From positions 4,517,031-4,581,030 of the forward strand of contig CP016093.1 in NCBI GenBank assembly GCA_001664005.1: 64,000 bases of DNA, read 5' to 3'. Position 1 is the first letter of the stretch. Every line of letters starts with the position of its first letter. Origin of the DNA: Rhizobiales bacterium NRL2. Lineage in GTDB: Bacteria > Pseudomonadota > Alphaproteobacteria > Minwuiales > Minwuiaceae. The translations under genes and the position numbers were made by a program. The notes beneath the pieces were generated by a model that worked only from the letters and a program-made list of their open reading frames with translations, did not search any database and was not told the origin of the DNA. Below, one piece after another: positions 1 through 64,000 of the stretch.

Positions 1-1032
1 ATTCATAATCAACGCGTCGCACGATCAACTTATTTATACACCGCACCGCCACCTTACCATCAGCCACCGGATGACCAAACAGCGCTAGATTTGGAATTGA
101 CAAAGATTCCTCAATTTCTTTTGTAGATGGGAATCTGCGAAGCGAAATACCGTATGCCGTACGCAATGGCTCCGCACCAGTTCTAAGAACGCTAAAAAAG
201 GACGGAAATAATAATCCATCATAGCCCTTCTTATACGCCGTTTCTGCAATGAATCTTGCCAAATCATATGAATGCAAGCCGGCCATAAAAAGAAAATGAA
301 TTGCCAAATCCAAACTTTCAAATTCCGTACAGTTTTCATCCAAAAGTTTGGTTAAATTTAGGAGTTTCAGTTCCTTTTTTGGCTGGAGCGTGGCGCAATA
401 TATTTCATCTTCTACAGTGAATCTACACTCGTGAATGCATGTATCTATGTCTTCCGACGCATACAATACAGATAGATTATCTGAATCTAAACGACCGTGC
501 CCAGATAATTCAACAGGAGGAGAGTCATACTCTTTATCATTATCGGGATTTTTCGGCAATTTTCTAATTCTATAGAATTTTTTTCATTTCCAATAACTAC
601 ACTTGGGTATTTTGAAAAAATCTCATTTACCTGACCATTTCTCCGGACCGGATCAAGCAATCTTTTAAGAGGCTCAATTTCACCTATCATCCATAACCTA
701 GGGCCATAATGGAAGAAGCCGACCCCCAATTGCCTGCAAGCTAACTCTATATCTTCATTCAGTTCTTTTTGCGAACTTATTTCATTTTCTCTCTTGTCAT
801 TGAATTGAATAATGGGAGCAAATCCATACTCCTGCCTTGTCATGGTTCCCATCACGAAAAATCTGTGGACGAGGTGTATGCCCGTTTCAGTGTCCAATTT
901 TCTCCCGGCGCTAGATCCGCAATGACTGCAGACAACGTTGTCGACCGCTCCTAGTCGTTCCGCATCAAGGCGCAGACCTTCATCACGAAAGCAGTCTGAG
1001 CAGAATGCGTAACTCTGACTCGGCTCATCCAC
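1..1032 (-). pseudogene. RES-domain protein with N-terminal zinc ribbon, frameshifted and partial
   Basis: From the ATG at 1032, 181 codons give a zinc ribbon (CSDC at residues 11-14, CSHC at 35-38) and a conserved YGFAPIIQFND stretch. The frame then closes at 487. The neighbouring frame of the same strand is open to the window edge and reads FYRIR, EYDSPP, GHGR and LYASEDIDTCIHEC, which is how RES domains begin. The switch falls at the T run 578-584 (A7 on the coding strand; A8 would join the frames). RES proteins are known as NAD+-degrading or ADP-ribosylating toxins, and zinc-ribbon forms occur without an obvious antitoxin. No partner gene is visible because the C-terminus lies beyond base 1. 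The gene is far more AT-rich than its neighbours, so it was probably acquired. Whether it is truly broken or a sequencing error cannot be decided here. Confidence 0.75.
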
Positions 1033-1035
1033 GAT

Positions 1036-1539
1036 CTAGAACACCAGCGTACGGCGGACATATTGCCGCCAGTCATCCTTCGGGCTCTGGCAGATGCGGT
1101 CGCGGCCCTGGCGGGTGATCAGCGCCACGGCGCCGCGCCGCCAGAGCCGGACGAACAGCTCCGGGTCGGAGAGCGCCACCTGATGCAGCGCCGGGCCCTG
1201 CAGCGGGCGGATGTGCTTGCGCGAAAACAGCACCAGCGCCAGCAGCAGCAGCGCGAAGGTGATGAAGCCGAGCGACATCTGGGATCCGACGACGCGATAG
1301 CTGATCTCGTGCAGGCCGAGCCACTCGGCCAGCGCGAACCAGGCCGCCATCAGCGCCAGCGAAATCGGCAGGAACCAGTCGCGGATCAGTACCGCGCGCC
1401 GGCCGACCTGGGCGGCCAGTACGTCGCGGAACCCCTCGACGCGGCGCGCCTTGCGGTAGCTGATGTGCATGGACATCTGTCCCTGTTCCATGCCGAGCCG
1501 CATGGCCTCGAGCAGTTCCGGATCGCCATCACGCGCCAT
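1036..1539 (-). CDS. small membrane protein, unknown function
   Basis: A 167-residue protein with a charged N-terminal half and two hydrophobic segments around residues 55-75 and 85-105 (WFLPISLALMAAWFALAEW and MSLGFITFALLLLALVLF). A basic, soluble C-terminus follows. I chose the ATG at 1539 because a GGAG ribosome site lies six to seven bases upstream. The longer open frame only bridges the repeat-bearing spacer towards lutB and has no protein-like content there. It is the last gene of the lutA-lutB direction, about 155 bases after lutB, so it may be co-transcribed. I do not recognise the family. It is not LutC, which is soluble and larger. Confidence 0.6.
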   Translation of the reverse strand: MARDGDPELLEAMRLGMEQGQMSMHISYRKARRVEGFRDVLAAQVGRRAVLIRDWFLPISLALMAAWFALAEWLGLHEISYRVVGSQMSLGFITFALLLLALVLFSRKHIRPLQGPALHQVALSDPELFVRLWRRGAVALITRQGRDRICQSPKDDWRQYVRRTLVF

Positions 1540-1645
1540 GGTGCGCTCCAATCCGGTCTGCCTCTCCCCTGGTGGGGGAGGCCGGCGCGCGGCGCCGAAT
1601 GGGGGGCAAAAGCGAGTGGGTGCAGGTGTGCCACCCCCTCCCCGT

Positions 1646-1668
1646 CCCTCCCCCATCGAGGGGGAGGG
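1646..1668. repeat. palindromic intergenic element (9-bp stem)
   Basis: A perfect inverted repeat, CCCTCCCCC / GGGGGAGGG around a five-base loop, lies in the C-rich spacer 1560-1690 between lutB and the membrane protein gene. A second short palindrome (CTCCCCTGGTGGGGGAG) lies at about 1564-1580. Palindromes of this composition are scattered through intergenic DNA of many alphaproteobacteria. The element could fold in RNA or act as an attenuator, but it has no T tract. Confidence 0.6.
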
Positions 1669-1694
1669 CGAGCCCCCGCCCGCACTTGTGCGCC

Positions 1695-3116
1695 CTACCC
1701 ACGCTCGCCGGCCTTCCAGCGGTCGATGAAGGTGCGGCCCTCGGGCGCGGGCATGTCGCGGCTCTTTGTCCAGGCGCGCGCCAGCGGCAGGTCGCGGAAC
1801 CGCCCGCCGCGGCGGCGGCCCAGCCGTCCCATGACGCCGATGCCGATCCGCGCCGCCAGCCGGTAGGCCCAGGGATGCCTGGCCATCCAGGCCCAGCCCT
1901 TCAGCGCCAGCCGCTCCCGAGCCGGCGGCAGGCCGCGCTCGAAGGCTTCCTCGCGCCAGTGGCGCATGATCTTCGGCAGCGGGATGCGCATGGGACAGAC
2001 CTGCTCGCAGCGGCCGCAGAAGGTCGACGCGTTGGGCAGATGCCGGGCCTCCTCCAGCCCGACGAAATGCGGGTCCAGCGCCGCGCCGATGGGGCCGGGA
2101 TAGACCCAGCCATAGGCGTGGCCGCCGACGGCGGTGTAGACCGGGCAATGGTTCATGCAGGCGCCGCAGCGGATGCAGCGGAGCAGATCCTGCTTGTCGG
2201 TGCCCAGCAGGTCGGACCGGCCATTGTCCAGCAGCACCACGTGGAAGCCCTCGGGCCCGTCCAGGTCGCCCTCCCGCTTCGGCCCGGTGGAGAGCGTGGT
2301 ATAGGCCGACATCTCCTGCCCTGTCGCCGAACGCGCCAGCACGCGCAGGATCGTCGAGACGTCCTCCAGCGTGGGCACCACCTTGTCGATGGCGGAGATG
2401 ACCACATGCGCCTTCGGCAGCATCTGGGTCAGATCGCCATTGCCCTCGTTGGTGACGATGATGGTGGAGCCGGTCTCCGCGATCAGGAAGTTGGCGCCCG
2501 TGATGCCCACATCGGCGTCGAAGTATTTCTGGCGCAGCACCTCGCGCGCTTCGGTCACCAGGTCCTCGGCCTCGGTCAGGCGCTCGGTCCGGCCGTATTT
2601 CGCATGATGCTCGTGGAACAGGTCGGAGACCTGCTCCTTGGTCTTGTGCACCGCCGGCCCGATGATGTGGCTGGGCGGTTCCTTGGCGAGCTGGATGATG
2701 TATTCGCCGAGATCGGTCTCGACCGGTTCGATGCCGTTGGCCTCGAGGAAGGGGTTCAGCGCCACCTCCTCGGCGACCATGGACTTGCCCTTGGTCACCG
2801 ACTTCGCGCCATAGCGGCGGCAGAGTTCGAGGATCGTCTGGCGCGCCTCTTCGGCGGTGGCGCAGAAATGCACCGTGCCGCCGGCCTCGGTCACCTTTTC
2901 CTCGAAGCGCTCCAGGTAGAAGTCGAGATTGGCGAGGATATGGTTCTTCAGCGTCACCGCCTCGTCGCGGAGCGCCTCGAACTCGTCCAGACCGTCGGCG
3001 GCGCGGGCGCGCGCGGCGACGAAGCCGGTCTGGAGATTCTTCAGGGCGGACTGGAGATTCGCGTCCCCGATCGCCTTCGTCGACTCTTCCTTGAACAGAT
3101 GCGACTTCGGCTGCAT
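1695..3116 (-). CDS. lutB: lactate utilisation iron-sulfur protein LutB
   Basis: This 473-residue cytoplasmic protein belongs to the LutB family. With LutA and LutC, LutB oxidises L-lactate to pyruvate. The N-terminal two thirds form the LUD domain (TKGKSMVAEE, GITGANFLIAETGS). The C-terminal part holds two ferredoxin-type clusters, CIRCGACMNHCPVY near residue 320 and CGRCEQVCPM near 375, for two 4Fe-4S centres. The length matches the family. The ATG at 3116 begins MQPKSHLFKEES, a usual LutB N-terminus. lutA lies about 120 bases upstream on the same strand, separated by a palindromic repeat. LutC, the usual third subunit, is not between or directly after them. Confidence 0.9.
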   Translation of the reverse strand: MQPKSHLFKEESTKAIGDANLQSALKNLQTGFVAARARAADGLDEFEALRDEAVTLKNHILANLDFYLERFEEKVTEAGGTVHFCATAEEARQTILELCRRYGAKSVTKGKSMVAEEVALNPFLEANGIEPVETDLGEYIIQLAKEPPSHIIGPAVHKTKEQVSDLFHEHHAKYGRTERLTEAEDLVTEAREVLRQKYFDADVGITGANFLIAETGSTIIVTNEGNGDLTQMLPKAHVVISAIDKVVPTLEDVSTILRVLARSATGQEMSAYTTLSTGPKREGDLDGPEGFHVVLLDNGRSDLLGTDKQDLLRCIRCGACMNHCPVYTAVGGHAYGWVYPGPIGAALDPHFVGLEEARHLPNASTFCGRCEQVCPMRIPLPKIMRHWREEAFERGLPPARERLALKGWAWMARHPWAYRLAARIGIGVMGRLGRRRGGRFRDLPLARAWTKSRDMPAPEGRTFIDRWKAGERG

Positions 3117-3144
3117 GGCTCAGTTTCCCGTCATGTAACCGGCG

Positions 3145-3208
3145 CCCTTGGACTTGATCCAAGGGCCCAGCAAAAAGAATGACTGGGTCCTGGGGTCAAG
3201 CCCCAGGA
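3145..3208 (+). repeat. dispersed double-hairpin repeat, copy 1
   Basis: Two hairpins, CCCTTGGA/TCCAAGGG at 3145-3165 and TCCTGGGG/CCCCAGGA at 3188-3208, are joined by CCCAGCAAAAAGAATGACTGGG. The same arrangement in reverse complement is found at 6148-6213. The element fills the lutA-lutB spacer. This family of dispersed palindromic units is common between alphaproteobacterial genes. Its effect on transcript stability or termination here is unknown. Confidence 0.8.
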
Positions 3209-3238
3209 CGCCGCATGGAGAGTCGACCACGCAGCACA

Positions 3239-4012
3239 TCACCCCTCCTCACCGATGGCGGGGCCGTCGGTCATCCCGGCCAGCACCTCGGCGACGTGGC
3301 GCACCTGGATGTCCGCGCCCTCGCGCTTCAGCTTGCCAGCCATGTTCAGCAGGCAGCCCATGTCGCCGGCCAGCAGCAGGTCCGCACCGGTGGCCTGGAT
3401 GTCATCGGACTTGCGCCGCACCATCTCCGCGGAGACGTCGGAATACTTGATGCAGAACGTGCCGCCGAAGCCGCAGCAGGTCTCGGCGGTCGGCAGTTCG
3501 ACCAGTTCCAGTTCGTCCACGGTCGCCAGCAGCCGTCGCGGCTGTTCCTTGATCTTCAGTTCGCGCAGGCCCGAGCAGCTGTCGTGATAGGTCACGGTCC
3601 GATCCAGCTTCGCCTCGACCTCGGTCATGCCGCAGACACCGGTGAGGAAGGAAACGAGCTCGAAGGTTCGGGCGCCGAGATCTGCCGCGCGCCGCGCCCA
3701 GTCGCCATCGTCGGCGAACAGTGTCGGGTAGTGATGGCGGATCATGCCGGCGCAGGAACCCGAGGGCGCCACGACATAGTCGAAGCTCTCGAAGGCCTCG
3801 ATCACCTGTTTCGCGATGGCGGCGGTGTCCTCCCGGTCGCCGGAATTGTAGGCCGGCTGGCCGCAGCAGGTCTGGGCCAGCGGCACGTCCACCGCGCAGC
3901 CGCCACGCTCCAGCAGCTTCACCGCGGCGAAGCCGACGCTGGGCCGGTAGAGGTCGACCAGGCAGGTCACGAAAAGCCCCACGCGGGGCCGGGCATTGGC
4001 ATTGTCGCTCAT
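3239..4012 (-). CDS. lutA: lactate utilisation protein LutA (CCG-domain)
   Basis: A 257-residue protein of the LutA/YkgE group, thought to work with LutB in cytoplasmic L-lactate oxidation. It has the two characteristic cysteine-rich CCG motifs, TCCGQPAYN near residue 49 and TCCGFGGTF near 179, which in related heterodisulfide-reductase subunits bind iron-sulfur clusters. I place the start at the ATG at 4012 (MSDNANARPRVGLFVTCL). The frame stays open to 4063, but the added residues do not resemble the family. It is the first gene of a lutA-lutB pair. The upstream gene on the same strand, the EamA transporter, ends 69 bases before this start. Confidence 0.88.
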   Translation of the reverse strand: MSDNANARPRVGLFVTCLVDLYRPSVGFAAVKLLERGGCAVDVPLAQTCCGQPAYNSGDREDTAAIAKQVIEAFESFDYVVAPSGSCAGMIRHHYPTLFADDGDWARRAADLGARTFELVSFLTGVCGMTEVEAKLDRTVTYHDSCSGLRELKIKEQPRRLLATVDELELVELPTAETCCGFGGTFCIKYSDVSAEMVRRKSDDIQATGADLLLAGDMGCLLNMAGKLKREGADIQVRHVAEVLAGMTDGPAIGEEG

Positions 4013-4081
4013 GGCGACGGTTATAGAGGAACTGGCTGGCGCTGCTAAGCGTCTATGCGACATCGCGCGCCGCGCGGCGGG

Positions 4082-4954
4082 TCAGGCGACCGGCAGCGGC
4101 GGCTTCCGGGCCGGCCAGAGCGCCAGGGCAAGGCCGGCGAAGACCAGCAGGCCGCCGGAAACCTGCAGCGCCGACAGGGTCTCCCCGAGAACGAGGGCCG
4201 ACAGCGCGACGCCGAACACCGGCACCAGCAGGAAGAAGGGTGCGACGGCCGCCGACGAGTAGGCAACCAGCAGACGGCCCCAGATGGCGAAGACGAGGAC
4301 CGTCGCCAGCACGCCGGACCAGACGAGCGCGATGACGGTCGGCCAGGTGACGGTCGCCGCGAGATCCGCGGCCGAACCGTCCGATTCGAGAACCAGGGAC
4401 AGGCCCAGCAGCGGCAGCGGCGGCACCAGGCTCATCCAGACCGAGACGCGGAGCATGTCGGTCTGGCCCAGCGACTTCATGATGTTGTTGCCGATCCCGC
4501 CGGAGAGCGCAGCCAGCAGGATCAGCAGCAGGGCGACGGCCGAGCCGGCGCGGCCGCGGTCGATGGCCAGGACCGCGATGCCCGCGGCCGCGATCAGCAG
4601 CGCCAGCAACTGCCGGCGCCTCATCCGTTCGCCGAACACGGCCATTGAGATCAGGATGGTGAAGAAGGCCTGGGTGTGCACCAGCACCGAAGCCAGCGAC
4701 GCGCTCAGTCCCTGCGTCATGGCGATGAAGGTCAGCGCGAACAGCACCGCGCCGAGGAACAGGCCAAGCAGGATCAGTTTTCCGGCCGGGATCCGCGGCC
4801 ATGGCACCACCACGACGAAGCACGCCGCACAGGCGAAGCGCAACGCGGTGAAGAAGATCGGCGGCGTGTCCTGCAACGCGATAGCGGAAAACGGGTAGGT
4901 CGCCCCCCAGATGAAGGCGGCCATGACGGCCAGCAGGGTGTCGCGCCGGGTCAT
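4082..4954 (-). CDS. EamA-family DMT-superfamily transporter
   Basis: A 290-residue inner-membrane protein with about ten hydrophobic segments arranged as two EamA repeats. The N-terminus reads RDTLLAVMAAFIWGATYPFS, typical of drug/metabolite exporters. The second repeat begins around residue 140. The ATG at 4954 lies eight bases after the stop of the CoA-transferase gene, so the two are probably one transcript. The open frame extends upstream through that gene but is not protein-like there. Substrate cannot be told from sequence; metabolite or amino-acid efflux is usual for the family. Confidence 0.85.
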   Translation of the reverse strand: MTRRDTLLAVMAAFIWGATYPFSAIALQDTPPIFFTALRFACAACFVVVVPWPRIPAGKLILLGLFLGAVLFALTFIAMTQGLSASLASVLVHTQAFFTILISMAVFGERMRRRQLLALLIAAAGIAVLAIDRGRAGSAVALLLILLAALSGGIGNNIMKSLGQTDMLRVSVWMSLVPPLPLLGLSLVLESDGSAADLAATVTWPTVIALVWSGVLATVLVFAIWGRLLVAYSSAAVAPFFLLVPVFGVALSALVLGETLSALQVSGGLLVFAGLALALWPARKPPLPVA

Positions 4955-4962
4955 CGACACCT

Positions 4963-6120
4963 TCAGAACACGCCGCCTTCCTTCATCGCAGCGATCTGGT
5001 CGTCGGTGTAGCCCAGTTCCTTCAATGTGGCGGCGGTGTGCTCGCCGACTTCGGCGAAGGCGAGGCGCGGCCTGCCGGGCTCGGCGGCGAACTTGATCGG
5101 CACGCCGATATGCTCCCAGCCACGCTCGTCCTCGAAGATCATCTCCCGGTGGCGCACCTGCGGGTCGTCGCAGGCCTCGCGCAGGTTCTTCACGGGCGCG
5201 AAGGCGGCGTCGACGCCCTCGAACCACTCCACCCACTCGGCCTGGGTCTTCGTGCGGAAGGTCTCGCGCAGGAACTGACGCGCCGGCTCCTGCGTCGGGC
5301 CCGGCGGCGGCTTGCAGGCCTCGATCAGGTCCTCGCGGCCGAACTTCCGCATCACTGTCTCGGCGAAGTGCATCTCCGAGGCGCCGAGCACCACGTGCCG
5401 GCCGTCCTTCGTCTCGTAGATCTGGTAGAAGGCGTAGCCGCCGCCCGTCCGCTCCTCCTTCCAGACCGGCGGCGTCTTGTGGGCGAAGGTGGAGCCCATC
5501 AGGTTCGGCATGGCCGCGAAGAGCGAGTCCATCATGGCGAGGTCGATATAGTCGCCCTTCCCCGTCTTCTCGCGGCGGAGCAGCGCCATCAGCACGCCAG
5601 ACAGGCCCATCATCGACGACAGCATGTCGGCGTTGGCGATGCCGGGGATGGCCGGCTTGCCGTCCTGACCCTGGTTCAGCGAGAGGACGCCGGCCAGCGC
5701 CTCGGTCGCCAGGTCGTGCGCCGGCTTCTTCACATAGGGGCCGCTCTGCCCGAAGGCGGAGATCGAGAGATAGACGAGGCGCGGATTGCGGGCGCTGACG
5801 CTCTCGTAGTCGCAGCCGAGGCGCTTGACCACGCCGGGGCGGAAGGCCTCCACCATGACGTCGCAGCTTTCGACCAGCTTCATCAGGGCCTCCCGGCCCG
5901 CATCGGTCTTCAGGTTGAGCTGGATCGACTTCTTGCCGCGATGGGTGTTGGCGAAATAGACGGTGACCCCGTCGCGCACCTGGCCGATCTCCCGGTTCGG
6001 CTCGCCCGAGAGCGGCTCCAGCTTGATCACCTCGGCGCCGTGGTCGGCCATCATCTGGGTCAGCAGCGGCCCGGGCAGGAACAGCGACATGTCCAGGACG
6101 CGGATGCCTTCGAGTTTCAT
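4963..6120 (-). CDS. CaiB/BaiF (family III) CoA-transferase
   Basis: A 385-residue protein with family III CoA-transferase features: LEGIRVLDMSLFLPGPLLTQ at the start, LKTDAGREALMKLV, and an aspartate in the DLAMMDSLF stretch near residue 193. In this family a conserved aspartate forms the acyl-anhydride intermediate, but I place it only approximately. Such enzymes move CoA between carboxylic acids in cytoplasmic acid catabolism. The next gene upstream on the same strand is an acyl-CoA dehydrogenase. The pair suggests that an acid is activated by CoA transfer and then oxidised, but the substrate is unknown. Confidence 0.88.
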   Translation of the reverse strand: MKLEGIRVLDMSLFLPGPLLTQMMADHGAEVIKLEPLSGEPNREIGQVRDGVTVYFANTHRGKKSIQLNLKTDAGREALMKLVESCDVMVEAFRPGVVKRLGCDYESVSARNPRLVYLSISAFGQSGPYVKKPAHDLATEALAGVLSLNQGQDGKPAIPGIANADMLSSMMGLSGVLMALLRREKTGKGDYIDLAMMDSLFAAMPNLMGSTFAHKTPPVWKEERTGGGYAFYQIYETKDGRHVVLGASEMHFAETVMRKFGREDLIEACKPPPGPTQEPARQFLRETFRTKTQAEWVEWFEGVDAAFAPVKNLREACDDPQVRHREMIFEDERGWEHIGVPIKFAAEPGRPRLAFAEVGEHTAATLKELGYTDDQIAAMKEGGVF

Positions 6121-6147
6121 GTGGATCTCCGGATTACCTTGATCGGC

Positions 6148-6213
6148 GTCCTCGGGCTTGACCCGAGGACCCAGTCATTTGTTTCGCTGGGCCCTCGGAT
6201 CAGGTCCGAGGGC
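6148..6213 (-). repeat. dispersed double-hairpin repeat, copy 2
   Basis: Hairpins GTCCTCGGG/CCCGAGGAC at 6148-6170 and GCCCTCGGA/TCCGAGGGC at 6191-6213 flank CCAGTCATTTGTTTCGCTGG. Read as reverse complement it matches the element at 3145-3208 across both hairpins and the linker. The copies are therefore in opposite orientation, about 3 kb apart. Stem sequences have diverged but pairing is kept, so structure appears to be conserved. Confidence 0.8.
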
Positions 6214-6242
6214 GGCGTGAAAGGGCGCGGCAGCGCGCCCCT

Positions 6243-7424
6243 TCACGCCGGATTCCGCGCCAGCATCTGCCGCGCGATGATGATGCGCTGCATCTCGTTG
6301 GTGCCCTCGCCGATGCACATCAGCGGCGCGTCGCGGAAATAGCGCTCGACCGGGAACTCCGCCGAATAGCCGTAGGCGCCGTGGATGCGCATGCATTCGG
6401 TGGCGTTCTCCAGCGCGGTCTCGGAGGCGAAGAGCTTGGCCATGCCGGCCTCCATGTCGCAGCGCTCGCCCCGGTCGTAGGCCATGGCCGCGTCCAGCAT
6501 CAGAAGCTCCGCCGCCCGGCGTTTCGTCGCCATGTCGCCGATCTTCAGCTGGATCGCCTGGTGTTCGCCGATCGGCTTGCCCATGGTTTCGCGGATCTGG
6601 GCGTATTCGACCGCGCGGTTGAGCGCCGCCGTCGCCACGCCCACGCCGCGGGCGGCGATGTTGATGCGGCCGAGCTCCAGCCCGCCGACGGTCTGGTGGA
6701 AGCCCTTGCCCTCCACGCCGCCGATCAGGTTGGCGGCCGGCAGGCGGTAGTCCTCGAAGATCAGCTCCGCCGAATCGATGCCCTTGTAGCCGAGCTTCTT
6801 CAGCTTGCGTCCGGTGGTGAAACCCGGTCCCTTTTCGGCGATGAACAGGCTCATGCCCTTGTGGCGCGGTTCGATGTCCGTGTCTGTCTTCGCCAGCAGG
6901 GCGACCGCCCCGCCCTCGATGCCGTTGGAGATCCAGGTCTTGCCGCCATTGACCACATAGTCGTCGCCGTCGCGCACCGCCTTCGTGCGGATCGCCTGCA
7001 GGTCGGTGCCGCAATGCGGTTCGGTCAGCGCCAGCCCGCCGCGCAGTTCGCCCGAAGCGAAGCGGGGCAGGAAGCGGTTCTTCTGCTCCTCGGTGCCGAA
7101 GCGCTCGACGGCCGCCGCCATCATCAGGTGCGAGTTGAAGATGCCGGTCAGCGACATCCAGGTCTCGGAGATCGTGGCGACGATCTTCGCATAGGTCTGG
7201 GCCGGCAGGCCGAGGCCGCCATATTCGGTCGGGATGGTGGCGCCGAACAGGCCGAGCTCCTTCATCTGCGCGACCATCTCGTGCGGATATTCGTCGGCGT
7301 GCTCCAGATCGAGCACCTTGTCCTCGACATCGCGCCTCAGCCAGACGCGGATCGTGTCGAGCAGCTGGCGTTCGTCCGCCTCGCTGATCTCCGCGCCCGA
7401 CCGGCTGCGTATGATCTTTTCCAT
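6243..7424 (-). CDS. acyl-CoA dehydrogenase
   Basis: A 393-residue flavoenzyme of the acyl-CoA dehydrogenase family, which introduces a trans-2 double bond into an acyl-CoA and passes electrons to ETF. Seen: LTEPHCGTDLQAIRT (flavin-binding region), GGKTWISNGIEGG, ARGVGVATAALNRAVEYAQIR and IHGAYGYSAEFPVERYFRDA. The C-terminal IGEGTNEMQRIIIARQ carries the glutamate position used as catalytic base in many members. The length is normal. It lies upstream of a CoA-transferase on the same strand, with about 120 bases of repeat DNA between, which suggests one catabolic unit. Confidence 0.92.
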   Translation of the reverse strand: MEKIIRSRSGAEISEADERQLLDTIRVWLRRDVEDKVLDLEHADEYPHEMVAQMKELGLFGATIPTEYGGLGLPAQTYAKIVATISETWMSLTGIFNSHLMMAAAVERFGTEEQKNRFLPRFASGELRGGLALTEPHCGTDLQAIRTKAVRDGDDYVVNGGKTWISNGIEGGAVALLAKTDTDIEPRHKGMSLFIAEKGPGFTTGRKLKKLGYKGIDSAELIFEDYRLPAANLIGGVEGKGFHQTVGGLELGRINIAARGVGVATAALNRAVEYAQIRETMGKPIGEHQAIQLKIGDMATKRRAAELLMLDAAMAYDRGERCDMEAGMAKLFASETALENATECMRIHGAYGYSAEFPVERYFRDAPLMCIGEGTNEMQRIIIARQMLARNPA

Positions 7425-7511
7425 GTCTGCGACCCTCCCCGTCGTTTCATGGATAGTTGACCCCCGCCGGCCATGCTAGGCGAGAATCCGGATATCCATG
7501 AGAACATAGCC

Positions 7512-8504
<993 letters not shown>

Positions 8505-8532
8505 GACCAATCCCTGACGCGCGGCATCTTGT

Positions 8533-9189
8533 TCAGGTCACGCGATGATAGCGGGCGGTGAGTCCGAAGCCGGACCATTCGAGCCTGAGCCATGCGCCAT
8601 CGGAGCCGTACCAGATGTCGAAGGCGCGGCTGGTGTCGACGAAATAGCGCCTGGCCGGCCGCTCCCGTCCCAGCGCCTCGATGGTCTCCAGACCCCGATA
8701 GGCGATGTCGACGGGGCGGATGACACCGGTCGCGACGTCGAGGAATCGCTCCCGCTCCACCGCCGCCGGCCGCCAGAAGGCCGAGGTCGGCCACATGTCA
8801 CCGTCGACGATCCGGTCGCCGGCGCGGCGGCTCTGCACAGCAATCCGCCCCTCCCCGTTCCGCTCGGCGACCACATGATCGCGGTCATCGCCATCGACGG
8901 TGCGGGATTCGAGACGCAGCAACCGGTCGCCGCGCCAGGTCTCCTCGGCCTGCTGGCGATAGTCGAACACGGTCACGAACATCAGCCGCACGCGCATGGC
9001 CACATCCACCGTCACCCGCAGGTCGCCCGCGGCGTCGCGGCGGAAGGCCAGCCGGTGGTGACCGACCGACTGGCCGGCGATCCGCACGTCGAAGTCGATA
9101 TCCCAGGCCGTCGGCGCGGCGGCGAAGGCAGGCGCCGCGAGGCTCGCGGCCGCGCCGGCCAGGAATGCGCGTCGGTCGATCATGGTCAT
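8533..9189 (-). CDS. exported DUF6134-like protein
   Basis: A 218-residue protein with a Tat-like leader, MIDRRAFLAGAAASLAAPAFA, so it is probably exported folded. The mature part begins AAPTAWDIDFDVRIAGQSVG. It is rich in beta-type segments such as VTVFDYRQQAEETW and RRYFVDTSRAFDIWYG, as in DUF6134 proteins, whose function is unknown. Two ATGs (9189 and 9183) are possible and differ by two residues. It faces the methyltransferase gene, and their stops are only about 28 bases apart. No partner gene is evident. Confidence 0.7.
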   Translation of the reverse strand: MTMIDRRAFLAGAAASLAAPAFAAAPTAWDIDFDVRIAGQSVGHHRLAFRRDAAGDLRVTVDVAMRVRLMFVTVFDYRQQAEETWRGDRLLRLESRTVDGDDRDHVVAERNGEGRIAVQSRRAGDRIVDGDMWPTSAFWRPAAVERERFLDVATGVIRPVDIAYRGLETIEALGRERPARRYFVDTSRAFDIWYGSDGAWLRLEWSGFGLTARYHRVT

Positions 9190-9261
9190 AATCTGGTAAG
9201 CCGCTTTGGATTTCCGAGTGCGCGCCCAACATGAGGAAGGGAATGAACGGAGCCTGACCGA

Positions 9262-10050
9262 ATGATTCCGCTGCATGACGACGCGCCGGCGCACCGCACG
9301 CCCTGGGTCGTGCGGTCGGTGGTCGGCCTGTGCGTCCTCGTCTTCCTCTATCAGCTCGTCCTCGACGAGCGCGCGGAAGTCGCGCTGATCTATCAGTTCG
9401 GCATGATCCCGGCCGCCCTGTTCGGTCATGGCGCCCTACCCGCGGATCTGGCCGTCGTTCCGCCGGTGCTGACCCTGGTCACGACGATCTTCCTGCATGG
9501 CGGCTTCATGCACCTGATCGGCAACATGCTGTTTCTCTGGGTCTTCGGCGACAATGTGGAAAGCGCCATGGGCCACTGGCGCTTCGTGGCCTTTCTGCTG
9601 CTGACCGGCGCCATCGCCGCGCTGTGCCATGGCCTGTGGGACACGACCTCGGAAGCGCCGCTGATCGGCGCGTCGGGCGCGGTCTCCGGCGTGCTGGGCG
9701 GCTACATCATCCTCTATCCCAGGGCCCGGATCCTGGTCGGCATCCCCATCGGCTTCCTGTTCATCCCGCTGCGCCTGCCGGCGCTGGTGCTGCTGGGCCT
9801 CTGGTTCGGGCTGCAGGTCCTCAACGTGCTGCGCGTCGGCAGCGAGAGCGACCCCATCGCCTGGTTCGCCCATGTCGGCGGCTTCCTGGCAGGGGCGGCG
9901 CTGGTGCTGCTTTTCCGCGACCGCGATCATCCGATCCTGTCGAAGGAGAAGGAGATGGCCCTCGCCCCCTTCGGCAAGGACGCCGCGATCCGCATCCTGC
10001 GGCCCGAGCCGCATCCGGACTCGCCCTACAAGCGCGGTCCCTGGGGCTGA
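9262..10050 (+). CDS. rhomboid family intramembrane serine protease
   Basis: A 262-residue inner-membrane protein with about six membrane segments. The catalytic serine lies in GASGAVSGVLGGY near residue 140 and the partner histidine in HVGGFLAG near residue 204. HGGFMHLIGNMLFLWVFGDN is the conserved loop and second segment of rhomboids. These enzymes cut membrane proteins within the bilayer, but the substrate here is unknown. The C-terminus carries a short cytoplasmic tail ending in SPYKRGPWG. The gene is transcribed divergently from the DUF6134-like gene and convergently with the next gene. Confidence 0.92.
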   Translation: MIPLHDDAPAHRTPWVVRSVVGLCVLVFLYQLVLDERAEVALIYQFGMIPAALFGHGALPADLAVVPPVLTLVTTIFLHGGFMHLIGNMLFLWVFGDNVESAMGHWRFVAFLLLTGAIAALCHGLWDTTSEAPLIGASGAVSGVLGGYIILYPRARILVGIPIGFLFIPLRLPALVLLGLWFGLQVLNVLRVGSESDPIAWFAHVGGFLAGAALVLLFRDRDHPILSKEKEMALAPFGKDAAIRILRPEPHPDSPYKRGPWG

Positions 10051-10077
10051 GATGCGGCAAGCGGCGCCGCCAACGCC

Positions 10078-11304
10078 TCAGACCAGTATGGTTTCGGCCT
10101 CCGCCGGGGCGTAGCAGGCAACCGGCGAGCCGCGTTCGGACAGCATCTGCTGCGCCGCCTCCAGCTTGGCGTCGATGGCGGCGTCGTTCTGGTCGGGGTC
10201 GTGGTGGAACAGGTAAAGCCCCTTCACGTCGGCCTGGCAGGCCAGTTCCACCACCTGGCTGAGGCAGGAATGGCCCCAGCCGATCTTGGAGCGGTATTCG
10301 TCGTCGGTGTAGGTGGTGTCGGTGACCAGCATGTCCGTGCCGCGCACGAAGTCGGCCAGGTTCTGCATGTAGTCGGGCGCGTGATAGTCCGAATCCGGCA
10401 GGAACATCTCGTTGTCGGTGATGTAGCAGAACGACCGTCCCGCATAGTCGACGCGATAGCCCAGGCAGTAACCGGGATGGGACAGCAGCATGGTCTTCAC
10501 CGGAATGCCGGAGACGTCGTACTCGCCCTCGCGCAGATCGCGGTAGGTCACGCGGGCGCCGAACTCGCGCACGGTGATCGGGAAGTAGGCGCCGCTCATC
10601 TGTTCCGAAACCAGCTTCTCGATGCCCATGGAGCCGTGCATCGGTCCCAGCACCTCGTAGTCGTTGCCGGGAATGAACAGCGGCGCGAAGAACGGCAGGG
10701 CGTTGATGTGGTCCCAGTGCGGATGGGAGATGAAGATCTTCCCCTCCGAGCGGGTCTTGCCTTCGGCCAGCAGGTTGGAGCCGACCTCGCGGATGCCGCT
10801 GCCGGCGTCGAAGATGAAGAACTGCCCGCGCGGGAAGGAGAGCGTCACGCACGAGGTGTTGCCGCCGTATTTGAGGCTGTCCGGCCCGGGCTTGGGCAGG
10901 GTGCCTCGCACGCCCCAGAACTTCACCGCGATCCTGTCGGACAGCACGCGCTCGACCGTCTTCAGGAAGCTGTCGGCCTTGATCGGCTTCAGGATGTAGG
11001 CGTCGGCGCCCAGCTCCATCGCGCGGGCGCGGTCGTACTCGAAGGCCTTGCCGGAAAAGACGAAGATGCGCATCTCGTCGAAGGACGGATCCTCGCGCAG
11101 TTTCTGCGTCAGTTCCATGCCGTCCATCTCCGGCATCATGACGTCGGTCAGCACCGCGTCCGGCCGGTCGCGGCGCACCGCTTCCAGCCCCTCGATGCTG
11201 GAGGCGAAGACGCTGACCTCGTAGCCGGCGCGCTCGAGCACCGCGCGCGCGTGCCCCGCAGTCAGGCGATCATCGTCGATGATAACGAAGCGTCCGCTGG
11301 CCAA
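10078..11304 (-). CDS. response-regulator receiver fused to metallo-beta-lactamase hydrolase
   Basis: A 408-residue two-domain protein. Residues 1-120 are a receiver domain with acidic residues at 10-12, phospho-acceptor D54 in VLTDVMMPEMDG and lysine 106 in ILKPIK. Residues 127-408 form a metallo-beta-lactamase-fold hydrolase with the metal motif H194-P-H196-W-D198-H199, a later GHSCLSQV and HHDPDQND. KFWGVRGTLPKPG and YGGNTSCV place the second part near cyclic-nucleotide phosphodiesterase-like and PhnP-like hydrolases. The arrangement implies an enzyme whose activity is controlled by phosphorylation. No histidine kinase is adjacent, so the kinase must be elsewhere. The substrate is unknown. 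Confidence 0.85.
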   Translation of the reverse strand: MASGRFVIIDDDRLTAGHARAVLERAGYEVSVFASSIEGLEAVRRDRPDAVLTDVMMPEMDGMELTQKLREDPSFDEMRIFVFSGKAFEYDRARAMELGADAYILKPIKADSFLKTVERVLSDRIAVKFWGVRGTLPKPGPDSLKYGGNTSCVTLSFPRGQFFIFDAGSGIREVGSNLLAEGKTRSEGKIFISHPHWDHINALPFFAPLFIPGNDYEVLGPMHGSMGIEKLVSEQMSGAYFPITVREFGARVTYRDLREGEYDVSGIPVKTMLLSHPGYCLGYRVDYAGRSFCYITDNEMFLPDSDYHAPDYMQNLADFVRGTDMLVTDTTYTDDEYRSKIGWGHSCLSQVVELACQADVKGLYLFHHDPDQNDAAIDAKLEAAQQMLSERGSPVACYAPAEAETILV

Positions 11305-11400
11305 TGGACTGTTCCCCTCATGCGCGGCCGCGAGGCCGCCGTTCCCCTCGGGCGAAAATGAACGATCTTGCGGACATATGCAATTTCAGGTCCGCGGCGG

Positions 11401-12147
11401 TCAGCCGCCGAAGACCCGTTGCAGCAGCGCCGTGGTCCGCTCCGCCGGATTGTTGCGGATCGCCGCCTCCTCGCGCGCCAGGTAGTGGAAGATGCCGTCC
11501 AGCCCCAGGGTGAGCACATGATCGGTGAGGTCGGCGCGCAGGTCCGGCACCATCGGCATGCTGCGGAACTCGCCGACGGTCTGTTCGTATGTCTCGATCG
11601 CGCCGACCTCGGCCAGGCTTTCGTCCACCACCGGCTTCATCTCGGCGCGCAGGCCGGGCGTCATCTGGCGGCGGAAATACTGCGTCGCCGCGTCGTCGGG
11701 ACCGTTGAAAATCTCCATGACGTCCTGGATCGTCATCGCCTCGACGGCGTCCACGAACAGCGGCTTCGCCCTGGCCGCCGCGGTCTCCGCCGCGCGGTTG
11801 AGCCGGTCCTCCAGCGCGTCCAGCTGGTTCGACATGCCCAGCCGGCCGAGGATCGACTGGGCCCTGGCGAGGTTCTCCGGCAGCGGGATGTGGATCGCCG
11901 GATCCGCGTCGAAACCGTCGATGGCGCTGACCTGATCGACCACCCGACCCGAGCCGACGCGCAGCGCTTCCTTCAGGCCGGCGCCGATCTCCGAGCGGCT
12001 GAGGCCGCCCTGCCGCTCGCCGCCCGCGGCAGGCGCGTTCTTCACGGCGCCGCCCAGCAGGTCCTTCGCCTTGCCGAAAAGGCCGTCGGCCTGAACCGGG
12101 CCCGCGATGGCGAAGAGCAGCACTGGCAATATGAACATGCGGCGCAT
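11401..12147 (-). CDS. exported DUF4197 domain protein
   Basis: A 248-residue protein with a signal peptide (MRRMFILPVLLFAIAGPVQA). The DUF4197 signature runs from about residue 48: SEIGAGLKEALRVGSGRVVDQ, IHIPLPENLARAQSIL, ATQYFRRQMTPGLRAEMKP, and GLDGIFHYLAREEAAIRNNP followed by RTTALLQRVFG. The family is periplasmic and widespread in proteobacteria, but its function is unknown. The length is normal. It lies about 96 bases upstream of the receiver/hydrolase gene on the same strand, and no functional link is clear. Confidence 0.88.
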   Translation of the reverse strand: MRRMFILPVLLFAIAGPVQADGLFGKAKDLLGGAVKNAPAAGGERQGGLSRSEIGAGLKEALRVGSGRVVDQVSAIDGFDADPAIHIPLPENLARAQSILGRLGMSNQLDALEDRLNRAAETAAARAKPLFVDAVEAMTIQDVMEIFNGPDDAATQYFRRQMTPGLRAEMKPVVDESLAEVGAIETYEQTVGEFRSMPMVPDLRADLTDHVLTLGLDGIFHYLAREEAAIRNNPAERTTALLQRVFGG

Positions 12148-12572
12148 GGCCGAACCTCTTGATCGATGGGACCGGAAGCCATGGTCGCAGACAGGGGGGC
12201 GTGGGGAAAGCCGAAGACCACGGCGGCCGACGCGGCATGGATTGGGGGGTCGGGGATCCTGATTACCGCATCAGCCGCCGGGAGCCTTCCGGCTGACCGA
12301 CAGTCAGCAAGTAGCAGGCCATGCGACCGCCACCGGCGCCGCGCGGGCCAGATTGTGATCGAGGATTCATCTAACCGATTGCGGCGGCATGATCTTTCTT
12401 GCCGCACACTTTCCGTGAAGGCACCCGGCGGCGTCTCCGGAATACGGCGCGCCATGTGCCGGAGACGCGGAATCCGCCGCGGATCGCAAACTGACAGCCA
12501 TTTGGTTCGGGCCGACGCGGGGCGCAGGTGCAAATTGCGATTCGCCTGTCGCGGGTGCGGCGGCCGGCGGGT
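12148..12572. other. gene-free stretch of about 425 bases
   Basis: Between the DUF4197 start and the end of sspB I see no convincing coding sequence on either strand. Open frames here are GC-rich shadows without recognisable residues or ribosome sites. No tRNA cloverleaf or strong hairpin is evident. The part near 12160-12260 may hold the DUF4197 promoter. Confidence 0.5.
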
Positions 12573-13070
12573 TCAGCTCTTCTTGCGGAACGCGTCCAGG
12601 GAAACGACCTCGCCCTGCTTCTCCTCCTCGGCCGGGGCCTCGTCGGAGATTTCGTCGGCCTCGTCACTGTCGCCGCCGACGGGCAGGTTCCGGGCCGGAT
12701 CCACCGGCCCTTCGGCCGGCGCCCATTCGCCCTGGGGCTGGAACTGCAGCCCGAACTGGACGCTGGGATCAGCGAAGGATGTGATGGCGACGTACGGTAC
12801 CCGGATGCGCGTCGGCAGCTTGTTGAAGCTGAGCGAAACCTCGAAGGCCTCGTCGCCGATCTCCAGATCCCAGTACTGGTGCTGCAGGACGATGGTGATA
12901 TCGCTGGGATAACGCTCCAGCAGATGATCGGGCAGTTCCACGCCGGGGAACCGCGTCAGGAACGTGACATAGAAATGATGGTTGCCGTGCAGCCCGTCCG
13001 TCGCGGCCTTCTGCAGCGCCGCGCGGACCACGCCACGCAATGCGTCTTCGACCATTTCGGAATAATTCAT
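12573..13070 (-). CDS. sspB: SspB-family ClpXP adaptor protein
   Basis: A 165-residue protein of the alphaproteobacterial SspB family. SspB binds the N-terminal part of ssrA tags and delivers tagged proteins to the ClpXP protease in the cytoplasm. Residues 1-115 form the tag-binding domain (HHFYVTFLTRFPGVELPDHL, DITIVLQHQYWDLEIGDEAF, FNKLPTRIRVPYVAITSFAD). An acidic linker (DSDEADEISDEAPAEEEKQG) leads to the short tail VVSLDAFRKK, which in this family docks on the ClpX zinc domain. The start at 13070 has a strong GGAGG site. The tmRNA gene, which encodes the tag this protein should recognise, lies just upstream on the same strand. Confidence 0.92.
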   Translation of the reverse strand: MNYSEMVEDALRGVVRAALQKAATDGLHGNHHFYVTFLTRFPGVELPDHLLERYPSDITIVLQHQYWDLEIGDEAFEVSLSFNKLPTRIRVPYVAITSFADPSVQFGLQFQPQGEWAPAEGPVDPARNLPVGGDSDEADEISDEAPAEEEKQGEVVSLDAFRKKS

Positions 13071-13135
13071 CCGAGCCTCCCGGACCTTTCGGCCCACGCC
13101 CCCTTCTGGCCGCCCCCACGGCGGCGCGAATTCAG

Positions 13136-13408
13136 TGGGGGACTTCTGTTGCCCGGCGTCCCCCGTGCCGCGCTTACCTGGCAATATTAGGCAGCGAGCG
13201 CCATTTCGTTGTCATTGGCACTTGTGAAAACGGCCCGATAACGGCGGAGCCATTCCGGGCGAAAACCACGTCTTTACCACGCACGTCGATCCTGTTTCGC
13301 CCCCATGAAGCCCCCGCGAGGCGGGAAATTGGTGGAGGCGCCGGGTACTGCCCCCGGGTCCGTTACGCTTATTCCACGTAGCGTTTATCGCCATAGTCGG
13401 TCACCCGA
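13136..13408 (-). ncRNA. ssrA: two-piece (circularly permuted) tmRNA
   Basis: On the minus strand the acceptor piece ends at 13330 with CGCCTCC-A-CCA. Its T arm is CCGGG / CCCGG around a seven-base loop. The coding piece starts at 13304 with GGGGGCG, which pairs with CGCCTCC to form a 7-bp acceptor stem containing the G3-U pair recognised by alanyl-tRNA synthetase. GGGGGCGAAACAGGATCGAC is the normal tmRNA 5' sequence. The order acceptor piece, short loop, coding piece is the permuted arrangement of alphaproteobacteria. The tag frame lies at 13187-13219. TATATT at 13416-13421 is a candidate -10 box. The outer ends are estimates; the last hairpin is GGGGGAC/GTCCCCC at 13137-13164. Its role is to rescue stalled ribosomes and tag the product. 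Confidence 0.93.
13187..13219 (-). other. ssrA degradation-tag reading frame
   Basis: Within the tmRNA coding piece, ten codons followed by TAA encode ANDNEMALAA. With the alanine delivered by the tmRNA itself, the tag is AANDNEMALAA. The start AAND and the end ALAA are the parts that SspB and ClpX are known to recognise. At 11 residues it is as short as the Escherichia coli tag and differs from it at three middle positions. Many alphaproteobacterial tags are longer. Confidence 0.9.
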
Positions 13409-13522
13409 CGCCTGCAATATAAGCAATCGGCTGGAATTTTCCAGCGCGCCGAAGAGCCCCTTCGGCGGACGGCCGCGAATCGGCTTATGATCGCCGTTCC
13501 CCTGGCTACGGAGCATCACGAC

Positions 13523-14455
13523 ATGCCGCTTTCCGCCCAACAGCTTCGCGAGATCGAGGAACAGCGGGCCGAGGCGACCCCGACGCGGCGCGCGGTCTCG
13601 CCGGCGCTGGAGGAAATGCTCTACCGCCCCATCGAGGTGCTGGACCACGGCTTCGTGCGGGTCATCGACTACATGGGGGACGACGCGGCGGTGGTGCAGG
13701 CCGCACGCGTTTCCTACGGCCGCGGCACGCGCAAGGTCAGCCAGGATTCGGGCCTGATCAACTACCTGATGCGCCACCGGCACACCACGCCGTTCGAGAT
13801 GTGCGAGATCAAGTATCACGTGAAGCTGCCGATCTTCGTCGCCAGGCAGTGGATCCGCCACCGCACCGCCAACGTCAACGAATACTCCGCCCGCTACTCC
13901 ATCCTGGACCGGGAGTTCTACATCCCGGCGCCGGAGCAGCTCGCCGCCCAGTCGCGCTCCAACCGCCAGGGCCGGGGCGACGTGCTGCAGGGGGAGGAGG
14001 CGGAGCGCGTGATGCGCCTGCTGCGCGAGGATTCGGAGCGCGCCTACGAACACTACCAGGAGATGCTGAACGAGGACGACGCCGGCGCGCCGCTGGATGC
14101 GGAGCGCAGCGGGCTGGCGCGGGAACTGGCGCGGATGAACCTGTCGCTCAACTTCTACACCCAGTGGTACTGGAAGACGGACCTGCACAATCTGATGCAT
14201 TTCCTGTCGCTGCGCGCCGACAGCCACGCGCAATATGAAATTCGCGTCTACGCGGATGCAATGATGGAGACGCTGCGCGCCTGGACGCCGCTCTGCGCCG
14301 CCGCCTTCGAGGAATACCGCATGGGCGGCGCGCACCTGTCGGCGAAGGGCGTGGCGGCGCTGCGCCGGATGCTCGACGGCGAGGCCGTGACGCAGGAAAA
14401 CAGCGGTCTTTCGGCGCGCGAATGGCGGGAGATGATGGCCGCGCTCGGCCGATGA
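13523..14455 (+). CDS. thyX: FAD-dependent thymidylate synthase ThyX
   Basis: This 310-residue enzyme makes dTMP from dUMP with methylene-tetrahydrofolate, NADPH and FAD, as an alternative to ThyA. The ThyX motif region reads [19 protein letters not shown] near residue 115. It is preceded by [20 protein letters not shown] and followed by [20 protein letters not shown] and [12 protein letters not shown]. The ATG at 13523 ([14 protein letters not shown]) has a GGAG site. An ATG at 13487 would add 12 residues. The gene is divergent from ssrA. Its stop overlaps the start of an AT-rich SIR2-like gene by four bases, an unusual neighbour. Confidence 0.95.
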
Positions 14456-15491
14456 TCACGAAGCCCACAGTCTTTGTTGTAGGTGCAGGAGCGAGTGCCG
14501 AAGCCGGATTGCCTATCGGCGACACACTAAAATCGAGCATCGCCACGAAATTAGACATTCGCTTCCCAGATGGGTATCAACAAACATCAGGTGATACAGA
14601 AATAACACGCGCACTCAAGCATGTTGTGCGTCAATCAGATTCGGAAAATATCAACCCCCTTCTTCACAAATGTTGGTTTATTAGAGACTCCCTTGTTCAA
14701 GCTGCATCAGTTGATAACTTTGTGCAAGCCCACAATCACGATGAGGATATTGGGATGCTGGCCAAATTGGCCATTACCCGCTGCATTCTGAATTCAGAAA
14801 AGAAGTCGATGCTTTACATTGATCCGCGAGCCGCAAATCCCCGCATGAATTTTGATTCTCTTAATAAAATATGGTACAGTAAGCTATTCAAAATTCTAAT
14901 TGAAGGTGTTGATCGAAATAACATAAAGAGTCTACTTAACAAAGTATCGTTTATAATATTTAACTATGATCGATGCGTTGAGCATTATTTATTTAACGCT
15001 ATTCAATCATACTACGACCTTAGCGACGAGGAAGCAGGTGAAGTTTTGAACCAATGCTCGTTTGTACACCCGTACGGAACCGTTGGAACCCTTCCTTGGC
15101 AAGGAAGCTCAAATACGGTCCAATTTGGCAAAGAACTATCAGCTATTCCCACCATTTCTGCGTCGAACAGTATTCTGACATTTAGTGAAAGCATGAAATC
15201 AAAGGAAGTTGATATATCAATAAGGAAAATAAACAATTCTGGAAATCGTATCATTTTTCTTGGTATGTTTTATCATAGACAAAATTTGGAAATTATATTC
15301 CCTAGTAATAAAAACACTATACGAATATTTTCGGAACTGCTTTCAAAATATCTGACTATGATACTGAAGTCATAAAGAATATGTTATCTCAAAAATTTGG
15401 GAGCCCCAGCCATCTAGCTGAAATTCACATTAGAAATGATCTAAAATGTGGTGATTTCTTTGATCATTTTAGACTCGGAATTGCAGATTAG
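14452..15491 (+). pseudogene. SIR2-like domain protein, frameshifted near its 3' end
   Basis: The ATG at 14452 overlaps the thyX stop (ATGA). The N-terminus has the nucleotide-binding motif VFVVGAGASAEAGLPIGDTL, followed by FNYDRCVEHYLFNAI near residue 170 and FVHPYGTVGTLPW near 205, as in SIR2-like NAD-binding proteins. The frame closes at 15375 after IIFLGMFYHRQNLEIIFPS. The next frame continues GTAFKISDYDTEVIKNML and runs to a TAG at 15491, which looks like the native C-terminus. One missing base in the A run near 15310-15314 or the T run near 15328-15331 explains the break. SIR2-like proteins often act as NAD-depleting antiphage effectors, which is only inference here. The sequence is much more AT-rich than thyX, so it was probably acquired. 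Confidence 0.75.
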
Positions 15492-15644
15492 GTGGCTGAA
15501 TGAACACTCTCAAGCACCTCAGCCTGATTGGTGTGAAAATTGCTTGCAACGTAGGGTCGCGCCCATTGCCTTGATGGGTCAGAGGGGCTAGAGGGAAGGG
15601 GTTTCCGTGCGTGTCCGCAGCCGGCAGGAAAGAGACGTTTTGCG

Positions 15645-16082
15645 ATGAGCGAACCCAGCGGCGAGTCCCGTGCCGATAGTCCGGACGCGGCGATGACGGA
15701 ACGCTTCGACCGCTGGCTCCAGGCCTTCGGCAGCGCCTGGCAGAACCAGAACGCCGAGGAGATGGCGGCGCTGTTCGCCGGCGACGGCGGCTTTTTCGAG
15801 ACGCCCTTCGGCCCGCCCTGCCGGGGCCGGTCCGAGATCCTGGCCCACTGGCAGGAAGCCCTGGGGCGCCAGGACAACGTGGTTTTCATGTACAGGACGA
15901 TGGCCGTGCGCGACGACTTGGGCGTGGCCCGCTGGGCGGCCCAGTTCGATCTCACCGAGGCCGGCCTCCGGCTGGAGTTCGATGGCGTCATCGAATGCCG
16001 CCTCGCCGCCGACGACACTGCCCGCCTGGTGCGCCTGTGGTGGCACGACCGCGAGGCGCCCCGACGCAAGCAGCCCGCCTGA
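15645..16082 (+). CDS. SnoaL/NTF2-like protein
   Basis: A 145-residue cytoplasmic protein with an NTF2-like cone-fold pattern. It has a helix with WLQAFGSAWQNQNAEEMAAL, then GGFFETPFGPPCRGRSEILAHW, then beta strands such as VVFMYRTMAVRDDLGVARW and LEFDGVIECRL. The family includes SnoaL-like enzymes, steroid isomerase relatives and non-catalytic binding proteins. I see no clear catalytic pair, so no reaction is assigned. It starts about 150 bases after the SIR2-like gene and ends 67 bases before the acyl-CoA ligase gene, on the same strand. The two may be co-transcribed. Confidence 0.7.
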   Translation: MSEPSGESRADSPDAAMTERFDRWLQAFGSAWQNQNAEEMAALFAGDGGFFETPFGPPCRGRSEILAHWQEALGRQDNVVFMYRTMAVRDDLGVARWAAQFDLTEAGLRLEFDGVIECRLAADDTARLVRLWWHDREAPRRKQPA

Positions 16083-16149
16083 CTCGTCGCATTTACCTTC
16101 GCGCCCGCGCCGTTATCATCGCCCCTCGCATCGAAGGGGAGGATGAGAC

Positions 16150-17688
16150 ATGGCGGTCAAGGTCTATGACTGGCTGGCGAAGAACGCGGCGTTCCGCGGC
16201 GATCACCTGGCAATGTGCGACCTGGCGAGCGGACGGCGCTTCTCCTACAGGCGCGCCAACGACCGCGCCGGCCGGGTCGCCACCTGGCTGACGGAGGATT
16301 TCGGCATCGGGCGCGGCGACCGCGTCGGCGTGCTGGCCCCCAACACCACGGACGTGCTGGAAATCCAGTTCGCCTGCGCCAAGCTGGGCGCGGTCTTCCT
16401 GCCGCTGAACTGGCGGCTGACGGTGCCCGAGCTCTGCTTCATCGCCCGGGACGCCGGTCCCAAGGCGCTGATCCACGGCGAGGAGTTCGCCGACAGCGCC
16501 AGAGCCGTGGCGGCGGAAGTCGGCATCCCGCACCTGGCGCAGACCAAAGGCGACGGCTCCGATTCACCCTATGAGCGCGGCATCGCCCGCCACCTGGTGC
16601 CGACGGAGATGGTGGCTCTCGACCACGACGACCTCTGGACCATCATGTACACCTCCGGCACCACGGGCCTGCCGAAGGGCGCCATGATCACCCACGGCAT
16701 GACCTTCTGGAACACGGTCAATCTGGGACTGCCGCACCGGATCACGCCGGACGCGGTGCAGCTCACCGTGCTGCCCCTGTTCCACACCGGCGGCCTCAAC
16801 TGCTACACGAACCCCGTGCTGCACGCCGGCGGTACGGTCCATGTGATGAAGGCATTCGACCCGAAGGCATGCCTGGACCTGCTCACGGACCGCAAGCTCG
16901 GCATCACCCACTTCTTCGGCGTGCCCGCGAACTACCAGTTCATGGCGCAGCAGCCCGAATTCGAGACCGCCGACCTCTCCGGGGTCCGGATGGCCGGCAT
17001 CGGCGGCGCGCCGTCATCGCTGTCGCTCCTCGAGACCTGGGACCGGAAGGGGCTGGGCCTGGCGCAGGGTTTCGGCATGACCGAGACGAGCCCGTCCGTG
17101 CTGGTGCTGGACGCCGCCGACGCCATGACCGCGCCCGGCTCCTCGGGCAAGCCGGTGATGCACAACGATGTGCGGATCGTCGACGAGAACGGCGAGGACG
17201 TGGCGCCAGGCGAGGTCGGCGAGCTCTGGGTCCGGGGGCCGAATATCACCCCCGGCTACTGGAACCGTCCCGAGGCCACGGCGGAGACCATCACCGACGG
17301 CTGGCTGCACACCGGCGACGCCACGCGCATGGACGAGCGCGGCTTCTACTACATCGTCGACCGCACCAAGGACATGTACATCTCCGGCGGCGAGAACGTC
17401 TATCCGGCGGAGGTCGAGAACGTGATCTACCAGCTCGACGGCATCGCCGAGGCGGCCGTCATCGGCCTGCCCGACGACAAGTGGGGCGAGATCGGCTGTG
17501 CGGTGATCGTGCTGAAGAAGGGCGCCGAGCTGACCGGAGAGGCGATCATCGCCCACTGCCGGCGGAACCTGGCCACCTACAAGACGCCGAAGCGGGTCGA
17601 GTTCATCAGCGAGTTGCCGCGCAACGCCACCGGCAAGGTGCTGAAACGGGAACTGCGCGACAGCATCGGCAAGGCCGACGCGGCCTGA
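16150..17688 (+). CDS. acyl-CoA synthetase (AMP-forming, class I adenylate-forming)
   Basis: A 512-residue enzyme that should join a carboxylic acid to CoA through an acyl-AMP. The P loop is YTSGTTGLPKGAM near residue 160. The adenine motif is QGFGMTETSP near 305 and the ATP motif is GWLHTGDATRMDERGFYYIV near 385. The hinge is RTKDMYISGGENVYPAEVE, and the catalytic lysine lies in NATGKVLKREL close to the C-terminus. The length is normal for medium- or long-chain and aryl acid ligases. The substrate is unknown. The ATG has a GGGGAGGATGAGAC upstream that serves as ribosome site. Confidence 0.92.
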   Translation: MAVKVYDWLAKNAAFRGDHLAMCDLASGRRFSYRRANDRAGRVATWLTEDFGIGRGDRVGVLAPNTTDVLEIQFACAKLGAVFLPLNWRLTVPELCFIARDAGPKALIHGEEFADSARAVAAEVGIPHLAQTKGDGSDSPYERGIARHLVPTEMVALDHDDLWTIMYTSGTTGLPKGAMITHGMTFWNTVNLGLPHRITPDAVQLTVLPLFHTGGLNCYTNPVLHAGGTVHVMKAFDPKACLDLLTDRKLGITHFFGVPANYQFMAQQPEFETADLSGVRMAGIGGAPSSLSLLETWDRKGLGLAQGFGMTETSPSVLVLDAADAMTAPGSSGKPVMHNDVRIVDENGEDVAPGEVGELWVRGPNITPGYWNRPEATAETITDGWLHTGDATRMDERGFYYIVDRTKDMYISGGENVYPAEVENVIYQLDGIAEAAVIGLPDDKWGEIGCAVIVLKKGAELTGEAIIAHCRRNLATYKTPKRVEFISELPRNATGKVLKRELRDSIGKADAA

Positions 17689-17692
17689 GCCG

Positions 17693-17965
17693 TCAGGCCG
17701 CCTCCGCCGGGGTCAGGGTCTCCAGCGAGAGCGCGTGCACGCGCTCGTCGAGCTCCGCCTTCAGGGCGCGGTAGACGGCGCGCTGGCGGGCGACGCGGTT
17801 CTGGCCGTCGAAGGCCGCCGCGACGATGCGGACGTGAAAATGGGTCTCGCCCTCGGGACGGTAGCCGGCGTGACCGCGGTGCTTTTCGGAATCGTCGCGG
17901 ATCGTCAGTTCGGCCGGGCTGAAAGCCGCGTTCAGCTTGCTCTCGATCCGCTCGCGATAGGTCAT
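17693..17965 (-). CDS. bolA: BolA family protein
   Basis: A 90-residue BolA protein with the class II KH-like fold. The family core appears as SEKHRGHAG, then THFHVRIVAAAFDGQNRVARQR and AVYRALKAELDERVHALSL. The histidines in KHRGH and THFH are the usual positions for iron-sulfur ligation with a monothiol glutaredoxin. BolA proteins act in iron-sulfur trafficking and stress shape control. Its stop is five bases from the convergent acyl-CoA ligase gene. bolA next to a J-domain gene and cobST is a familiar alphaproteobacterial neighbourhood. Confidence 0.92.
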   Translation of the reverse strand: MTYRERIESKLNAAFSPAELTIRDDSEKHRGHAGYRPEGETHFHVRIVAAAFDGQNRVARQRAVYRALKAELDERVHALSLETLTPAEAA

Positions 17966-18044
17966 CTCGTTTCCCTTTCAGGGGCGCGGTCTGTCGCGCC
18001 TGTCAAGCTTGTTCGTTGCTCCGGCCGCCACCATACTCCGCAGC

Positions 18045-18614
18045 ATGCTGAGAGGCCGGAACAAGAAATATCAGACCAGCGCGGAACGCAACCGCCCCAT
18101 CGAGCGGTTCTGCGATCGCGAGGAATGCGAGGCCGAAGGCGCCTTCCGGGCCCCGAAATCGCGCAATCCGGCCGACGGCTATCACCATTTCTGCCTCGAC
18201 CACGTGCGCGAGTACAACAAGTCCTGGAACTACTTCGAGGGCATGAGCGAGGTGGAGGTGGAGAACTTCCAGCGGTCCGTGCACTGGGCGCACCGGCCGA
18301 CATGGAAGCTGGGCGAGCGCGTCTCGCGGCGCTTCCACCCGGACGATCTGCGCGACCCGTTCGGCCTCTACGACCATCCGGAGACGCCGCCGGAGCCACG
18401 CCCAAAGCCGGAGAAGCGCTTCACGGCGGCGCAGCGCCGCGCGTTCAACGTATTGCAGATCGAACCGACCGACGACTTGCGTGAGGTCAAGCTTCGTTAT
18501 AAGCAACTCGCCAAACGCTTTCATCCTGATGCCAATGGCGGCGATCGCGGCTATGAGGATCGGTTGAAGCACATCAACGAAGCCTATGGCGTGCTGAGCG
18601 CCAGTCTTGGCTGA
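18045..18614 (+). CDS. J-domain protein
   Basis: A 189-residue protein with a C-terminal DnaJ domain from about residue 130, including YKQLAKRFHPDANGGDRGYE, where HPD is the Hsp70-stimulating tripeptide. The N-terminal part holds CDREECEAEGAFRAPKS and YHHFCLDHVREYNKSW, a region typical of this alphaproteobacterial family with cysteine and histidine residues that might bind metal. I prefer the ATG at 18045 to a TTG at 18009. It should work with DnaK, but its client is not known. It lies between bolA (divergent) and cobS (37 bases downstream). Confidence 0.85.
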   Translation: MLRGRNKKYQTSAERNRPIERFCDREECEAEGAFRAPKSRNPADGYHHFCLDHVREYNKSWNYFEGMSEVEVENFQRSVHWAHRPTWKLGERVSRRFHPDDLRDPFGLYDHPETPPEPRPKPEKRFTAAQRRAFNVLQIEPTDDLREVKLRYKQLAKRFHPDANGGDRGYEDRLKHINEAYGVLSASLG

Positions 18615-18650
18615 CGGACCTACTTCCCGTTCCACGATCAGGGATTACGC

Positions 18651-19655
18651 ATGACCTCCACCGACTATGCCGCCGACCTGCCGACGCTGCCCCAGGGGCT
18701 CCCGGACATGACCGTTTCCGTGCGGCAGGCGTTCGGAATCGATAGCGACATGGAAGTGCCGGCGTTCTCGGAGTCCACCGACCGCGTGCCGCAGTTGGAT
18801 CCCGCCTACCTGTTCGACCATGACACCACGCTGGCCATTCTGGCCGGCTTCAAGCACAACCGCCGCGTCATGATCCAGGGCTTCCACGGCACCGGGAAGT
18901 CGACCCATGTGGAACAGGTGGCCGCACGCCTGAACTGGCCCTGCGTGCGCGTCAACCTGGACAGCCACATCAGCCGTATCGACCTGGTCGGCAAGGACGC
19001 CATCGTCCTGCGCGACGGCCAGCAGGTGACCGAGTTCCGTGACGGAATCCTGCCCTGGGCGCTGCAGAACCCCGTCGCCATGGTGTTCGACGAGTACGAC
19101 GCCGGCCGGCCGGACGTGATGTTCGTGATCCAGCGCGTGCTGGAGCATGACGGCAAGCTGACCCTGCTGGACCAGAACCGCGTGCTGAAGCCGCACAGCT
19201 GCTTCCGGCTGTTCTCGACCACCAACACCATCGGACTGGGCGACACCACCGGCCTCTATCACGGCACCCAGCAGATCAACCAGGGCCAGATGGACCGCTG
19301 GAACATCGTCACCACGCTGAACTACCTGGAGCATGACGCCGAGTGCGACATCGTGCTGGCCAAGGCGCCGGCCTACGACACCGCCGAGGGCAAGAAGGCC
19401 ATCAGCGCCATGGTCAACGTCGCCGACCTGACCCGAGCGGGCTTCGTCAACGGCGACATCTCCACGGTCATGTCGCCGCGCACGGTGATCACCTGGGCGG
19501 AGAACGCCGAGATCTTCGGCGATATCGGCTTCGCCTTCCGCGTCACCTTCCTCAACAAGTGCGACGAGATGGAACGCCCCGTCGTTGCCGAGTACTACCA
19601 GCGCTGCATGGGCAAGGACCTGCCGGAATCCGCCGCCAGCGTCACGGTGAACTGA
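18651..19655 (+). CDS. cobS: cobaltochelatase subunit CobS (AAA+ ATPase)
   Basis: A 334-residue AAA+ ATPase. With CobT it drives CobN to insert cobalt into hydrogenobyrinic acid a,c-diamide in aerobic cobalamin synthesis. Seen are the Walker A motif [13 protein letters not shown] near residue 78, the Walker B region [16 protein letters not shown] near 145, [20 protein letters not shown] and the arginine-bearing [12 protein letters not shown]. The length is standard. cobT starts seven bases after the stop, so the pair is one transcript. No cobN is in the window. Such cobS genes beside cobT and bolA are common in this class. Confidence 0.95.
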
Positions 19656-19662
19656 GGCAGGC

Positions 19663-21546
19663 TTGAGCAAGGGCAAGGAACCACCGACCGAACCGTTCAA
19701 GCGCGCCGTCGCCGCCGCGCTGCGCGCCGTCGCCGAGGAGCGGGACGCGGAGGTCACCTATGGTCCGGAGACGCCCGCCCTCCGGGGCAAGCGCGTGCGC
19801 CTGCCCGTGCCCAGTCGCCGCATGGAAAAGGCCGAGCTGGCCCAGATCCGCGGCGCCGCCGACGCCTTCGCGCTGAAGCTGAAACATCACGATGCCAAGG
19901 TGCACCGGCGCAACCTGCCCCAGGGCGGCACCGCGCGCGCGATCTACGAGAGCATCGAGCAGGCCCGCGTCGAGGCGATCGGCGCGAAACGCATGTCTGG
20001 CGTGGCGGAAAACCTGAACGCCGCGCTGGAGGAGCGCTGCCGCGTGCGCGGCTACGGCCGTCTGCGCGACCAGTCCGAGGCCCCGCTCTCCGAGGCGGTG
20101 GGCTTCATGCTGCGTGAGGCGCTGGGTGTCCAGCCCCTGCCCGACGATGCGCGCAACGTGCTCGACCTGTGGCGCGACGAGCTGATGGAGAAGGCCGGCG
20201 GCGACGTCTCCGAGCTTCTCGACAATCTCGACGACCAGGAAGGCTTCGCCAGGGCCGCGCGGCAGCTGATCCGCGATCTCGGCTACATGGAGGACGAGCC
20301 CGCCGAAGGCGAGGAGGACGATCAGGACTCCGAAGAGGACAACAGCGAACAGCAGCAGCAGTCGGAGCAGGAAAGCGAAGACGGCAGCGATCAGGCCTCC
20401 GAGCCCCAGTCCGCCGAGCAGGGCGACGGCGACGAGGGCGCCGACGAGCAGGGCGAGCAGGTCCAGGCCGCCGGCGAGGACGAGATGGAGGGCGACGGCG
20501 AGGAGGCCGGCAAGGGCAAGCGCCCGGTCTATCCGGACGATTTCGCCAACGACCCCGAGCGCAAGCAGTACCGCCCCTTCACCACCGCCTTCGACGAGGT
20601 GATCGAGGCCACCGACCTCTGCGACGCCGAGGAACTCAGCCGTCTGCGCGGCCAGCTCGACCAGCAGCTCCACAGCCTGCAGACGGTCGTCGCCAAGCTG
20701 GCCAACCGCCTGCAGCGCCGCCTGATGGCGAAGCAGAACCGCTCCTGGGAGTTCGACCTGGAGGACGGCTATCTCGACACCTCGCGGCTGGCCCGCGTGG
20801 TCGCCAACCCGGTCCTGCCGCTGAGCTACAAGATGGAGCGGGACATGGATTTCCGCGACACGGTGGTGACCCTGCTGATCGACAATTCCGGCTCCATGCG
20901 CGGCCGCCCGATCACGGTCGCGGCCATGTGCGGCGACATCCTGGCGCGCACGCTGGAGCGCTGCGCGGTGAAGGTCGAGATCCTGGGCTTCACCACGCGC
21001 GCCTGGAAGGGCGGGCAGTCGCGGGAAAGCTGGCTGGCGGCCGGCAAGCCGCCCAACCCGGGCCGGCTGAACGACCTGCGCCACATCGTCTACAAGCCGG
21101 CCGACGCGCCCATGCGACGGGCGCGCAAGAACCTCGGCCTGATGCTGCGCGAGGGGCTGCTGAAGGAGAACATCGACGGCGAGGCGCTTGGCTGGGCGCA
21201 TGACCGCCTGATGGCGCGGCCGGAGCAGCGGCGCATCCTGATGGTCATCTCCGACGGCGCCCCGGTCGACGATTCCACGCTTTCGGTGAACGCAGGCAAC
21301 TACCTCGACCGCCACCTGCGCCAGAGCATCGAATGGATCGAGAAGAACTCGCCGGTCGAACTCATCGCCATCGGCATCGGCCATGACGTGACCCGCTACT
21401 ATCGCCGGGCCGTCACCATCGTCGACGCCGAGCAGCTCGGCGGCGCGATGATGGAGAAGCTGGCGGAACTGTTCGATGACGACACGGGGGCCGCAAACCC
21501 GCAGCCCCGCCGCCGGCGCAGGACCACGGGCGCGCTGGTTTCCTGA
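19663..21546 (+). CDS. cobT: cobaltochelatase subunit CobT
   Basis: A 627-residue partner of CobS in the cobalt-insertion complex. Residues 1-200 are the conserved N-terminal domain ([20 protein letters not shown]). A long acidic, low-complexity stretch of E, D, Q and S fills about 205-290. The C-terminal VWA-type domain starts near 400, with the metal-site motif [13 protein letters not shown] and later [13 protein letters not shown]. The start is a TTG at 19663 preceded by GAGGCAGG, seven bases after cobS. CobT is believed to bridge the ATPase ring and CobN through the VWA domain. Confidence 0.95.
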
Positions 21547-21639
21547 CACCGCGCCGGCGCGCGCTTTGCGCTTCGGCTCCCGCGGCCCCATATATCCCCC
21601 CGACACGTCTGTCGAAGAACGAGAACGGGGGAATCCGCC

Positions 21640-21783
21640 ATGTACATCTCGCCCACGCTTGTCGAAGGTCTGATCGCCCTGATCGGCGGCATCGCCATCC
21701 TGATCGCGCCCAGGCTGCTCAACTACATCGTCGCCGCCTATCTGATCATCGTCGGCGCAGTGACGCTGATCGGTCTCACCTGA
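21640..21783 (+). CDS. DUF3096 small membrane protein
   Basis: A 47-residue protein that is almost wholly hydrophobic, starting MYISPTLVEGLIALIGGIAI and continuing LLNYIVAAYLIIVGAVTLIG. This matches DUF3096, a family of tiny two-segment membrane proteins of unknown role. The ATG at 21640 is preceded by GGGGGAATCCGCC. It is the last plus-strand gene before the convergent ATP synthase operon, about 94 bases after cobT. Confidence 0.85.
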   Translation: MYISPTLVEGLIALIGGIAILIAPRLLNYIVAAYLIIVGAVTLIGLT

Positions 21784-21805
21784 CCGCCCGGCCAGGGGCC
21801 GAAAC

Positions 21806-21836
21806 GAAAAGGGGCCCGGCGCGAACGCCGGACCCC
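21806..21836 (-). terminator. rho-independent terminator of the atp operon
   Basis: Just downstream of atpC on the minus strand, GGGGTCCGGCG and CGCCGGGCCCC form a long GC stem with a four- to five-base loop, and TTTTC follows. Position and shape fit an intrinsic terminator for atpHAGDC. The T tract is short. Confidence 0.75.
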
Positions 21837-21862
21837 GGATCGGTTGCAGAAGACGCGGAGCG

Positions 21863-22294
21863 TCAGGGGATCATGGTCGTGTCGCTGCCGAGGACGCCCT
21901 TGATGTCCTCCAGCTGCGACAGTTTCTCCTCGATCGCCGTGCGCTTCTCCTCGTCGTCGCCGGCATCCTCAAGATCCTCGCGCGCGTTCTGGATTTCCTG
22001 ATCCAGGTGATCGCGGCTGAGATCCTCCAGCGGGATCGCCGTCTCGGCCAGGACGGTGAAGCTGTCCAGCGCCACTTCGGCAAAGCCGCCCGCGACGAAA
22101 TAGCGGGCGGAAGGCGCCCCACCGTCGTCCTCGTAGATCTCCAGCGCGCCAGGGCGCAGCGTCGACACCAGCGGCATATGGCCGGGCATCACAGCGAAAT
22201 TGCCCTCGGTGCCGGGTACCACCACCATCTCGGCCTCGACCGTGGCGAGCAGCCGCTCGGGCGAAACCAGCTCGAAGTTGATCTTGTCGGCCAC
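21863..22294 (-). CDS. atpC: F1 ATP synthase epsilon subunit
   Basis: A 143-residue subunit of the central stalk. The beta-sandwich domain shows NFELVSPERLLATVEAEMVV, VPGTEGNFAVMPGHMPLVST, and YFVAGGFAEVALDSFTVLAE. A helical C-terminal part (DLSRDHLDQEIQNAREDLED) follows and in this subunit can inhibit ATP hydrolysis. It is the last gene of the atpHAGDC operon, 55 bases after atpD, and is followed by the terminator. Confidence 0.95.
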   Translation of the reverse strand: MADKINFELVSPERLLATVEAEMVVVPGTEGNFAVMPGHMPLVSTLRPGALEIYEDDGGAPSARYFVAGGFAEVALDSFTVLAETAIPLEDLSRDHLDQEIQNAREDLEDAGDDEEKRTAIEEKLSQLEDIKGVLGSDTTMIP

Positions 22295-22349
22295 TGTCTA
22301 CGCTCCCTGATCGGATGGCGACGGACGCTGCACGGGCAGGACCTCTGTC

Positions 22350-23810
<1,461 letters not shown>

Positions 23811-23824
23811 CTAACCCTTATCCG

Positions 23825-24706
23825 CTACAGCGCCTCGGCGCCGGAGATGATTTCAATAAGCTCGTTCGTGATCGCCGCCTGGCGCTGCCGGTTGTACTCC
23901 AGCGTCAGCCTGTCGATCATGTCGCCCGCATTGCGCGTGGCGTTGTCCATCGCGGTCATCCGCGCGCCCTGTTCGGAGGCCGCGTTCTCCAGCAGACCGC
24001 GGAAGATCTGCACCGAGATGTTGCGCGGCAGCAGCTCGCGCAGGATCTGGTCCTCGTCGGGCTCGTAGGTGTAGACCGCGCCTTCGAGATCGGGCGGCTC
24101 GACATCGCCGGAAACCTGGGCGGGGATGAGCCGCAGCACCGTCGGCTCCTGCGTCAGCACGGAGACGAACTTCGAGAAGATCAGGTGACAGACGTCGAAC
24201 TCGTCGTTCTCGAACATCTTCAGCAGGCGCTGGCCGATCGGGCTGGCGTGCTCGAAGCCGACATTGCGTACGCCCGCGAGTTCGATCGTGTCGATGATCT
24301 TCCGGCCGTGCATGCGGCGCAGCGCGTCGCGGCCCTTGCGGCCCACGCAGAGGATCTGCACGTCCTTGCCGGCTTCTTCGAGCTCGGCGATCTTGGCGCG
24401 GGCGCGCTTGGCGATGTTGGCGTTGAAGCCGCCGCAGAGACCGCGTTCGGCGGTGGCGACGACGATCAGGTGACGCTGGTCGGCGCCCGTGCCTGCCAGC
24501 AGCGGCGGTGCGTCGTCGCGGCCTTCCATGCCGGAGGCGAGCGTGCCGATGACACGCTCCATCCGCTCGGCATAGGGCCGGGAGGCTTCGACCGAGTCCT
24601 GCGCGCGGCGCAGTTTCGCCGCGGCGACCATGTTCATCGCCTTGGTGATCTTCTGCGTCGACTTGACCGACGTGATGCGGCCGCGCAGCGCTTTCAGATT
24701 GGCCAT
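23825..24706 (-). CDS. atpG: F1 ATP synthase gamma subunit
   Basis: A 293-residue rotor shaft of F1. The N-terminal helix starts MANLKALRGRITSVKSTQKI and the conserved TAERGLCGGFNANIAKRAR follows near residue 90. The C-terminal helix carries RMTAMDNATRNAGDMID and YNRQRQAAITNELIEIISGA. The length is standard. It is the third gene of atpHAGDC, 25 bases after atpA and about 50 before atpD. Confidence 0.97.
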   Translation of the reverse strand: MANLKALRGRITSVKSTQKITKAMNMVAAAKLRRAQDSVEASRPYAERMERVIGTLASGMEGRDDAPPLLAGTGADQRHLIVVATAERGLCGGFNANIAKRARAKIAELEEAGKDVQILCVGRKGRDALRRMHGRKIIDTIELAGVRNVGFEHASPIGQRLLKMFENDEFDVCHLIFSKFVSVLTQEPTVLRLIPAQVSGDVEPPDLEGAVYTYEPDEDQILRELLPRNISVQIFRGLLENAASEQGARMTAMDNATRNAGDMIDRLTLEYNRQRQAAITNELIEIISGAEAL

Positions 24707-24731
24707 GGGCTTGTCGCTCCGGCTTTACTGT

Positions 24732-26262
<1,531 letters not shown>

Positions 26263-26266
<4 letters not shown>

Positions 26267-26823
26267 CCAACCCCTTTCATCGACAACCGTAGACTGTTGA
26301 GTTTCGTGGCCAGCGAGTAGTCGACCATGCGGGAGCCGACCCGGACGACCATGCCGCCGAGCAGCCCCTCGTCCACGCTGGTTTCAATGTTGACGTCCCG
26401 TCCCACCGCCTGCTTCAGCGTATCGGACAGCTTCTGGCGCTGCTCCTCGCTCAGCGGCTGGGCCGAGGTGACCGAGGCCGAAACCTCGCCCCGGTGCCGG
26501 GCCAGAAGCTCGTTGTAGGCGCGGATCATGCCCGGCAGCGCGAACAGCCGGCGGTTCTGCGCCACCACGCCGACGAAATTCCTGACCGTCTGGCCAGCGC
26601 CGGCCGCCTCGAGAACGGCGTCCATCGCCCTGGCCTGATCCTGGCGGCTGATGACGGGCGACCGCACCACTTTCACCAGATCCGCGCTCTCTTCGAGAAG
26701 GCTCGTGATCGTCTGCAGGTCGCGCTGTACGTCGTCCAGCGCATTCTGTTCTTCCGCGAGATCGAACAGAGCCGTCGCGTATCGTCCGGCGATGCCGGCT
26801 GTAATCGATTTATCGGCAGCCAA
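26263..26823 (-). CDS. atpH: F1 ATP synthase delta subunit
   Basis: A 186-residue peripheral-stalk subunit (OSCP) that links F1 to the b subunits. Typical stretches are [40 protein letters not shown] and a C-terminal part with [21 protein letters not shown] place the start at a TTG at 26823 ([18 protein letters not shown]), with GGGGACGGA just upstream. The frame is open further but loses resemblance. It opens the atpHAGDC operon. The membrane-part genes (atpB, E, F) are not in the window, as usual in alphaproteobacteria. Confidence 0.93.
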
Positions 26824-27043
26824 AAAATCCGTCCCCGAAGGTGAGTGCCCTGCCCGACGTTCTCTAGCGTCTTCGCTTCGGGAACAGCCGGGCCTCCAAC
26901 GCTCAGACAAAGCGGTCACAGCGCGGTGCCCCCTGCATCGCGTGCAACCCGGCGGCTTCTAGCATGCGCTCTTTCAGAACGGCAATCCCCCCCATTGCGG
27001 CATTGTGTCCATTGCGGCGCCGGGGGCCGCCAGGTCCCGGAAA

Positions 27044-29262
27044 TCAAAGGAAACTGTGGGGGTCCACGTCGATGACGAGACGTGCGGCGGCGGGCAGCTT
27101 CACGTCCTTCAGCCACTGGCGGACATAGGGCTGCAGGGCCCGGCCGGAACGGCTGGAGACGAGGAACCGGAAACGATGGCGGCCGCGCACCACGGCGATC
27201 GGCGCCGGCGCTGGACCCAGCACGCGGATGTCGCTGTCGCCCGCCCCCGGCACCGCGCGGGCCAGCATGGCCGCCAGGTCGCGCGCCTGGGCGTGTTCCG
27301 GCGCCGAGAGCACCAGGGCCACCAGCCGGCCGAAGGGCGGCATCCCCGCCGCGCGGCGCGAATCGAGTTCGCGCTCGACGAAGGCGTCCGTGTCGTGGCG
27401 CGCCAGCGCCTGGAGGACCGGCGATTCGCTCTGGTGGGTCTGCACCAGCACCCGCCCCGGCTTCTCCGCGCGCCCGGCGCGGCCCGCGACCTGATGGAGC
27501 AGCTGGTGCGTGCGCTCGGCAGCGCGCAGGTCCCCGCCCTCCAGGCCAAGGTCGGCGTCGACCACGCCGACAGTGGTCAGTCCCGGGAAATTGTGGCCCT
27601 TGGCGACGATCTGGGTGCCGATCATCAGGTCGATCTCGCCGCGGTTCATCGCCTCGATCAGTTTTTCGGCCTGTTCGGGCCCGCGCACCAGATCCGAGGT
27701 CATCAGCGCCAGCCGCGCCTCCGGAAACAGCGCCGCCGCCTCCTCGGCCAGACGCTCCACGCCCGGCCCGCAGGCCTTCAGGCGGTCCTCCGCGCCACAG
27801 GAAGGACATTCCTTCGGCTTGCGGGTTTCGTAGCCGCAGTGATGGCACTGCAACCGCCCAAGATAGCGGTGTTCGACCAGCCAGGCGGTGCAGTGCGGGC
27901 ACTGCAGGCGGAAGCCGCAGGCGTCGCAGAGCGTCAGCGGCGCATAGCCGCGGCGGTTCAGGAACAGCAGCGCCTGCTCGCCCGCTTCCAGCGATTTACG
28001 GACCGCCTGCTCGAGCGGGGGCGAGATCCAGCGCCCGGGCGGCGGCCGCGCCTCGCGCAGATCGACCAGCGTGATCGCCGGCAGTTCGGCGACGCCGTAG
28101 CGCTGCGGCAGGCGGACATGGGCGTAGCGTCCGTCGCGGACGTTCTTCACCGTCTCCAGGGAAGGCGTGGCCGAAACCAGCACCGCAGGCCGTTCCAGAA
28201 TCGAGGCCCTGAGCACCGCCATGTCGCGGGCGTGATAATGCAGCCCATCCTCCTGCTTGTAGGAAGTATCGTGTTCCTCGTCGACGACGATCAGGCCGAG
28301 ATCGGGAAAGGGCAGGTATAGCGCCGAGCGCGCGCCGACGGCGATCCGGGCCTCGCCGGTGACGATGCGGCGGTAGGCCAGCCGCCGGTCCCGGTCGCTC
28401 AGGCCCGAATGCCACTGCACCGGCGCCGCGCCGAAGCGTTCGGCGAAGCGGCCGACGATCTGCTGGGTGAGCGCGATCTCCGGCAGCAGGACCAGGACCT
28501 GCCGGCCCGCCGCCAGCGTCTCCGCCACCGCCTCGCAATAGACCTCGGTCTTGCCGGCGCCGGTCACGCCCTCCAGCAGAGTGACCGAGAAGCCCTGCCC
28601 CACCGCCCGGCGCAGCGCGTCCGCCGCCTTCTGCTGGTCGGGGTTGAGTTCGGGCCGCCGCGCCGCCGGATCGGGCTGGGCCAGCGGCGGGTCCGCCGCG
28701 CGCTCGAAGGCCTCCAGCGCGCCCTGTTCGGCCAGTCCCTTGACCACCGAGGGGCCGACGCCGGCGATCTCGGCCAGGTCCTTCGCCGTCATGGGCGGCG
28801 CGCCGCCGGCGGCCTCCAGCACGCGCTCGCGCGCCGGGGTCATTCGCTTCGGCGTCCCGCCGGTGGCGCGGTAGACGGTGACCGGCCGGGGCGGCCGGGC
28901 GTGGCCCAGCCGGCGGGTGACCATCGACAGCACGTCGCCCAGCGGCCGGATATAATAGCGTGCAGTGACCGTGAGAAAGCGGCGGAAGGCATCGTCCAGC
29001 GCGGGCAGACCGTCCAGGATCTCGAGCACCGGCTTCAGCTTCGCCGCCGGGACCGGCGCGGCCTCGCCCCCCTCCGGTTCGTCCCAGACGACGCCGGTCA
29101 CCTCGCGCGGACCGAGGGGGACGCGAACCACCGCGCCGGGCGGCGGAACCCGGTCCCCCGGCGCCAGATAGTCATAGGGCTCCCGAACGGCAGCGGCAGC
29201 AAGACCTTGACGCGGGCCGGGCCGGACGCAACAAGTCGGGGGGAGGAACCGGGGTCGGACAT
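27044..29262 (-). CDS. priA: primosomal protein N' PriA (one-base frameshift in this assembly)
   Basis: PriA is a 3'-to-5' helicase that reloads the replisome at stalled forks. The Walker A motif is [15 protein letters not shown], with the box [14 protein letters not shown] downstream. The zinc cysteines lie in [13 protein letters not shown] and [18 protein letters not shown]. The frame open from 29131 lacks the N-terminus. From the ATG at 29262 another frame gives [13 protein letters not shown] and then VKVLLPLPF. One extra base in the C run at 29182-29184 joins the two as [18 protein letters not shown], the expected PriA start. The repaired protein is about 739 residues. priA just upstream of atpHAGDC is an alphaproteobacterial arrangement. 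Confidence 0.93.
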
Positions 29263-29336
29263 GCCGGCCAGTCTATGGCGGCCGGTTCGCGCAGCAAGCC
29301 GCGCAGGGCCCCGCCAGCAAACGCAATGGGTTAAGC

Positions 29337-30011
29337 ATGAAGTTCTTTGTCGACAGCGCGGATGTGGCGGCGATTCGCGAGCTCAACGCGACCGGGCTGG
29401 TGGACGGCGTCACCACCAATCCTTCGCTGATCGCGAAGTCGGGCGCACGCATCCTGGACGTGGTGGCGGAGATCGCCGGCCTGATCGACGGCCCCGTCTC
29501 CGCCGAGGTCACCGCGACCGACCACGAAACCATGCTGAAGGAAGGCCGGAAGCTGGCGAAGATCGCGCCCAACATCGCCGTCAAGGTGCCGCTGACCATG
29601 GACGGGCTGAAGACCTGCAAGGCGCTGAGCGACGACGGCGTCATGGTCAACGTGACGCTGTGCTTCAGCGCCAACCAGGCGCTGCTGGCCGCCAAGGCGG
29701 GCGCGAGCTTCATCTCGCCCTTCGTCGGCCGGCTGGACGATATCGGCCAGGACGGCATGGAGCTGATCTCCGACATCGTCGAGATCTACGAGAACTACGC
29801 CTTCGAGACCGAGGTTCTGGTGGCCTCGATCCGCCACCCCATGCACCTGCTGCAGGCGGCCAAGATCGGCGCCGACGTCGCCACCCTGCCGCCGGACGTG
29901 CTGCACCGGCTGGCGGACCACCCGCTGACCGACAAGGGCCTGAAGGCCTTCCTCGACGACTGGGCGAAAACCGGCCAGTCGATCCTGGACGCCGACACGG
30001 CCGAGGCCTGA
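29337..30011 (+). CDS. fsa: transaldolase / fructose-6-phosphate aldolase family
   Basis: A 224-residue TIM-barrel enzyme of the small transaldolase (TalC/FSA) group. It begins [19 protein letters not shown], followed by [13 protein letters not shown]. The Schiff-base lysine is in NIAVKVPLT near residue 85, followed by [19 protein letters not shown] and [11 protein letters not shown]. It moves a dihydroxyacetone unit between sugar phosphates in the cytoplasmic pentose phosphate pathway. Whether transaldolase or aldolase activity dominates cannot be read from the motifs. It is divergent from priA with a 74-base spacer. The next gene starts three bases after its stop. Confidence 0.93.
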
Positions 30012-30014
30012 ACG

Positions 30015-30740
30015 GTGGCCGCCCGGTGTCCCGGACAGAACCCGCCAGACGGCCCGACCGAGGACGAGGTCGCCGACTTCCTGGCCCGCCATCCCGATTT
30101 CCTGAACCGCCGGCCGGAGCTGCTGCGCCGGCTGGCGCCGCCGTCCCGCTTCGAAGAGGCCCCGGGCGACGGCGCGGAGATCGTCGACATGCAGGGCTTC
30201 ATGGTGACACGCCTGCAGCAGGACCTGGCCCGCACCCGCGACAGCCATGACGAACTGATCCAGTCCGCGCGCTCCAACCTGTCCAGCCAGGCCCTGATCC
30301 ACCAGGCGGTGCTGGCCCTGCTCGACGCCCGCGACTTCGAGGAACTGATCCACACCGTCACCCACGACCTGCCGCTGCTGCTCGATGTGGACGCGTCTTC
30401 GCTCTGCATCGAATCGGATGGCACGCCGGCCTCGCGGACCCAGGGCGTCTACGTCCTGCCCGTGGGCGCCGTCGACCAGGCGCTGGGGCCGGAGCGCCGC
30501 GTGCTGCTGCGCGAGCGGGCCGAGGACACGGAACGGATGTTCGGCCCGGCGGCGGCGCTGGTCCGCTCCGACGCGCTGGTCCGGCTGACGCCGAACAGCC
30601 ACGCCCCGGTGGCGCTGCTGGCGCTGGGCAGCCGGGAGGGGGGCCGCTTCCACCCCGGCCAGGGCACCGAACTGCTCGCCTTCATGGCCGAAGTGCTGGA
30701 AAGATGTCTGCGCAAGTGGTTGAATCTTCCCGCGGCCTGA
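30015..30740 (+). CDS. DUF484 family protein
   Basis: A 241-residue cytoplasmic protein. It has EDEVADFLARHPDFLNRRPEL at the N-terminus, then the predicted coiled coil around residues 60-95 (MVTRLQQDLARTRDSHDEL), then a GAF-like second half including LLLDVDASSLCIES and LLALGSREGGRFHPGQGTEL. This is DUF484, often found immediately before xerC; its function is unknown. The start is a GTG at 30015, three bases after the transaldolase stop, so translation may be coupled. Here a RidA gene separates it from xerC. Confidence 0.9.
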   Translation: MAARCPGQNPPDGPTEDEVADFLARHPDFLNRRPELLRRLAPPSRFEEAPGDGAEIVDMQGFMVTRLQQDLARTRDSHDELIQSARSNLSSQALIHQAVLALLDARDFEELIHTVTHDLPLLLDVDASSLCIESDGTPASRTQGVYVLPVGAVDQALGPERRVLLRERAEDTERMFGPAAALVRSDALVRLTPNSHAPVALLALGSREGGRFHPGQGTELLAFMAEVLERCLRKWLNLPAA

Positions 30741-30762
30741 ACCGCCGGCGAGGGAGAACGCA

Positions 30763-31158
30763 ATGAAACCCGAAATGATCGTGCCCGACGGACAGGGCTG
30801 GGCGCCGAAGCACTTCCACATGGCCCCTGCGACGCGCGCGAAGGGCATGATCTGGATGTCCGGCGTGGTCGCCAACCAGAGCGAGGCGGGCGACGGCGCC
30901 ATGGAGGCCGCGATCGAGCAGGCCTTCGAGACCATTGGCCAGACGCTCGCCGCGGCGGGCAGCGACTGGGAACACGTGGTCGACATCACCTCCTACCACA
31001 CCGATCTGGACGGCCAGATGAAGACCTTTATGGCGGTCAAGGACCGCTATCTGAAGGGGCCGGACTACCCGGCCTGGACGGCGATCTCGATCACCGCGCT
31101 GGCCATCCCGACGGGCGTCGTGGAGATCAAGGTCACCGCCGTCGAGAAGGACGGGTGA
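30763..31158 (+). CDS. RidA family protein
   Basis: A 131-residue YjgF/YER057c/UK114-family protein. Typical RidA proteins hydrolyse reactive imines from PLP-enzyme reactions and assemble as trimers in the cytoplasm. Seen are GMIWMSGVVANQS, AIEQAFETIGQTLAAAGSDW, VVDITSYHTDLDGQM and the C-terminal AWTAISITALAIPTGVVEIK. The family arginine normally found just before the last motif is not obvious (YPAWTAI), so this may be a non-deaminase subgroup. A GGCGAGGGAGAACGCA stretch precedes the ATG. The stop overlaps the xerC start. Confidence 0.88.
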   Translation: MKPEMIVPDGQGWAPKHFHMAPATRAKGMIWMSGVVANQSEAGDGAMEAAIEQAFETIGQTLAAAGSDWEHVVDITSYHTDLDGQMKTFMAVKDRYLKGPDYPAWTAISITALAIPTGVVEIKVTAVEKDG

Positions 31159-32090
31159 GCGGAGTTTCCCAGGACTTCCTACGATCGGCCCGCCGGGCCT
31201 GGCTCGACTGGCTGGAGCACGAACGCCGCCTGGCGGCGCGGACGCTGACCGCCTACGCCGCCGACTTCGACGACCTGACGGACTTCCTGACCGGCCATCT
31301 GGGCGGTCCTGTCGACCATGCCGCGTTGAGCGCGCTCCGGCCGGCCGACCTGCGCGCCTGGCTCGCGGCCCGGCGCCGCCGCGGCGTCGGCGCGGCCTCC
31401 AATGCGCGCGCCATCGCGGCCGTCCGCAGCTTCTTCCGCCGCATGGACCAGATCGGCCGTCTGAGCAATCCGGCGGCCCAGTCGCTGGAGCCGCCCCGCA
31501 GCCCCCGCCGCCTGCCCAAGCCGGTCTCCGAAGCGGCGGCGCGGGCGCTGGTCGACGGGCCGGTGGCGACACGGCGCGACTGGCAGGCGCTGCGCGACCG
31601 GGCGGTGCTGCTGCTGCTCTACGGCGCCGGGCTGCGCATCTCGGAGGCGCTGGCGCTCACCGTCGACGACGCGCCGCTGGGATCGGCGGTCACGGTGGAC
31701 GGCAAGGGCGGTCGGGCGCGCCGCGTGCCGCTGCTCGCGATCATCGGGGAGGCGGTCGAGGACTATCGCCGCGCCTGCCCGCACGAGGAGACGCCGGACC
31801 GGGCGCTGTTCGTCGGCGCCCGCGGCGGCGCGCTCAGGCCGGAGATCGTGCAGGCCGCGGTGCGGCGGCTCCGGGGCGCGCTCGGCCTGCCGGAGACGGT
31901 GACGCCCCATGCGCTCCGCCACAGCTTCGCCACCCATCTGCTGGGCGGTGGCGGCGACCTGCGCGCGATCCAGGAACTGCTCGGCCACGCATCGCTCTCG
32001 ACCACCCAGCTCTACACCGAAGTCGACGCCGAAGCGCTGTGGGAGACCTACCGCCGGGCCCGTCCGCGCTTCGACCGCGGCGGTGGATGA
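31155..32090 (+). CDS. xerC: tyrosine recombinase XerC
   Basis: A 311-residue site-specific recombinase that, with XerD, resolves chromosome dimers at dif. The N-terminal core-binding domain has ARTLTAYAADFDDLTDFL. The catalytic residues are seen as R in GAGLRISEAL, K in VDGKGGRARRVPL, H-x-x-R in TPHALRHSFATHLLG, H in LLGHASLSTTQLY and the nucleophile Y in TQLYTEVD. The start is a GTG at 31155 overlapping the RidA stop (GTGA). It ends 57 bases before tRNA-Ser and belongs to the chromosome, not to the island that follows. Confidence 0.93.
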   Translation: MSGVSQDFLRSARRAWLDWLEHERRLAARTLTAYAADFDDLTDFLTGHLGGPVDHAALSALRPADLRAWLAARRRRGVGAASNARAIAAVRSFFRRMDQIGRLSNPAAQSLEPPRSPRRLPKPVSEAAARALVDGPVATRRDWQALRDRAVLLLLYGAGLRISEALALTVDDAPLGSAVTVDGKGGRARRVPLLAIIGEAVEDYRRACPHEETPDRALFVGARGGALRPEIVQAAVRRLRGALGLPETVTPHALRHSFATHLLGGGGDLRAIQELLGHASLSTTQLYTEVDAEALWETYRRARPRFDRGGG

Positions 32091-32146
32091 ATCGGCGACC
32101 ATCGGGCTTGATCTGAGGACTCGCGCGGCTATAGTCCCGGCCTTCC

Positions 32147-32234
32147 GGAGGGATGGCCGAGCGGTTTAAGGCGCACGCCTGGAAAGCGTGTTGGGTGCAA
32201 GCCCTCGGGGGTTCGAATCCCCCTCCCTCCGCCA
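32147..32234 (+). tRNA. tRNA-Ser(GGA)
   Basis: An 88-base class II tRNA with encoded CCA. The acceptor stem is GGAGGGA / TCCCTCC with discriminator G. The anticodon loop is CTGGAAA with GGA at 32181-32183. A long variable arm (TTGGGTGCAAGCCCTC) follows, then the T arm GGGGGTTCGAATCCCCC. Its 3' end is repeated at 41730-41744, making it the attachment site of the element that follows. The gene itself stays intact. Confidence 0.97.
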
Positions 32235-32235
32235 G
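32221..32235 (+). repeat. left attachment-site repeat
   Basis: CCCTCCCTCCGCCAG covers the last 14 bases of tRNA-Ser plus one base. It is repeated exactly at 41730-41744, next to the integrase gene. This is the usual core left by tyrosine integrases that insert in tRNA 3' ends. Confidence 0.88.
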
Positions 32236-32578
32236 TTCTCCTATCTAACATATTGACATTTATAAATAGTCTGTGGATTGATCTGCGAAAACCCCACCAT
32301 CAACCCCACTATCTGATGGCCAAAGGCAGTGTTTTTGCCCCTGCGGCTGCGCCATCTTGCCATTCATCCGCCGCGCTGCGCCATCTACGGTCGGGCCTTT
32401 AGTCCGGCAGATCGACGCCCTGGAGGGAACAATCCCGCGAAAGGGGGGCCTCCCCCAAACGGCGGGGGGTGTCGTTTGTGTTCCTTTGGTACACCGGCCC
32501 GTTCAAAAATTTTTCGGGGCTTGTTTCAGGCCGTTTCGCCCCAAGCTGAGGCCAAACAAAGCAGGGGAACCGGAGCGC
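32236..32578. other. island left-end non-coding segment
   Basis: No convincing gene between tRNA-Ser and the first island gene. The first 60 bases are AT-rich. ATCAACCCCACTAT at 32299-32312 resembles the repeats near the right end (41576-41601) and may be an integrase arm-type site. The open frame running through 32357-32578 has no recognisable start or content. Confidence 0.5.
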
Positions 32579-33061
32579 ATGAAGCGTAGCAGTCCCAAAT
32601 ATGAGGGCATTCTTGCTGCGCCCATGAAACCAAGTGCCAGCAACCCGCTTGATATGCTCGAACGCGTGTTCGCTTTGAAAGAGCACTACAGGATCACAGG
32701 GAACCTGGACGAGGGCGGCTTGATGCAGCTCTTGCTTGCGCTTGCAGCTGATCATGTTCCTGGGTTCCGCTTCGCGGATGAGTCAGCGGCTCTGATTCCA
32801 GAAACGAGCGCCACCAGAGATTTGGTGCTCTTAGTGGAAGTCCACAAGTTGAGCAAGGATGGGGGCGGTCCGCACAGCGTAAGAAATGCAGCTGCAATTG
32901 TTGCGAAGCAGCGTCCAGACTTAGGCCTCACCGCTAAGAGTGCAAGAGTCAGATACGCAGAAATGATATCGAAAAATAGCGACAGAGGGTCAAAGCGACG
33001 TCTCGAGCTGGCGAAGCTCATTTCTCTTTTAGAAAAATCAGGGTTTCCAAGAAAGTTGTAG
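32579..33061 (+). CDS. hypothetical protein of the island
   Basis: A 160-residue, soluble, charged protein starting MKRSSPKYEGILAAPMK at an ATG with GGAG upstream. The first 90 residues include NPLDMLERVFALKEHYRITG and look helical. The C-terminal half is basic (GSKRRLELAKLISLLEKSGF). I do not recognise a family. Its position ahead of alpA, near the element's left end, would suit an early regulatory or replication accessory protein, but this is only a guess from context. Confidence 0.6.
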   Translation: MKRSSPKYEGILAAPMKPSASNPLDMLERVFALKEHYRITGNLDEGGLMQLLLALAADHVPGFRFADESAALIPETSATRDLVLLVEVHKLSKDGGGPHSVRNAAAIVAKQRPDLGLTAKSARVRYAEMISKNSDRGSKRRLELAKLISLLEKSGFPRKL

Positions 33062-33169
33062 TCATCGGGATTTCAGCCTCCACTACAACTCCAAGATAGT
33101 TGTCTTCTCTGCTCAGGAAGCACCCCTCCGTTTCCGCACGGGTGCGCACTGGCAAGCAGCGAGGACGAT

Positions 33170-33370
33170 ATGAACACACGATCTGGAACCCGCATTGTCC
33201 GCGAGCGCGAGCGCGCGTTCATCACCGGTATCAGCCGCTCCACCTGGTGGCGACTTCATCAAGCTGGCGAAACACCCAAGAAGGTTCGACTGAGCAAAAA
33301 CAGCGTTGGGTGGTTGCTCGATGACCTTCAAGACTGGCTGCGGGAACGCGCCGGCCGGGAGGTGGTGTGA
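33170..33370 (+). CDS. AlpA-family DNA-binding regulator
   Basis: A 66-residue protein with the MerR-like helix-turn-helix of AlpA/phage regulatory proteins: ERERAFITGISRSTWWRLHQ, followed by FPKK-like PKKVRLSKNSVGWLLDDL and QDWLRERA. AlpA proteins switch on the excision or lytic programme of P4-like elements and chromosomal islands. Its stop overlaps the start of the next gene, so the two are translated together. It is probably the activator of the primase gene block. Confidence 0.88.
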   Translation: MNTRSGTRIVRERERAFITGISRSTWWRLHQAGETPKKVRLSKNSVGWLLDDLQDWLRERAGREVV

Positions 33371-33756
33371 TGCAGCGCCTCTTCAAACTCGGTCCAATCT
33401 GGATGAGCATGGTCTCCGGGTGCCATACCAAGCCTTGGCGTAGGCCCGGCAGAGGCGCCGCGATGTCCGCTCTGGGGGTTGCATGTGATCTGTCTGACTG
33501 CGCATGCGCGGGCGCCCGGTTGCCGGAGTTCTATCATGAGGGATCGCTTCTTCGGGCAGTTCGTGTGGCTCATCGCCTTGGCGTCGATCAGCCTTCAAGG
33601 CCGATCGACAGCGTGTCGCCTCTGGCAGCTGGGATACTGCTAGCCAAGGGGCTACATATCTTCACGGTAAGCACCAGCGACGAGTTCGCAGAGGAATGGC
33701 TGAAATTCCTCACATGGGCTGCGCCCGACACCGAATTCCTGGAGCCGGGCCGATGA
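33370..33756 (+). CDS. hypothetical protein between alpA and primase
   Basis: A 128-residue protein beginning MQRLFKLGPIWMSM. Its ATG overlaps the alpA stop and its TGA overlaps the primase ATG (ATGA), so it sits in a tightly coupled three-gene unit. It has several cysteines in the first half (CHTKPW, CDLSDCACAG). It has a C-terminal segment GLHIFTVSTSDEFAEEWLKF. No family recognised. The tight coupling is the main reason to believe it is real. Confidence 0.55.
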   Translation: MQRLFKLGPIWMSMVSGCHTKPWRRPGRGAAMSALGVACDLSDCACAGARLPEFYHEGSLLRAVRVAHRLGVDQPSRPIDSVSPLAAGILLAKGLHIFTVSTSDEFAEEWLKFLTWAAPDTEFLEPGR

Positions 33757-36122
33757 AGTCGATCTTCGATCTCTGGCCCGAGAAGGGCGAGCACTGCCTG
33801 TTCTCAGCCCGCGACGGTGGTCACCCCGAACACCATTGGGTCTCCGATCGCGCGGAGGCCGAAGCGAAGGCGCGGGAACTGGATAAGGCCGGTTGCGAGG
33901 TGTACTTCGCCCCTGCGGCCTTCGAGAAACAGAGCCGCAAGCAAGAGATGGTGGTGCAGGTCCAGAGCCTGTGGATCGACATCGACTGCGGGCCGAAAAA
34001 GCCATATGCCGCGGTTCAGGAGGGGCTTGCCGCTTTCAGTGAGTGCGTAACAACCGGGCGGCTCCCTCCCCCGTCCGCCGTCGTTCAGTCGGGACATGGC
34101 CTGCACGCCTACTGGAAGTTCAGTGAGCCAATCGTCTGTGAACGGTGGAAGCCGCTCGCCGAAGCCTTCAAGGCGTATCTGCGTTCTATCGACCTGAAGA
34201 TCGACCCTGCCTGCACGGCAGATGGGGCGCGCGTGATGCGTGTTCCTGGTACGCACAACCGGAAGACTCAGCCGTTGAAGGTCGAGGTGCATTTCTCGGA
34301 AGCCGCGTACGACCCCGCAGAACTGGAAGAGCTGACAAGGGACTTCGCCAAACCGGAGTCCGGTCGGCCAGAGAGTTCGCGGTGGACGGCCGGCATGGAG
34401 CAGGAGTTTCCGCCGGCGCGTATCGAATCCATCGAGGAAGGGTGCGCCCAGATGGCCCATGTGAAGGCGGAAGGCGGCGCTGTCAGCGAACCCCTATGGC
34501 GTGCGGCACTGTCCGTGCTCTGGCGCTGTGAAGGCGGCAAAGACCTGATCCACGAATGGAGCAAGGGTGACCCTCGCTACGACACGGCGGAGACAACGGC
34601 CAAGGCTGACGGGACGCAAGGCCCCTATACCTGCGAGACGTTCGCGGAGCTAGGGGGCGACGAGCGGTGCACCGGGTGTCCGCACAAGGGCAAGGTGAAG
34701 AGCCCGATCATCCTGGGCCAGTCGCGTCTGCCCGCATTACCTGTTGTGCTTGATGGCGAGGTGCTTCCTCCGGGTGGCACCTGGACCGACGAGCGGCTTG
34801 CCGCCGCCTTTACGCACAAGTTCGCAGACCGCCTGCGATATGTCGCAGCATGGGGCGTGTGGATGATCTGGGATGGCCGACGCTGGCGAAGGGATGAGAC
34901 CCTGGAGGCCAAGGATCTTGCCCGCCGCGTCTGCCAGGCCGTCGCGTCACAGGCCAAAGATAACGGCAAGGGGCTTGGCTCGCGTAGAACCATCGATGCC
35001 GTCGAGGCGCTGGCAAGGGCGGACAGAAAGCACGCGGCAACGGTGGATCAGTGGGACGCCGATCCGCTGCTGCTCAACACGCCCGGCGGAATGATCATGC
35101 TCGGGAGTGAGCCTGAAGTTCTGCCACATGACCCCGAACGCCACCAGACCAGGATGACGGCAGTAGCGCCCGATTTCGAAATGGACACGCCCCTGTGGGA
35201 TGCCGTTCTCGACCGAATCACAGGGGGCGACGTGGAACTGCAAGCCTTCCTGCAACGGGTGATGGGCTACGGCCTGACCGGTGAGACAGGCGAGCACGCC
35301 GTGTTTTTCCTTTATGGCAAGGGCGCCAACGGCAAGTCCGTATTCGTGGAGACGGTTGCGGGGATCTTGGGCGACTACAGGTCCAACGCCCCGGTCGATA
35401 CCTTCATGTCATCGTCGAATGACCGGCATTCAACTGAACTCGCGCGGATGCAGGGGGCGAGGCTGGTGACCGCGACCGAGACGCCGGAAGGAAGGCGCTG
35501 GGATGAGGCCAAGATCAAGGCCCTGACTGGTGGCGACATGATCACGGCTCGATTCATGCGACAGGACGACTTCGAGTTCAAACCGCAGTTCAAGCTGGTG
35601 ATCTCGGGCAACCACAAGCCCGGCCTGCGAAGCGTCGACGAGGCTATGCGGCGGCGCATGCACCTGATCCCTTTCGACGTAACGATCCCGCCGGAAGAGC
35701 GTGATCCCCAGCTCTTCGAGAAGCTGAGAAGGGAATGGCCCGGCATTCTCGCCTGGATGGTGAAGGGCTTCATGGAATGGCGACGGATCGGGCTGGCACC
35801 GCCTGCCAGTGTCAGGGCGGCGTCGGATGAGTACCTGGAAGACGAGGACAGCTTTGGGCAGTGGCTGGAGGGGAACGTGGAAGAGGACCCTAGCGGCTTC
35901 ATGTTGACCGGGCTGTTATATGCAGACTGGCAAGGGTACTGCATCAGGGCCGGGGAACATGCGGGAACGGAACGCCAGTTCAGTCAGAAACTCCGTGACA
36001 AAGGTTTCGAGCGGCACCGCACCAATACCGGGCGGGGCTTCAAGGTCCGTCTTGTCAAAAAATCTGGACATACTTCCGGGGCTGGTGACGGCAGTGACGC
36101 TTGTGACGGTAAAAACCCATAG
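33753..36122 (+). CDS. P4/D5-type primase-helicase
   Basis: A 789-residue replication protein. The N-terminal half is primase-like (LWIDIDCGPKKPY, VVQSGHGLHAYWKFSEP), followed by a cysteine pair in ERCTGCPHKGKVKSP near 308. A D5_N-type region starts near residue 350 and the helicase domain has the Walker A motif FLYGKGANGKSVFVE near 530. The SF3 helicase continues with RLVTATETPEGRRWDEAKIK and KLVISGNHKPGLRSVDEAMR. Such proteins start replication of P4-like satellites and islands. The ATG at 33753 overlaps the stop of the preceding gene; an upstream in-frame start adds unrelated residues. Confidence 0.88.
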   Translation: MKSIFDLWPEKGEHCLFSARDGGHPEHHWVSDRAEAEAKARELDKAGCEVYFAPAAFEKQSRKQEMVVQVQSLWIDIDCGPKKPYAAVQEGLAAFSECVTTGRLPPPSAVVQSGHGLHAYWKFSEPIVCERWKPLAEAFKAYLRSIDLKIDPACTADGARVMRVPGTHNRKTQPLKVEVHFSEAAYDPAELEELTRDFAKPESGRPESSRWTAGMEQEFPPARIESIEEGCAQMAHVKAEGGAVSEPLWRAALSVLWRCEGGKDLIHEWSKGDPRYDTAETTAKADGTQGPYTCETFAELGGDERCTGCPHKGKVKSPIILGQSRLPALPVVLDGEVLPPGGTWTDERLAAAFTHKFADRLRYVAAWGVWMIWDGRRWRRDETLEAKDLARRVCQAVASQAKDNGKGLGSRRTIDAVEALARADRKHAATVDQWDADPLLLNTPGGMIMLGSEPEVLPHDPERHQTRMTAVAPDFEMDTPLWDAVLDRITGGDVELQAFLQRVMGYGLTGETGEHAVFFLYGKGANGKSVFVETVAGILGDYRSNAPVDTFMSSSNDRHSTELARMQGARLVTATETPEGRRWDEAKIKALTGGDMITARFMRQDDFEFKPQFKLVISGNHKPGLRSVDEAMRRRMHLIPFDVTIPPEERDPQLFEKLRREWPGILAWMVKGFMEWRRIGLAPPASVRAASDEYLEDEDSFGQWLEGNVEEDPSGFMLTGLLYADWQGYCIRAGEHAGTERQFSQKLRDKGFERHRTNTGRGFKVRLVKKSGHTSGAGDGSDACDGKNP

Positions 36123-36263
36123 TGCTCTATAGGCGAAACGAATGAACTTTTCCTAGAGGGTAATAGGAATCTCCCGTCACAAGCGTCACTCGCGTCACTT
36201 GTGCCGATATGGCACAATGCCAATAGCTTGCAGGCTTGGAACAACCGCATCTGGAACAAGACA

Positions 36264-36788
36264 ATGAGCACAGGACATCGAGCCCCGACCGGCCTCACCG
36301 TCGACCAGGAGCGGTTTGCCCACCTGCTGTTGTCAGGCTACAGCCAGAGCGACGCCTACCGCGAAGTCTGGCCGCGTTCCCGGCGCTGGAAACCGGAGAG
36401 CGTCCACACGGCAGCCTCCAGGATGGCCGCCAAGGTCGCGCCAAGGTGCGCGGTGCTGCTGGAACTGGAACTCACGGGTGCGCGCCTCACGATCGAGCAG
36501 ACAATCGAGGACCTGCACCAGGCACGCGAACTGGCGATGGAGAAGGGTGATGCGGCTGGGGCGGTGAGGATGACGGGTGCGCTGGCACGGTTGTGCGGGT
36601 TTCTCAGGAGGGCCGGTAAACGACATCGGCTAGACGATACTCGGGCTTTTGATCCAGCAAGCTTGCTCGCGGCGGTGCAGGGAAAGATGAACCCCAGTGA
36701 GCCTGTTGCCGACAGCCTCCAATCACGTCAGCCGGCAGCACCTGAAGCGTTACGTTGGCGAGTTCGATTTCCGCTATATCACCCGTGA
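36264..36788 (+). CDS. small terminase-like protein (C-terminus altered)
   Basis: A 174-residue protein with the small-terminase pattern LTVDQERFAHLLLSGYSQSD-AYREVW at the N-terminus, the DNA-binding helices. LTIEQTIEDLHQARELAMEK with AAGAVRMTGALARLCGF matches the oligomerisation part. The small subunit selects viral DNA for packaging; in satellites it redirects a helper's packaging machine. From about residue 153 the frame runs into the IS1595 transposase remnant in another frame, so the last 20 or so residues (SRQPAAPEALRWRVRF) are not native. No large terminase is present. Confidence 0.7.
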   Translation: MSTGHRAPTGLTVDQERFAHLLLSGYSQSDAYREVWPRSRRWKPESVHTAASRMAAKVAPRCAVLLELELTGARLTIEQTIEDLHQARELAMEKGDAAGAVRMTGALARLCGFLRRAGKRHRLDDTRAFDPASLLAAVQGKMNPSEPVADSLQSRQPAAPEALRWRVRFPLYHP

Positions 36789-36881
36789 TATGACCGACGC
36801 GGAACGCGCCCACGAAGCTCCTCGGGCATCGCCGGCAAGCGCCTCACCCATCGGCGGACTGACGAAGCCCAAACTGCCTAG
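36721..36881 (+). pseudogene. IS1595-type transposase C-terminal remnant
   Basis: In one frame it reads NHVSRQHLKRYVGEFDFRYI and DMTDAERAH. In the next frame it reads GIAGKRLTHRRTDEAQTA followed by TAG at 36879-36881. Both parts are the ordered C-terminal end of IS1595-family transposases, so the piece has at least one frameshift near 36815-36825 and lacks everything upstream. No terminal inverted repeats are visible. Its left edge disrupts the end of the small-terminase gene. Confidence 0.75.
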
Positions 36882-37305
36882 GCACAAGGCCCGCCGCTTC
36901 GTACGATGGCGTGCAAGGAAACGTCGGCAATAGGCGCGTGCGCGTTGCGCGACTAGTCACCGGGAACAGGAATGCAGACGTACCTATTGCGGAAGTTATG
37001 ATCCAGTGGGCCTTCCTCCAGGGGGGTGTCGTCGAAACGGTCTTCAGTCGCGTCCGCTTCCTTCGTAAGCGACAGGGCAACTTCGGCACAATCGGCCGGA
37101 TCTTCATGCCGATAACCTGTGTCGAGATTTGTTACCCCAATGTCTGATACAGGGATCAGGACGACCAGCGCCCAGACAATATCCACTTATGCCCCCCTTG
37201 CCGTGTATGGTTTGCGCCTTTTGCCGAAGGTGATACGGTACCTAGCCACTAGTCAATTTAATAGCCAAGAGCATCGTCCCCCGTTGACGCTAAGGAGCCA
37301 ATAAA
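36882..37305. other. poorly coding spacer in the island
   Basis: About 420 bases without a convincing gene. A 77-codon minus-strand frame at 36953-37186 (MDIVWALVVLIPVSDIGVTN at its start) has a fairly protein-like composition. It lacks a clear ribosome site and known relatives. The end of the segment carries the ribosome site for the secreted protein at 37306. Confidence 0.4.
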
Positions 37306-37617
37306 ATGTGGAAATCAGGCCTGATATTGGCAGCAATGTTGCTGCCGGTTCCCGCAGTTGCTGGATGCGGACTTGCTTCCAATTGCTCGACGGATTCACA
37401 GGGAAATACTTATATAACGCGGGACAATCTGGGCGGTGGTCAGAATACTTATCGAAATGGAAGACTCCATTCTCAGACACAGCAGAATCTTTCTGGCGGG
37501 TACACAGAGAGGTTCAGCAATGGCTCAAGGCAGTATCACAGCACCAACCCATATAATCAGCCCGGTCCATCAGGGCCTTATGACAGCCAGCGAGACCCCT
37601 TTCGTATCAATGAATGA
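37306..37617 (+). CDS. small secreted protein, unknown function
   Basis: A 103-residue protein with a clear signal peptide (MWKSGLILAAMLLPVPAVAG) and a mature part rich in G, N, Q, S, T and Y. The repeated pattern includes GNTYITRDNLGGGQNTYRNG, then SQTQQNLSGGYTERFSNGS. The ribosome site TAAGGAG is strong and well spaced. Two cysteines lie just after the cleavage site (CGLASNC). The family is not recognised. The repeats suggest a surface or extracellular, possibly self-associating, polypeptide, as island cargo. Confidence 0.7.
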   Translation: MWKSGLILAAMLLPVPAVAGCGLASNCSTDSQGNTYITRDNLGGGQNTYRNGRLHSQTQQNLSGGYTERFSNGSRQYHSTNPYNQPGPSGPYDSQRDPFRINE

Positions 37618-37670
37618 CGGTGCTGCGCCATAGAAGCGGCTGCCTAGTTGGTTTCGTGGCGACTGCTTGA

Positions 37671-37850
37671 TCAGGTCGCCGCATATTCACCCCAAGCCTG
37701 CATCAACTCCCGCCGCTTCTCCAGCGCATCCCCCCGCCGATACGCGCGCTCGGTGCTGTCGCCAACCACATGGGCCAATGCGGCCTCCGCAAGTTCCAGA
37801 CGGAAGTCCGTTTCCCCGCTTACCCGATCGCGATCCTCTTCGGTCAACTG
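37671..37850 (-). pseudogene. tyrosine integrase C-terminal remnant
   Basis: On the minus strand the segment encodes GETDFRLELAEAALAHVVGD, then STERAYRRGDALEKRRELM and QAWGEYAAT before a TGA at 37671-37673. This is the C-terminus of a P4-type integrase with the nucleophile tyrosine in ERAYRR, but the rest of the gene is missing. It parallels the end of the full integrase at 40349-41557 yet differs at many bases. It is therefore the remnant of a different integrase, not a recent duplication. Confidence 0.85.
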
Positions 37851-37866
37851 CCCGGCCTACCCATCG

Positions 37867-38097
37867 TCATATCTGCTGAGCAGCGGGGCTCCCGCCGATG
37901 CTGATCGAAACCGCCCGCGAGCCACATACTCCGCAGCGTAGAGACCGCTTCAACCTGTCCAGGGGGTAGTCCCCGCCCAGCCGTCTCGCCAGTGCAGCAA
38001 GATCCAGCGTCGAGCAATGGCGGCATTCGTCGCAGAAGGCGTGAACCTGGAAGCCACGGAAGTCGTCGAGGGTTTCAAGTATGATCGGGCGATGCAT
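37867..38097 (-). CDS. small zinc-ribbon protein
   Basis: A 76-residue protein with two CxxC pairs: CDECRHCSTLDLAALARRLG near residue 22 and LRCGVCGSRAVSISIGG near 54, joined by a helix. The pattern is that of small zinc-ribbon proteins often seen in prophages and alphaproteobacterial islands, of unknown function. The start at 38097 overlaps the 5' region of the divergent nuclease gene by no known coding sequence. It may bind nucleic acid. Confidence 0.6.
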   Translation of the reverse strand: MHRPIILETLDDFRGFQVHAFCDECRHCSTLDLAALARRLGGDYPLDRLKRSLRCGVCGSRAVSISIGGSPAAQQI

Positions 38098-38188
38098 GAA
38101 CGTCAGGAGAACACAGAGTGCCGCCGAACTTGCCTGTCATGGCGTCGCGCTGCATTGTGACAGCATCCGAATTTTCGTGGGGCAGGGA

Positions 38189-38908
38189 ATGCGAGCGCTG
38201 ATCCTATGCGTCGGGCTTCTCTTTCCCCAGCTCGCCCCCGCCCAGGTCCTCCAGGTCGATTATGAGGGCTTCACGGTCTGGGTCGATTGTGACCGGCGCG
38301 GGGCCGTGCTCTTTCATTACATCGCCGGCCCGGACACGGGTAACGAAGAGCGGGAATCCGACTACGAGCACGATCCGGAGATCCCGGCGCGGTGCCAGTC
38401 CCTGAGCACGGACACCTTTCAATCGACCATCCCGGATGGTGGTCCGCGTTATGACGTGGGTCACCAGGTACCGGCCAATCACATGGACGGCTCAGAGATC
38501 GCCATTGCCCAGACGAATTACTGGACGAACCTGCTGCCGCAGACGGCATCCATGAACCGAGGCGCGTGGCGCGAGACGGAAGATATCATCGAATGCCTGC
38601 GGGAGCTGGTTCCGCTGGAAGTCTGGGGCGGGCCGATATGGGGCGCGAACTTCGCGGATGACCGCTTTGTCGGCACGCATGGCATCCAGACGCCGGCCGC
38701 TTTCTGGAAGGTCGCTATCCGCATGGACAGCCGCGAGGCGAACGCATGGATCATTCCCAACGGGCCAGCGCCGCGCAGTTCGCTCGATCAGTGGCTGGAA
38801 GCTGTCGGGACGGTTGAGAAGGTGACGGGCCTGACGTTCAACGCGGCGGACAAGGACCTCAAGCCCGCGGCGTCATGGGCGCAGCCTGACGGATGCGACA
38901 TCAGTTAG
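38189..38908 (+). CDS. secreted DNA/RNA non-specific endonuclease
   Basis: A 239-residue protein with a signal peptide (MRALILCVGLLFPQLAPA) and the EndA/NucG nuclease core. RYDVGHQVPANHMDG near residue 90 holds the catalytic histidine, IAQTNYWTNLLPQTASMNRG gives the metal-binding asparagine, and WRETEDIIE follows. The usual DRGH box reads DVGH, so the arginine is replaced by valine. The ATG at 38189 has GGGGCAGGGA upstream. It probably degrades nucleic acid outside the cytoplasm, for nutrients, entry control or competition. No immunity gene is evident. Confidence 0.82.
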   Translation: MRALILCVGLLFPQLAPAQVLQVDYEGFTVWVDCDRRGAVLFHYIAGPDTGNEERESDYEHDPEIPARCQSLSTDTFQSTIPDGGPRYDVGHQVPANHMDGSEIAIAQTNYWTNLLPQTASMNRGAWRETEDIIECLRELVPLEVWGGPIWGANFADDRFVGTHGIQTPAAFWKVAIRMDSREANAWIIPNGPAPRSSLDQWLEAVGTVEKVTGLTFNAADKDLKPAASWAQPDGCDIS

Positions 38909-39144
38909 CGTGTGTGCGCCGAGTGGACATCATCAAAGCAATAGGGATGCGGCGCGCCCACGTCGCCATTCACTATGCTTTCAACCTCAATCGACATGTG
39001 AAGCGTTGAGTTGACTGCGACAGTCAGCGCCGTGGCGCGGATGTGTGGATCTATGGGGCGCAGCGGCTCTCATTTCTGAAGTCACAGCCTCCGGGAAACT
39101 CGGCGCGGTTCACTTGCCGCCAAGAATACAGGCGATGTAGGCTG

Positions 39145-40356
39145 ATGAGCATGAAATGCCTTGTTCTGATTTTCGTCCTTGTACTGACAATGCCCTCACT
39201 CGTTTGGGCAGATTTCGATGATGGACTAAGGGCATACGACGCGGGTGATTACGCCACAGCGATTGAACAATTCCGCCGCGCCGCTGACCAGGGGCTTGCT
39301 GTCGCGCAACACAATCTCGGCCTCATGTACGATCAAGGACAGGGCGTAGCGGAGAACGACATCGAAGCGGTGAAGTGGTACCGACGCGCAGCTGAACAGG
39401 GCGATGCAAGGGCGGAAACCAGTCTAGGCGCCATGTATTACAAAGGCCAAGGGGTGGCGCAGGACGACGCCGAAGCCGCCAAGTGGTTCGGGCACGCTGC
39501 GGAGCAAGGCTACGCGAGGGCTCAGTTCCTGCTCGGCTTGATGTACGACGATGGCCGGGGCGTGGCGCAGGACAAGACCAAAGCCGCCAACTGGTACCGA
39601 CGCGCCGCTGAGCAAGGCGATGAAGGGGCGCAAGTTGTGCTCGGTGGTATGTACGACGAAGGTCAGGGGGTGGCTCAGGATTATGCCGAAGCCGCCAAGT
39701 GGTACCGACTCGCCGCTGAGCAAGGCAACGCAGGCGCGCAGTTGCTGCTTGGCGACATGTACGCCAAAGGAAAGGGCCTGGCGCAGGACGATGGCGAGGC
39801 TTCGAAGTGGTTCCGACGCGCCGCTGAGCAGGGGCATGTAGAGGCGCAGTTCGTGCTCGGCATCCGTTATATGAATGGCCTGGGCTTGGCGCAGGACGAT
39901 GGCGAGGCTTCGAAGTGGGTCCGACGCGCCGCTAAGCAGGGGCATGTAGAGGCGCAGTCCGTGCTCGGCTACATGTACAGTGCAGGGCGAGGCGTAGCCG
40001 AGAACTATGTTGAAGCCTACCGGTGGACCAGCCTCGCATCCGCAACAGGGCATGCGCGGTCCCGGCGATTACTCAAAGCTCTAAAGGGGGAGATGACCCC
40101 TACGCAAATCGCCGAAGGTCAGCGACTGGCGGCTGGTGGCAAGATCGGCCCAAACGTGGCGGGCTGGGATGCGGTCAGTCGGCCAGATATCAAGCGTATT
40201 CAACAGGCGCTGAGCCATCTTGGCTTCGATGTTGGCCCGATTGATGGCATCGCGGGCGATCGAACCAAGTCGGCGTTAAGGACCTTCCAGCGTGTTCGGG
40301 AGCTGCCGGTCGGTGAGCCGGATCCTGCGACGCTTGAGGCTCTCGGCATCAGGTAG
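39145..40356 (+). CDS. Sel1-repeat protein with peptidoglycan-binding domain
   Basis: A 403-residue exported protein. The signal peptide is MSMKCLVLIFVLVLTMPSLVWA. About eight Sel1 repeats of 36 residues run from about residue 40 to 310 (pattern AEQGDARAETSLGAMYYKGQGV). A C-terminal PG_binding_1 domain follows from about 340 (RIQQALSHLGFDVGPIDGIA, GDRTKSALRTFQ). Sel1 arrays bind proteins; the last domain should hold the protein to the cell wall. The family includes periplasmic signalling scaffolds. It is the last cargo gene and ends overlapping the integrase gene by eight bases on the opposite strand. Confidence 0.9.
   Translation: MSMKCLVLIFVLVLTMPSLVWADFDDGLRAYDAGDYATAIEQFRRAADQGLAVAQHNLGLMYDQGQGVAENDIEAVKWYRRAAEQGDARAETSLGAMYYKGQGVAQDDAEAAKWFGHAAEQGYARAQFLLGLMYDDGRGVAQDKTKAANWYRRAAEQGDEGAQVVLGGMYDEGQGVAQDYAEAAKWYRLAAEQGNAGAQLLLGDMYAKGKGLAQDDGEASKWFRRAAEQGHVEAQFVLGIRYMNGLGLAQDDGEASKWVRRAAKQGHVEAQSVLGYMYSAGRGVAENYVEAYRWTSLASATGHARSRRLLKALKGEMTPTQIAEGQRLAAGGKIGPNVAGWDAVSRPDIKRIQQALSHLGFDVGPIDGIAGDRTKSALRTFQRVRELPVGEPDPATLEALGIR
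39781..39970 (+). repeat. near-identical 108-bp tandem duplication in the Sel1 gene
   Basis: The bases from 39781 recur from 39889, a spacing of 108, one Sel1 unit. Across roughly 80 bases I find three differences (at 39811/39919 region, 39826/39934 region and 39851/39959 region). The other repeats are much more diverged, so this pair is a recent duplication or conversion. Confidence 0.75.
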
Positions 40357-41557
40357 GCGCGTTTCCTTCGCGGACGTAGCGAGCCCACGCATCCATCAAC
40401 TCCCGCCGCTTTTCAAGCGCATCCCCGCGCCGGTACGCCCGCTCGGTGCTGTCTCCGGTGACGTGGGCCAGCGCAGCCTCGGCGATCTCGCGTCCGAAGT
40501 CCGTTTCCTCGCCTACCCAATCGCGGAAGGCCGAGCGGAAGCCGTGGACCGTGTAGGGCAATTCCATGCGGCGCAGGATCATGCCCATTGCCATGTTCGA
40601 CAGCGGCTTTCCCTTCCGCTGGCCGGGGAACACATAGGCCGCCCCCAGGTCGGTATCCTCCGGCAGGAGTAGCTGCATCTGCTGTAGTATCTCGACCGCC
40701 CTGTCCGGGAGTGGGACGCGGTGGATGCGTCCCGCCTTCATTCGCGCGGCGGGCACGGTCCATACCGCCTTCTCCAAATCCATTTCGCTCCAGCGCGCGC
40801 CGGTGACCTCGCCGGTCCGTGCGGCTGTCAGGATCAGGAACTCCAGCGCCAGCGCCCCGGTTGAGGGCTGCGCCCTGAGTTTCTCAACGAACGCCGGAAC
40901 GTTGCCATAGGGCATCGCCTTGTGATGGCCACGCGTCAGCTTCGCCCGCCGAGGCAACAGCTTGTCCAGATGCCCGCGCCAGCGCGCCGGGTTCTCCCCC
41001 TCGCGCAGCCCCTCGGCCTTGGCCGCGTCCAGAACATTCTCGATGCGCCCGCGCAGCCGAGAGGCCGTCTCCGCCTTCGCCGTCCAGATCGGCCGCAGGA
41101 TCTCCAGCACGTCCGCCGTATCGATCGCATCCACGGACTTGCGTCGGATCGGCTTGCAATATTCGGTCAGCGTCATCTTCCACTGCGCCCGGTGCTTGGC
41201 GTTCCGCCACTCAGGGCCCTTGGCCTCGATGAATTGGTCCGCATACGCCCCGAAGGTGGGAATGGCCGTTGCCGTCTCCCGCACTGTCTGCCGTGTTGCG
41301 AGAGGATCGCGCCCCGCTTGCAGGCAATCGCGGTAATCCTGAGCCAGCTCACGCGCTTTGGCGAGTCCAACGCCGCCGCGCCCTGCCGGTCCCAACCCCA
41401 TTTCCGTCCGCTTGCCGTTGCGCGTGTACATGAACGCCCAGTTGCGGCTGCCCGCCGGCGTGACGACCAGGTAAAGGTATCCGCCGTCGCTGTAGCGTCC
41501 GGGCTTGGCGATTGTGTCCACCTGGCGGGCGGAGAGCTTGTTGAGTACCCGAGCCAT
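40349..41557 (-). CDS. P4-type tyrosine integrase of the island
   Basis: A 402-residue integrase. The N-terminal DUF4102-type arm-binding domain reads YSDGGYLYLVVTPAGSRNWA and GLGPAGRGGVGLAKARELA. The catalytic domain has R in LTAARTGEVTGARW, H-x-x-R in VHGFRSAFRDW, H in ALAHVTGDSTERAYRRGD and the nucleophile Y within ERAYRR. The gene lies with its start about 170 bases from the right attachment repeat, the usual place. It should insert the element into the tRNA-Ser end. No excisionase gene besides alpA is visible. Confidence 0.95.
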   Translation of the reverse strand: MARVLNKLSARQVDTIAKPGRYSDGGYLYLVVTPAGSRNWAFMYTRNGKRTEMGLGPAGRGGVGLAKARELAQDYRDCLQAGRDPLATRQTVRETATAIPTFGAYADQFIEAKGPEWRNAKHRAQWKMTLTEYCKPIRRKSVDAIDTADVLEILRPIWTAKAETASRLRGRIENVLDAAKAEGLREGENPARWRGHLDKLLPRRAKLTRGHHKAMPYGNVPAFVEKLRAQPSTGALALEFLILTAARTGEVTGARWSEMDLEKAVWTVPAARMKAGRIHRVPLPDRAVEILQQMQLLLPEDTDLGAAYVFPGQRKGKPLSNMAMGMILRRMELPYTVHGFRSAFRDWVGEETDFGREIAEAALAHVTGDSTERAYRRGDALEKRRELMDAWARYVREGNAPT

Positions 41558-41575
41558 GGCTTTCCCTTTGCTTCC

Positions 41576-41601
41576 ATCAACCCTACTACCAACCCTACTA
41601 T
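41576..41601 (+). repeat. tandem sequence motif, possible integrase arm sites
   Basis: ATCAACCCTACTA is followed at once by CCAACCCTACTAT, two near-copies of one motif. A third copy, ATCAACCCCACTAT, lies at 32299-32312 near the left end. Motifs of this kind near both ends of an element, one pair just upstream of the integrase start, suit arm-type binding sites or integrase autoregulation. Confidence 0.45.
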
Positions 41602-41729
41602 GGAAGCGAGATCAGGTGAAACACCTTGATCAAGGGAGAGCGTATCATGATGCTGGAAAGCCGGAAACAAAGGGTTTTTGGGGAATGAATGAAACATCAA
41701 GAAACAGGGTGGACACGAAGTTAGGCGGA

Positions 41730-41744
41730 CCCTCCCTCCGCCAG
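41730..41744 (+). repeat. right attachment-site repeat
   Basis: An exact copy of CCCTCCCTCCGCCAG from the tRNA-Ser end, 173 bases upstream of the integrase start. It marks the right end of the element. The flanking bases differ from those at the left copy. Confidence 0.88.
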
Positions 41745-41888
41745 ATGCCTATCACGTCATTTTATATCGTAATTTCAATATCATAGTTGAGAAGTCCGCT
41801 TGGGCTTCCCCACACGTTTTTCCCACACGCTTGGTCGGGACTGGCTCACTGACTTAAGGTGGAGTGAACCACCGTGTAGGCAGCTTCA

Positions 41889-42665
41889 ATGAGCCTGGAT
41901 TTCGACGACATACCAGACAGCCCGTTGGAACGGGCTTTGATGCTTCAAGATATGCTGATCGACTTGGCAGAGAATGGTGGGATTGATCAGGCTCTGTATC
42001 GTCGAATTCGGTCGGATTTTATGGAGGGCGAGACCCGGAACCTACTACCCCAATTTGTTCGCACAAGCCGGGACAGTGGGGCGCTTTGGGCGCATTTTCG
42101 ACGGGTCGCGTACGGCAGCGGCGCTTGGGCGGCAAGGCGGGACCACATCCACGCAGAGTTTCAACCTCTCCTTGATCACTTGGAGGGGAGTAACAACGCC
42201 CCAGCCGATGCCGCGATCTCTGAGGCGCTCACGTCCTTAGACCCCGATGGGGTTCATCGCGCTTGGGAGCGCGCCTTGGGCCGACGGCACAGCGAACCGG
42301 AGGGCGCAATAACAGCAGCGCGGACGCTGCTGGAGACCGTCTGCAAGTACATTCTGGATGAGGCAGGAGAGACCTACGGAGACGATGACCTGCCTAAGCT
42401 CTACAATAAGACTGCCAAGCTTCTGAACCTTTCCCCCTCCCAACACACCGAAGAAGCGTTCAAGGCGATCCTAGGGGGCTGTCATACAGTCGTGCAGAAC
42501 CTCGGCACGTTGAGGAACCGGATCGGGGATGCGCATGGGCAGGGAAAGAACCCGGTTAGACCGCTTCCACGTCACGCTGCCCTCGCCGTCAACCTGGCGG
42601 GGTCGATGGCCACGTTCCTAGTGGAGACATGGAAGGCCAAGACCACCGAGGGAACTGATTCCTAG
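41889..42665 (+). CDS. abortive infection protein with Abi_C domain
   Basis: A 258-residue soluble protein. The C-terminal half from about residue 135 matches the Abi_C (abortive infection C-terminus) pattern: EGAITAARTLLETVCKYILD, AKLLNLSPSQHTEEAFKAIL, GGCHTVVQNLGTLRNRIGDA, and then PLPRHAALAVNLAGSMATFL. The N-terminal half is helical and unrecognised. The RNRxGDAHG segment recalls HEPN-type R(x4-6)H motifs, so RNase activity is possible but unproved. It begins 145 bases outside the right attachment repeat, so it is either chromosomal or from another insertion. Such proteins are thought to stop phage by damaging the host. Confidence 0.85.
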   Translation: MSLDFDDIPDSPLERALMLQDMLIDLAENGGIDQALYRRIRSDFMEGETRNLLPQFVRTSRDSGALWAHFRRVAYGSGAWAARRDHIHAEFQPLLDHLEGSNNAPADAAISEALTSLDPDGVHRAWERALGRRHSEPEGAITAARTLLETVCKYILDEAGETYGDDDLPKLYNKTAKLLNLSPSQHTEEAFKAILGGCHTVVQNLGTLRNRIGDAHGQGKNPVRPLPRHAALAVNLAGSMATFLVETWKAKTTEGTDS

Positions 42666-42932
42666 CGGCCTTCTGGAAATCCTGCCGCAAATCTCTGAGC
42701 AGCTCTCACACTGCCGCGTCCTCCGCTCTTCCCCCATCGGGGTGGGCGACCTCGTGTAGGCGAGGCGTTTCCCCCTGCAGGCAAGGGGCGGTCGACCGGG
42801 CCGTAGCTACAGGGATGTGCGGACGGTCTAGCAAGGACCCACAATGCCTAGCTGGCGAAATTCGTATCGGCGCGAACGCCAGACAACCAGCGAATGGCAG
42901 TGAGGCCCTAGAGACAACTCCGCCGACCGCTT

Positions 42933-43481
42933 TCAATCGTCGCGTTGCAACGCCTCTGAAAGGGCATCCGCACTGATCTGGTGGCGCTCGAACAGCGCCC
43001 GGTAGCGCACAGTCTTGGGCAGCGGATTGGCACCAACGCTAATGTAGTTGCCGCCTGAACTAACAAATGGACGCTCATCGCCCCTCTTGAGCAGAAACAG
43101 CACGTAGGGAGCGTCACTGTCTCTATAGTCCTTCCAATGCCGCTCGTCCTTTTCGCCTATTAATAGAAGATAATCATATTTTTTTCCGCCGGCCTGCCCA
43201 TAAATCTTGTTCCACTGCCATCGTCGCCCGGGACTTCCCTTTACAGAGACATTTGCCTTCGAGTATTTTACTTCGACACGCGCCCCGTTGGACATCTCCA
43301 AGTCGAAGAGTTCAGTGTGATGTGTGAGTTGACCTCCGGTGATAGCTGCAACGAGTTGCTCGCCTCTCGCGCCATAGCCGAGCGTTGTGTGCCCTTCCCA
43401 GAAGGCAAGTTTTCGCTCTAGTTCAATCACCCTAGCCTTGAGGCGCTCGTTGTCCTCTCGCAATTGCTCGGCCTCATTCAT
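42933..43481 (-). CDS. coiled-coil protein with PD-(D/E)XK-like core
   Basis: A 182-residue protein. Residues 1-35 form a short coiled coil (NEAEQLREDNERLKARVIEL). A possible nuclease core follows: GYGARGEQLVAAITGGQL, then an acidic strand LFDLEMSNGARVEVKYSKA with the D-x(n)-ExK pattern, then RWQWNKIYGQAGGKKYDYLL. That spacing is typical of PD-(D/E)XK restriction-like folds. The start at 43481 (MNEAEQ) is preferred to 43514. It is convergent with the Abi_C gene, in DNA less GC-rich than the flanks. A role in defence is inferred from context only. Confidence 0.6.
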   Translation of the reverse strand: MNEAEQLREDNERLKARVIELERKLAFWEGHTTLGYGARGEQLVAAITGGQLTHHTELFDLEMSNGARVEVKYSKANVSVKGSPGRRWQWNKIYGQAGGKKYDYLLLIGEKDERHWKDYRDSDAPYVLFLLKRGDERPFVSSGGNYISVGANPLPKTVRYRALFERHQISADALSEALQRDD

Positions 43482-43852
43482 TCCGACTTCCCCCGCCTTG
43501 CTCGTGTTTAACAAGATGTACCGAAAAGGTATCCGTCAATCGAGCCACCTGGTACCAAATGAGCGATCCTTGGGTCGGCTCTATGGAGGAACGCAATACA
43601 GATGCGAGGGCGCTGCTCTTAGTCGAGACGTGGGCGCCCCTCCCTCACACCCGCCAAGGCGGAGGTGGAACCGGGGCGGTGTCGTCACCACATGATGATC
43701 AATGGCCTGCAGACGTCAGGCTTCGCGCCTGTCCGAAGCCTATGGAACAGGCCGTGCGGACGCGGCGCGCAGCGGCCGCCCGGCGCCTGATCCGGCCGCA
43801 TCAGCGTTCCATCCCCGATTTCCGGGTCCGATTCCTCCTCAAGGGAGACAGC
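43482..43852. other. gene-free stretch before the desaturase
   Basis: About 370 bases with no convincing gene; the long open frame through it has no recognisable content. CCCCTCCCTC at about 43637-43646, followed shortly by CCGCCA, partly resembles the tRNA-Ser end, so it may be a decayed attachment site or another C-rich intergenic repeat. The ribosome site AAGGGAG for the desaturase lies at its end. Confidence 0.4.
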
Positions 43853-44866
43853 ATGAGCCCACAAGCCGACCTTCGCCGCCACACGCGGCGATTCCAGGCG
43901 CCTGTCCCGCGCAAGGGCGTGTCCCAGACACTCACCTCCTTCGGCGGTTTCTTCGCCAGCTGTGCGGCGATGTACGTCCTCAGCGGGTTCTCCCACTGGG
44001 CGGCGCTGGCGCTGGCCCCGCTGGCCGCGGGCTTCCTGGTGCGCATCTTCATCATCCAGCACGACTGCGGACACTACTCGTTCTTCGGCGGACGCCGGGC
44101 GAACGCCGTTCTCGGTTTCGCCTGCAGCCTGCTGACGCTGGCGCCCTATGCCTCCTGGCGCCGCCAGCATGCCGGCCACCATGGGATCTGGAACGATCTC
44201 GACCGCCGTCAGAGCGGCGCCGACATCTATTCGTCCTGCCTGACGGTGGCGGAGTACCGGGCGCTCAGTCCCATGCGCCGCGGCTGGCACCGGGCGACCC
44301 GGCACCCGCTGGTCGCCAACCTGCTGCTGCCGCCGCTGGTGTTCATCGGCCTGTTCCGGTTCCCGTTCGACACGCCGCGGACCTGGAAGCGCGAGCGCCG
44401 CGCGGTTCACGTCACCAACCTGGCGCTGATCGCCATGTTCGGCGGACTGGGCCTGCTGCTGGGCTTCGGCGAAGTGGCGGCCGTGCAGCTGCCGATCATG
44501 GCGCTGGCGTCGATCATCGGCGTCTGGCTGTTTTCCGTCCAGCATCGCGGCGAGACCACGATCTGGGCGCGGAACGCCGACTGGGATCCGGTCACGGCGT
44601 CGGTGCGGAGTTCGACCTATCTGCGGCTGCCGGCCGTTCTGCGCTGGTTCACCGGCAATATCGGCTATCACCATGTCCATCACCTGAACCCCCGCGTGCC
44701 CAACTACCGGCTCCGGGAGTGCCACGAGTCCGCGCCGGCGCTGCGCGACGTGCCCACCCTGTCGTTCCGGGACGGGCTGCGCGCGGTGCGCTACTGCCTC
44801 TGGGACGAGGCGCGCGGCCGCATGGTCACCTTCCGCGAGGCGGCCGCGGCGGAGGCGCGAGCTTGA
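43853..44866 (+). CDS. membrane fatty acid desaturase
   Basis: A 337-residue membrane-bound, di-iron desaturase/hydroxylase. The three histidine boxes are [11 protein letters not shown] near residue 64, [11 protein letters not shown] near 105 and [12 protein letters not shown] near 270. Hydrophobic segments lie around 30-60, 80-98 and 190-230. The enzyme inserts a double bond in acyl chains of lipids with reduced ferredoxin or a similar donor. The ATG at 43853 has a strong AAGGGAG site. Its stop overlaps the TTG start of the transglutaminase gene (TTGA), so the two are translationally coupled. Confidence 0.9.
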
Positions 44867-45735
44867 CCCGGCTGACGGTGCAGCACCGCACGGCCTACCG
44901 CTACCGCGTTCCGGTCGCGCCGGGTCCGCACCGGCTGATCCTGCGTCCGCGGGAGAGCCGCACGCTGCAGCTGCATGCGCACGAGCTGGAAATCTCCCCC
45001 GCCGCCACCGTGACCTGGGCCAACGACGTCGCCGGCAACGCCATCGCGACCGCGACCTTCGGCGAACCGACGGACACCCTGGTCATCGACAGCACCGCCG
45101 AGCTGACGCTCGACGCCGACCGGTGGCCGGTTTTCGACATCGACGCTTCGGCGGCCAGCTATCCGTTCCTGCTGAGCGAAGACGAGATGACCGATCTCGG
45201 CGCCCTGCGGCTGCAGGCCTATCTCGATCCCGCCGGGCGGCTGCGCGAATGGGCCGAGGGTTTCGTCGCCGGCGCGGGCACCGACACGCTGTCGCTGCTC
45301 AAGGACATCGGCAACGGCGTCGCCGCCCGGATCGAATATGAGGAGCGTGAGGACGATGCCGCGCAGTCGCCCGTCGAGACGCTGGCCCGCGGCCGGGGCT
45401 CGTGCCGCGATTTCGCGGTGCTGTTCGTGGATGCCGTGCGCAGCCTGGGATTCGGCGCGCGGATCGTCTCCGGTTACCTCTACGACCCCGACCGGGACGC
45501 GATCGGTTCCGCCGGCGCGGGCTCGACCCACGCCTGGGCCGAGGTCTACGTCCCCGGCGCCGGCTGGATCATGTTCGATCCGACCAACCGCAGCGTGGGC
45601 GGCTTCAACCTGATCCCGACCGCGGTGGCGCGCCATATCCGCCAGACGATGCCGGTGTCGGGCAGCTTCGTCGGCGATGCGGCCGCATTCGAGGCGCTGG
45701 ACGTGGCCGTGACAGTTACGCCCGCGCCGGCGTAG
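44863..45735 (+). CDS. transglutaminase-like protein
   Basis: A 290-residue protein. The N-terminal domain ([20 protein letters not shown]) is the strand-rich part found in bacterial transglutaminase-like proteins. The catalytic core follows with the cysteine in [20 protein letters not shown] near residue 182, the histidine in [16 protein letters not shown] near 223 and the aspartate in MFDPTN near 240. It probably acts as a cysteine peptidase or amidase. There is no signal peptide. The start is a TTG at 44863 that overlaps the desaturase stop. The substrate is unknown. Confidence 0.88.
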
Positions 45736-45750
45736 GCGGCCGCCCGCCGG

Positions 45751-46479
45751 CTACTGCGCCAGGCGCTGCAGCAGCCGTTCCGCCTGCCGCCGGCAGCCGG
45801 CCCCGGCCATCCAGGCGGCGCGCCGGGCGTCCGTCTCCAGCGACGCCGGCACGAAGCGCAGCCGCATCTCGGCCGGACGCGGCGCGATGGCGAGGCGGAT
45901 GGCGTAACGCCCGCCGTCCTCGGCCGGCAGGGCCGCGGGCCAGTCGAGGAACTGTTCGCCTTCCAGCCACAGTGCAGTGACCGGCCCGCCCGTGCCCGCA
46001 GTCAACACGGTCTCGGATTCGGCGGCCATCAAGGCCGGGCGCCAGAGCCGGATCGCAGCGCCTTCGGGCACGCAGACATCGCCCGAACGGCCCACGTCGA
46101 CGACATAGACCGCCTCGGCCACCTGGCCCGGCGCGGCGCGGATCGCGCCCAGCACCTGCTTCTCCTCCTCGCGCTCGCTGACCAGCTTTCCCAGATTGGC
46201 CATCAGCCCGCCGCTGCCGGAATCGGTCGCGGCGGCTGCCCCCAGCGGGCCCTCGAAGGGGCCGTCGACGGTGCGGGTCGAACCGTCCGGTTCGACGATG
46301 ACGATGCTGGCGCCGGCGGGCAGGCTGACGGCCTCGGCCGGATCGAGAAAGGCGCCGGCCTCGAGGCCGGGCGCGGTCGATTCGATGACGACGATCTCGC
46401 TGGCCTCGGCGGCCCCTGTGAAGAGGCCCGCGGCCATGAAGAGCGCGGCGAACAGCGCGCGGCGGAGCGGGTGGTCCAT
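45751..46479 (-). CDS. secreted protein with FecR-like beta region
   Basis: A 242-residue protein with a signal peptide (RRALFAALFMAAGLFTGAAE). IVVIESTAPGLEAGAFLDPA and VSLPAGASIVIVEPDGSTRT followed by VDGPFEGPLG look like a FecR-type or similar beta domain, though the match is loose. A second strand-rich region holds two late cysteines, one in VCVPEGAAIRL and one in AGCRRQAERLL. The ATG at 46479 overlaps the cyclase stop (TGATG) and has a GGGAG site, so the two are coupled. Proteins of this kind often lie beside CHASE2 proteins. The role is unknown; it may be the periplasmic partner of the cyclase. Confidence 0.65.
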   Translation of the reverse strand: MDHPLRRALFAALFMAAGLFTGAAEASEIVVIESTAPGLEAGAFLDPAEAVSLPAGASIVIVEPDGSTRTVDGPFEGPLGAAAATDSGSGGLMANLGKLVSEREEEKQVLGAIRAAPGQVAEAVYVVDVGRSGDVCVPEGAAIRLWRPALMAAESETVLTAGTGGPVTALWLEGEQFLDWPAALPAEDGGRYAIRLAIAPRPAEMRLRFVPASLETDARRAAWMAGAGCRRQAERLLQRLAQ

Positions 46480-48551
46480 CACTTCTCCCTCAGTTCGAAG
46501 GTCGAGCCGCGCTCGCCGGCCGCCAGCCGTGCCAGATGCAGGGCGATCAGCGGGTCTGCCGGGTGCCGCCGGCCCAGTTCCGCAAACCGCCGCACTGCCT
46601 CCTCGGGCGCATTGTCGAGCGCTTCCATGGCCGAGAGATAGCATGCTGCGTCCTCGCGCTGTAGCCCGTCGAGCGGGGCGAAGACCGCGACCGGCGTCTT
46701 CTTGCCCTTCAGCACAACGTGGCCTACAGGGCGCAATGCGGGCAGATCGTCCGCACCGCCGGCCTCGGCGATCGCAGCGCCGCTGATCGCCACCCGGGTC
46801 CCGAAGCTCTTGTTCGCGCCCTCCAGCCGGGCGGCGGTGTTCATGGCGTCGCCCATCGCGGTGTAGTCGAAGCGCCGCTCGCCGCCAAAATTGCCGACCG
46901 TCGCCTCGCCGCTGTGCACCCCGATACGGGTCACACCCAGACCGTCGCCGGCATGGCGGCGGCGGAAATCCTCGGCGAAGACGTCCAGCGCCAGGGCGCA
47001 ATCGATGGCGCGGCGGGCATGGTCGGGTTGATCAACCGGCGCGCCGAACAGCGCCACGACCGCATCGCCGATGAACTTGTCCAGCGTGCCGCCATGGGCG
47101 AGGACGATGCGGCTCATGCCGTCCAGATAGGCGTTGAGCAGCGCCGTCAGTTCCGCGGCGGGCAGCTTCTCGCTCATCGAGGTGAAGCCGGCGATGTCGG
47201 TGAACAGGAAGCTCAGCCTGCGCCGCTCGCCGCCCAGCTTCAGCCGCTCCGGCGCGGCGGCGAGGGCGTCGACGAGCTGCGGCGCGACGTAGTGGGCGAA
47301 GGCGTTGCGGATGAAGCGCTTCTCGCGCCGGTTGCGCAGCGCGTCCAGACTGCCGGCCGCAGCGAAGGCAAGCACGAAGGCGGCGGCCGTCGGGGCGACC
47401 GGCAGCAGCAGGTCCTCGGCGCGGATGGCCTGAAGCGCGGCGGCGAGCCAGGCGGCCGGCAGGACAAGGCCTGCCAGCGCCTGCTGCCAGAAGGGCCGGC
47501 CGCTGAACCCGACCGCCGCGCCGAGCAGTCCCGCCGCCAGGGCGATGGCCAGGGCGCCCGTGCGCCCGATTCCGTCGAGCGCGCGGCCGTCCAGCATCTG
47601 GGCCGTGACATGGGCGTGGACGATGACGCCCGGCAGGCTGGCCGGGGCTTCCGGGTCGGCCGAAAGCGCGGTGCGGTGGCGGTCCTGCTGCGGCAGGTCG
47701 GCGCCGATCAGCACCGCCCGGCCCTCCAGCCAGTTGCGCAGTACGGCCGGCCGGGCCGCCATCAGGGGCAGGCCGTGCGCGGGCAGGATCTGGAACGGCT
47801 CCTTGCCGTCGGCGGTACGGCCCAGCCAGTCGATGATCTCCGGCGCCCGCGCTTCCGATGCCACCGCCGCGGCCGGCAGGGAGCGCATGCCCGCCACCGC
47901 GTCTACAGGGACGTGACGGCGGACGATCCCGTCGCCGTCGAACAACAGACCCGCCGCACCCGGCTCGGCGCCGCTGGCCTGGATGAAGGACTCCAGCCAG
48001 GCCTGCTGTTCCTCGGTCAGCCCGGCGCGGGCGTCACCCCAGGCGACGACGACGGGCGCGGGAAAATTGCGGATCGCCTTCGCCAGACGGAGGTCCTTCT
48101 CCGGCTCGGTCGGCTGGTCGAACAGGATGTCGAAGGCGACGCTGCGCACCCCGGCGTCACGGATGGCCTCCAGCACATCCGCCAGGAAGCCCCGGTCCAC
48201 GGGCGAACGATAGGGCAGGCGCGCCATCGTCGCCTCGGTGATGGCGACGACCGAGATCCCGGGATGCTGGGCGGGGGCCGGGGGCCGCGCCACGGCCTGC
48301 AGGCGGTCGGTCAGTCCGCCTTCCAGGGCGGCGAACGGCGGCAGGCCTGCGAACGCGCCCAGCGACGCCGCCGCCGCGCCCCCGGCGACCAGCAGGCCGA
48401 GCGTCCAGCGCCGCCATCCGCCGGGCAACGCCCGCAGCCAATCCCCTCGCCTCGCCAGCAATTCCGCCCCTCTTTCGTGCGCCGGTTCCTCCGCTTCACT
48501 ATGCCGCCCCGGCCCGCCAAAGTCTTTAACCGGAACGGAAAACTGTGGCAA
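46479..48551 (-). CDS. CHASE2 class III adenylate/guanylate cyclase
   Basis: A 690-residue membrane sensor. After a membrane segment near residue 50 comes a periplasmic CHASE2 domain (about 75-320: ISVVAITEATMARLPYRSPV, GVRSVAFDILFDQPTEPEKD). Two or three membrane segments (about 330-400) follow. The class III cyclase domain starts near 445 with LSFLFTDIAGFTSMSEKLPA and KFIGDAVVALFGAP, which bear the two metal aspartates, then IGVHSGEATVGNFGGERRFD. It should make cyclic AMP (or GMP) on a signal from outside. The start is a TTG at 48551; other starts are possible. It is divergent from the CHAT gene, 41 bases apart. Confidence 0.88.
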   Translation of the reverse strand: MPQFSVPVKDFGGPGRHSEAEEPAHERGAELLARRGDWLRALPGGWRRWTLGLLVAGGAAAASLGAFAGLPPFAALEGGLTDRLQAVARPPAPAQHPGISVVAITEATMARLPYRSPVDRGFLADVLEAIRDAGVRSVAFDILFDQPTEPEKDLRLAKAIRNFPAPVVVAWGDARAGLTEEQQAWLESFIQASGAEPGAAGLLFDGDGIVRRHVPVDAVAGMRSLPAAAVASEARAPEIIDWLGRTADGKEPFQILPAHGLPLMAARPAVLRNWLEGRAVLIGADLPQQDRHRTALSADPEAPASLPGVIVHAHVTAQMLDGRALDGIGRTGALAIALAAGLLGAAVGFSGRPFWQQALAGLVLPAAWLAAALQAIRAEDLLLPVAPTAAAFVLAFAAAGSLDALRNRREKRFIRNAFAHYVAPQLVDALAAAPERLKLGGERRRLSFLFTDIAGFTSMSEKLPAAELTALLNAYLDGMSRIVLAHGGTLDKFIGDAVVALFGAPVDQPDHARRAIDCALALDVFAEDFRRRHAGDGLGVTRIGVHSGEATVGNFGGERRFDYTAMGDAMNTAARLEGANKSFGTRVAISGAAIAEAGGADDLPALRPVGHVVLKGKKTPVAVFAPLDGLQREDAACYLSAMEALDNAPEEAVRRFAELGRRHPADPLIALHLARLAAGERGSTFELREK

Positions 48552-48592
48552 AGTTCACGTTCAACTCGTCCGAGGGAACACCGGAAAACAAC

Positions 48593-51500
48593 ATGACGCT
48601 TCCTGTCCTGGTCCGGCTCTTCGCCGCCGCGGCCATGCTGCTGGCGGCCGCTGCGTGCTCGATGCACATCGAGACGCCGCCGATCGACCCCATGAACCCC
48701 GAGCCGGAGCTGTCCGAGACCCGCAAGGTCCGGCTGGCGGCGATCGACCTGGGCGACAACGCCCCGCCCATGCCGGCCATCGAAGAGCTCCGCATCCCGC
48801 CGATCGACCCGGATGTACGCCTGCCCCGGGCCGGTGAGAAAACCGCCTTCGGCCTGACGGTGACGCCGGAGCTCGAGCAGCTCTGGCGGGCGGCGCTGGA
48901 CAAGGACTGGCAATACTGGGAGGCCCGGCTGCAGGAGGCCGAGGCCTCGCTGCCCGACACGCCGGAGGCGAAGTTCTTCCTGCAGTCGCTGCGCATCCAG
49001 ACCCTGATCCATGCGGGCCGGACCGACGATGTGTTCGTCGCGCTCGAGACCTTCCGCGACATGGAATACGAACTTTTCGGCGACAACGCCGAGACGCTGT
49101 CGCAGTACGGCCAGGTGCATTTCTGGCTGGGCGAGCCCGACAAGGCGATCGGCTACTACACCCAGCTTCTCGCCGACGCGGGCGACTGGTGGATCCCTGA
49201 CTTCTTCTACGGCATCCCCGACAACACCGGCACGGTGACCCGCATCGCTAAGGCGATGGCGCGGGCCTATATCGGCATGGCCGGCGCCTACCTGATGAAG
49301 CACGACTACGCGAAGGCGGTGCACTGGGGCCAGCGCGGGCTGGAACGCCAGCAGCAGGTCATCCGGCTGACGCAGCATCCGGTCTTCGGGCTGGTGGTGA
49401 AGGCGGACGCCCATCTCTACGAGGGCGAGGCCTGGCTGCTGACCTTCCTCGGCTCGGCCAGGATCGGCCTGACCGGCGACGTGGCGGGCAACCGCCCGAT
49501 CCTCGAGAAGGCGGGGGCTTATTTCGAACAGGCCCAGTACCGCTGGAGCGACCTGGTCGTGAAGTCGATCAGCGACTACGCGCTCTACGACATCGGGCTG
49601 AAGCGGCAGGCGACCGACGTCATCGGCGTGCTGCCCGCGCCGGCGCCGGCGACGGCGGAACGCCTGTCCCGGGCCGTGCGCTTCCGCCCCGACGACCTGA
49701 CCGCGCGCGAGGACATGACCCTTCCGGTCCCCGCCCGCCACACCATCGCGCTGCCTGGCGAGGGTCAGGTGAACAGCTACGACTTCGTCGTCACGCCGGC
49801 GCTGGCGCGCGTCAACGACGCATTCCTGGCCGGCGAGTACGAGACCGCGCTGGAACACCTCGACACGGCAGCGGCCGAAGCAAGCAGTCCGCTGCAGCGC
49901 TGGCATGCCTCCTTCAGCCGGGCGCGCACGCTCATCGCCGCCGGCCGGGCAGCGGACGCCGAGTCGGAGCTGGCGCGGACCGAGACGCTGGAGATCGCCT
50001 ATTTCGGCACCAACCTGGGCAGCCGCGCGCTGCGCGGCGAAGCGCGGTTCTGGCTGGGCGACTACGAGGCCGCGATCCGCGACGAGCTGTCGGTCGTGGA
50101 AGCGCTGGGCGACTTCCGCGCGCCGACGCTGTTCGTCTTTCCACCCCAGATCCCGCAGCTCGCACTGATGAACCGGGCGCAATTCCGCGCCTATCTGGTC
50201 ATCGCCAACGCGTTGATGTTCCAGGGCGACTATGCCGCCGCTCTGCCCTGGGCCGAGGCCGCCGAGCAGCTGTTCGAGGAAAGCCACTACGCCTGGCAGC
50301 ACCAGCTCTACAGCGCCTATCTGAAGCTGGACGCGGACATGTTCTACGGGCGCGGGGTGAATCTGGCGGTGATCGCGGCGGCGCGGATGCAGGATGGCGG
50401 CGACGCCCGGCGCGCCGACCGGACCTTCGCCTCCGCCCGCGCCTATCTGCAGGCCATGGGCTATGACGCCGGCGTTTCCATCGTCGAGGCGGTCCGCGCC
50501 CGGGCCCTGCTCGACGCCGGACAGCCCGCGAAAGCCGAGATTGTCGCCGCCGAGGCCGCCGAACAGGCCGCGCGGCGCGGTCTCGCCGGCATGTTGTGGC
50601 AGCTTCAGGCGCTCCGCGGCGAGGCGCTGCTGGCGCTCGGCCGGCCGGCGGAAGCCGAGAGCGCCTACCGCGCCGCGCAGCTCGGCATCGAGGGTGTCAC
50701 CGGCGCGCTCTCCACCGACAGCGCCAAGCGCCGCTTCGGCGTCGGCAAGGACGAGGTGACGCGTGTGCTGGCCGAACTCGCCCTGGCGCGCGGCGATCTG
50801 GATGCGGCCTTCGCCGATCTGGAACGTGGCCGGGCCCGCGCCTTCGTCGACATGCTGGGCCGGCGGAGCGTGGCCGAGGGACGCCAGGCGGAACTGGTGG
50901 AGCGCATCCGCGGCGTCTCCGACGCCATCCGCCGCCAGCGCATCGTCAATGCCGCGCCCGGCGCCGGCACGGCCGAAGGGGTCACCCGCGTCGCCGGGCT
51001 GATGGACGACCGGGTGGCGCTGGTGACGGAACTGCGCCGACGCGATCCCGAGATGGCCGACGTTCTGAACGTCTCCAGCCGGCCGCTGGCCGAGATACGC
51101 GCCCGGCTCGCCCCGCAGGACCGCCTGCTCTATGCCCTGCCGGCCGCCGACGGCGGCGAGCCGATCCGCTTCCTGGACATCCGCCGCGGCGGCGTCGCGC
51201 TCGGGACGACGGCGATGACCGGAGACGAACTGGAGCGGGCGCTGACGCCCTTCGCCTCCGACGAGCCGTTGAGGCATGCGCCGGCGCAGACGGCGGCGGC
51301 GCGGACGATCACCGAGGGGCTCGGCCTCGATGGCGGCGCGGACAGCGGCGTCCTCTATGTGGTGCCGAGCGGTCCGCTCTATTTCGTGCCGTGGGGCGCG
51401 CTCGCGATCGAACGACCCGTGGTCGTACTGCCCACGGGCGGCTGGCTCGCCCGGGGCGCCGAAGGTCGGAGTCGCGTCCGCCGGGCGGCCATCGTCGGCG

Positions 51501-52066
51501 ACCCGCATCTCGGCACCAGCTGGGTTTCCCTGCCGGGCGCCCGGACCGAGGCGGAAGACATCGGCCGGCTCTACCGCGCCGAGACGCTGCTTGGGGGCCA
51601 GGCGACCGAGACCGCGCTCCGCGCTGCGGTCGGCGACGGCGTCGGCGTGCTCCACCTGGCGACGCATGGCCTGTTCGACGCCCGCGATCCGCTGGCCTCG
51701 GCCATCCTGCTCAGCGACGGGACCGGCCAGGCGCCGCTCACCGCCGCGCGCCTGTTCGAGCAGCCGCTGGCCGCCGATCTGGTCGTGCTGTCGGCCTGCG
51801 AAACCGGCCTGGGCGCGGCGACGGCGGGCGACGATTTCCTGGGGCTTGCGCGCAGCTTCTATCTCGGCGGCGCGCGGGCCGTGGTGAACAGCCTCTGGCC
51901 GGTGCACGACAGGCCGACGCGGATCTTCATGACCGAGTTCCACCGTCTCGCCCGCGGCGGCGACTACGGCGGCGCCTGGCTGGCCGCCCGCGACCGGCTC
52001 AGGGCCGAGGGTTTCCCGCCTTCGGTCTACGGCGCGTTCGTGCTCGGCGGCGCGGCTTCCGGCTGA
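48593..52066 (+). CDS. TPR-repeat lipoprotein with C-terminal CHAT protease domain
   Basis: An 1157-residue protein. The leader MTLPVLVRLFAAAAMLLAAA ends in the lipobox LAAAAC, so it is anchored in the membrane through a lipid-bearing cysteine. Residues 100-750 are helical repeats of the tetratricopeptide type (DKAIGYYTQLLADAGDW, ALPWAEAAEQLFEESHYAWQ). The CHAT domain fills about 870-1157. The catalytic pair is H1025 in LATHG and C1069 in SACETGLG, with the family stretch GARAVVNSLWPVHD. CHAT domains are caspase-like peptidases. I prefer the ATG at 48593, which makes the lipoprotein signal. The patatin gene follows after seven bases. Confidence 0.88.
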   Translation: MTLPVLVRLFAAAAMLLAAAACSMHIETPPIDPMNPEPELSETRKVRLAAIDLGDNAPPMPAIEELRIPPIDPDVRLPRAGEKTAFGLTVTPELEQLWRAALDKDWQYWEARLQEAEASLPDTPEAKFFLQSLRIQTLIHAGRTDDVFVALETFRDMEYELFGDNAETLSQYGQVHFWLGEPDKAIGYYTQLLADAGDWWIPDFFYGIPDNTGTVTRIAKAMARAYIGMAGAYLMKHDYAKAVHWGQRGLERQQQVIRLTQHPVFGLVVKADAHLYEGEAWLLTFLGSARIGLTGDVAGNRPILEKAGAYFEQAQYRWSDLVVKSISDYALYDIGLKRQATDVIGVLPAPAPATAERLSRAVRFRPDDLTAREDMTLPVPARHTIALPGEGQVNSYDFVVTPALARVNDAFLAGEYETALEHLDTAAAEASSPLQRWHASFSRARTLIAAGRAADAESELARTETLEIAYFGTNLGSRALRGEARFWLGDYEAAIRDELSVVEALGDFRAPTLFVFPPQIPQLALMNRAQFRAYLVIANALMFQGDYAAALPWAEAAEQLFEESHYAWQHQLYSAYLKLDADMFYGRGVNLAVIAAARMQDGGDARRADRTFASARAYLQAMGYDAGVSIVEAVRARALLDAGQPAKAEIVAAEAAEQAARRGLAGMLWQLQALRGEALLALGRPAEAESAYRAAQLGIEGVTGALSTDSAKRRFGVGKDEVTRVLAELALARGDLDAAFADLERGRARAFVDMLGRRSVAEGRQAELVERIRGVSDAIRRQRIVNAAPGAGTAEGVTRVAGLMDDRVALVTELRRRDPEMADVLNVSSRPLAEIRARLAPQDRLLYALPAADGGEPIRFLDIRRGGVALGTTAMTGDELERALTPFASDEPLRHAPAQTAAARTITEGLGLDGGADSGVLYVVPSGPLYFVPWGALAIERPVVVLPTGGWLARGAEGRSRVRRAAIVGDPHLGTSWVSLPGARTEAEDIGRLYRAETLLGGQATETALRAAVGDGVGVLHLATHGLFDARDPLASAILLSDGTGQAPLTAARLFEQPLAADLVVLSACETGLGAATAGDDFLGLARSFYLGGARAVVNSLWPVHDRPTRIFMTEFHRLARGGDYGGAWLAARDRLRAEGFPPSVYGAFVLGGAASG

Positions 52067-52073
52067 GGCGGCG

Positions 52074-53054
52074 ATGACCCGGCCCGTCGCCCACCCCGTC
52101 CTGGCGGAGATCGAACGCCGCCGGGCGGGCGGGCCGCGCGACCCGGACATCCGGCTGGCCCTGGTGATCGAGGGCGGCGGCATGCGCGGCGTGGTCTGCG
52201 GCGGCATGGTCGCGGGACTGGAAGCGCTGGGCCTCACCGAGGTCTTCGACGAGGTGATCGGCAGTTCCGCCGGGGCAATCGCCGGCGCCTATTTCGTCGC
52301 CGGTCAGGCCGCCTTCGGCACGCGCATCTTCTACGAGGAAATCAACAACCGCCGCTTCATCTGGAAGCCGCGGCTGTTCATGCGCCGGCCCGTGGTCTCG
52401 GTCGACTTCCTGCTGGACGATGTCTGCCGCGACGCCAAGCGGCTGGACTGGCGCGCCGTGCTGGCGGCCCGCTCGCGGCTGGTCTGCGTCGCCGCCAACC
52501 TCGACCGGGAATGCGCCGCGGCGCTGACCGGTTTCGCCGACGACAAGGCGCTGTTCGCGGCGATGAAGGCCAGCGCCCGCATCCCGGCCGTGGCCGGGCC
52601 GCCGGTCGTCATCGATGGCGAACGCCATGTCGACGCCGGCGTGTTCGAGAACATCCCGCTGGCCACCGCCGACAGTCGCGGCGCGACGCATGTGGTGGCG
52701 CTGTTGACCCGGCCCGAAGACACGCCGGCACCGGAACTGGAGCGGATCGAGCGCTTGCTGATCGTGCCCTGGCTCGACCGCCAGAAGCCGGGCCTCGGCG
52801 CCGGCTACCGCCTCTCGCCGGCGCGCTACGCCGGTGAACTGGCCCGCGCACGGGGTGTCGCCCCCTGCCCTGACGGGGCTGCCGTCCTGGCGATCGCGCC
52901 GACGGCGGCGCGGCCGGAGATCTCCAATATCGAGGTGGATGCGCGGATTCTGCAGCAGGGCGCGCTGGACGGCTACACGGCCGTCCTCGACGCGTTCGGC
53001 CGCCCGGCCCCGACCACACCGCCGGCGGCGCTGCGCCTCGACCGCCTCGGCTAG
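52074..53054 (+). CDS. patatin-like phospholipase
   Basis: A 326-residue protein of the patatin family, which hydrolyses acyl ester bonds of membrane lipids. The oxyanion loop is VIEGGGMRGVVCGG near residue 35, the nucleophile S65 lies in EVIGSSAGAIAGA and the catalytic aspartate D187 in HVDAGVFENIPL. The length and motif order resemble RssA/YjjU-type cytoplasmic lipases. It has no signal peptide. It starts seven bases after the CHAT gene and is probably co-transcribed with it. Its last four bases overlap the end of accA on the other strand. Confidence 0.9.
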   Translation: MTRPVAHPVLAEIERRRAGGPRDPDIRLALVIEGGGMRGVVCGGMVAGLEALGLTEVFDEVIGSSAGAIAGAYFVAGQAAFGTRIFYEEINNRRFIWKPRLFMRRPVVSVDFLLDDVCRDAKRLDWRAVLAARSRLVCVAANLDRECAAALTGFADDKALFAAMKASARIPAVAGPPVVIDGERHVDAGVFENIPLATADSRGATHVVALLTRPEDTPAPELERIERLLIVPWLDRQKPGLGAGYRLSPARYAGELARARGVAPCPDGAAVLAIAPTAARPEISNIEVDARILQQGALDGYTAVLDAFGRPAPTTPPAALRLDRLG

Positions 53055-54007
53055 CCGATCGCGCGGCCGATCTTCAGGAACTTCTCGCGGCGGCGCTCCA
53101 GCAGCTTGTCGGCGGGCACCGCCTCCAGCTCCTTCAGGGTCTCCGCGATCACGTCGCCCAGCCCCATGATGGCGGCGCCCGGATCGCGGTGGGCGCCGCC
53201 CACGGGCTCCTCGATCACCATGTCGGCGACGCCGAGGCGCTTCATGTCCTGCGCGGTCACCTTGAGCGCCTCGGCCGCGTCCTGGGCGCGGTCGGCGGAG
53301 CGGAACAGGATCGACGAGCAGGCCTCGGGCGAGATCACCGAATAGACCGAGTTCTCCAGCATCACCACCCGGTCGCCGACGGCCAGCGCCACGGCGCCTC
53401 CGGAACCGCCCTCTCCCGTGATGCAGGCGATCAGGGGCGTCTTCACGTTCAGGCAGACCTCGATGCAGCGGGCGATGGCCTCCGCCTGGCCGCGCTCCTC
53501 GGCGCCGACGCCCGGATAGGCCCCGGCGGTGTCGACGAAAGTAAGGATCGGCAGACGGAAGCGCTCGGCCAGCTTCATCAGCCGCTGCGCCTTGCGGTAG
53601 CCCTCGGGACGGGCCATGCCGAAATTGTGCTTCAGCCGCGCTTCGGTGCTGGCGCCCTTCTCGGTGCCGATGACCATCACGCTGCGTCCGCGGAAGCGGC
53701 CCATACCGCCCATCATCGCCTTGTCGTCGCCATAGGCGCGGTCGCCGGCGAGCGGCGTGTAGTCCCGGATCAGACCGTTGATGAAATCACCCGCATGGGG
53801 CCGCTCGGGATGGCGCGCGACCTGCGTCTTCTGCCACGGTGTCAGGGTCCGGTAGGTGTCGGTCAGAAGCTTCTGGACCTTGGCCTCCAGGGTTCCGACC
53901 TCGCTGTCGATATCGACCTCCTGGCCGCCCTCGGCCAGATGCCGCAGTTCGCGGATCTTGCCTTCCAGTTCGGCGATGGGCTTTTCGAAATCGAGATAGG
54001 TCTTCAT
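53051..54007 (-). CDS. accA: acetyl-CoA carboxylase carboxyltransferase alpha subunit
   Basis: This 318-residue subunit, with AccD, moves the carboxyl group from biotin-carboxyl carrier to acetyl-CoA, giving malonyl-CoA for fatty acid synthesis. It begins MKTYLDFEKPIAELEGKIRE. Family stretches are KYNFGM-like LKHNFGMARPEGYRKAQRLM, TFVDTAGAYPGVGAEERGQA and ITGEGGSGGAVALAVGDRVV, followed by YSVISPEACSSIL. The start at 54007 is the family start; the open frame goes further upstream. The length is normal. Confidence 0.96.
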   Translation of the reverse strand: MKTYLDFEKPIAELEGKIRELRHLAEGGQEVDIDSEVGTLEAKVQKLLTDTYRTLTPWQKTQVARHPERPHAGDFINGLIRDYTPLAGDRAYGDDKAMMGGMGRFRGRSVMVIGTEKGASTEARLKHNFGMARPEGYRKAQRLMKLAERFRLPILTFVDTAGAYPGVGAEERGQAEAIARCIEVCLNVKTPLIACITGEGGSGGAVALAVGDRVVMLENSVYSVISPEACSSILFRSADRAQDAAEALKVTAQDMKRLGVADMVIEEPVGGAHRDPGAAIMGLGDVIAETLKELEAVPADKLLERRREKFLKIGRAIG

Positions 54008-54039
54008 GTTCCGTCCGCGTTGTTGGGCTGCCGGCAGGA

Positions 54040-54792
54040 CTAGCGCAACATCTGCCCGCCGTCCACGGCGACCGTCTGACCGGTGATCCATGAGGCCGCG
54101 TCGGAGGCCAGGAAGACGGCGAGGTTGGCGACCTCCTCCGGTGCGCCCATGCGGCCGAAGGGAATGGAGGCCTGGATCGAATCGTAAAGGGGCCGGTTGT
54201 GCTGGCGCGCCTGGTCCCAGACGCCGCCCGGAAACTCGATCGAGCCGGGCGCGATGCAGTTGACGCGGATGTTCTTCTCCGCCAGCGCCGCAGCCTGGGT
54301 GGTGGTGTACTGGATGACCGCGGCCTTCACCGCGCCATAGGGCGGCGTCCGGGTCGAGTTCTGCAGGCCCGAGATCGAGGAGATGTGGACAAGGCTGCCG
54401 CCGCCGGACTTCTCGATCAGCGGGATCGCCGCCCAGCCGGCCCGGACCAGCGCCATCAGGTCGACGTCGATGCTCTTCTTCCAGCCTTCCTCGTCGTCGC
54501 CACGCCCGAAGCCGGACGGATTGTTGACCAGCACGTTGAGGCCGCCAAGCGCGGCGGCGGCTTCTTGGATGTAGACTTCAAGCCTTTCGGGGTCAGCGAC
54601 GTCGCAGATCGCCGTGTGCACCGTCACGCCGGCTTTCTCCAGCTCGCCCCGGGCGGCGTCGAGCGATTCCTGTCCCCTGGCGCAGATCGAGACGTTGGCG
54701 CCCTCCGCGGCGAAACCCTTCGCGATGCCGAGGCCAATGCCCCGGCTGCCGCCGGTGACGATGACGTTCCTGCCCTTCAGGCCGAGTTCCAT
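54040..54792 (-). CDS. short-chain dehydrogenase/reductase
   Basis: A 250-residue NAD(P)-dependent oxidoreductase with a Rossmann fold. The cofactor motif is VTGGSRGIGLGIAKGF near residue 13. NVLVNNPSG near 86 is the NNAG box with PSG in place of AG. The serine lies in VHISSISGLQ, and the catalytic pair appears as YGAVKAAVIQYT near 153. The C-terminus is WITGQTVAVDGGQML. Substrate unknown. The ATG at 54792 has GGGGGAAGTCC upstream. It is in the same direction as accA, with a 30-base gap. Confidence 0.9.
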   Translation of the reverse strand: MELGLKGRNVIVTGGSRGIGLGIAKGFAAEGANVSICARGQESLDAARGELEKAGVTVHTAICDVADPERLEVYIQEAAAALGGLNVLVNNPSGFGRGDDEEGWKKSIDVDLMALVRAGWAAIPLIEKSGGGSLVHISSISGLQNSTRTPPYGAVKAAVIQYTTTQAAALAEKNIRVNCIAPGSIEFPGGVWDQARQHNRPLYDSIQASIPFGRMGAPEEVANLAVFLASDAASWITGQTVAVDGGQMLR

Positions 54793-54884
54793 GGACTTCC
54801 CCCGCTCGATATTGCTTGATTCCCCGGCGCGGACGCGCATCCCGCAACCATATGGACACGACCGGCCCGAAAGGAACCCGCAAC

Positions 54885-55250
54885 ATGGCGATTTCGGCGG
54901 AATTCCGCGACCATCTGCTGGAACTGCTCGACCCCCTGGGCGGCGTCGAGGCGCGGCGCATGTTCGGCGGCGCGGGCCTGTTCAGAGGAAACCTCATGTT
55001 CGCGCTGATCGTCGGCGACGTCGTCTATCTGAAGACCGATCCGACGACCCGGGCCGCCTTCGAAGCGCGCGGCAAGGGGCCCTTCGCCTATGACACGAAA
55101 CACGGCCGGCGCGTCATCGCCGGGCTGCACGAACTGCCCGAGGAACTGTTCGACGAGCCGGACGAACTGGTCGAATGGGCCCGCACGGCGTTCGAGGTCG
55201 CCTGCCGCGCCGACGCCGCGAAACCGCCGTCCAAGCGCAAGCGGGTCTGA
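54885..55250 (+). CDS. TfoX/Sxy N-terminal family protein
   Basis: A 121-residue protein with the TfoX_N pattern: FRDHLLELLDPLGGVEARRM followed by FGGAGLFRGNLMFALIVGDV, VYLKTDPTTRAAFEARG and EELFDEPDELVEWARTAFEV. It lacks the C-terminal domain of TfoX/Sxy competence activators. Stand-alone TfoX_N proteins are common and unlinked to competence. The ATG at 54885 has an AAGGA site. It is divergent from the SDR gene. The C-terminal tail is basic (PPSKRKRV). Confidence 0.85.
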   Translation: MAISAEFRDHLLELLDPLGGVEARRMFGGAGLFRGNLMFALIVGDVVYLKTDPTTRAAFEARGKGPFAYDTKHGRRVIAGLHELPEELFDEPDELVEWARTAFEVACRADAAKPPSKRKRV

Positions 55251-55384
55251 CGGCGGGGCGCGATCCTGCGTATGTCATCCCGGCCTTGCGCGGGGATCGG
55301 GATCAGGACGAACCGTCGCCCGAACCTTACGAACATTGGAGACGGCGGGCCGGCCGGCCCATCCATCCCCGGCCCGCCTGCGTT

Positions 55385-55888
55385 TCAGGCCTCGCCGACG
55401 CAGTCCATCATCGCGGCCTCGGCGGCATCCTCGGCGGACTTGCCGCCCCAGAGGACATACTGGATCGCCGGATAGATGCGTTCGCATTCGCTGAAGGCGA
55501 TCTCGAACAGCGCCTCGATCTGGTTCGGATCGATCTCGCCGTCCGCGCCCAGCAGCAGCGCGTGACGGAACAACAGCAGCCCCTCGTCGCGCCAGAGGTC
55601 GAAATGGCCGATGGTCATGCGTTCGTTGGCCAGGATGACCAGCGGATGCAGCGCCTTCTGCCGGCCCTCCGGCAGCTTCATGTCGAAGACGCAGGCGAAG
55701 TGGAGGGCGTTGATCTCCGGACGCCAGGAAATCCACAGATGGAAGTCGCACCACTTGCCGCTGACGCCGACCGTCATTTCCTCCTCGGTCGAGCGTTCGA
55801 CGGGCCATTCATTGGCGTCGACGAACTCCTCGATCGTGTCGAGCGGATTGATGACGGACGGTTCAGCGAGTTCGATCAACAGTCCCAT
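55385..55888 (-). CDS. YbjN domain-containing protein
   Basis: A 167-residue cytoplasmic protein of the YbjN type. It shows NPLDTIEEFVDANEWPVER near the start, then EMTVGVSGKWCDFHLWISWR, LHFACVFDMKLPEGRQK and NERMTIGHFDLWRDEGLLLF. The ATG at 55888 has a strong GGAGGA ribosome site. The E. coli protein affects motility and stress survival, but the action of the family is unclear. About 135 bases of partly repeat-like DNA (GTCATCCCGGCC near 55265) separate it from the TfoX gene. Confidence 0.88.
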   Translation of the reverse strand: MGLLIELAEPSVINPLDTIEEFVDANEWPVERSTEEEMTVGVSGKWCDFHLWISWRPEINALHFACVFDMKLPEGRQKALHPLVILANERMTIGHFDLWRDEGLLLFRHALLLGADGEIDPNQIEALFEIAFSECERIYPAIQYVLWGGKSAEDAAEAAMMDCVGEA

Positions 55889-56018
55889 GAGATCGTCCTC
55901 CACTGCTGGATGCGCCGGGGCCGAAACCCTGCACATATGGAGCGTAAAGCGAATCGCTACGCTAGATATAGGCTAAGTGTGGCGGAGTCAGGGCGTCAAC
56001 AAACTTGCGCCCGACGCG

Positions 56019-56321
56019 TCAAGCGCCCGCGTCGCCGGCCTTTTTCCGACGCGGCGCACGCTTCGGTTTCTTCAGTTCGGCGATTTCACGGCGAAGCGAT
56101 TCGATTTCGCCCGACAGTCGCTCGTTTTCCATGCGCGCCTCGGCCGCCATTTCCTTCACCGCCTCGAAGCTGTCGCGGTCCACGAGGTCCATGTCGGCCA
56201 GAATGCGTTCCAGCCGCGTACGCACCGCCGCCTCGGCCTCGTCGCGGGCACCCTGCATGGCGCCGGCGGCGGAGGTCATCAGCCGTGCGATGTCGTCGAA
56301 CAGCGGATTTCGCGTCTGCAT
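56019..56321 (-). CDS. UbiK/YqiC-like accessory factor
   Basis: A 100-residue protein that is mostly helical. NPLFDDIARLMTSAAGAMQG at the start is the family region. A coiled coil runs from about residue 57 to 85 (EMAAEARMENERLSGEIESL), and the tail is strongly basic (KKPKRAPRRKKAGDAGA). It matches the BMFP/YqiC family, one member of which (UbiK) assists aerobic ubiquinone synthesis. The basic tail is longer than usual. The ATG at 56321 lies about 61 bases from the nitrilase-family stop. Confidence 0.8.
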   Translation of the reverse strand: MQTRNPLFDDIARLMTSAAGAMQGARDEAEAAVRTRLERILADMDLVDRDSFEAVKEMAAEARMENERLSGEIESLRREIAELKKPKRAPRRKKAGDAGA

Positions 56322-56382
56322 GTGAGCCTCGTTTGCGGTCGAGGCCAGACTATGACGCGGATGGGTCCGGGGGCGCAACGCG

Positions 56383-57189
56383 TCAACGCCGCACGGGGCC
56401 GATACGCGCCAGCAGTGTCGGCAGATCGGCGAGATAGGGCAGTCTAGCCTGCGCCCGCGCGACCGAGTCCCGGTCGATTACCGCGCCGATCAGCGTCTCG
56501 TCCTCGACCCCGGCGCGGGCGCGGACCTCGCCGAAGGGCGAGACGATGCAGCTCAGTCCCGCACAGGCGAGGCCGTTCTCCTCGCCTGCGTGGTCGGCAT
56601 AGACCATCCAGACACCGTTCTCGAAGGACCGGGCCGGGATCATGGCGTCGGCGACGACCCGCCATTGCCGCGCCAGCGCCGTCGGCACGAGGATCGCCTC
56701 GGCCCCCGCCCGGGCGAGCGCGCGGACGGCTTCGGGGAATTCCGCCTCGTAGCAGATCAGCATACCGCAGCGCAGGCCGGCGACCTCGAAGACGGCCGGG
56801 GGCTGATCGCCGGGCGCAAAGACCTCGCCCTCGTAGCTCGGCGGCAGAAGAAGCTTGCGGCGGCGGTTCAGTAAGCCCCCGTCCGCCCCGATGCAGATGG
56901 CGGCGTTGTAGAGACAGTCCCCGTCCCGCTCCGGATAGCCAAAGGCGAGGGCCGTGCCGCGCCGCCGCGCCAGGTCCGCCGCGGCCTGCGCGAAGGGGCC
57001 ATCCGCCGGTTCCGCGCGCTCCCGGATCCGGTCGAGCCCGATGTTGTATCCGGACATGAACAGCTCCGGGCAGACCACCAGGTCATGGGACTGGTCGTCC
57101 ATGGCCCGCGCCAGCCGCGCGAGCCGGTCCGTCGGACGGCCGCCGGGCCCGCTCTGGAAGACGCCGACGCGCACCGGGCGCGCGTCCAC
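56383..57189 (-). CDS. carbon-nitrogen hydrolase (nitrilase superfamily)
   Basis: A 268-residue amidase-type enzyme. The Glu-Lys-Cys triad is seen as E in LVVCPELFMSGYNIG near 42, K in RRRKLLLPPSYEGEVFAPG near 113 and C in MLICYEAEFPEAVRALARAG near 147. The length suits single-domain amidases such as omega-amidase or deaminated-glutathione amidase. The exact amide is unknown. It begins four bases after gcvPB, so it may be the last gene of the glycine cleavage operon. Confidence 0.88.
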   Translation of the reverse strand: MDARPVRVGVFQSGPGGRPTDRLARLARAMDDQSHDLVVCPELFMSGYNIGLDRIRERAEPADGPFAQAAADLARRRGTALAFGYPERDGDCLYNAAICIGADGGLLNRRRKLLLPPSYEGEVFAPGDQPPAVFEVAGLRCGMLICYEAEFPEAVRALARAGAEAILVPTALARQWRVVADAMIPARSFENGVWMVYADHAGEENGLACAGLSCIVSPFGEVRARAGVEDETLIGAVIDRDSVARAQARLPYLADLPTLLARIGPVRR

Positions 57190-57192
57190 CGC

Positions 57193-58701
57193 TCAGTCCG
57201 CCGCCTCGGCCGCCGCTTCTTCGGGCTCCCAGCGCAGCACCGGATTCCGCGCCGCCCGGGTCTCGTCGAGCCGCCGCCTCGGCGTCAGCACCGGCGCCTG
57301 CTCGAACATCTCCGTCTCGCCGGCCTTCGCCTTCTCGACGAGGCCACGCATGACGCGGATGAACTCGTCCAGCGTGCCGCGGTTCTCCGTCTCGGTCGGC
57401 TCGATCAGCATGGCGCCGTGGACGACCAGCGGGAAGTAGACCGTCATCGGGTGATAGCCCTCGTCGATCAGGGCCTTGGCCAGCCCCATCGTGTCGACGC
57501 CGCTGCCGTTCAGGCCCTTGTCCGAGAACAGCGCCTCGTGCATGCAGTGACCCGCGTAGGCGGGCGGCAGCACGTCCTTCAGCCCGGCGAGAACGTAGTT
57601 GGCGTTGAGCACCGCGTCCTCGGCCACCTGCTTCAGGCCGTCCCTGCCGTGGCTCATCATGTAGGCGAGGGCGCGCACGAACATGCCGAACTGGCCGTGA
57701 AAGCCCTTCATGCGGCCCACACGCTGGCCGCCGTCGTGCTCGACCAGCTCGAAGGCGCCGTCCTTCTCCACCACCATCGGCAGCGGCGCGTAGGGCGCCA
57801 GCGCCTCGGAGAAGACCACCGGCCCGGAGCCCGGCCCGCCGCCGCCATGGGGCGTGGAGAAGGTCTTGTGCAGGTTGATGTGCATGGCGTCGATGCCCAG
57901 GTCGCCGGGCCGCACCTTGCCGACGATGGCGTTGAAGTTGGCGCCGTCGCAGTAGAAGTAGCCGCCGACCGCATGGATCTTCTCGGCGATCTCGACGATG
58001 TCGGTCTCGAACAGGCCGCAGGTATTGGGGTTGGTCAGCATCACCCCAGCGACATCGTCGCCCAGCTTCTCCTCGAAGGCCTTCATGTCGACGCGGCCGC
58101 TCTCGTCGGCGGGAATGGCGTCGACGGCATAGCCGCACATGGCCGCTGTCGCCGGGTTGGTGCCGTGCGCCGACTCCGGCACCAGCACGCGGCTGCGGCT
58201 CTCGCCCTTCGCGTCGAAGGCAGCGCGGATGGCCATCAGGCCGCAGAGTTCGCCATGGGCGCCGGCGCCGGGCGAGAGCGCCACCGCCGGCATGCCGGTC
58301 AGCGTCGTCAGCCAGTGCGCCAGTTCGTGCATCAGCCGCAGCCCGCCCTGCACGGTGGAGACCGGCTGCATCGGGTGCAGGTCGCCCAGGCCGCCCAGAC
58401 GCGCCACCTTCTCGTTCAGGCGCGGGTTGTGCTTCATGGTGCAGGAGCCCAGCGGGTAGAAGCCGTAGTCGATGGCGTAGTTCATCCGGCTGAGGCGCAC
58501 GAAGTGGCGCACGACCTGCGGCTCCGACAGGCCGGGCAGGCCGATCGGACCCTTGCGCTTCAGCCCGCCGAGGCGGCTCGCCGCCTTCGGGCCTTCGGGC
58601 AGGTCGACGCCGCTCCGGCCCTCGGCGTCCTGCTCGAAGATCAGCGGCTCGTCCTTGTCGAGGCCGCGCGCGCCGGAAATGGTCTGCTTCGCTTCGGTCA
58701 T
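57193..58701 (-). CDS. gcvPB: glycine dehydrogenase (decarboxylating) subunit 2
   Basis: The 502-residue PLP-bearing half of the split P protein. It decarboxylates glycine and transfers the aminomethyl group to the lipoyl arm of GcvH. The PLP lysine lies in [20 protein letters not shown] near residue 269. [20 protein letters not shown] and [19 protein letters not shown] are conserved. The start at 58701 overlaps the stop of gcvPA by four bases. The C-terminus is rich in E and A. Fourth gene of gcvT-H-PA-PB. Confidence 0.96.
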
Positions 58702-60044
58702 GCCAGCGCCTCCTTCAGCGCGTCGCGGAACGACGCGATGTCTTCTTCGGTCACCGTCTCGGTGGCGGCCACGATCAGCAGCCGCTCGCGGCTTTCGTCG
58801 CCCGGCCAGAGCCGGGAGCCGGGAATGCCGCCCAGCACGCCATTCTCCGCCAGCGCCTCGACCACCGGGCCGGCCGGCTTCGGCAGCTCCAGCGTGAATT
58901 CGTTGAAGAAGACGTCGGTCTTCAGGTCGACGCCGTCGATGGCCGACAGCGCCTGCGCCGCCGCAGCCGCGGTGCGGTGGTTGAGATCGGCGAGCGCCGT
59001 CATGCCGCTTTCCCCCAGCAGCGTCGCGTGGATGCAGAAGGCCAGCGCGCAGAGGCCGGAATTCGTGCAGATGTTGCTGGTCGCCTTCTCGCGGCGGATG
59101 TGCTGTTCCCGGGCGTTGAGCGTCAGCACGTAGGAGCGGCGGCCGTCGACGTCGACGGTCTCGCCGGCCAGCCGGCCGGGCATCTGGCGGACGAACTTGC
59201 GCCGGCAGGCGAACAGGCCGACATGCGGACCGCCGAAGCTCAGCGGCACGCCCAGGCTCTGGCCTTCGGCCACCACGATATCGGCGCCCATGTCGCCGGG
59301 CGGCGTCACCGCGCCCAGCGAGACGACTTCGGCCACGGCCACGATCAGCAGCGCGCCCTTCGCATGGCAGGCCTCGGCCAGCGGGCCGAGGTCGCGCAAC
59401 TGGCCGTAGACGTCCGGATTCTGGACCACCACCGCCGCCGTGTCGTCGTCGATCGCGCCGGCGAGATCCTCCTCGGCGCCGGGCGCGGCTTCCAGCGCCA
59501 CGGTCTCGAAGTCGGTGAAGCGCGTCAGGTTCAGCGTCGCGTCGCGGTAGTGCGGATGCAGACCGCCGGACAGCACCGTCCTGCGGCGCTTGTTGACCCG
59601 GTGGGCCATCAGCACCGCCTCGCCGCAGGCGGTCGCGCCGTCGTACATGGAGGCGTTGGCGACCTCCATGCCGGTCAGCAGCGCGACCTGGGTCTGGAAC
59701 TCGAACAGGTACTGCAGCGTGCCCTGGGCGATCTCCGGCTGGTAGGGCGTGTAGGAAGTCAGGAATTCGGAGCGCTGGATCAGGTGATCCACGGTCGCCG
59801 GGATATGGTGGTGATAGGCCCCGCCGCCGATGAAGCAGGGCGCCGTCGACGGGCCGAGATTGTCCGCCGCCAGCTTCCGGAAATGGCGCTCCACCGCCAT
59901 CTCGCTCATGTGGTCGGGCAGGCCCTCGATCGGTGCGTTCAGCACCCTGGCGGGCACGTCGTCGAAAAGGTCGTCGATGCTGCCGACGCCGATCGCCTTC
60001 AGCATCATCGCCCGGCTGTCGGGCGTCTGCGGCAGGTAGCGCAT
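58698..60044 (-). CDS. gcvPA: glycine dehydrogenase (decarboxylating) subunit 1
   Basis: The 448-residue PLP-less half of the split P protein, partner of GcvPB. It begins [59 protein letters not shown] and [20 protein letters not shown] are diagnostic, and [20 protein letters not shown] lies toward the end. The start codon's first base is shared with the end of gcvH. The split P protein is normal in many alphaproteobacteria, others have a fused one. Confidence 0.96.
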
Positions 60045-60421
60045 CAGTTCAGGGTCTCCAGGTAGTCCTCATAGGCCTGCCGGTCCATCAGGCCGTCCAG
60101 TTCGGACCGGTCGTCCAGCGTCATGCGGTAGAACCAGCCGTCCCCCTCCGGGCTCTCGTTCACCAGCGCGGGGTTGTCGTCCAGGGCATCGTTGCGGGCG
60201 GTGACCTCGCCGGACACCGGCGCGTAGACTTCGCTCGCGGCCTTCACGGATTCGACCACCGCCGCCTCGGCGCCCCGCTTCACCTTCGCGCCCGGCTCGG
60301 GCAGCTCGACATAGACGACGTCGCCCAGCTGATCCTGGGCGTAGTCGCTGATGCCGATGGTGGCCTCATCGCCGTTCAGTTCGATCCATTCGTGATCACG
60401 GGTGAATTTCATCTCGGACAT
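60044..60421 (-). CDS. gcvH: glycine cleavage system H protein
   Basis: The 125-residue lipoyl carrier that shuttles the aminomethyl intermediate between P, T and L proteins. The lipoylated lysine is in [19 protein letters not shown] near residue 63. The protein starts [20 protein letters not shown] and shows [18 protein letters not shown]. The ATG at 60421 is preferred to a longer open frame. It lies 17 bases after gcvT and overlaps the gcvPA start by one base. Confidence 0.96.
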
Positions 60422-60438
60422 CGGTGCGTGGCTCCTGC

Positions 60439-61545
60439 TCAGCGCTTGTAGTTGCGGGTAACGAAAGGAAGGGCCGTGACGGTCATGGGCAGCGACCTGC
60501 CGCGCTGCACGGCCGCGACCGCGCCGCCGGGAGGCGCGAACCCGACGGTGACATAGCCCATGGCGACCGGATGGCCGGCCGTGGGGCCGAAGCCGCCGGA
60601 GGTGACGCGGCCGATGACATTGCCGTCGGCGTCGGCGATCTCCGCGCCTTCGCGGACCGGCGCGCGGCCTTCCGGCTTCAGGCCGACGCGCAGCCGGGCG
60701 GGCCCGTCGGCCAGTTCCTTCAGAATGCGGTCGGCGCCGGGAAAACCGCCCTGCTCGCGGCGGCGTTTCTGCATCGCCCATTGCAGGCCGGCCTCGACCG
60801 GCGAAGTGGTCTCGTCGATGTCATGGCCATAGAGACAGAGACCGGCCTCGAGCCGGAGCGAATCCCGCGCGCCGAGGCCGATCGGCTTCACCCGTTCGTC
60901 GGCCAGCAGGCGCTCGGCCAGTTCCTCGACGCGGTCGGCCGGGACGGAAATCTCGAAGCCGTCCTCGCCGGTATAGCCCGAGCGCGAGATCCACAGATCC
61001 ACGCCTTCCCACATGAATCCGGTGGCCTGCATGAAGCTCAGCGTCTCGACGCCGGGCACGATCGCCTGCAGCGCCGCCTCGGCCTCGGGCCCCTGCAGCG
61101 CCAGCAGGGCGCGGTCATCCAGGGTCTCGAGACGGACGCCGGCCGGCAGACGCTCGCGCATGTGGGCGACGTCGCCTTCCTTGCAGGCGGCGTTGAGCAC
61201 CAGCAGCAGATCGTCTCCGCGGCGGGTGACCATGAAATCGTCGATGATGCCGCCCTTGTCGTTCAGCAGCATGGAATAGCGCTGCCGCCCGGGCTTCAGC
61301 TCCCGCACGTTGGACGGGATCAGCGTCTCCAGCGCCTTGTCCGCATCCGGCCCGCTCAGGCTCACCTGGCCCATGTGAGAGACATCAAACAGGCCGGCCG
61401 CCTCGCGGGTATGGCGGTGCTCGGCCATGATCCCCTCGAACTGCACGGGCATGTCATAGCCGGCGAACGCGACCATCCGTCCGCCCAGGCGGCGGTGCAA
61501 CTCGTTCAGGGGGGTCGTCCGTACGCCGTCCGCGCTCTCGTTCAC
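60439..61545 (-). CDS. gcvT: aminomethyltransferase (glycine cleavage T protein)
   Basis: This 368-residue protein frees ammonia from the aminomethyl-lipoyl H protein and makes methylene-tetrahydrofolate. Typical parts are MVAFAGYDMPVQFEGIMAEH, AGLFDVSHMGQVSLSGPDAD, GGIIDDFMVTRRG and YTGEDGFEISVPADRVEELA. I take the GTG at 61545 as the start because GGAGG lies six bases upstream and the length then fits. ATGs at 61569 and 61611 are in frame. It opens the gcvT-H-PA-PB operon, with the glycine riboswitch in its leader. Confidence 0.93.
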   Translation of the reverse strand: MNESADGVRTTPLNELHRRLGGRMVAFAGYDMPVQFEGIMAEHRHTREAAGLFDVSHMGQVSLSGPDADKALETLIPSNVRELKPGRQRYSMLLNDKGGIIDDFMVTRRGDDLLLVLNAACKEGDVAHMRERLPAGVRLETLDDRALLALQGPEAEAALQAIVPGVETLSFMQATGFMWEGVDLWISRSGYTGEDGFEISVPADRVEELAERLLADERVKPIGLGARDSLRLEAGLCLYGHDIDETTSPVEAGLQWAMQKRRREQGGFPGADRILKELADGPARLRVGLKPEGRAPVREGAEIADADGNVIGRVTSGGFGPTAGHPVAMGYVTVGFAPPGGAVAAVQRGRSLPMTVTALPFVTRNYKR

Positions 61546-61625
61546 ACCGATCCTCCGCGACAGGTCCATTGGCACGCGCCCGCCACGACCGGTTTTCACC
61601 GCGGCCGGCATGCCCCCTCTGTCAC

Positions 61626-61806
61626 GGAACCTGAGAGATTGCGCCGGAGAGAACCTCCCTCCCGCCTTACCCCTTCGGTGAGGAAGACGGCCTCAGCCGC
61701 CTGCCTGCTTTCCAGAGCGTCGTCCTTCAGCGGTCCCTATTGCCTGAGAGTTTCCGGGGCGGTTGCTCCTTCGGCGCCGGACGGGCGGGCCCGTCCGGTC
61801 TCTCCC
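61626..61806 (-). promoter_or_regulatory. tandem glycine riboswitch
   Basis: On the minus strand the leader has two similar aptamers in a row. The first opens with GGGAGAGACCGGACG, has CCGAAGGAGCAA and closes AACTCTCAGGCA. The second has CACCGAAGGGGTAAGG and closes ATCTCTCAGG. These are the conserved parts of the tandem glycine riboswitch. It lies directly upstream of gcvT, where glycine binding is known to turn expression of the cleavage system on. The spacing between aptamers is short, as usual. Confidence 0.95.
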
Positions 61807-61991
61807 ACTGAATTCGACCGAACGCGGACCAATGTGCCGACGATTCATCATGTCGTCAATTGGCCAGCGGATGACGATCCGATGACATTTCCCGCCGATT
61901 GCCCTTGCGGAAACCCCTCAGGCTTGAAACCATTTGCTCCCGTGGCGCGGCCCCGGGGCGGACGGAAAAGCAACAAGGGAGGAGCCGTCAG

Positions 61992-64000
61992 ATGTCGGGA
62001 GGAAGAGCCGAAGGCCCCAGAAACATCGCCATTGTGGGACCCTATCTGAGCGGGAAGACCTCGCTGCTCGAGAGCATTCTCTTCGCCACCGGAGCGGTCG
62101 ACCGCAAGGGCGGGGTGAACCAGGGCAACACGGTCGGCGACGGTTCGGCCGAGGCGCGCGAGAAGCAGATGAGCGTCGAGGTGAATGCCGCGACCACCGC
62201 CTATCTGGGCGACGAATTCACCTTTCTCGACTGTCCCGGATCCATCGAGTTCATCCAGGAAGCCGCGAATGCGCTGGTCGGCGTGGATGCGGCGGTGCTG
62301 GTCTGCGAGGCCGACCCGGCCAAGGCGACGGCGCTGCAGCCCTGGCTGAAGCTGCTCGACGAACTGGACCTGCCGCGTTTCATCTTCGTCAACAAGGTCG
62401 ACCGCGCCAGCGGCGACGTGCAGACCGTGACCGAGGCGCTGCAGGCCGTCAGCGAGAAGCCGCTGATCCTGCGCCAGCTTCCCATCGTCAAGGACGAGAT
62501 CATCACCGGCTATGTCGACCTGGTCCAGGGCCGGACCTACGTCTACCGCGAGAGCGGGCCGTCGGAGCTGATCGAGGCCGGGAGCGAGGTCGCCGACGTG
62601 CTGGGCGAGGCCCGCTTCGCCATGCTGGAGCAGCTCGCCGACTTCGACGACCATCTGATGGAAGAGCTGCTGGAGGACATCGAGCCGGAGAAGGAAGAGG
62701 TCTTCCGCGACCTGACCGACAACATGCAGGCCGGCAACATCGTCTCCGTGCTGATCGGCGCGGCGGAACGCGAAAGCGGCGTGCGCCGGCTGCTGAAGGC
62801 GCTGCGCCACGAGGTGCCGGGTCACGGCACGGCGGCGGCCCGCGCCGGCGTCGATCCCGCCTCGAAGGATACCGTCGCCCAGGTGCTGAAGACCTATCAC
62901 ACGCAGCATGGCGGCAAGCTCTCCCTGGTCCGCATCTGGTCCGGCTCGATCGCCGAGGGCGACGTCCTCAACGGCGACCGGGTCGGCTCCCTGGGCCAGC
63001 TCATGGGCCAGCAGTTCAACAAGCTCGACCGCGCCGAGGCCGGCCAGGTGGCGACGCTGGGCCGGATGGAAGGCATCGTCACCGGCGATGTGCTGACCGC
63101 CGGCGGCGAGGCGCCGAAACTGCGCCGCGCGCCGCGCTTCGCCCCGGTCTTCGCGCTGGCGCTCAATGTCGAGAACCGCAATGACGAGGTGAAGCTGTCC
63201 GGGGCGCTCGCCAAGCTGATGGAGGAGGATCCCTCGCTCTCGGTGGAGCAGAACGAATCCACGCGCCAGATGCTGCTCTGGGGGCAGGGCGACCAGCACC
63301 TGAAGGTCGCCGTCGCGCGCCTGAAATCCAAGTATGGCGTCTCCGTCGACACCGAGAAGCCGAAGGTTCCCTACAAGGAGGCGATCCGGAAGGGCGTGAC
63401 ACAACATGCGCGCCACAAGAAGCAGTCGGGCGGCCACGGCCAGTTCGGCGACGTCACCGTGGAGATCAAGCCCCTGCCGCGCGGATCCGGCTTCCAGTTC
63501 GACGACAGCATCACCGGCGGCGTCGTGCCCAAGCAGTACATCCCTGCCGTCGAGGCCGGCGTGAAGGAGTATCTGAGCCACGGGCCGCTGGGCTTCGAGG
63601 TGGTCGACCTGGCGGTCACGCTCACCGACGGCAAGTATCACGCCGTCGACAGCTCCGAGCAGGCCTTCAGGACCGCCGGCCGCATGGCCATGGCGGAAGG
63701 GCTGCCGCAATGCGATCCGGTGCTGCTGGAACCCGTCCTGCAGGTGCAGATCATGGTGCCCAATGAGCACACGGCATCGGTCAACAACCTGATCAGCGGC
63801 CGGCGCGGGCAGATCCTGGGCTTCGACGCCCGCGAGGGCTGGCCGGGCTGGGACCAGGTCTCGGCCTATCTGCCCCAGGCGGAAGTGGGCGACCTGATCG
63901 TGGAACTGCGCTCGCTCACCCAGGGCGTCGGCACCTTCACCTTCGAGTTCGACCGCCTGCAGGAAGTGACCGGCCGCGCCGCCGAACAGGCCATGGCCAA
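61992..64000 (+). CDS. elongation factor G-like GTPase, partial
   Basis: Translated here for 669 codons without interruption, and cut by the window end. It has the EF-G layout. The G domain has GPYLSGKTSLLES near residue 16 (G1), FLDCPGSIEF near 78 (G3) and FVNKVDRASG near 136 (G4). Domain II starts near 300. Domains III to V follow (GQGDQHLKVAVARLKSKYGV, GGHGQFGDVTVEIKPLPRGS, VDSSEQAFRTAGRMAMAEGL). The G3 box is DCPGS where translational EF-G has DxPGH, so the catalytic histidine is replaced. It therefore belongs to the EF-G-like group, not fusA. AAGGGAGGAG precedes the ATG. Confidence 0.88.
   Translation, partial: MSGGRAEGPRNIAIVGPYLSGKTSLLESILFATGAVDRKGGVNQGNTVGDGSAEAREKQMSVEVNAATTAYLGDEFTFLDCPGSIEFIQEAANALVGVDAAVLVCEADPAKATALQPWLKLLDELDLPRFIFVNKVDRASGDVQTVTEALQAVSEKPLILRQLPIVKDEIITGYVDLVQGRTYVYRESGPSELIEAGSEVADVLGEARFAMLEQLADFDDHLMEELLEDIEPEKEEVFRDLTDNMQAGNIVSVLIGAAERESGVRRLLKALRHEVPGHGTAAARAGVDPASKDTVAQVLKTYHTQHGGKLSLVRIWSGSIAEGDVLNGDRVGSLGQLMGQQFNKLDRAEAGQVATLGRMEGIVTGDVLTAGGEAPKLRRAPRFAPVFALALNVENRNDEVKLSGALAKLMEEDPSLSVEQNESTRQMLLWGQGDQHLKVAVARLKSKYGVSVDTEKPKVPYKEAIRKGVTQHARHKKQSGGHGQFGDVTVEIKPLPRGSGFQFDDSITGGVVPKQYIPAVEAGVKEYLSHGPLGFEVVDLAVTLTDGKYHAVDSSEQAFRTAGRMAMAEGLPQCDPVLLEPVLQVQIMVPNEHTASVNNLISGRRGQILGFDAREGWPGWDQVSAYLPQAEVGDLIVELRSLTQGVGTFTFEFDRLQEVTGRAAEQAMA

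Follow-up and report, generated by a model that had tools for sequence, protein, structure and literature searches.

We lean towards reading the element inserted at a tRNA-Ser gene of Rhizobiales bacterium NRL2 as a satellite of phages that resembles phage-inducible chromosomal islands (PICIs) and is of composite origin. Its features and those of the DNA next to it are listed below by their positions in the window, that is, the whole stretch of 64,000 nucleotides that was analysed.

32147..32234, plus strand: tRNA-Ser(GGA), the integration target (ARAGORN)
32221..32235, plus strand: left attachment core of 15 bp at the 3' end of the tRNA, repeated exactly in direct orientation at 41730-41744
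32579..33061, plus strand: 160-aa ORF (best match phrog_19859 at 0.38; scanned from 32615)
33170..33370, plus strand: AlpA, excisionase/activator type (PF05930 4.3e-13; phrog_2790 7.8e-14)
33753..36122, plus strand: P4-type primase-helicase (D5_N 1.7e-26; DUF5906, PF19263, 1.7e-13; phrog_6088 3.5e-133; TIGR01613 1.5e-86)
36085..36198, no strand: candidate replication origin (inverted repeat I1; iteron layout at the primase 3' end)
36264..36788, plus strand: small terminase, TerS (phrog_51 4.7e-5; tblastn; Pam5 profile match; viral fold matches)
37306..37617, plus strand: 103-aa ORF with a lipoprotein-like N-terminus (by eye)
37677..37838, minus strand: remnant, 3' end of a second integrase (74% amino acid identity to residues 343-396 of the resident integrase)
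38189..38908, plus strand: DNA/RNA non-specific endonuclease with a signal-peptide-like start by eye (PF01223 1.5e-29)
39151..40356, plus strand: Sel1-repeat protein with a peptidoglycan-binding domain and a signal-peptide-like start by eye (PF08238 6.5e-58; PF01471 3.2e-15)
40349..41557, minus strand: tyrosine integrase (PF00589 3.6e-12; PF22022; PF13356)
41724..41744, plus strand: right attachment site (arms GGCGGA/TCCGCC around CCCTCCC, plus AG)
41889..42665, plus strand: AbiJ-like Abi_C gene (PF14355 5e-23; PADLOC AbiJ 2.4e-19)
42933..43514, minus strand: 193-aa ORF without a convincing family match in Pfam, PHROGs, NCBIfam or PADLOC, absent at that place in the relative G004

The repeat of the tRNA-Ser end on both sides, on which the initial annotation had built its proposal, is an exact pair: the window contains precisely two copies of the 15-bp sequence CCCTCCCTCCGCCAG (32221-32235 and 41730-41744), against a chance expectation of about 6e-5 copies per 12 kb under an order-1 Markov model. 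The two copies lie 9.5 kb apart, and the GC content between them is 61%, compared with 69-75% in the preceding four kilobases. On the plus strand between the repeats follow the 160-aa ORF, AlpA, the P4-type primase, TerS, the 103-aa ORF, the nuclease and the Sel1/peptidoglycan-binding protein, and an intact integrase on the minus strand adjoins the right repeat; the frames of integrase, AlpA, primase and TerS are all open. The 160-aa ORF, for which Pfam and NCBIfam gave no family at E<=0.1, is possibly a regulator, judged by its position. Ten chosen ORFs were covered by the Pfam, PHROGs and NCBIfam scans, and neither these nor the phage-gene queries revealed a large terminase (TerL), portal or capsid in the island. 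When 23 queries for phage packaging, head and integrase genes were run against window positions 30001-45000 at E<=0.01, the sole match was that of an integrase query on the host XerC, and the three matches of phrog_2 (TerL) in the host genome all lie outside the window. Family matches and query searches thus agree with the earlier description of a gene set of integrase, AlpA, primase and small terminase that lacks capsid and large terminase genes. An alphaproteobacterial host, also proposed at that stage, is consistent with the named relatives of the primase and with the tmRNA* flag, which we take to denote a permuted tmRNA. About 1 kb past this tmRNA lies a low-GC ORF (14422-15375, in a region of 51-53% GC) with a SIR2-like motif at its start, as seen by eye.

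An empty tRNA-Ser site, for which a comparison with related genomes had been recommended, was found in G004, the closest relative seen. In this genome a single contig carries XerC (96% identical) and, about 0.4 kb away, the desaturase; its sequence aligns with the window as far as 32235 (95%) and again from 43836 onwards (93%), and an additional 35-nt match covers 43659-43693. G004 is devoid of the island and also of the next 1.9 kb, and therefore the extra DNA spans 32236 to about 43658. The originally assigned extent, 32221-41744, is supported by the repeat pair, but the extra DNA continues past 41744. The segment from 41745 to about 43658 is either extra in the host or was lost from G004. 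Its AbiJ-like gene lies outside the inner attachment pair and is missing from the empty site, and neither the AbiJ-like protein nor the 193-aa protein had a match in eight stretches from sister and other genomes; positions 41745-43658 may be the remainder of an older element. A third, decayed attachment site at 43638-43656 (core plus short insert, by eye) was considered and is too weak to claim. In none of the relatives examined did the same gene set occur without flanking repeats, the arrangement that the initial annotation had named as speaking against its own reading.

The integrase and attachment site of the island belong to a family that uses the same tRNA in two sister species. The attachment site (41724-41742) consists of 6-bp inverted arms flanking 7 bp, and the identical 19 nt were found at the same tRNA, beside integrases of 51-54% identity, in the sister species G001 and G003. 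Among the 385 genomes of the class sample, to which G001 does not belong, the 19-nt site is present in three (the host, G003 and G175). It also occurs in three viral contigs, one of which has a 50% identical integrase nearby; a pattern search for the integrase in viral contigs gave one match and no relatives. In G001 and G003, within the few genomes compared, the tRNA-Ser site is occupied by other islands, which share with ours the integrase family, an AlpA-like gene, the 19-nt site and the tRNA, but differ in cargo: a type IIG restriction enzyme in G001 and an SNase-like gene (by eye) beside a Sel1 gene in G003. Neither of the two elements showed a match to the island primase or TerS. Both would fit an ordinary integrative tRNA island that moves otherwise or not at all and carries primase and TerS as passengers, the latter irrelevant to transfer, and so would the IMG/VR contig with the same site and the 50% identical integrase, which has DnaB-like and resolvase-like genes (names by eye). 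However, in the island the primase, the origin-like repeats and TerS form one contiguous run in the same orientation with open frames, an arrangement that passengers would not require, and we consider this explanation rather improbable.

The primase ORF was called from 33696 to 36122, and the ATG at 33753 was chosen by eye as its likely start. At its 3' end, positions 36085..36198 form a probable replication origin of PICI layout, as judged from the arrangement of repeats: three GTGACGnnn units (at 36085, 36094 and 36103) lie within the primase 3' end, three inverted units follow the core, and the core between the two iteron sets comprises 61 nt of 39% GC, a value equally low in 0.4% of island windows. 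Six copies of one hexamer within 125 nt represent the island maximum; in 60 shuffles four copies were obtained in 37, three in 20, five in 3 and six in none. In Gram-negative PICIs, according to the available part of their description, the origin lies directly 3' of the replication gene and has an AT-rich region with one iteron set on either side (PMC6092414). Repeat clusters at the same place often, not always, accompany related primases. In 11 of 16 loci (omitting the duplicates L045, L047 and L051) and in 7 of 15 loci of a second set (without L115 and L139), the cluster near the primase ranked within the top 5% of bins; the test takes the best hexamer per locus, includes some near-duplicate loci and was failed by the other 5 and 8 loci.

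Relatives of the primase were found at four named genome loci and 15 viral loci, and in 24 of the 385 class genomes at E<=1e-40, the host's own counted. They reside in prophages and in elements resembling capsid-forming PICIs, and the primase tree gave no firmly supported partner for the island primase. Neither the 19 named and viral loci nor 18 stretches around primases of the class genomes contain the island's TerS at a convincing score. At the Gemmobacter locus (L034) the primase is followed by TerS (phrog_57), TerL, portal, a head protein (named by kinship to a phrog_4523 protein) and an integrase, and the same order recurs in Martelella, Corticibacterium and the viral contig L048. We provisionally regard these four loci (L034, L035, L036 and L048) as capsid-forming-PICI-like elements of Alphaproteobacteria, because there is little room for tail genes between the head genes and the integrase, on that side only; the one AlpA (PF05930) match of the Gemmobacter genome is weak and far from the locus. 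In a further genome, G286, a tRNA-Met adjoins a run of primase, TerL, head protein, protease, portal and integrase genes. An island of G098 (L150 5137-19632) combines a tRNA-Ser(TGA), a 49% identical integrase, AlpA, parts of a primase, and DrmA-like and GmrSD-like genes; a TerS of the island type was not seen in it. The integrase and primase of a G167 element are related to those of the island. This element was dropped as a candidate for a second compact satellite, since it has a capsid-like frame (by eye) at the contig end; no AlpA (PF05930) match turned up for G167 or L167, whether in their genomes or in their records.

Related primases whose elements also carry TerL, portal and head genes, as well as the capsid-like end of the G167 element, favour a different history, in which the island would be what deletion left of a prophage or capsid-forming PICI, without the late genes that follow TerS and no longer able to move in phage particles. 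On the other hand, the TerS genes of the annotated primase kin belong to other families (phrog_57, 1482 and 83).

The protein encoded at 36264-36788, judged by its kinship with phage TerS in sequence and modelled fold, is a genuine small terminase, and the match to an unrelated family that had been foreseen as a possible objection did not arise. Its PHROGs match is weak, and nothing was found for it in Pfam. By tblastn 33 phage records were matched; among the 30 listed, 22 carry the label 'small terminase', one 'terminase subunit 1' and seven no such label. A profile of 12 TerS sequences, 10 of which match phrog_51, retrieved the solved Pam5 small terminase (8.4e-16), and the single sequence gave one match among solved structures (E 0.041). 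The predicted structure (mean pLDDT 60) is confident mainly in its N-terminal part; both of its matches at E<=0.001 in a viral fold library are small terminases, and a Foldseek search of the PDB gave none at E<=0.001, a small terminase ranking third at E 0.61. The family is rare, with members in 3 of 60 relatives and 11 of 385 class genomes, the window's own genome counted, and a pattern search of genome contigs yielded 70 matches and no relatives.

Sister species G003 carries this TerS twice, at a tRNA-Arg and a tRNA-Val, each time followed by a gene for an SNase-like nuclease (L026 11245-12501 and L027 9990-11285), and at the second locus a Sel1 gene comes next. No TerL match was found near either of the two. 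The TerS pair differs at 5 of 140 codons and the accompanying nucleases at 95 of 215; an estimate of selection on the TerS pair was abandoned, 5 differing codons being too few to judge. For one of the two genes, which has a TAG inside the stretch covered by the profile, the open frame of 153 aa was used. Near the tRNA-Val island a relaxase-like ORF (by eye; L078 4056-5498) hints at a mobilizable element.

A composite nature of the island is suggested by the second integrase 3' end, which retains the last codons and the stop and contains repeat D2 (37691-37832), 80% identical in nucleotides to the 3' end of the resident integrase. Because this piece survives inside the island, the latter probably represents two related elements fused by deletion. 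The simplest account would be two relatives in tandem and a single deletion that took the greater part of the first integrase together with the beginning of the second element; the nuclease/Sel1 end may therefore stem from the second element. The satellite is possibly decayed. The scar of this rearrangement lies 0.9 kb past TerS, which also suits the loss of late genes in a deletion derivative: TerL directly follows TerS in five of seven fetched phage records (ES18, TP901-1, 1N2-2, phiEt88 and Pmp4), the next gene being unlabelled in LP.2 and the remaining record having no annotation. However, the 23 queries detected no trace of a TerL, portal or capsid gene in window positions 30001-45000, the TerS frame is open, and its G003 relatives stand at two tRNAs with no TerL match nearby. 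We hold a deletion derivative to be rather unlikely, though more probable than an ordinary integrative island.

Two prophages of the host were considered as possible helpers. At about 631-657 kb of the genome (L142, L159) a tailed prophage has TerS (phrog_57), TerL, head, tape-measure and J-like tail genes; its primase is 49% identical to that of the island and nearly identical to one in G093, and its TerS is of a different family from the island TerS. The other, near 86 kb, is Mu-like, and a Mu-like phage has been reported as a PICI helper in Pasteurella. Neither prophage shows any link to the island.

Among known satellites, the Gram-negative PICIs EcCICFT073 and PmCI172, as far as the available part of their description goes, are similar to the island in AlpA, a primase with an iteron origin at its 3' side and accessory genes (PMC6092414). 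TerS is optional there and present here, no structural genes having been found in the island; in contrast to them, the integrase of the island lies at the other end and on the other strand, and the island is a probable composite with an integrase remnant and 9.5 kb between its repeats. The part of that source available names among its criteria an AlpA or MerR regulator, an AT-rich region between two iteron sets behind the replication gene, no structural or lytic genes, unidirectional rightward transcription, an attachment site never used by prophages, genes with their nearest kin among PICI genes, and phage-dependent induction, interference and packaging (PMC6092414). The island has the AlpA regulator and, in its sequence layout, the replication gene with both iteron sets; the queries used found no structural or lytic genes, and transcription is not unidirectional, with the core genes on the plus and the integrase and its remnant on the minus strand. 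Because the integrase points opposite to the other genes, we call the island PICI-like, not a strict Gram-negative PICI, a likeness on paper. Marker genes of P4-like satellites include psu, delta and sid; from this group, the P4-family primase model TIGR01613 matched in the NCBIfam scan of the island. With the PICMIs of Vibrionaceae, whose model in the part of the source at hand has integrase, AlpA and a DUF5906-type primase as its three mandatory genes, the island shares these genes, a small gene number and the lack of capsid genes, but it uses tRNA-Ser instead of the fis site and adds TerS and cargo (PMC10803314). Capsid-forming PICIs, as described in the accessible part of their report, have capsid genes of their own (PMC11389934); the cfPICI-like loci L034, L035, L036 and L048 share with the island a related primase and nearby repeats, whereas no TerL, portal or capsid was found in the island and its TerS is of a different family. 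The available text of the Gram-negative PICI paper deals with Enterobacteriaceae and Pasteurellaceae (PMC6092414) and that of the PICMI paper with Vibrionaceae (PMC10803314); among the papers found to mention both phage-inducible chromosomal elements and alphaproteobacteria, no title referred to such an island.

The nuclease and the Sel1 protein appear to be cargo, and we can only guess at a role against incoming phage DNA. No PADLOC family matched the nuclease of the window. An 85% identical copy elsewhere in the host genome (L166 9017-16573) adjoins the PADLOC candidate defence gene PDC-S41 and is also near a trio of VWA, phosphatase-like and kinase-like genes (names by eye), with no Sel1 or integrase match beside it. 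The 'repeat-rich protein' that had been counted as cargo did not hold up: it is the 103-aa ORF, whose sole Pfam match is below the cut-off.

In the satellite reading, a helper phage would trigger AlpA, and AlpA and the integrase, to judge from their families, would excise the island as a circle. The primase-helicase would then copy the circle from the iteron origin (36085-36198), the island TerS would mark its DNA for the large terminase of the helper and thereby for packaging into helper particles, and in a new host the integrase would insert it at the end of the tRNA. For this reading speak the attachment pair, the empty site in G004, the presence of AlpA, primase and integrase, TerS without TerL, and the iteron origin. 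Against it speak the scar right after TerS, the strand of the integrase, the lack of another element with both primase and TerS in the 19 and 18 loci, the sister elements at the same site without primase or TerS matches, and the different TerS family of the tailed prophage of the host. Thus, the satellite first proposed is upheld in its gene set without structural genes, in the empty site and in the probable PICI-type origin, but its repeats do not bound all the extra DNA, it is probably a rearranged composite, its sister elements showed no match to its primase and TerS, and its primase kin include prophages and cfPICI-like elements.

Lone TerS genes beside exported nucleases were found in three tRNA islands, in 2 of the 7 genomes of the genus that were searched. 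It is conceivable, though we give it very little credence, that such genes direct a packaging machine residing in the chromosome, perhaps a gene transfer agent, of which the islands would be satellites; this guess was prompted by the TerL match in each of the seven genomes, which does not imply a single locus.

The integrase scar shows how tandem islands may fuse. The island, together with the primase kin in Gemmobacter, Martelella and Corticibacterium, suggests that PICI-like and cfPICI-like elements exist in Alphaproteobacteria and share a module of primase plus repeats. Its ends are defined, and its candidate origin and its TerS are open to testing.
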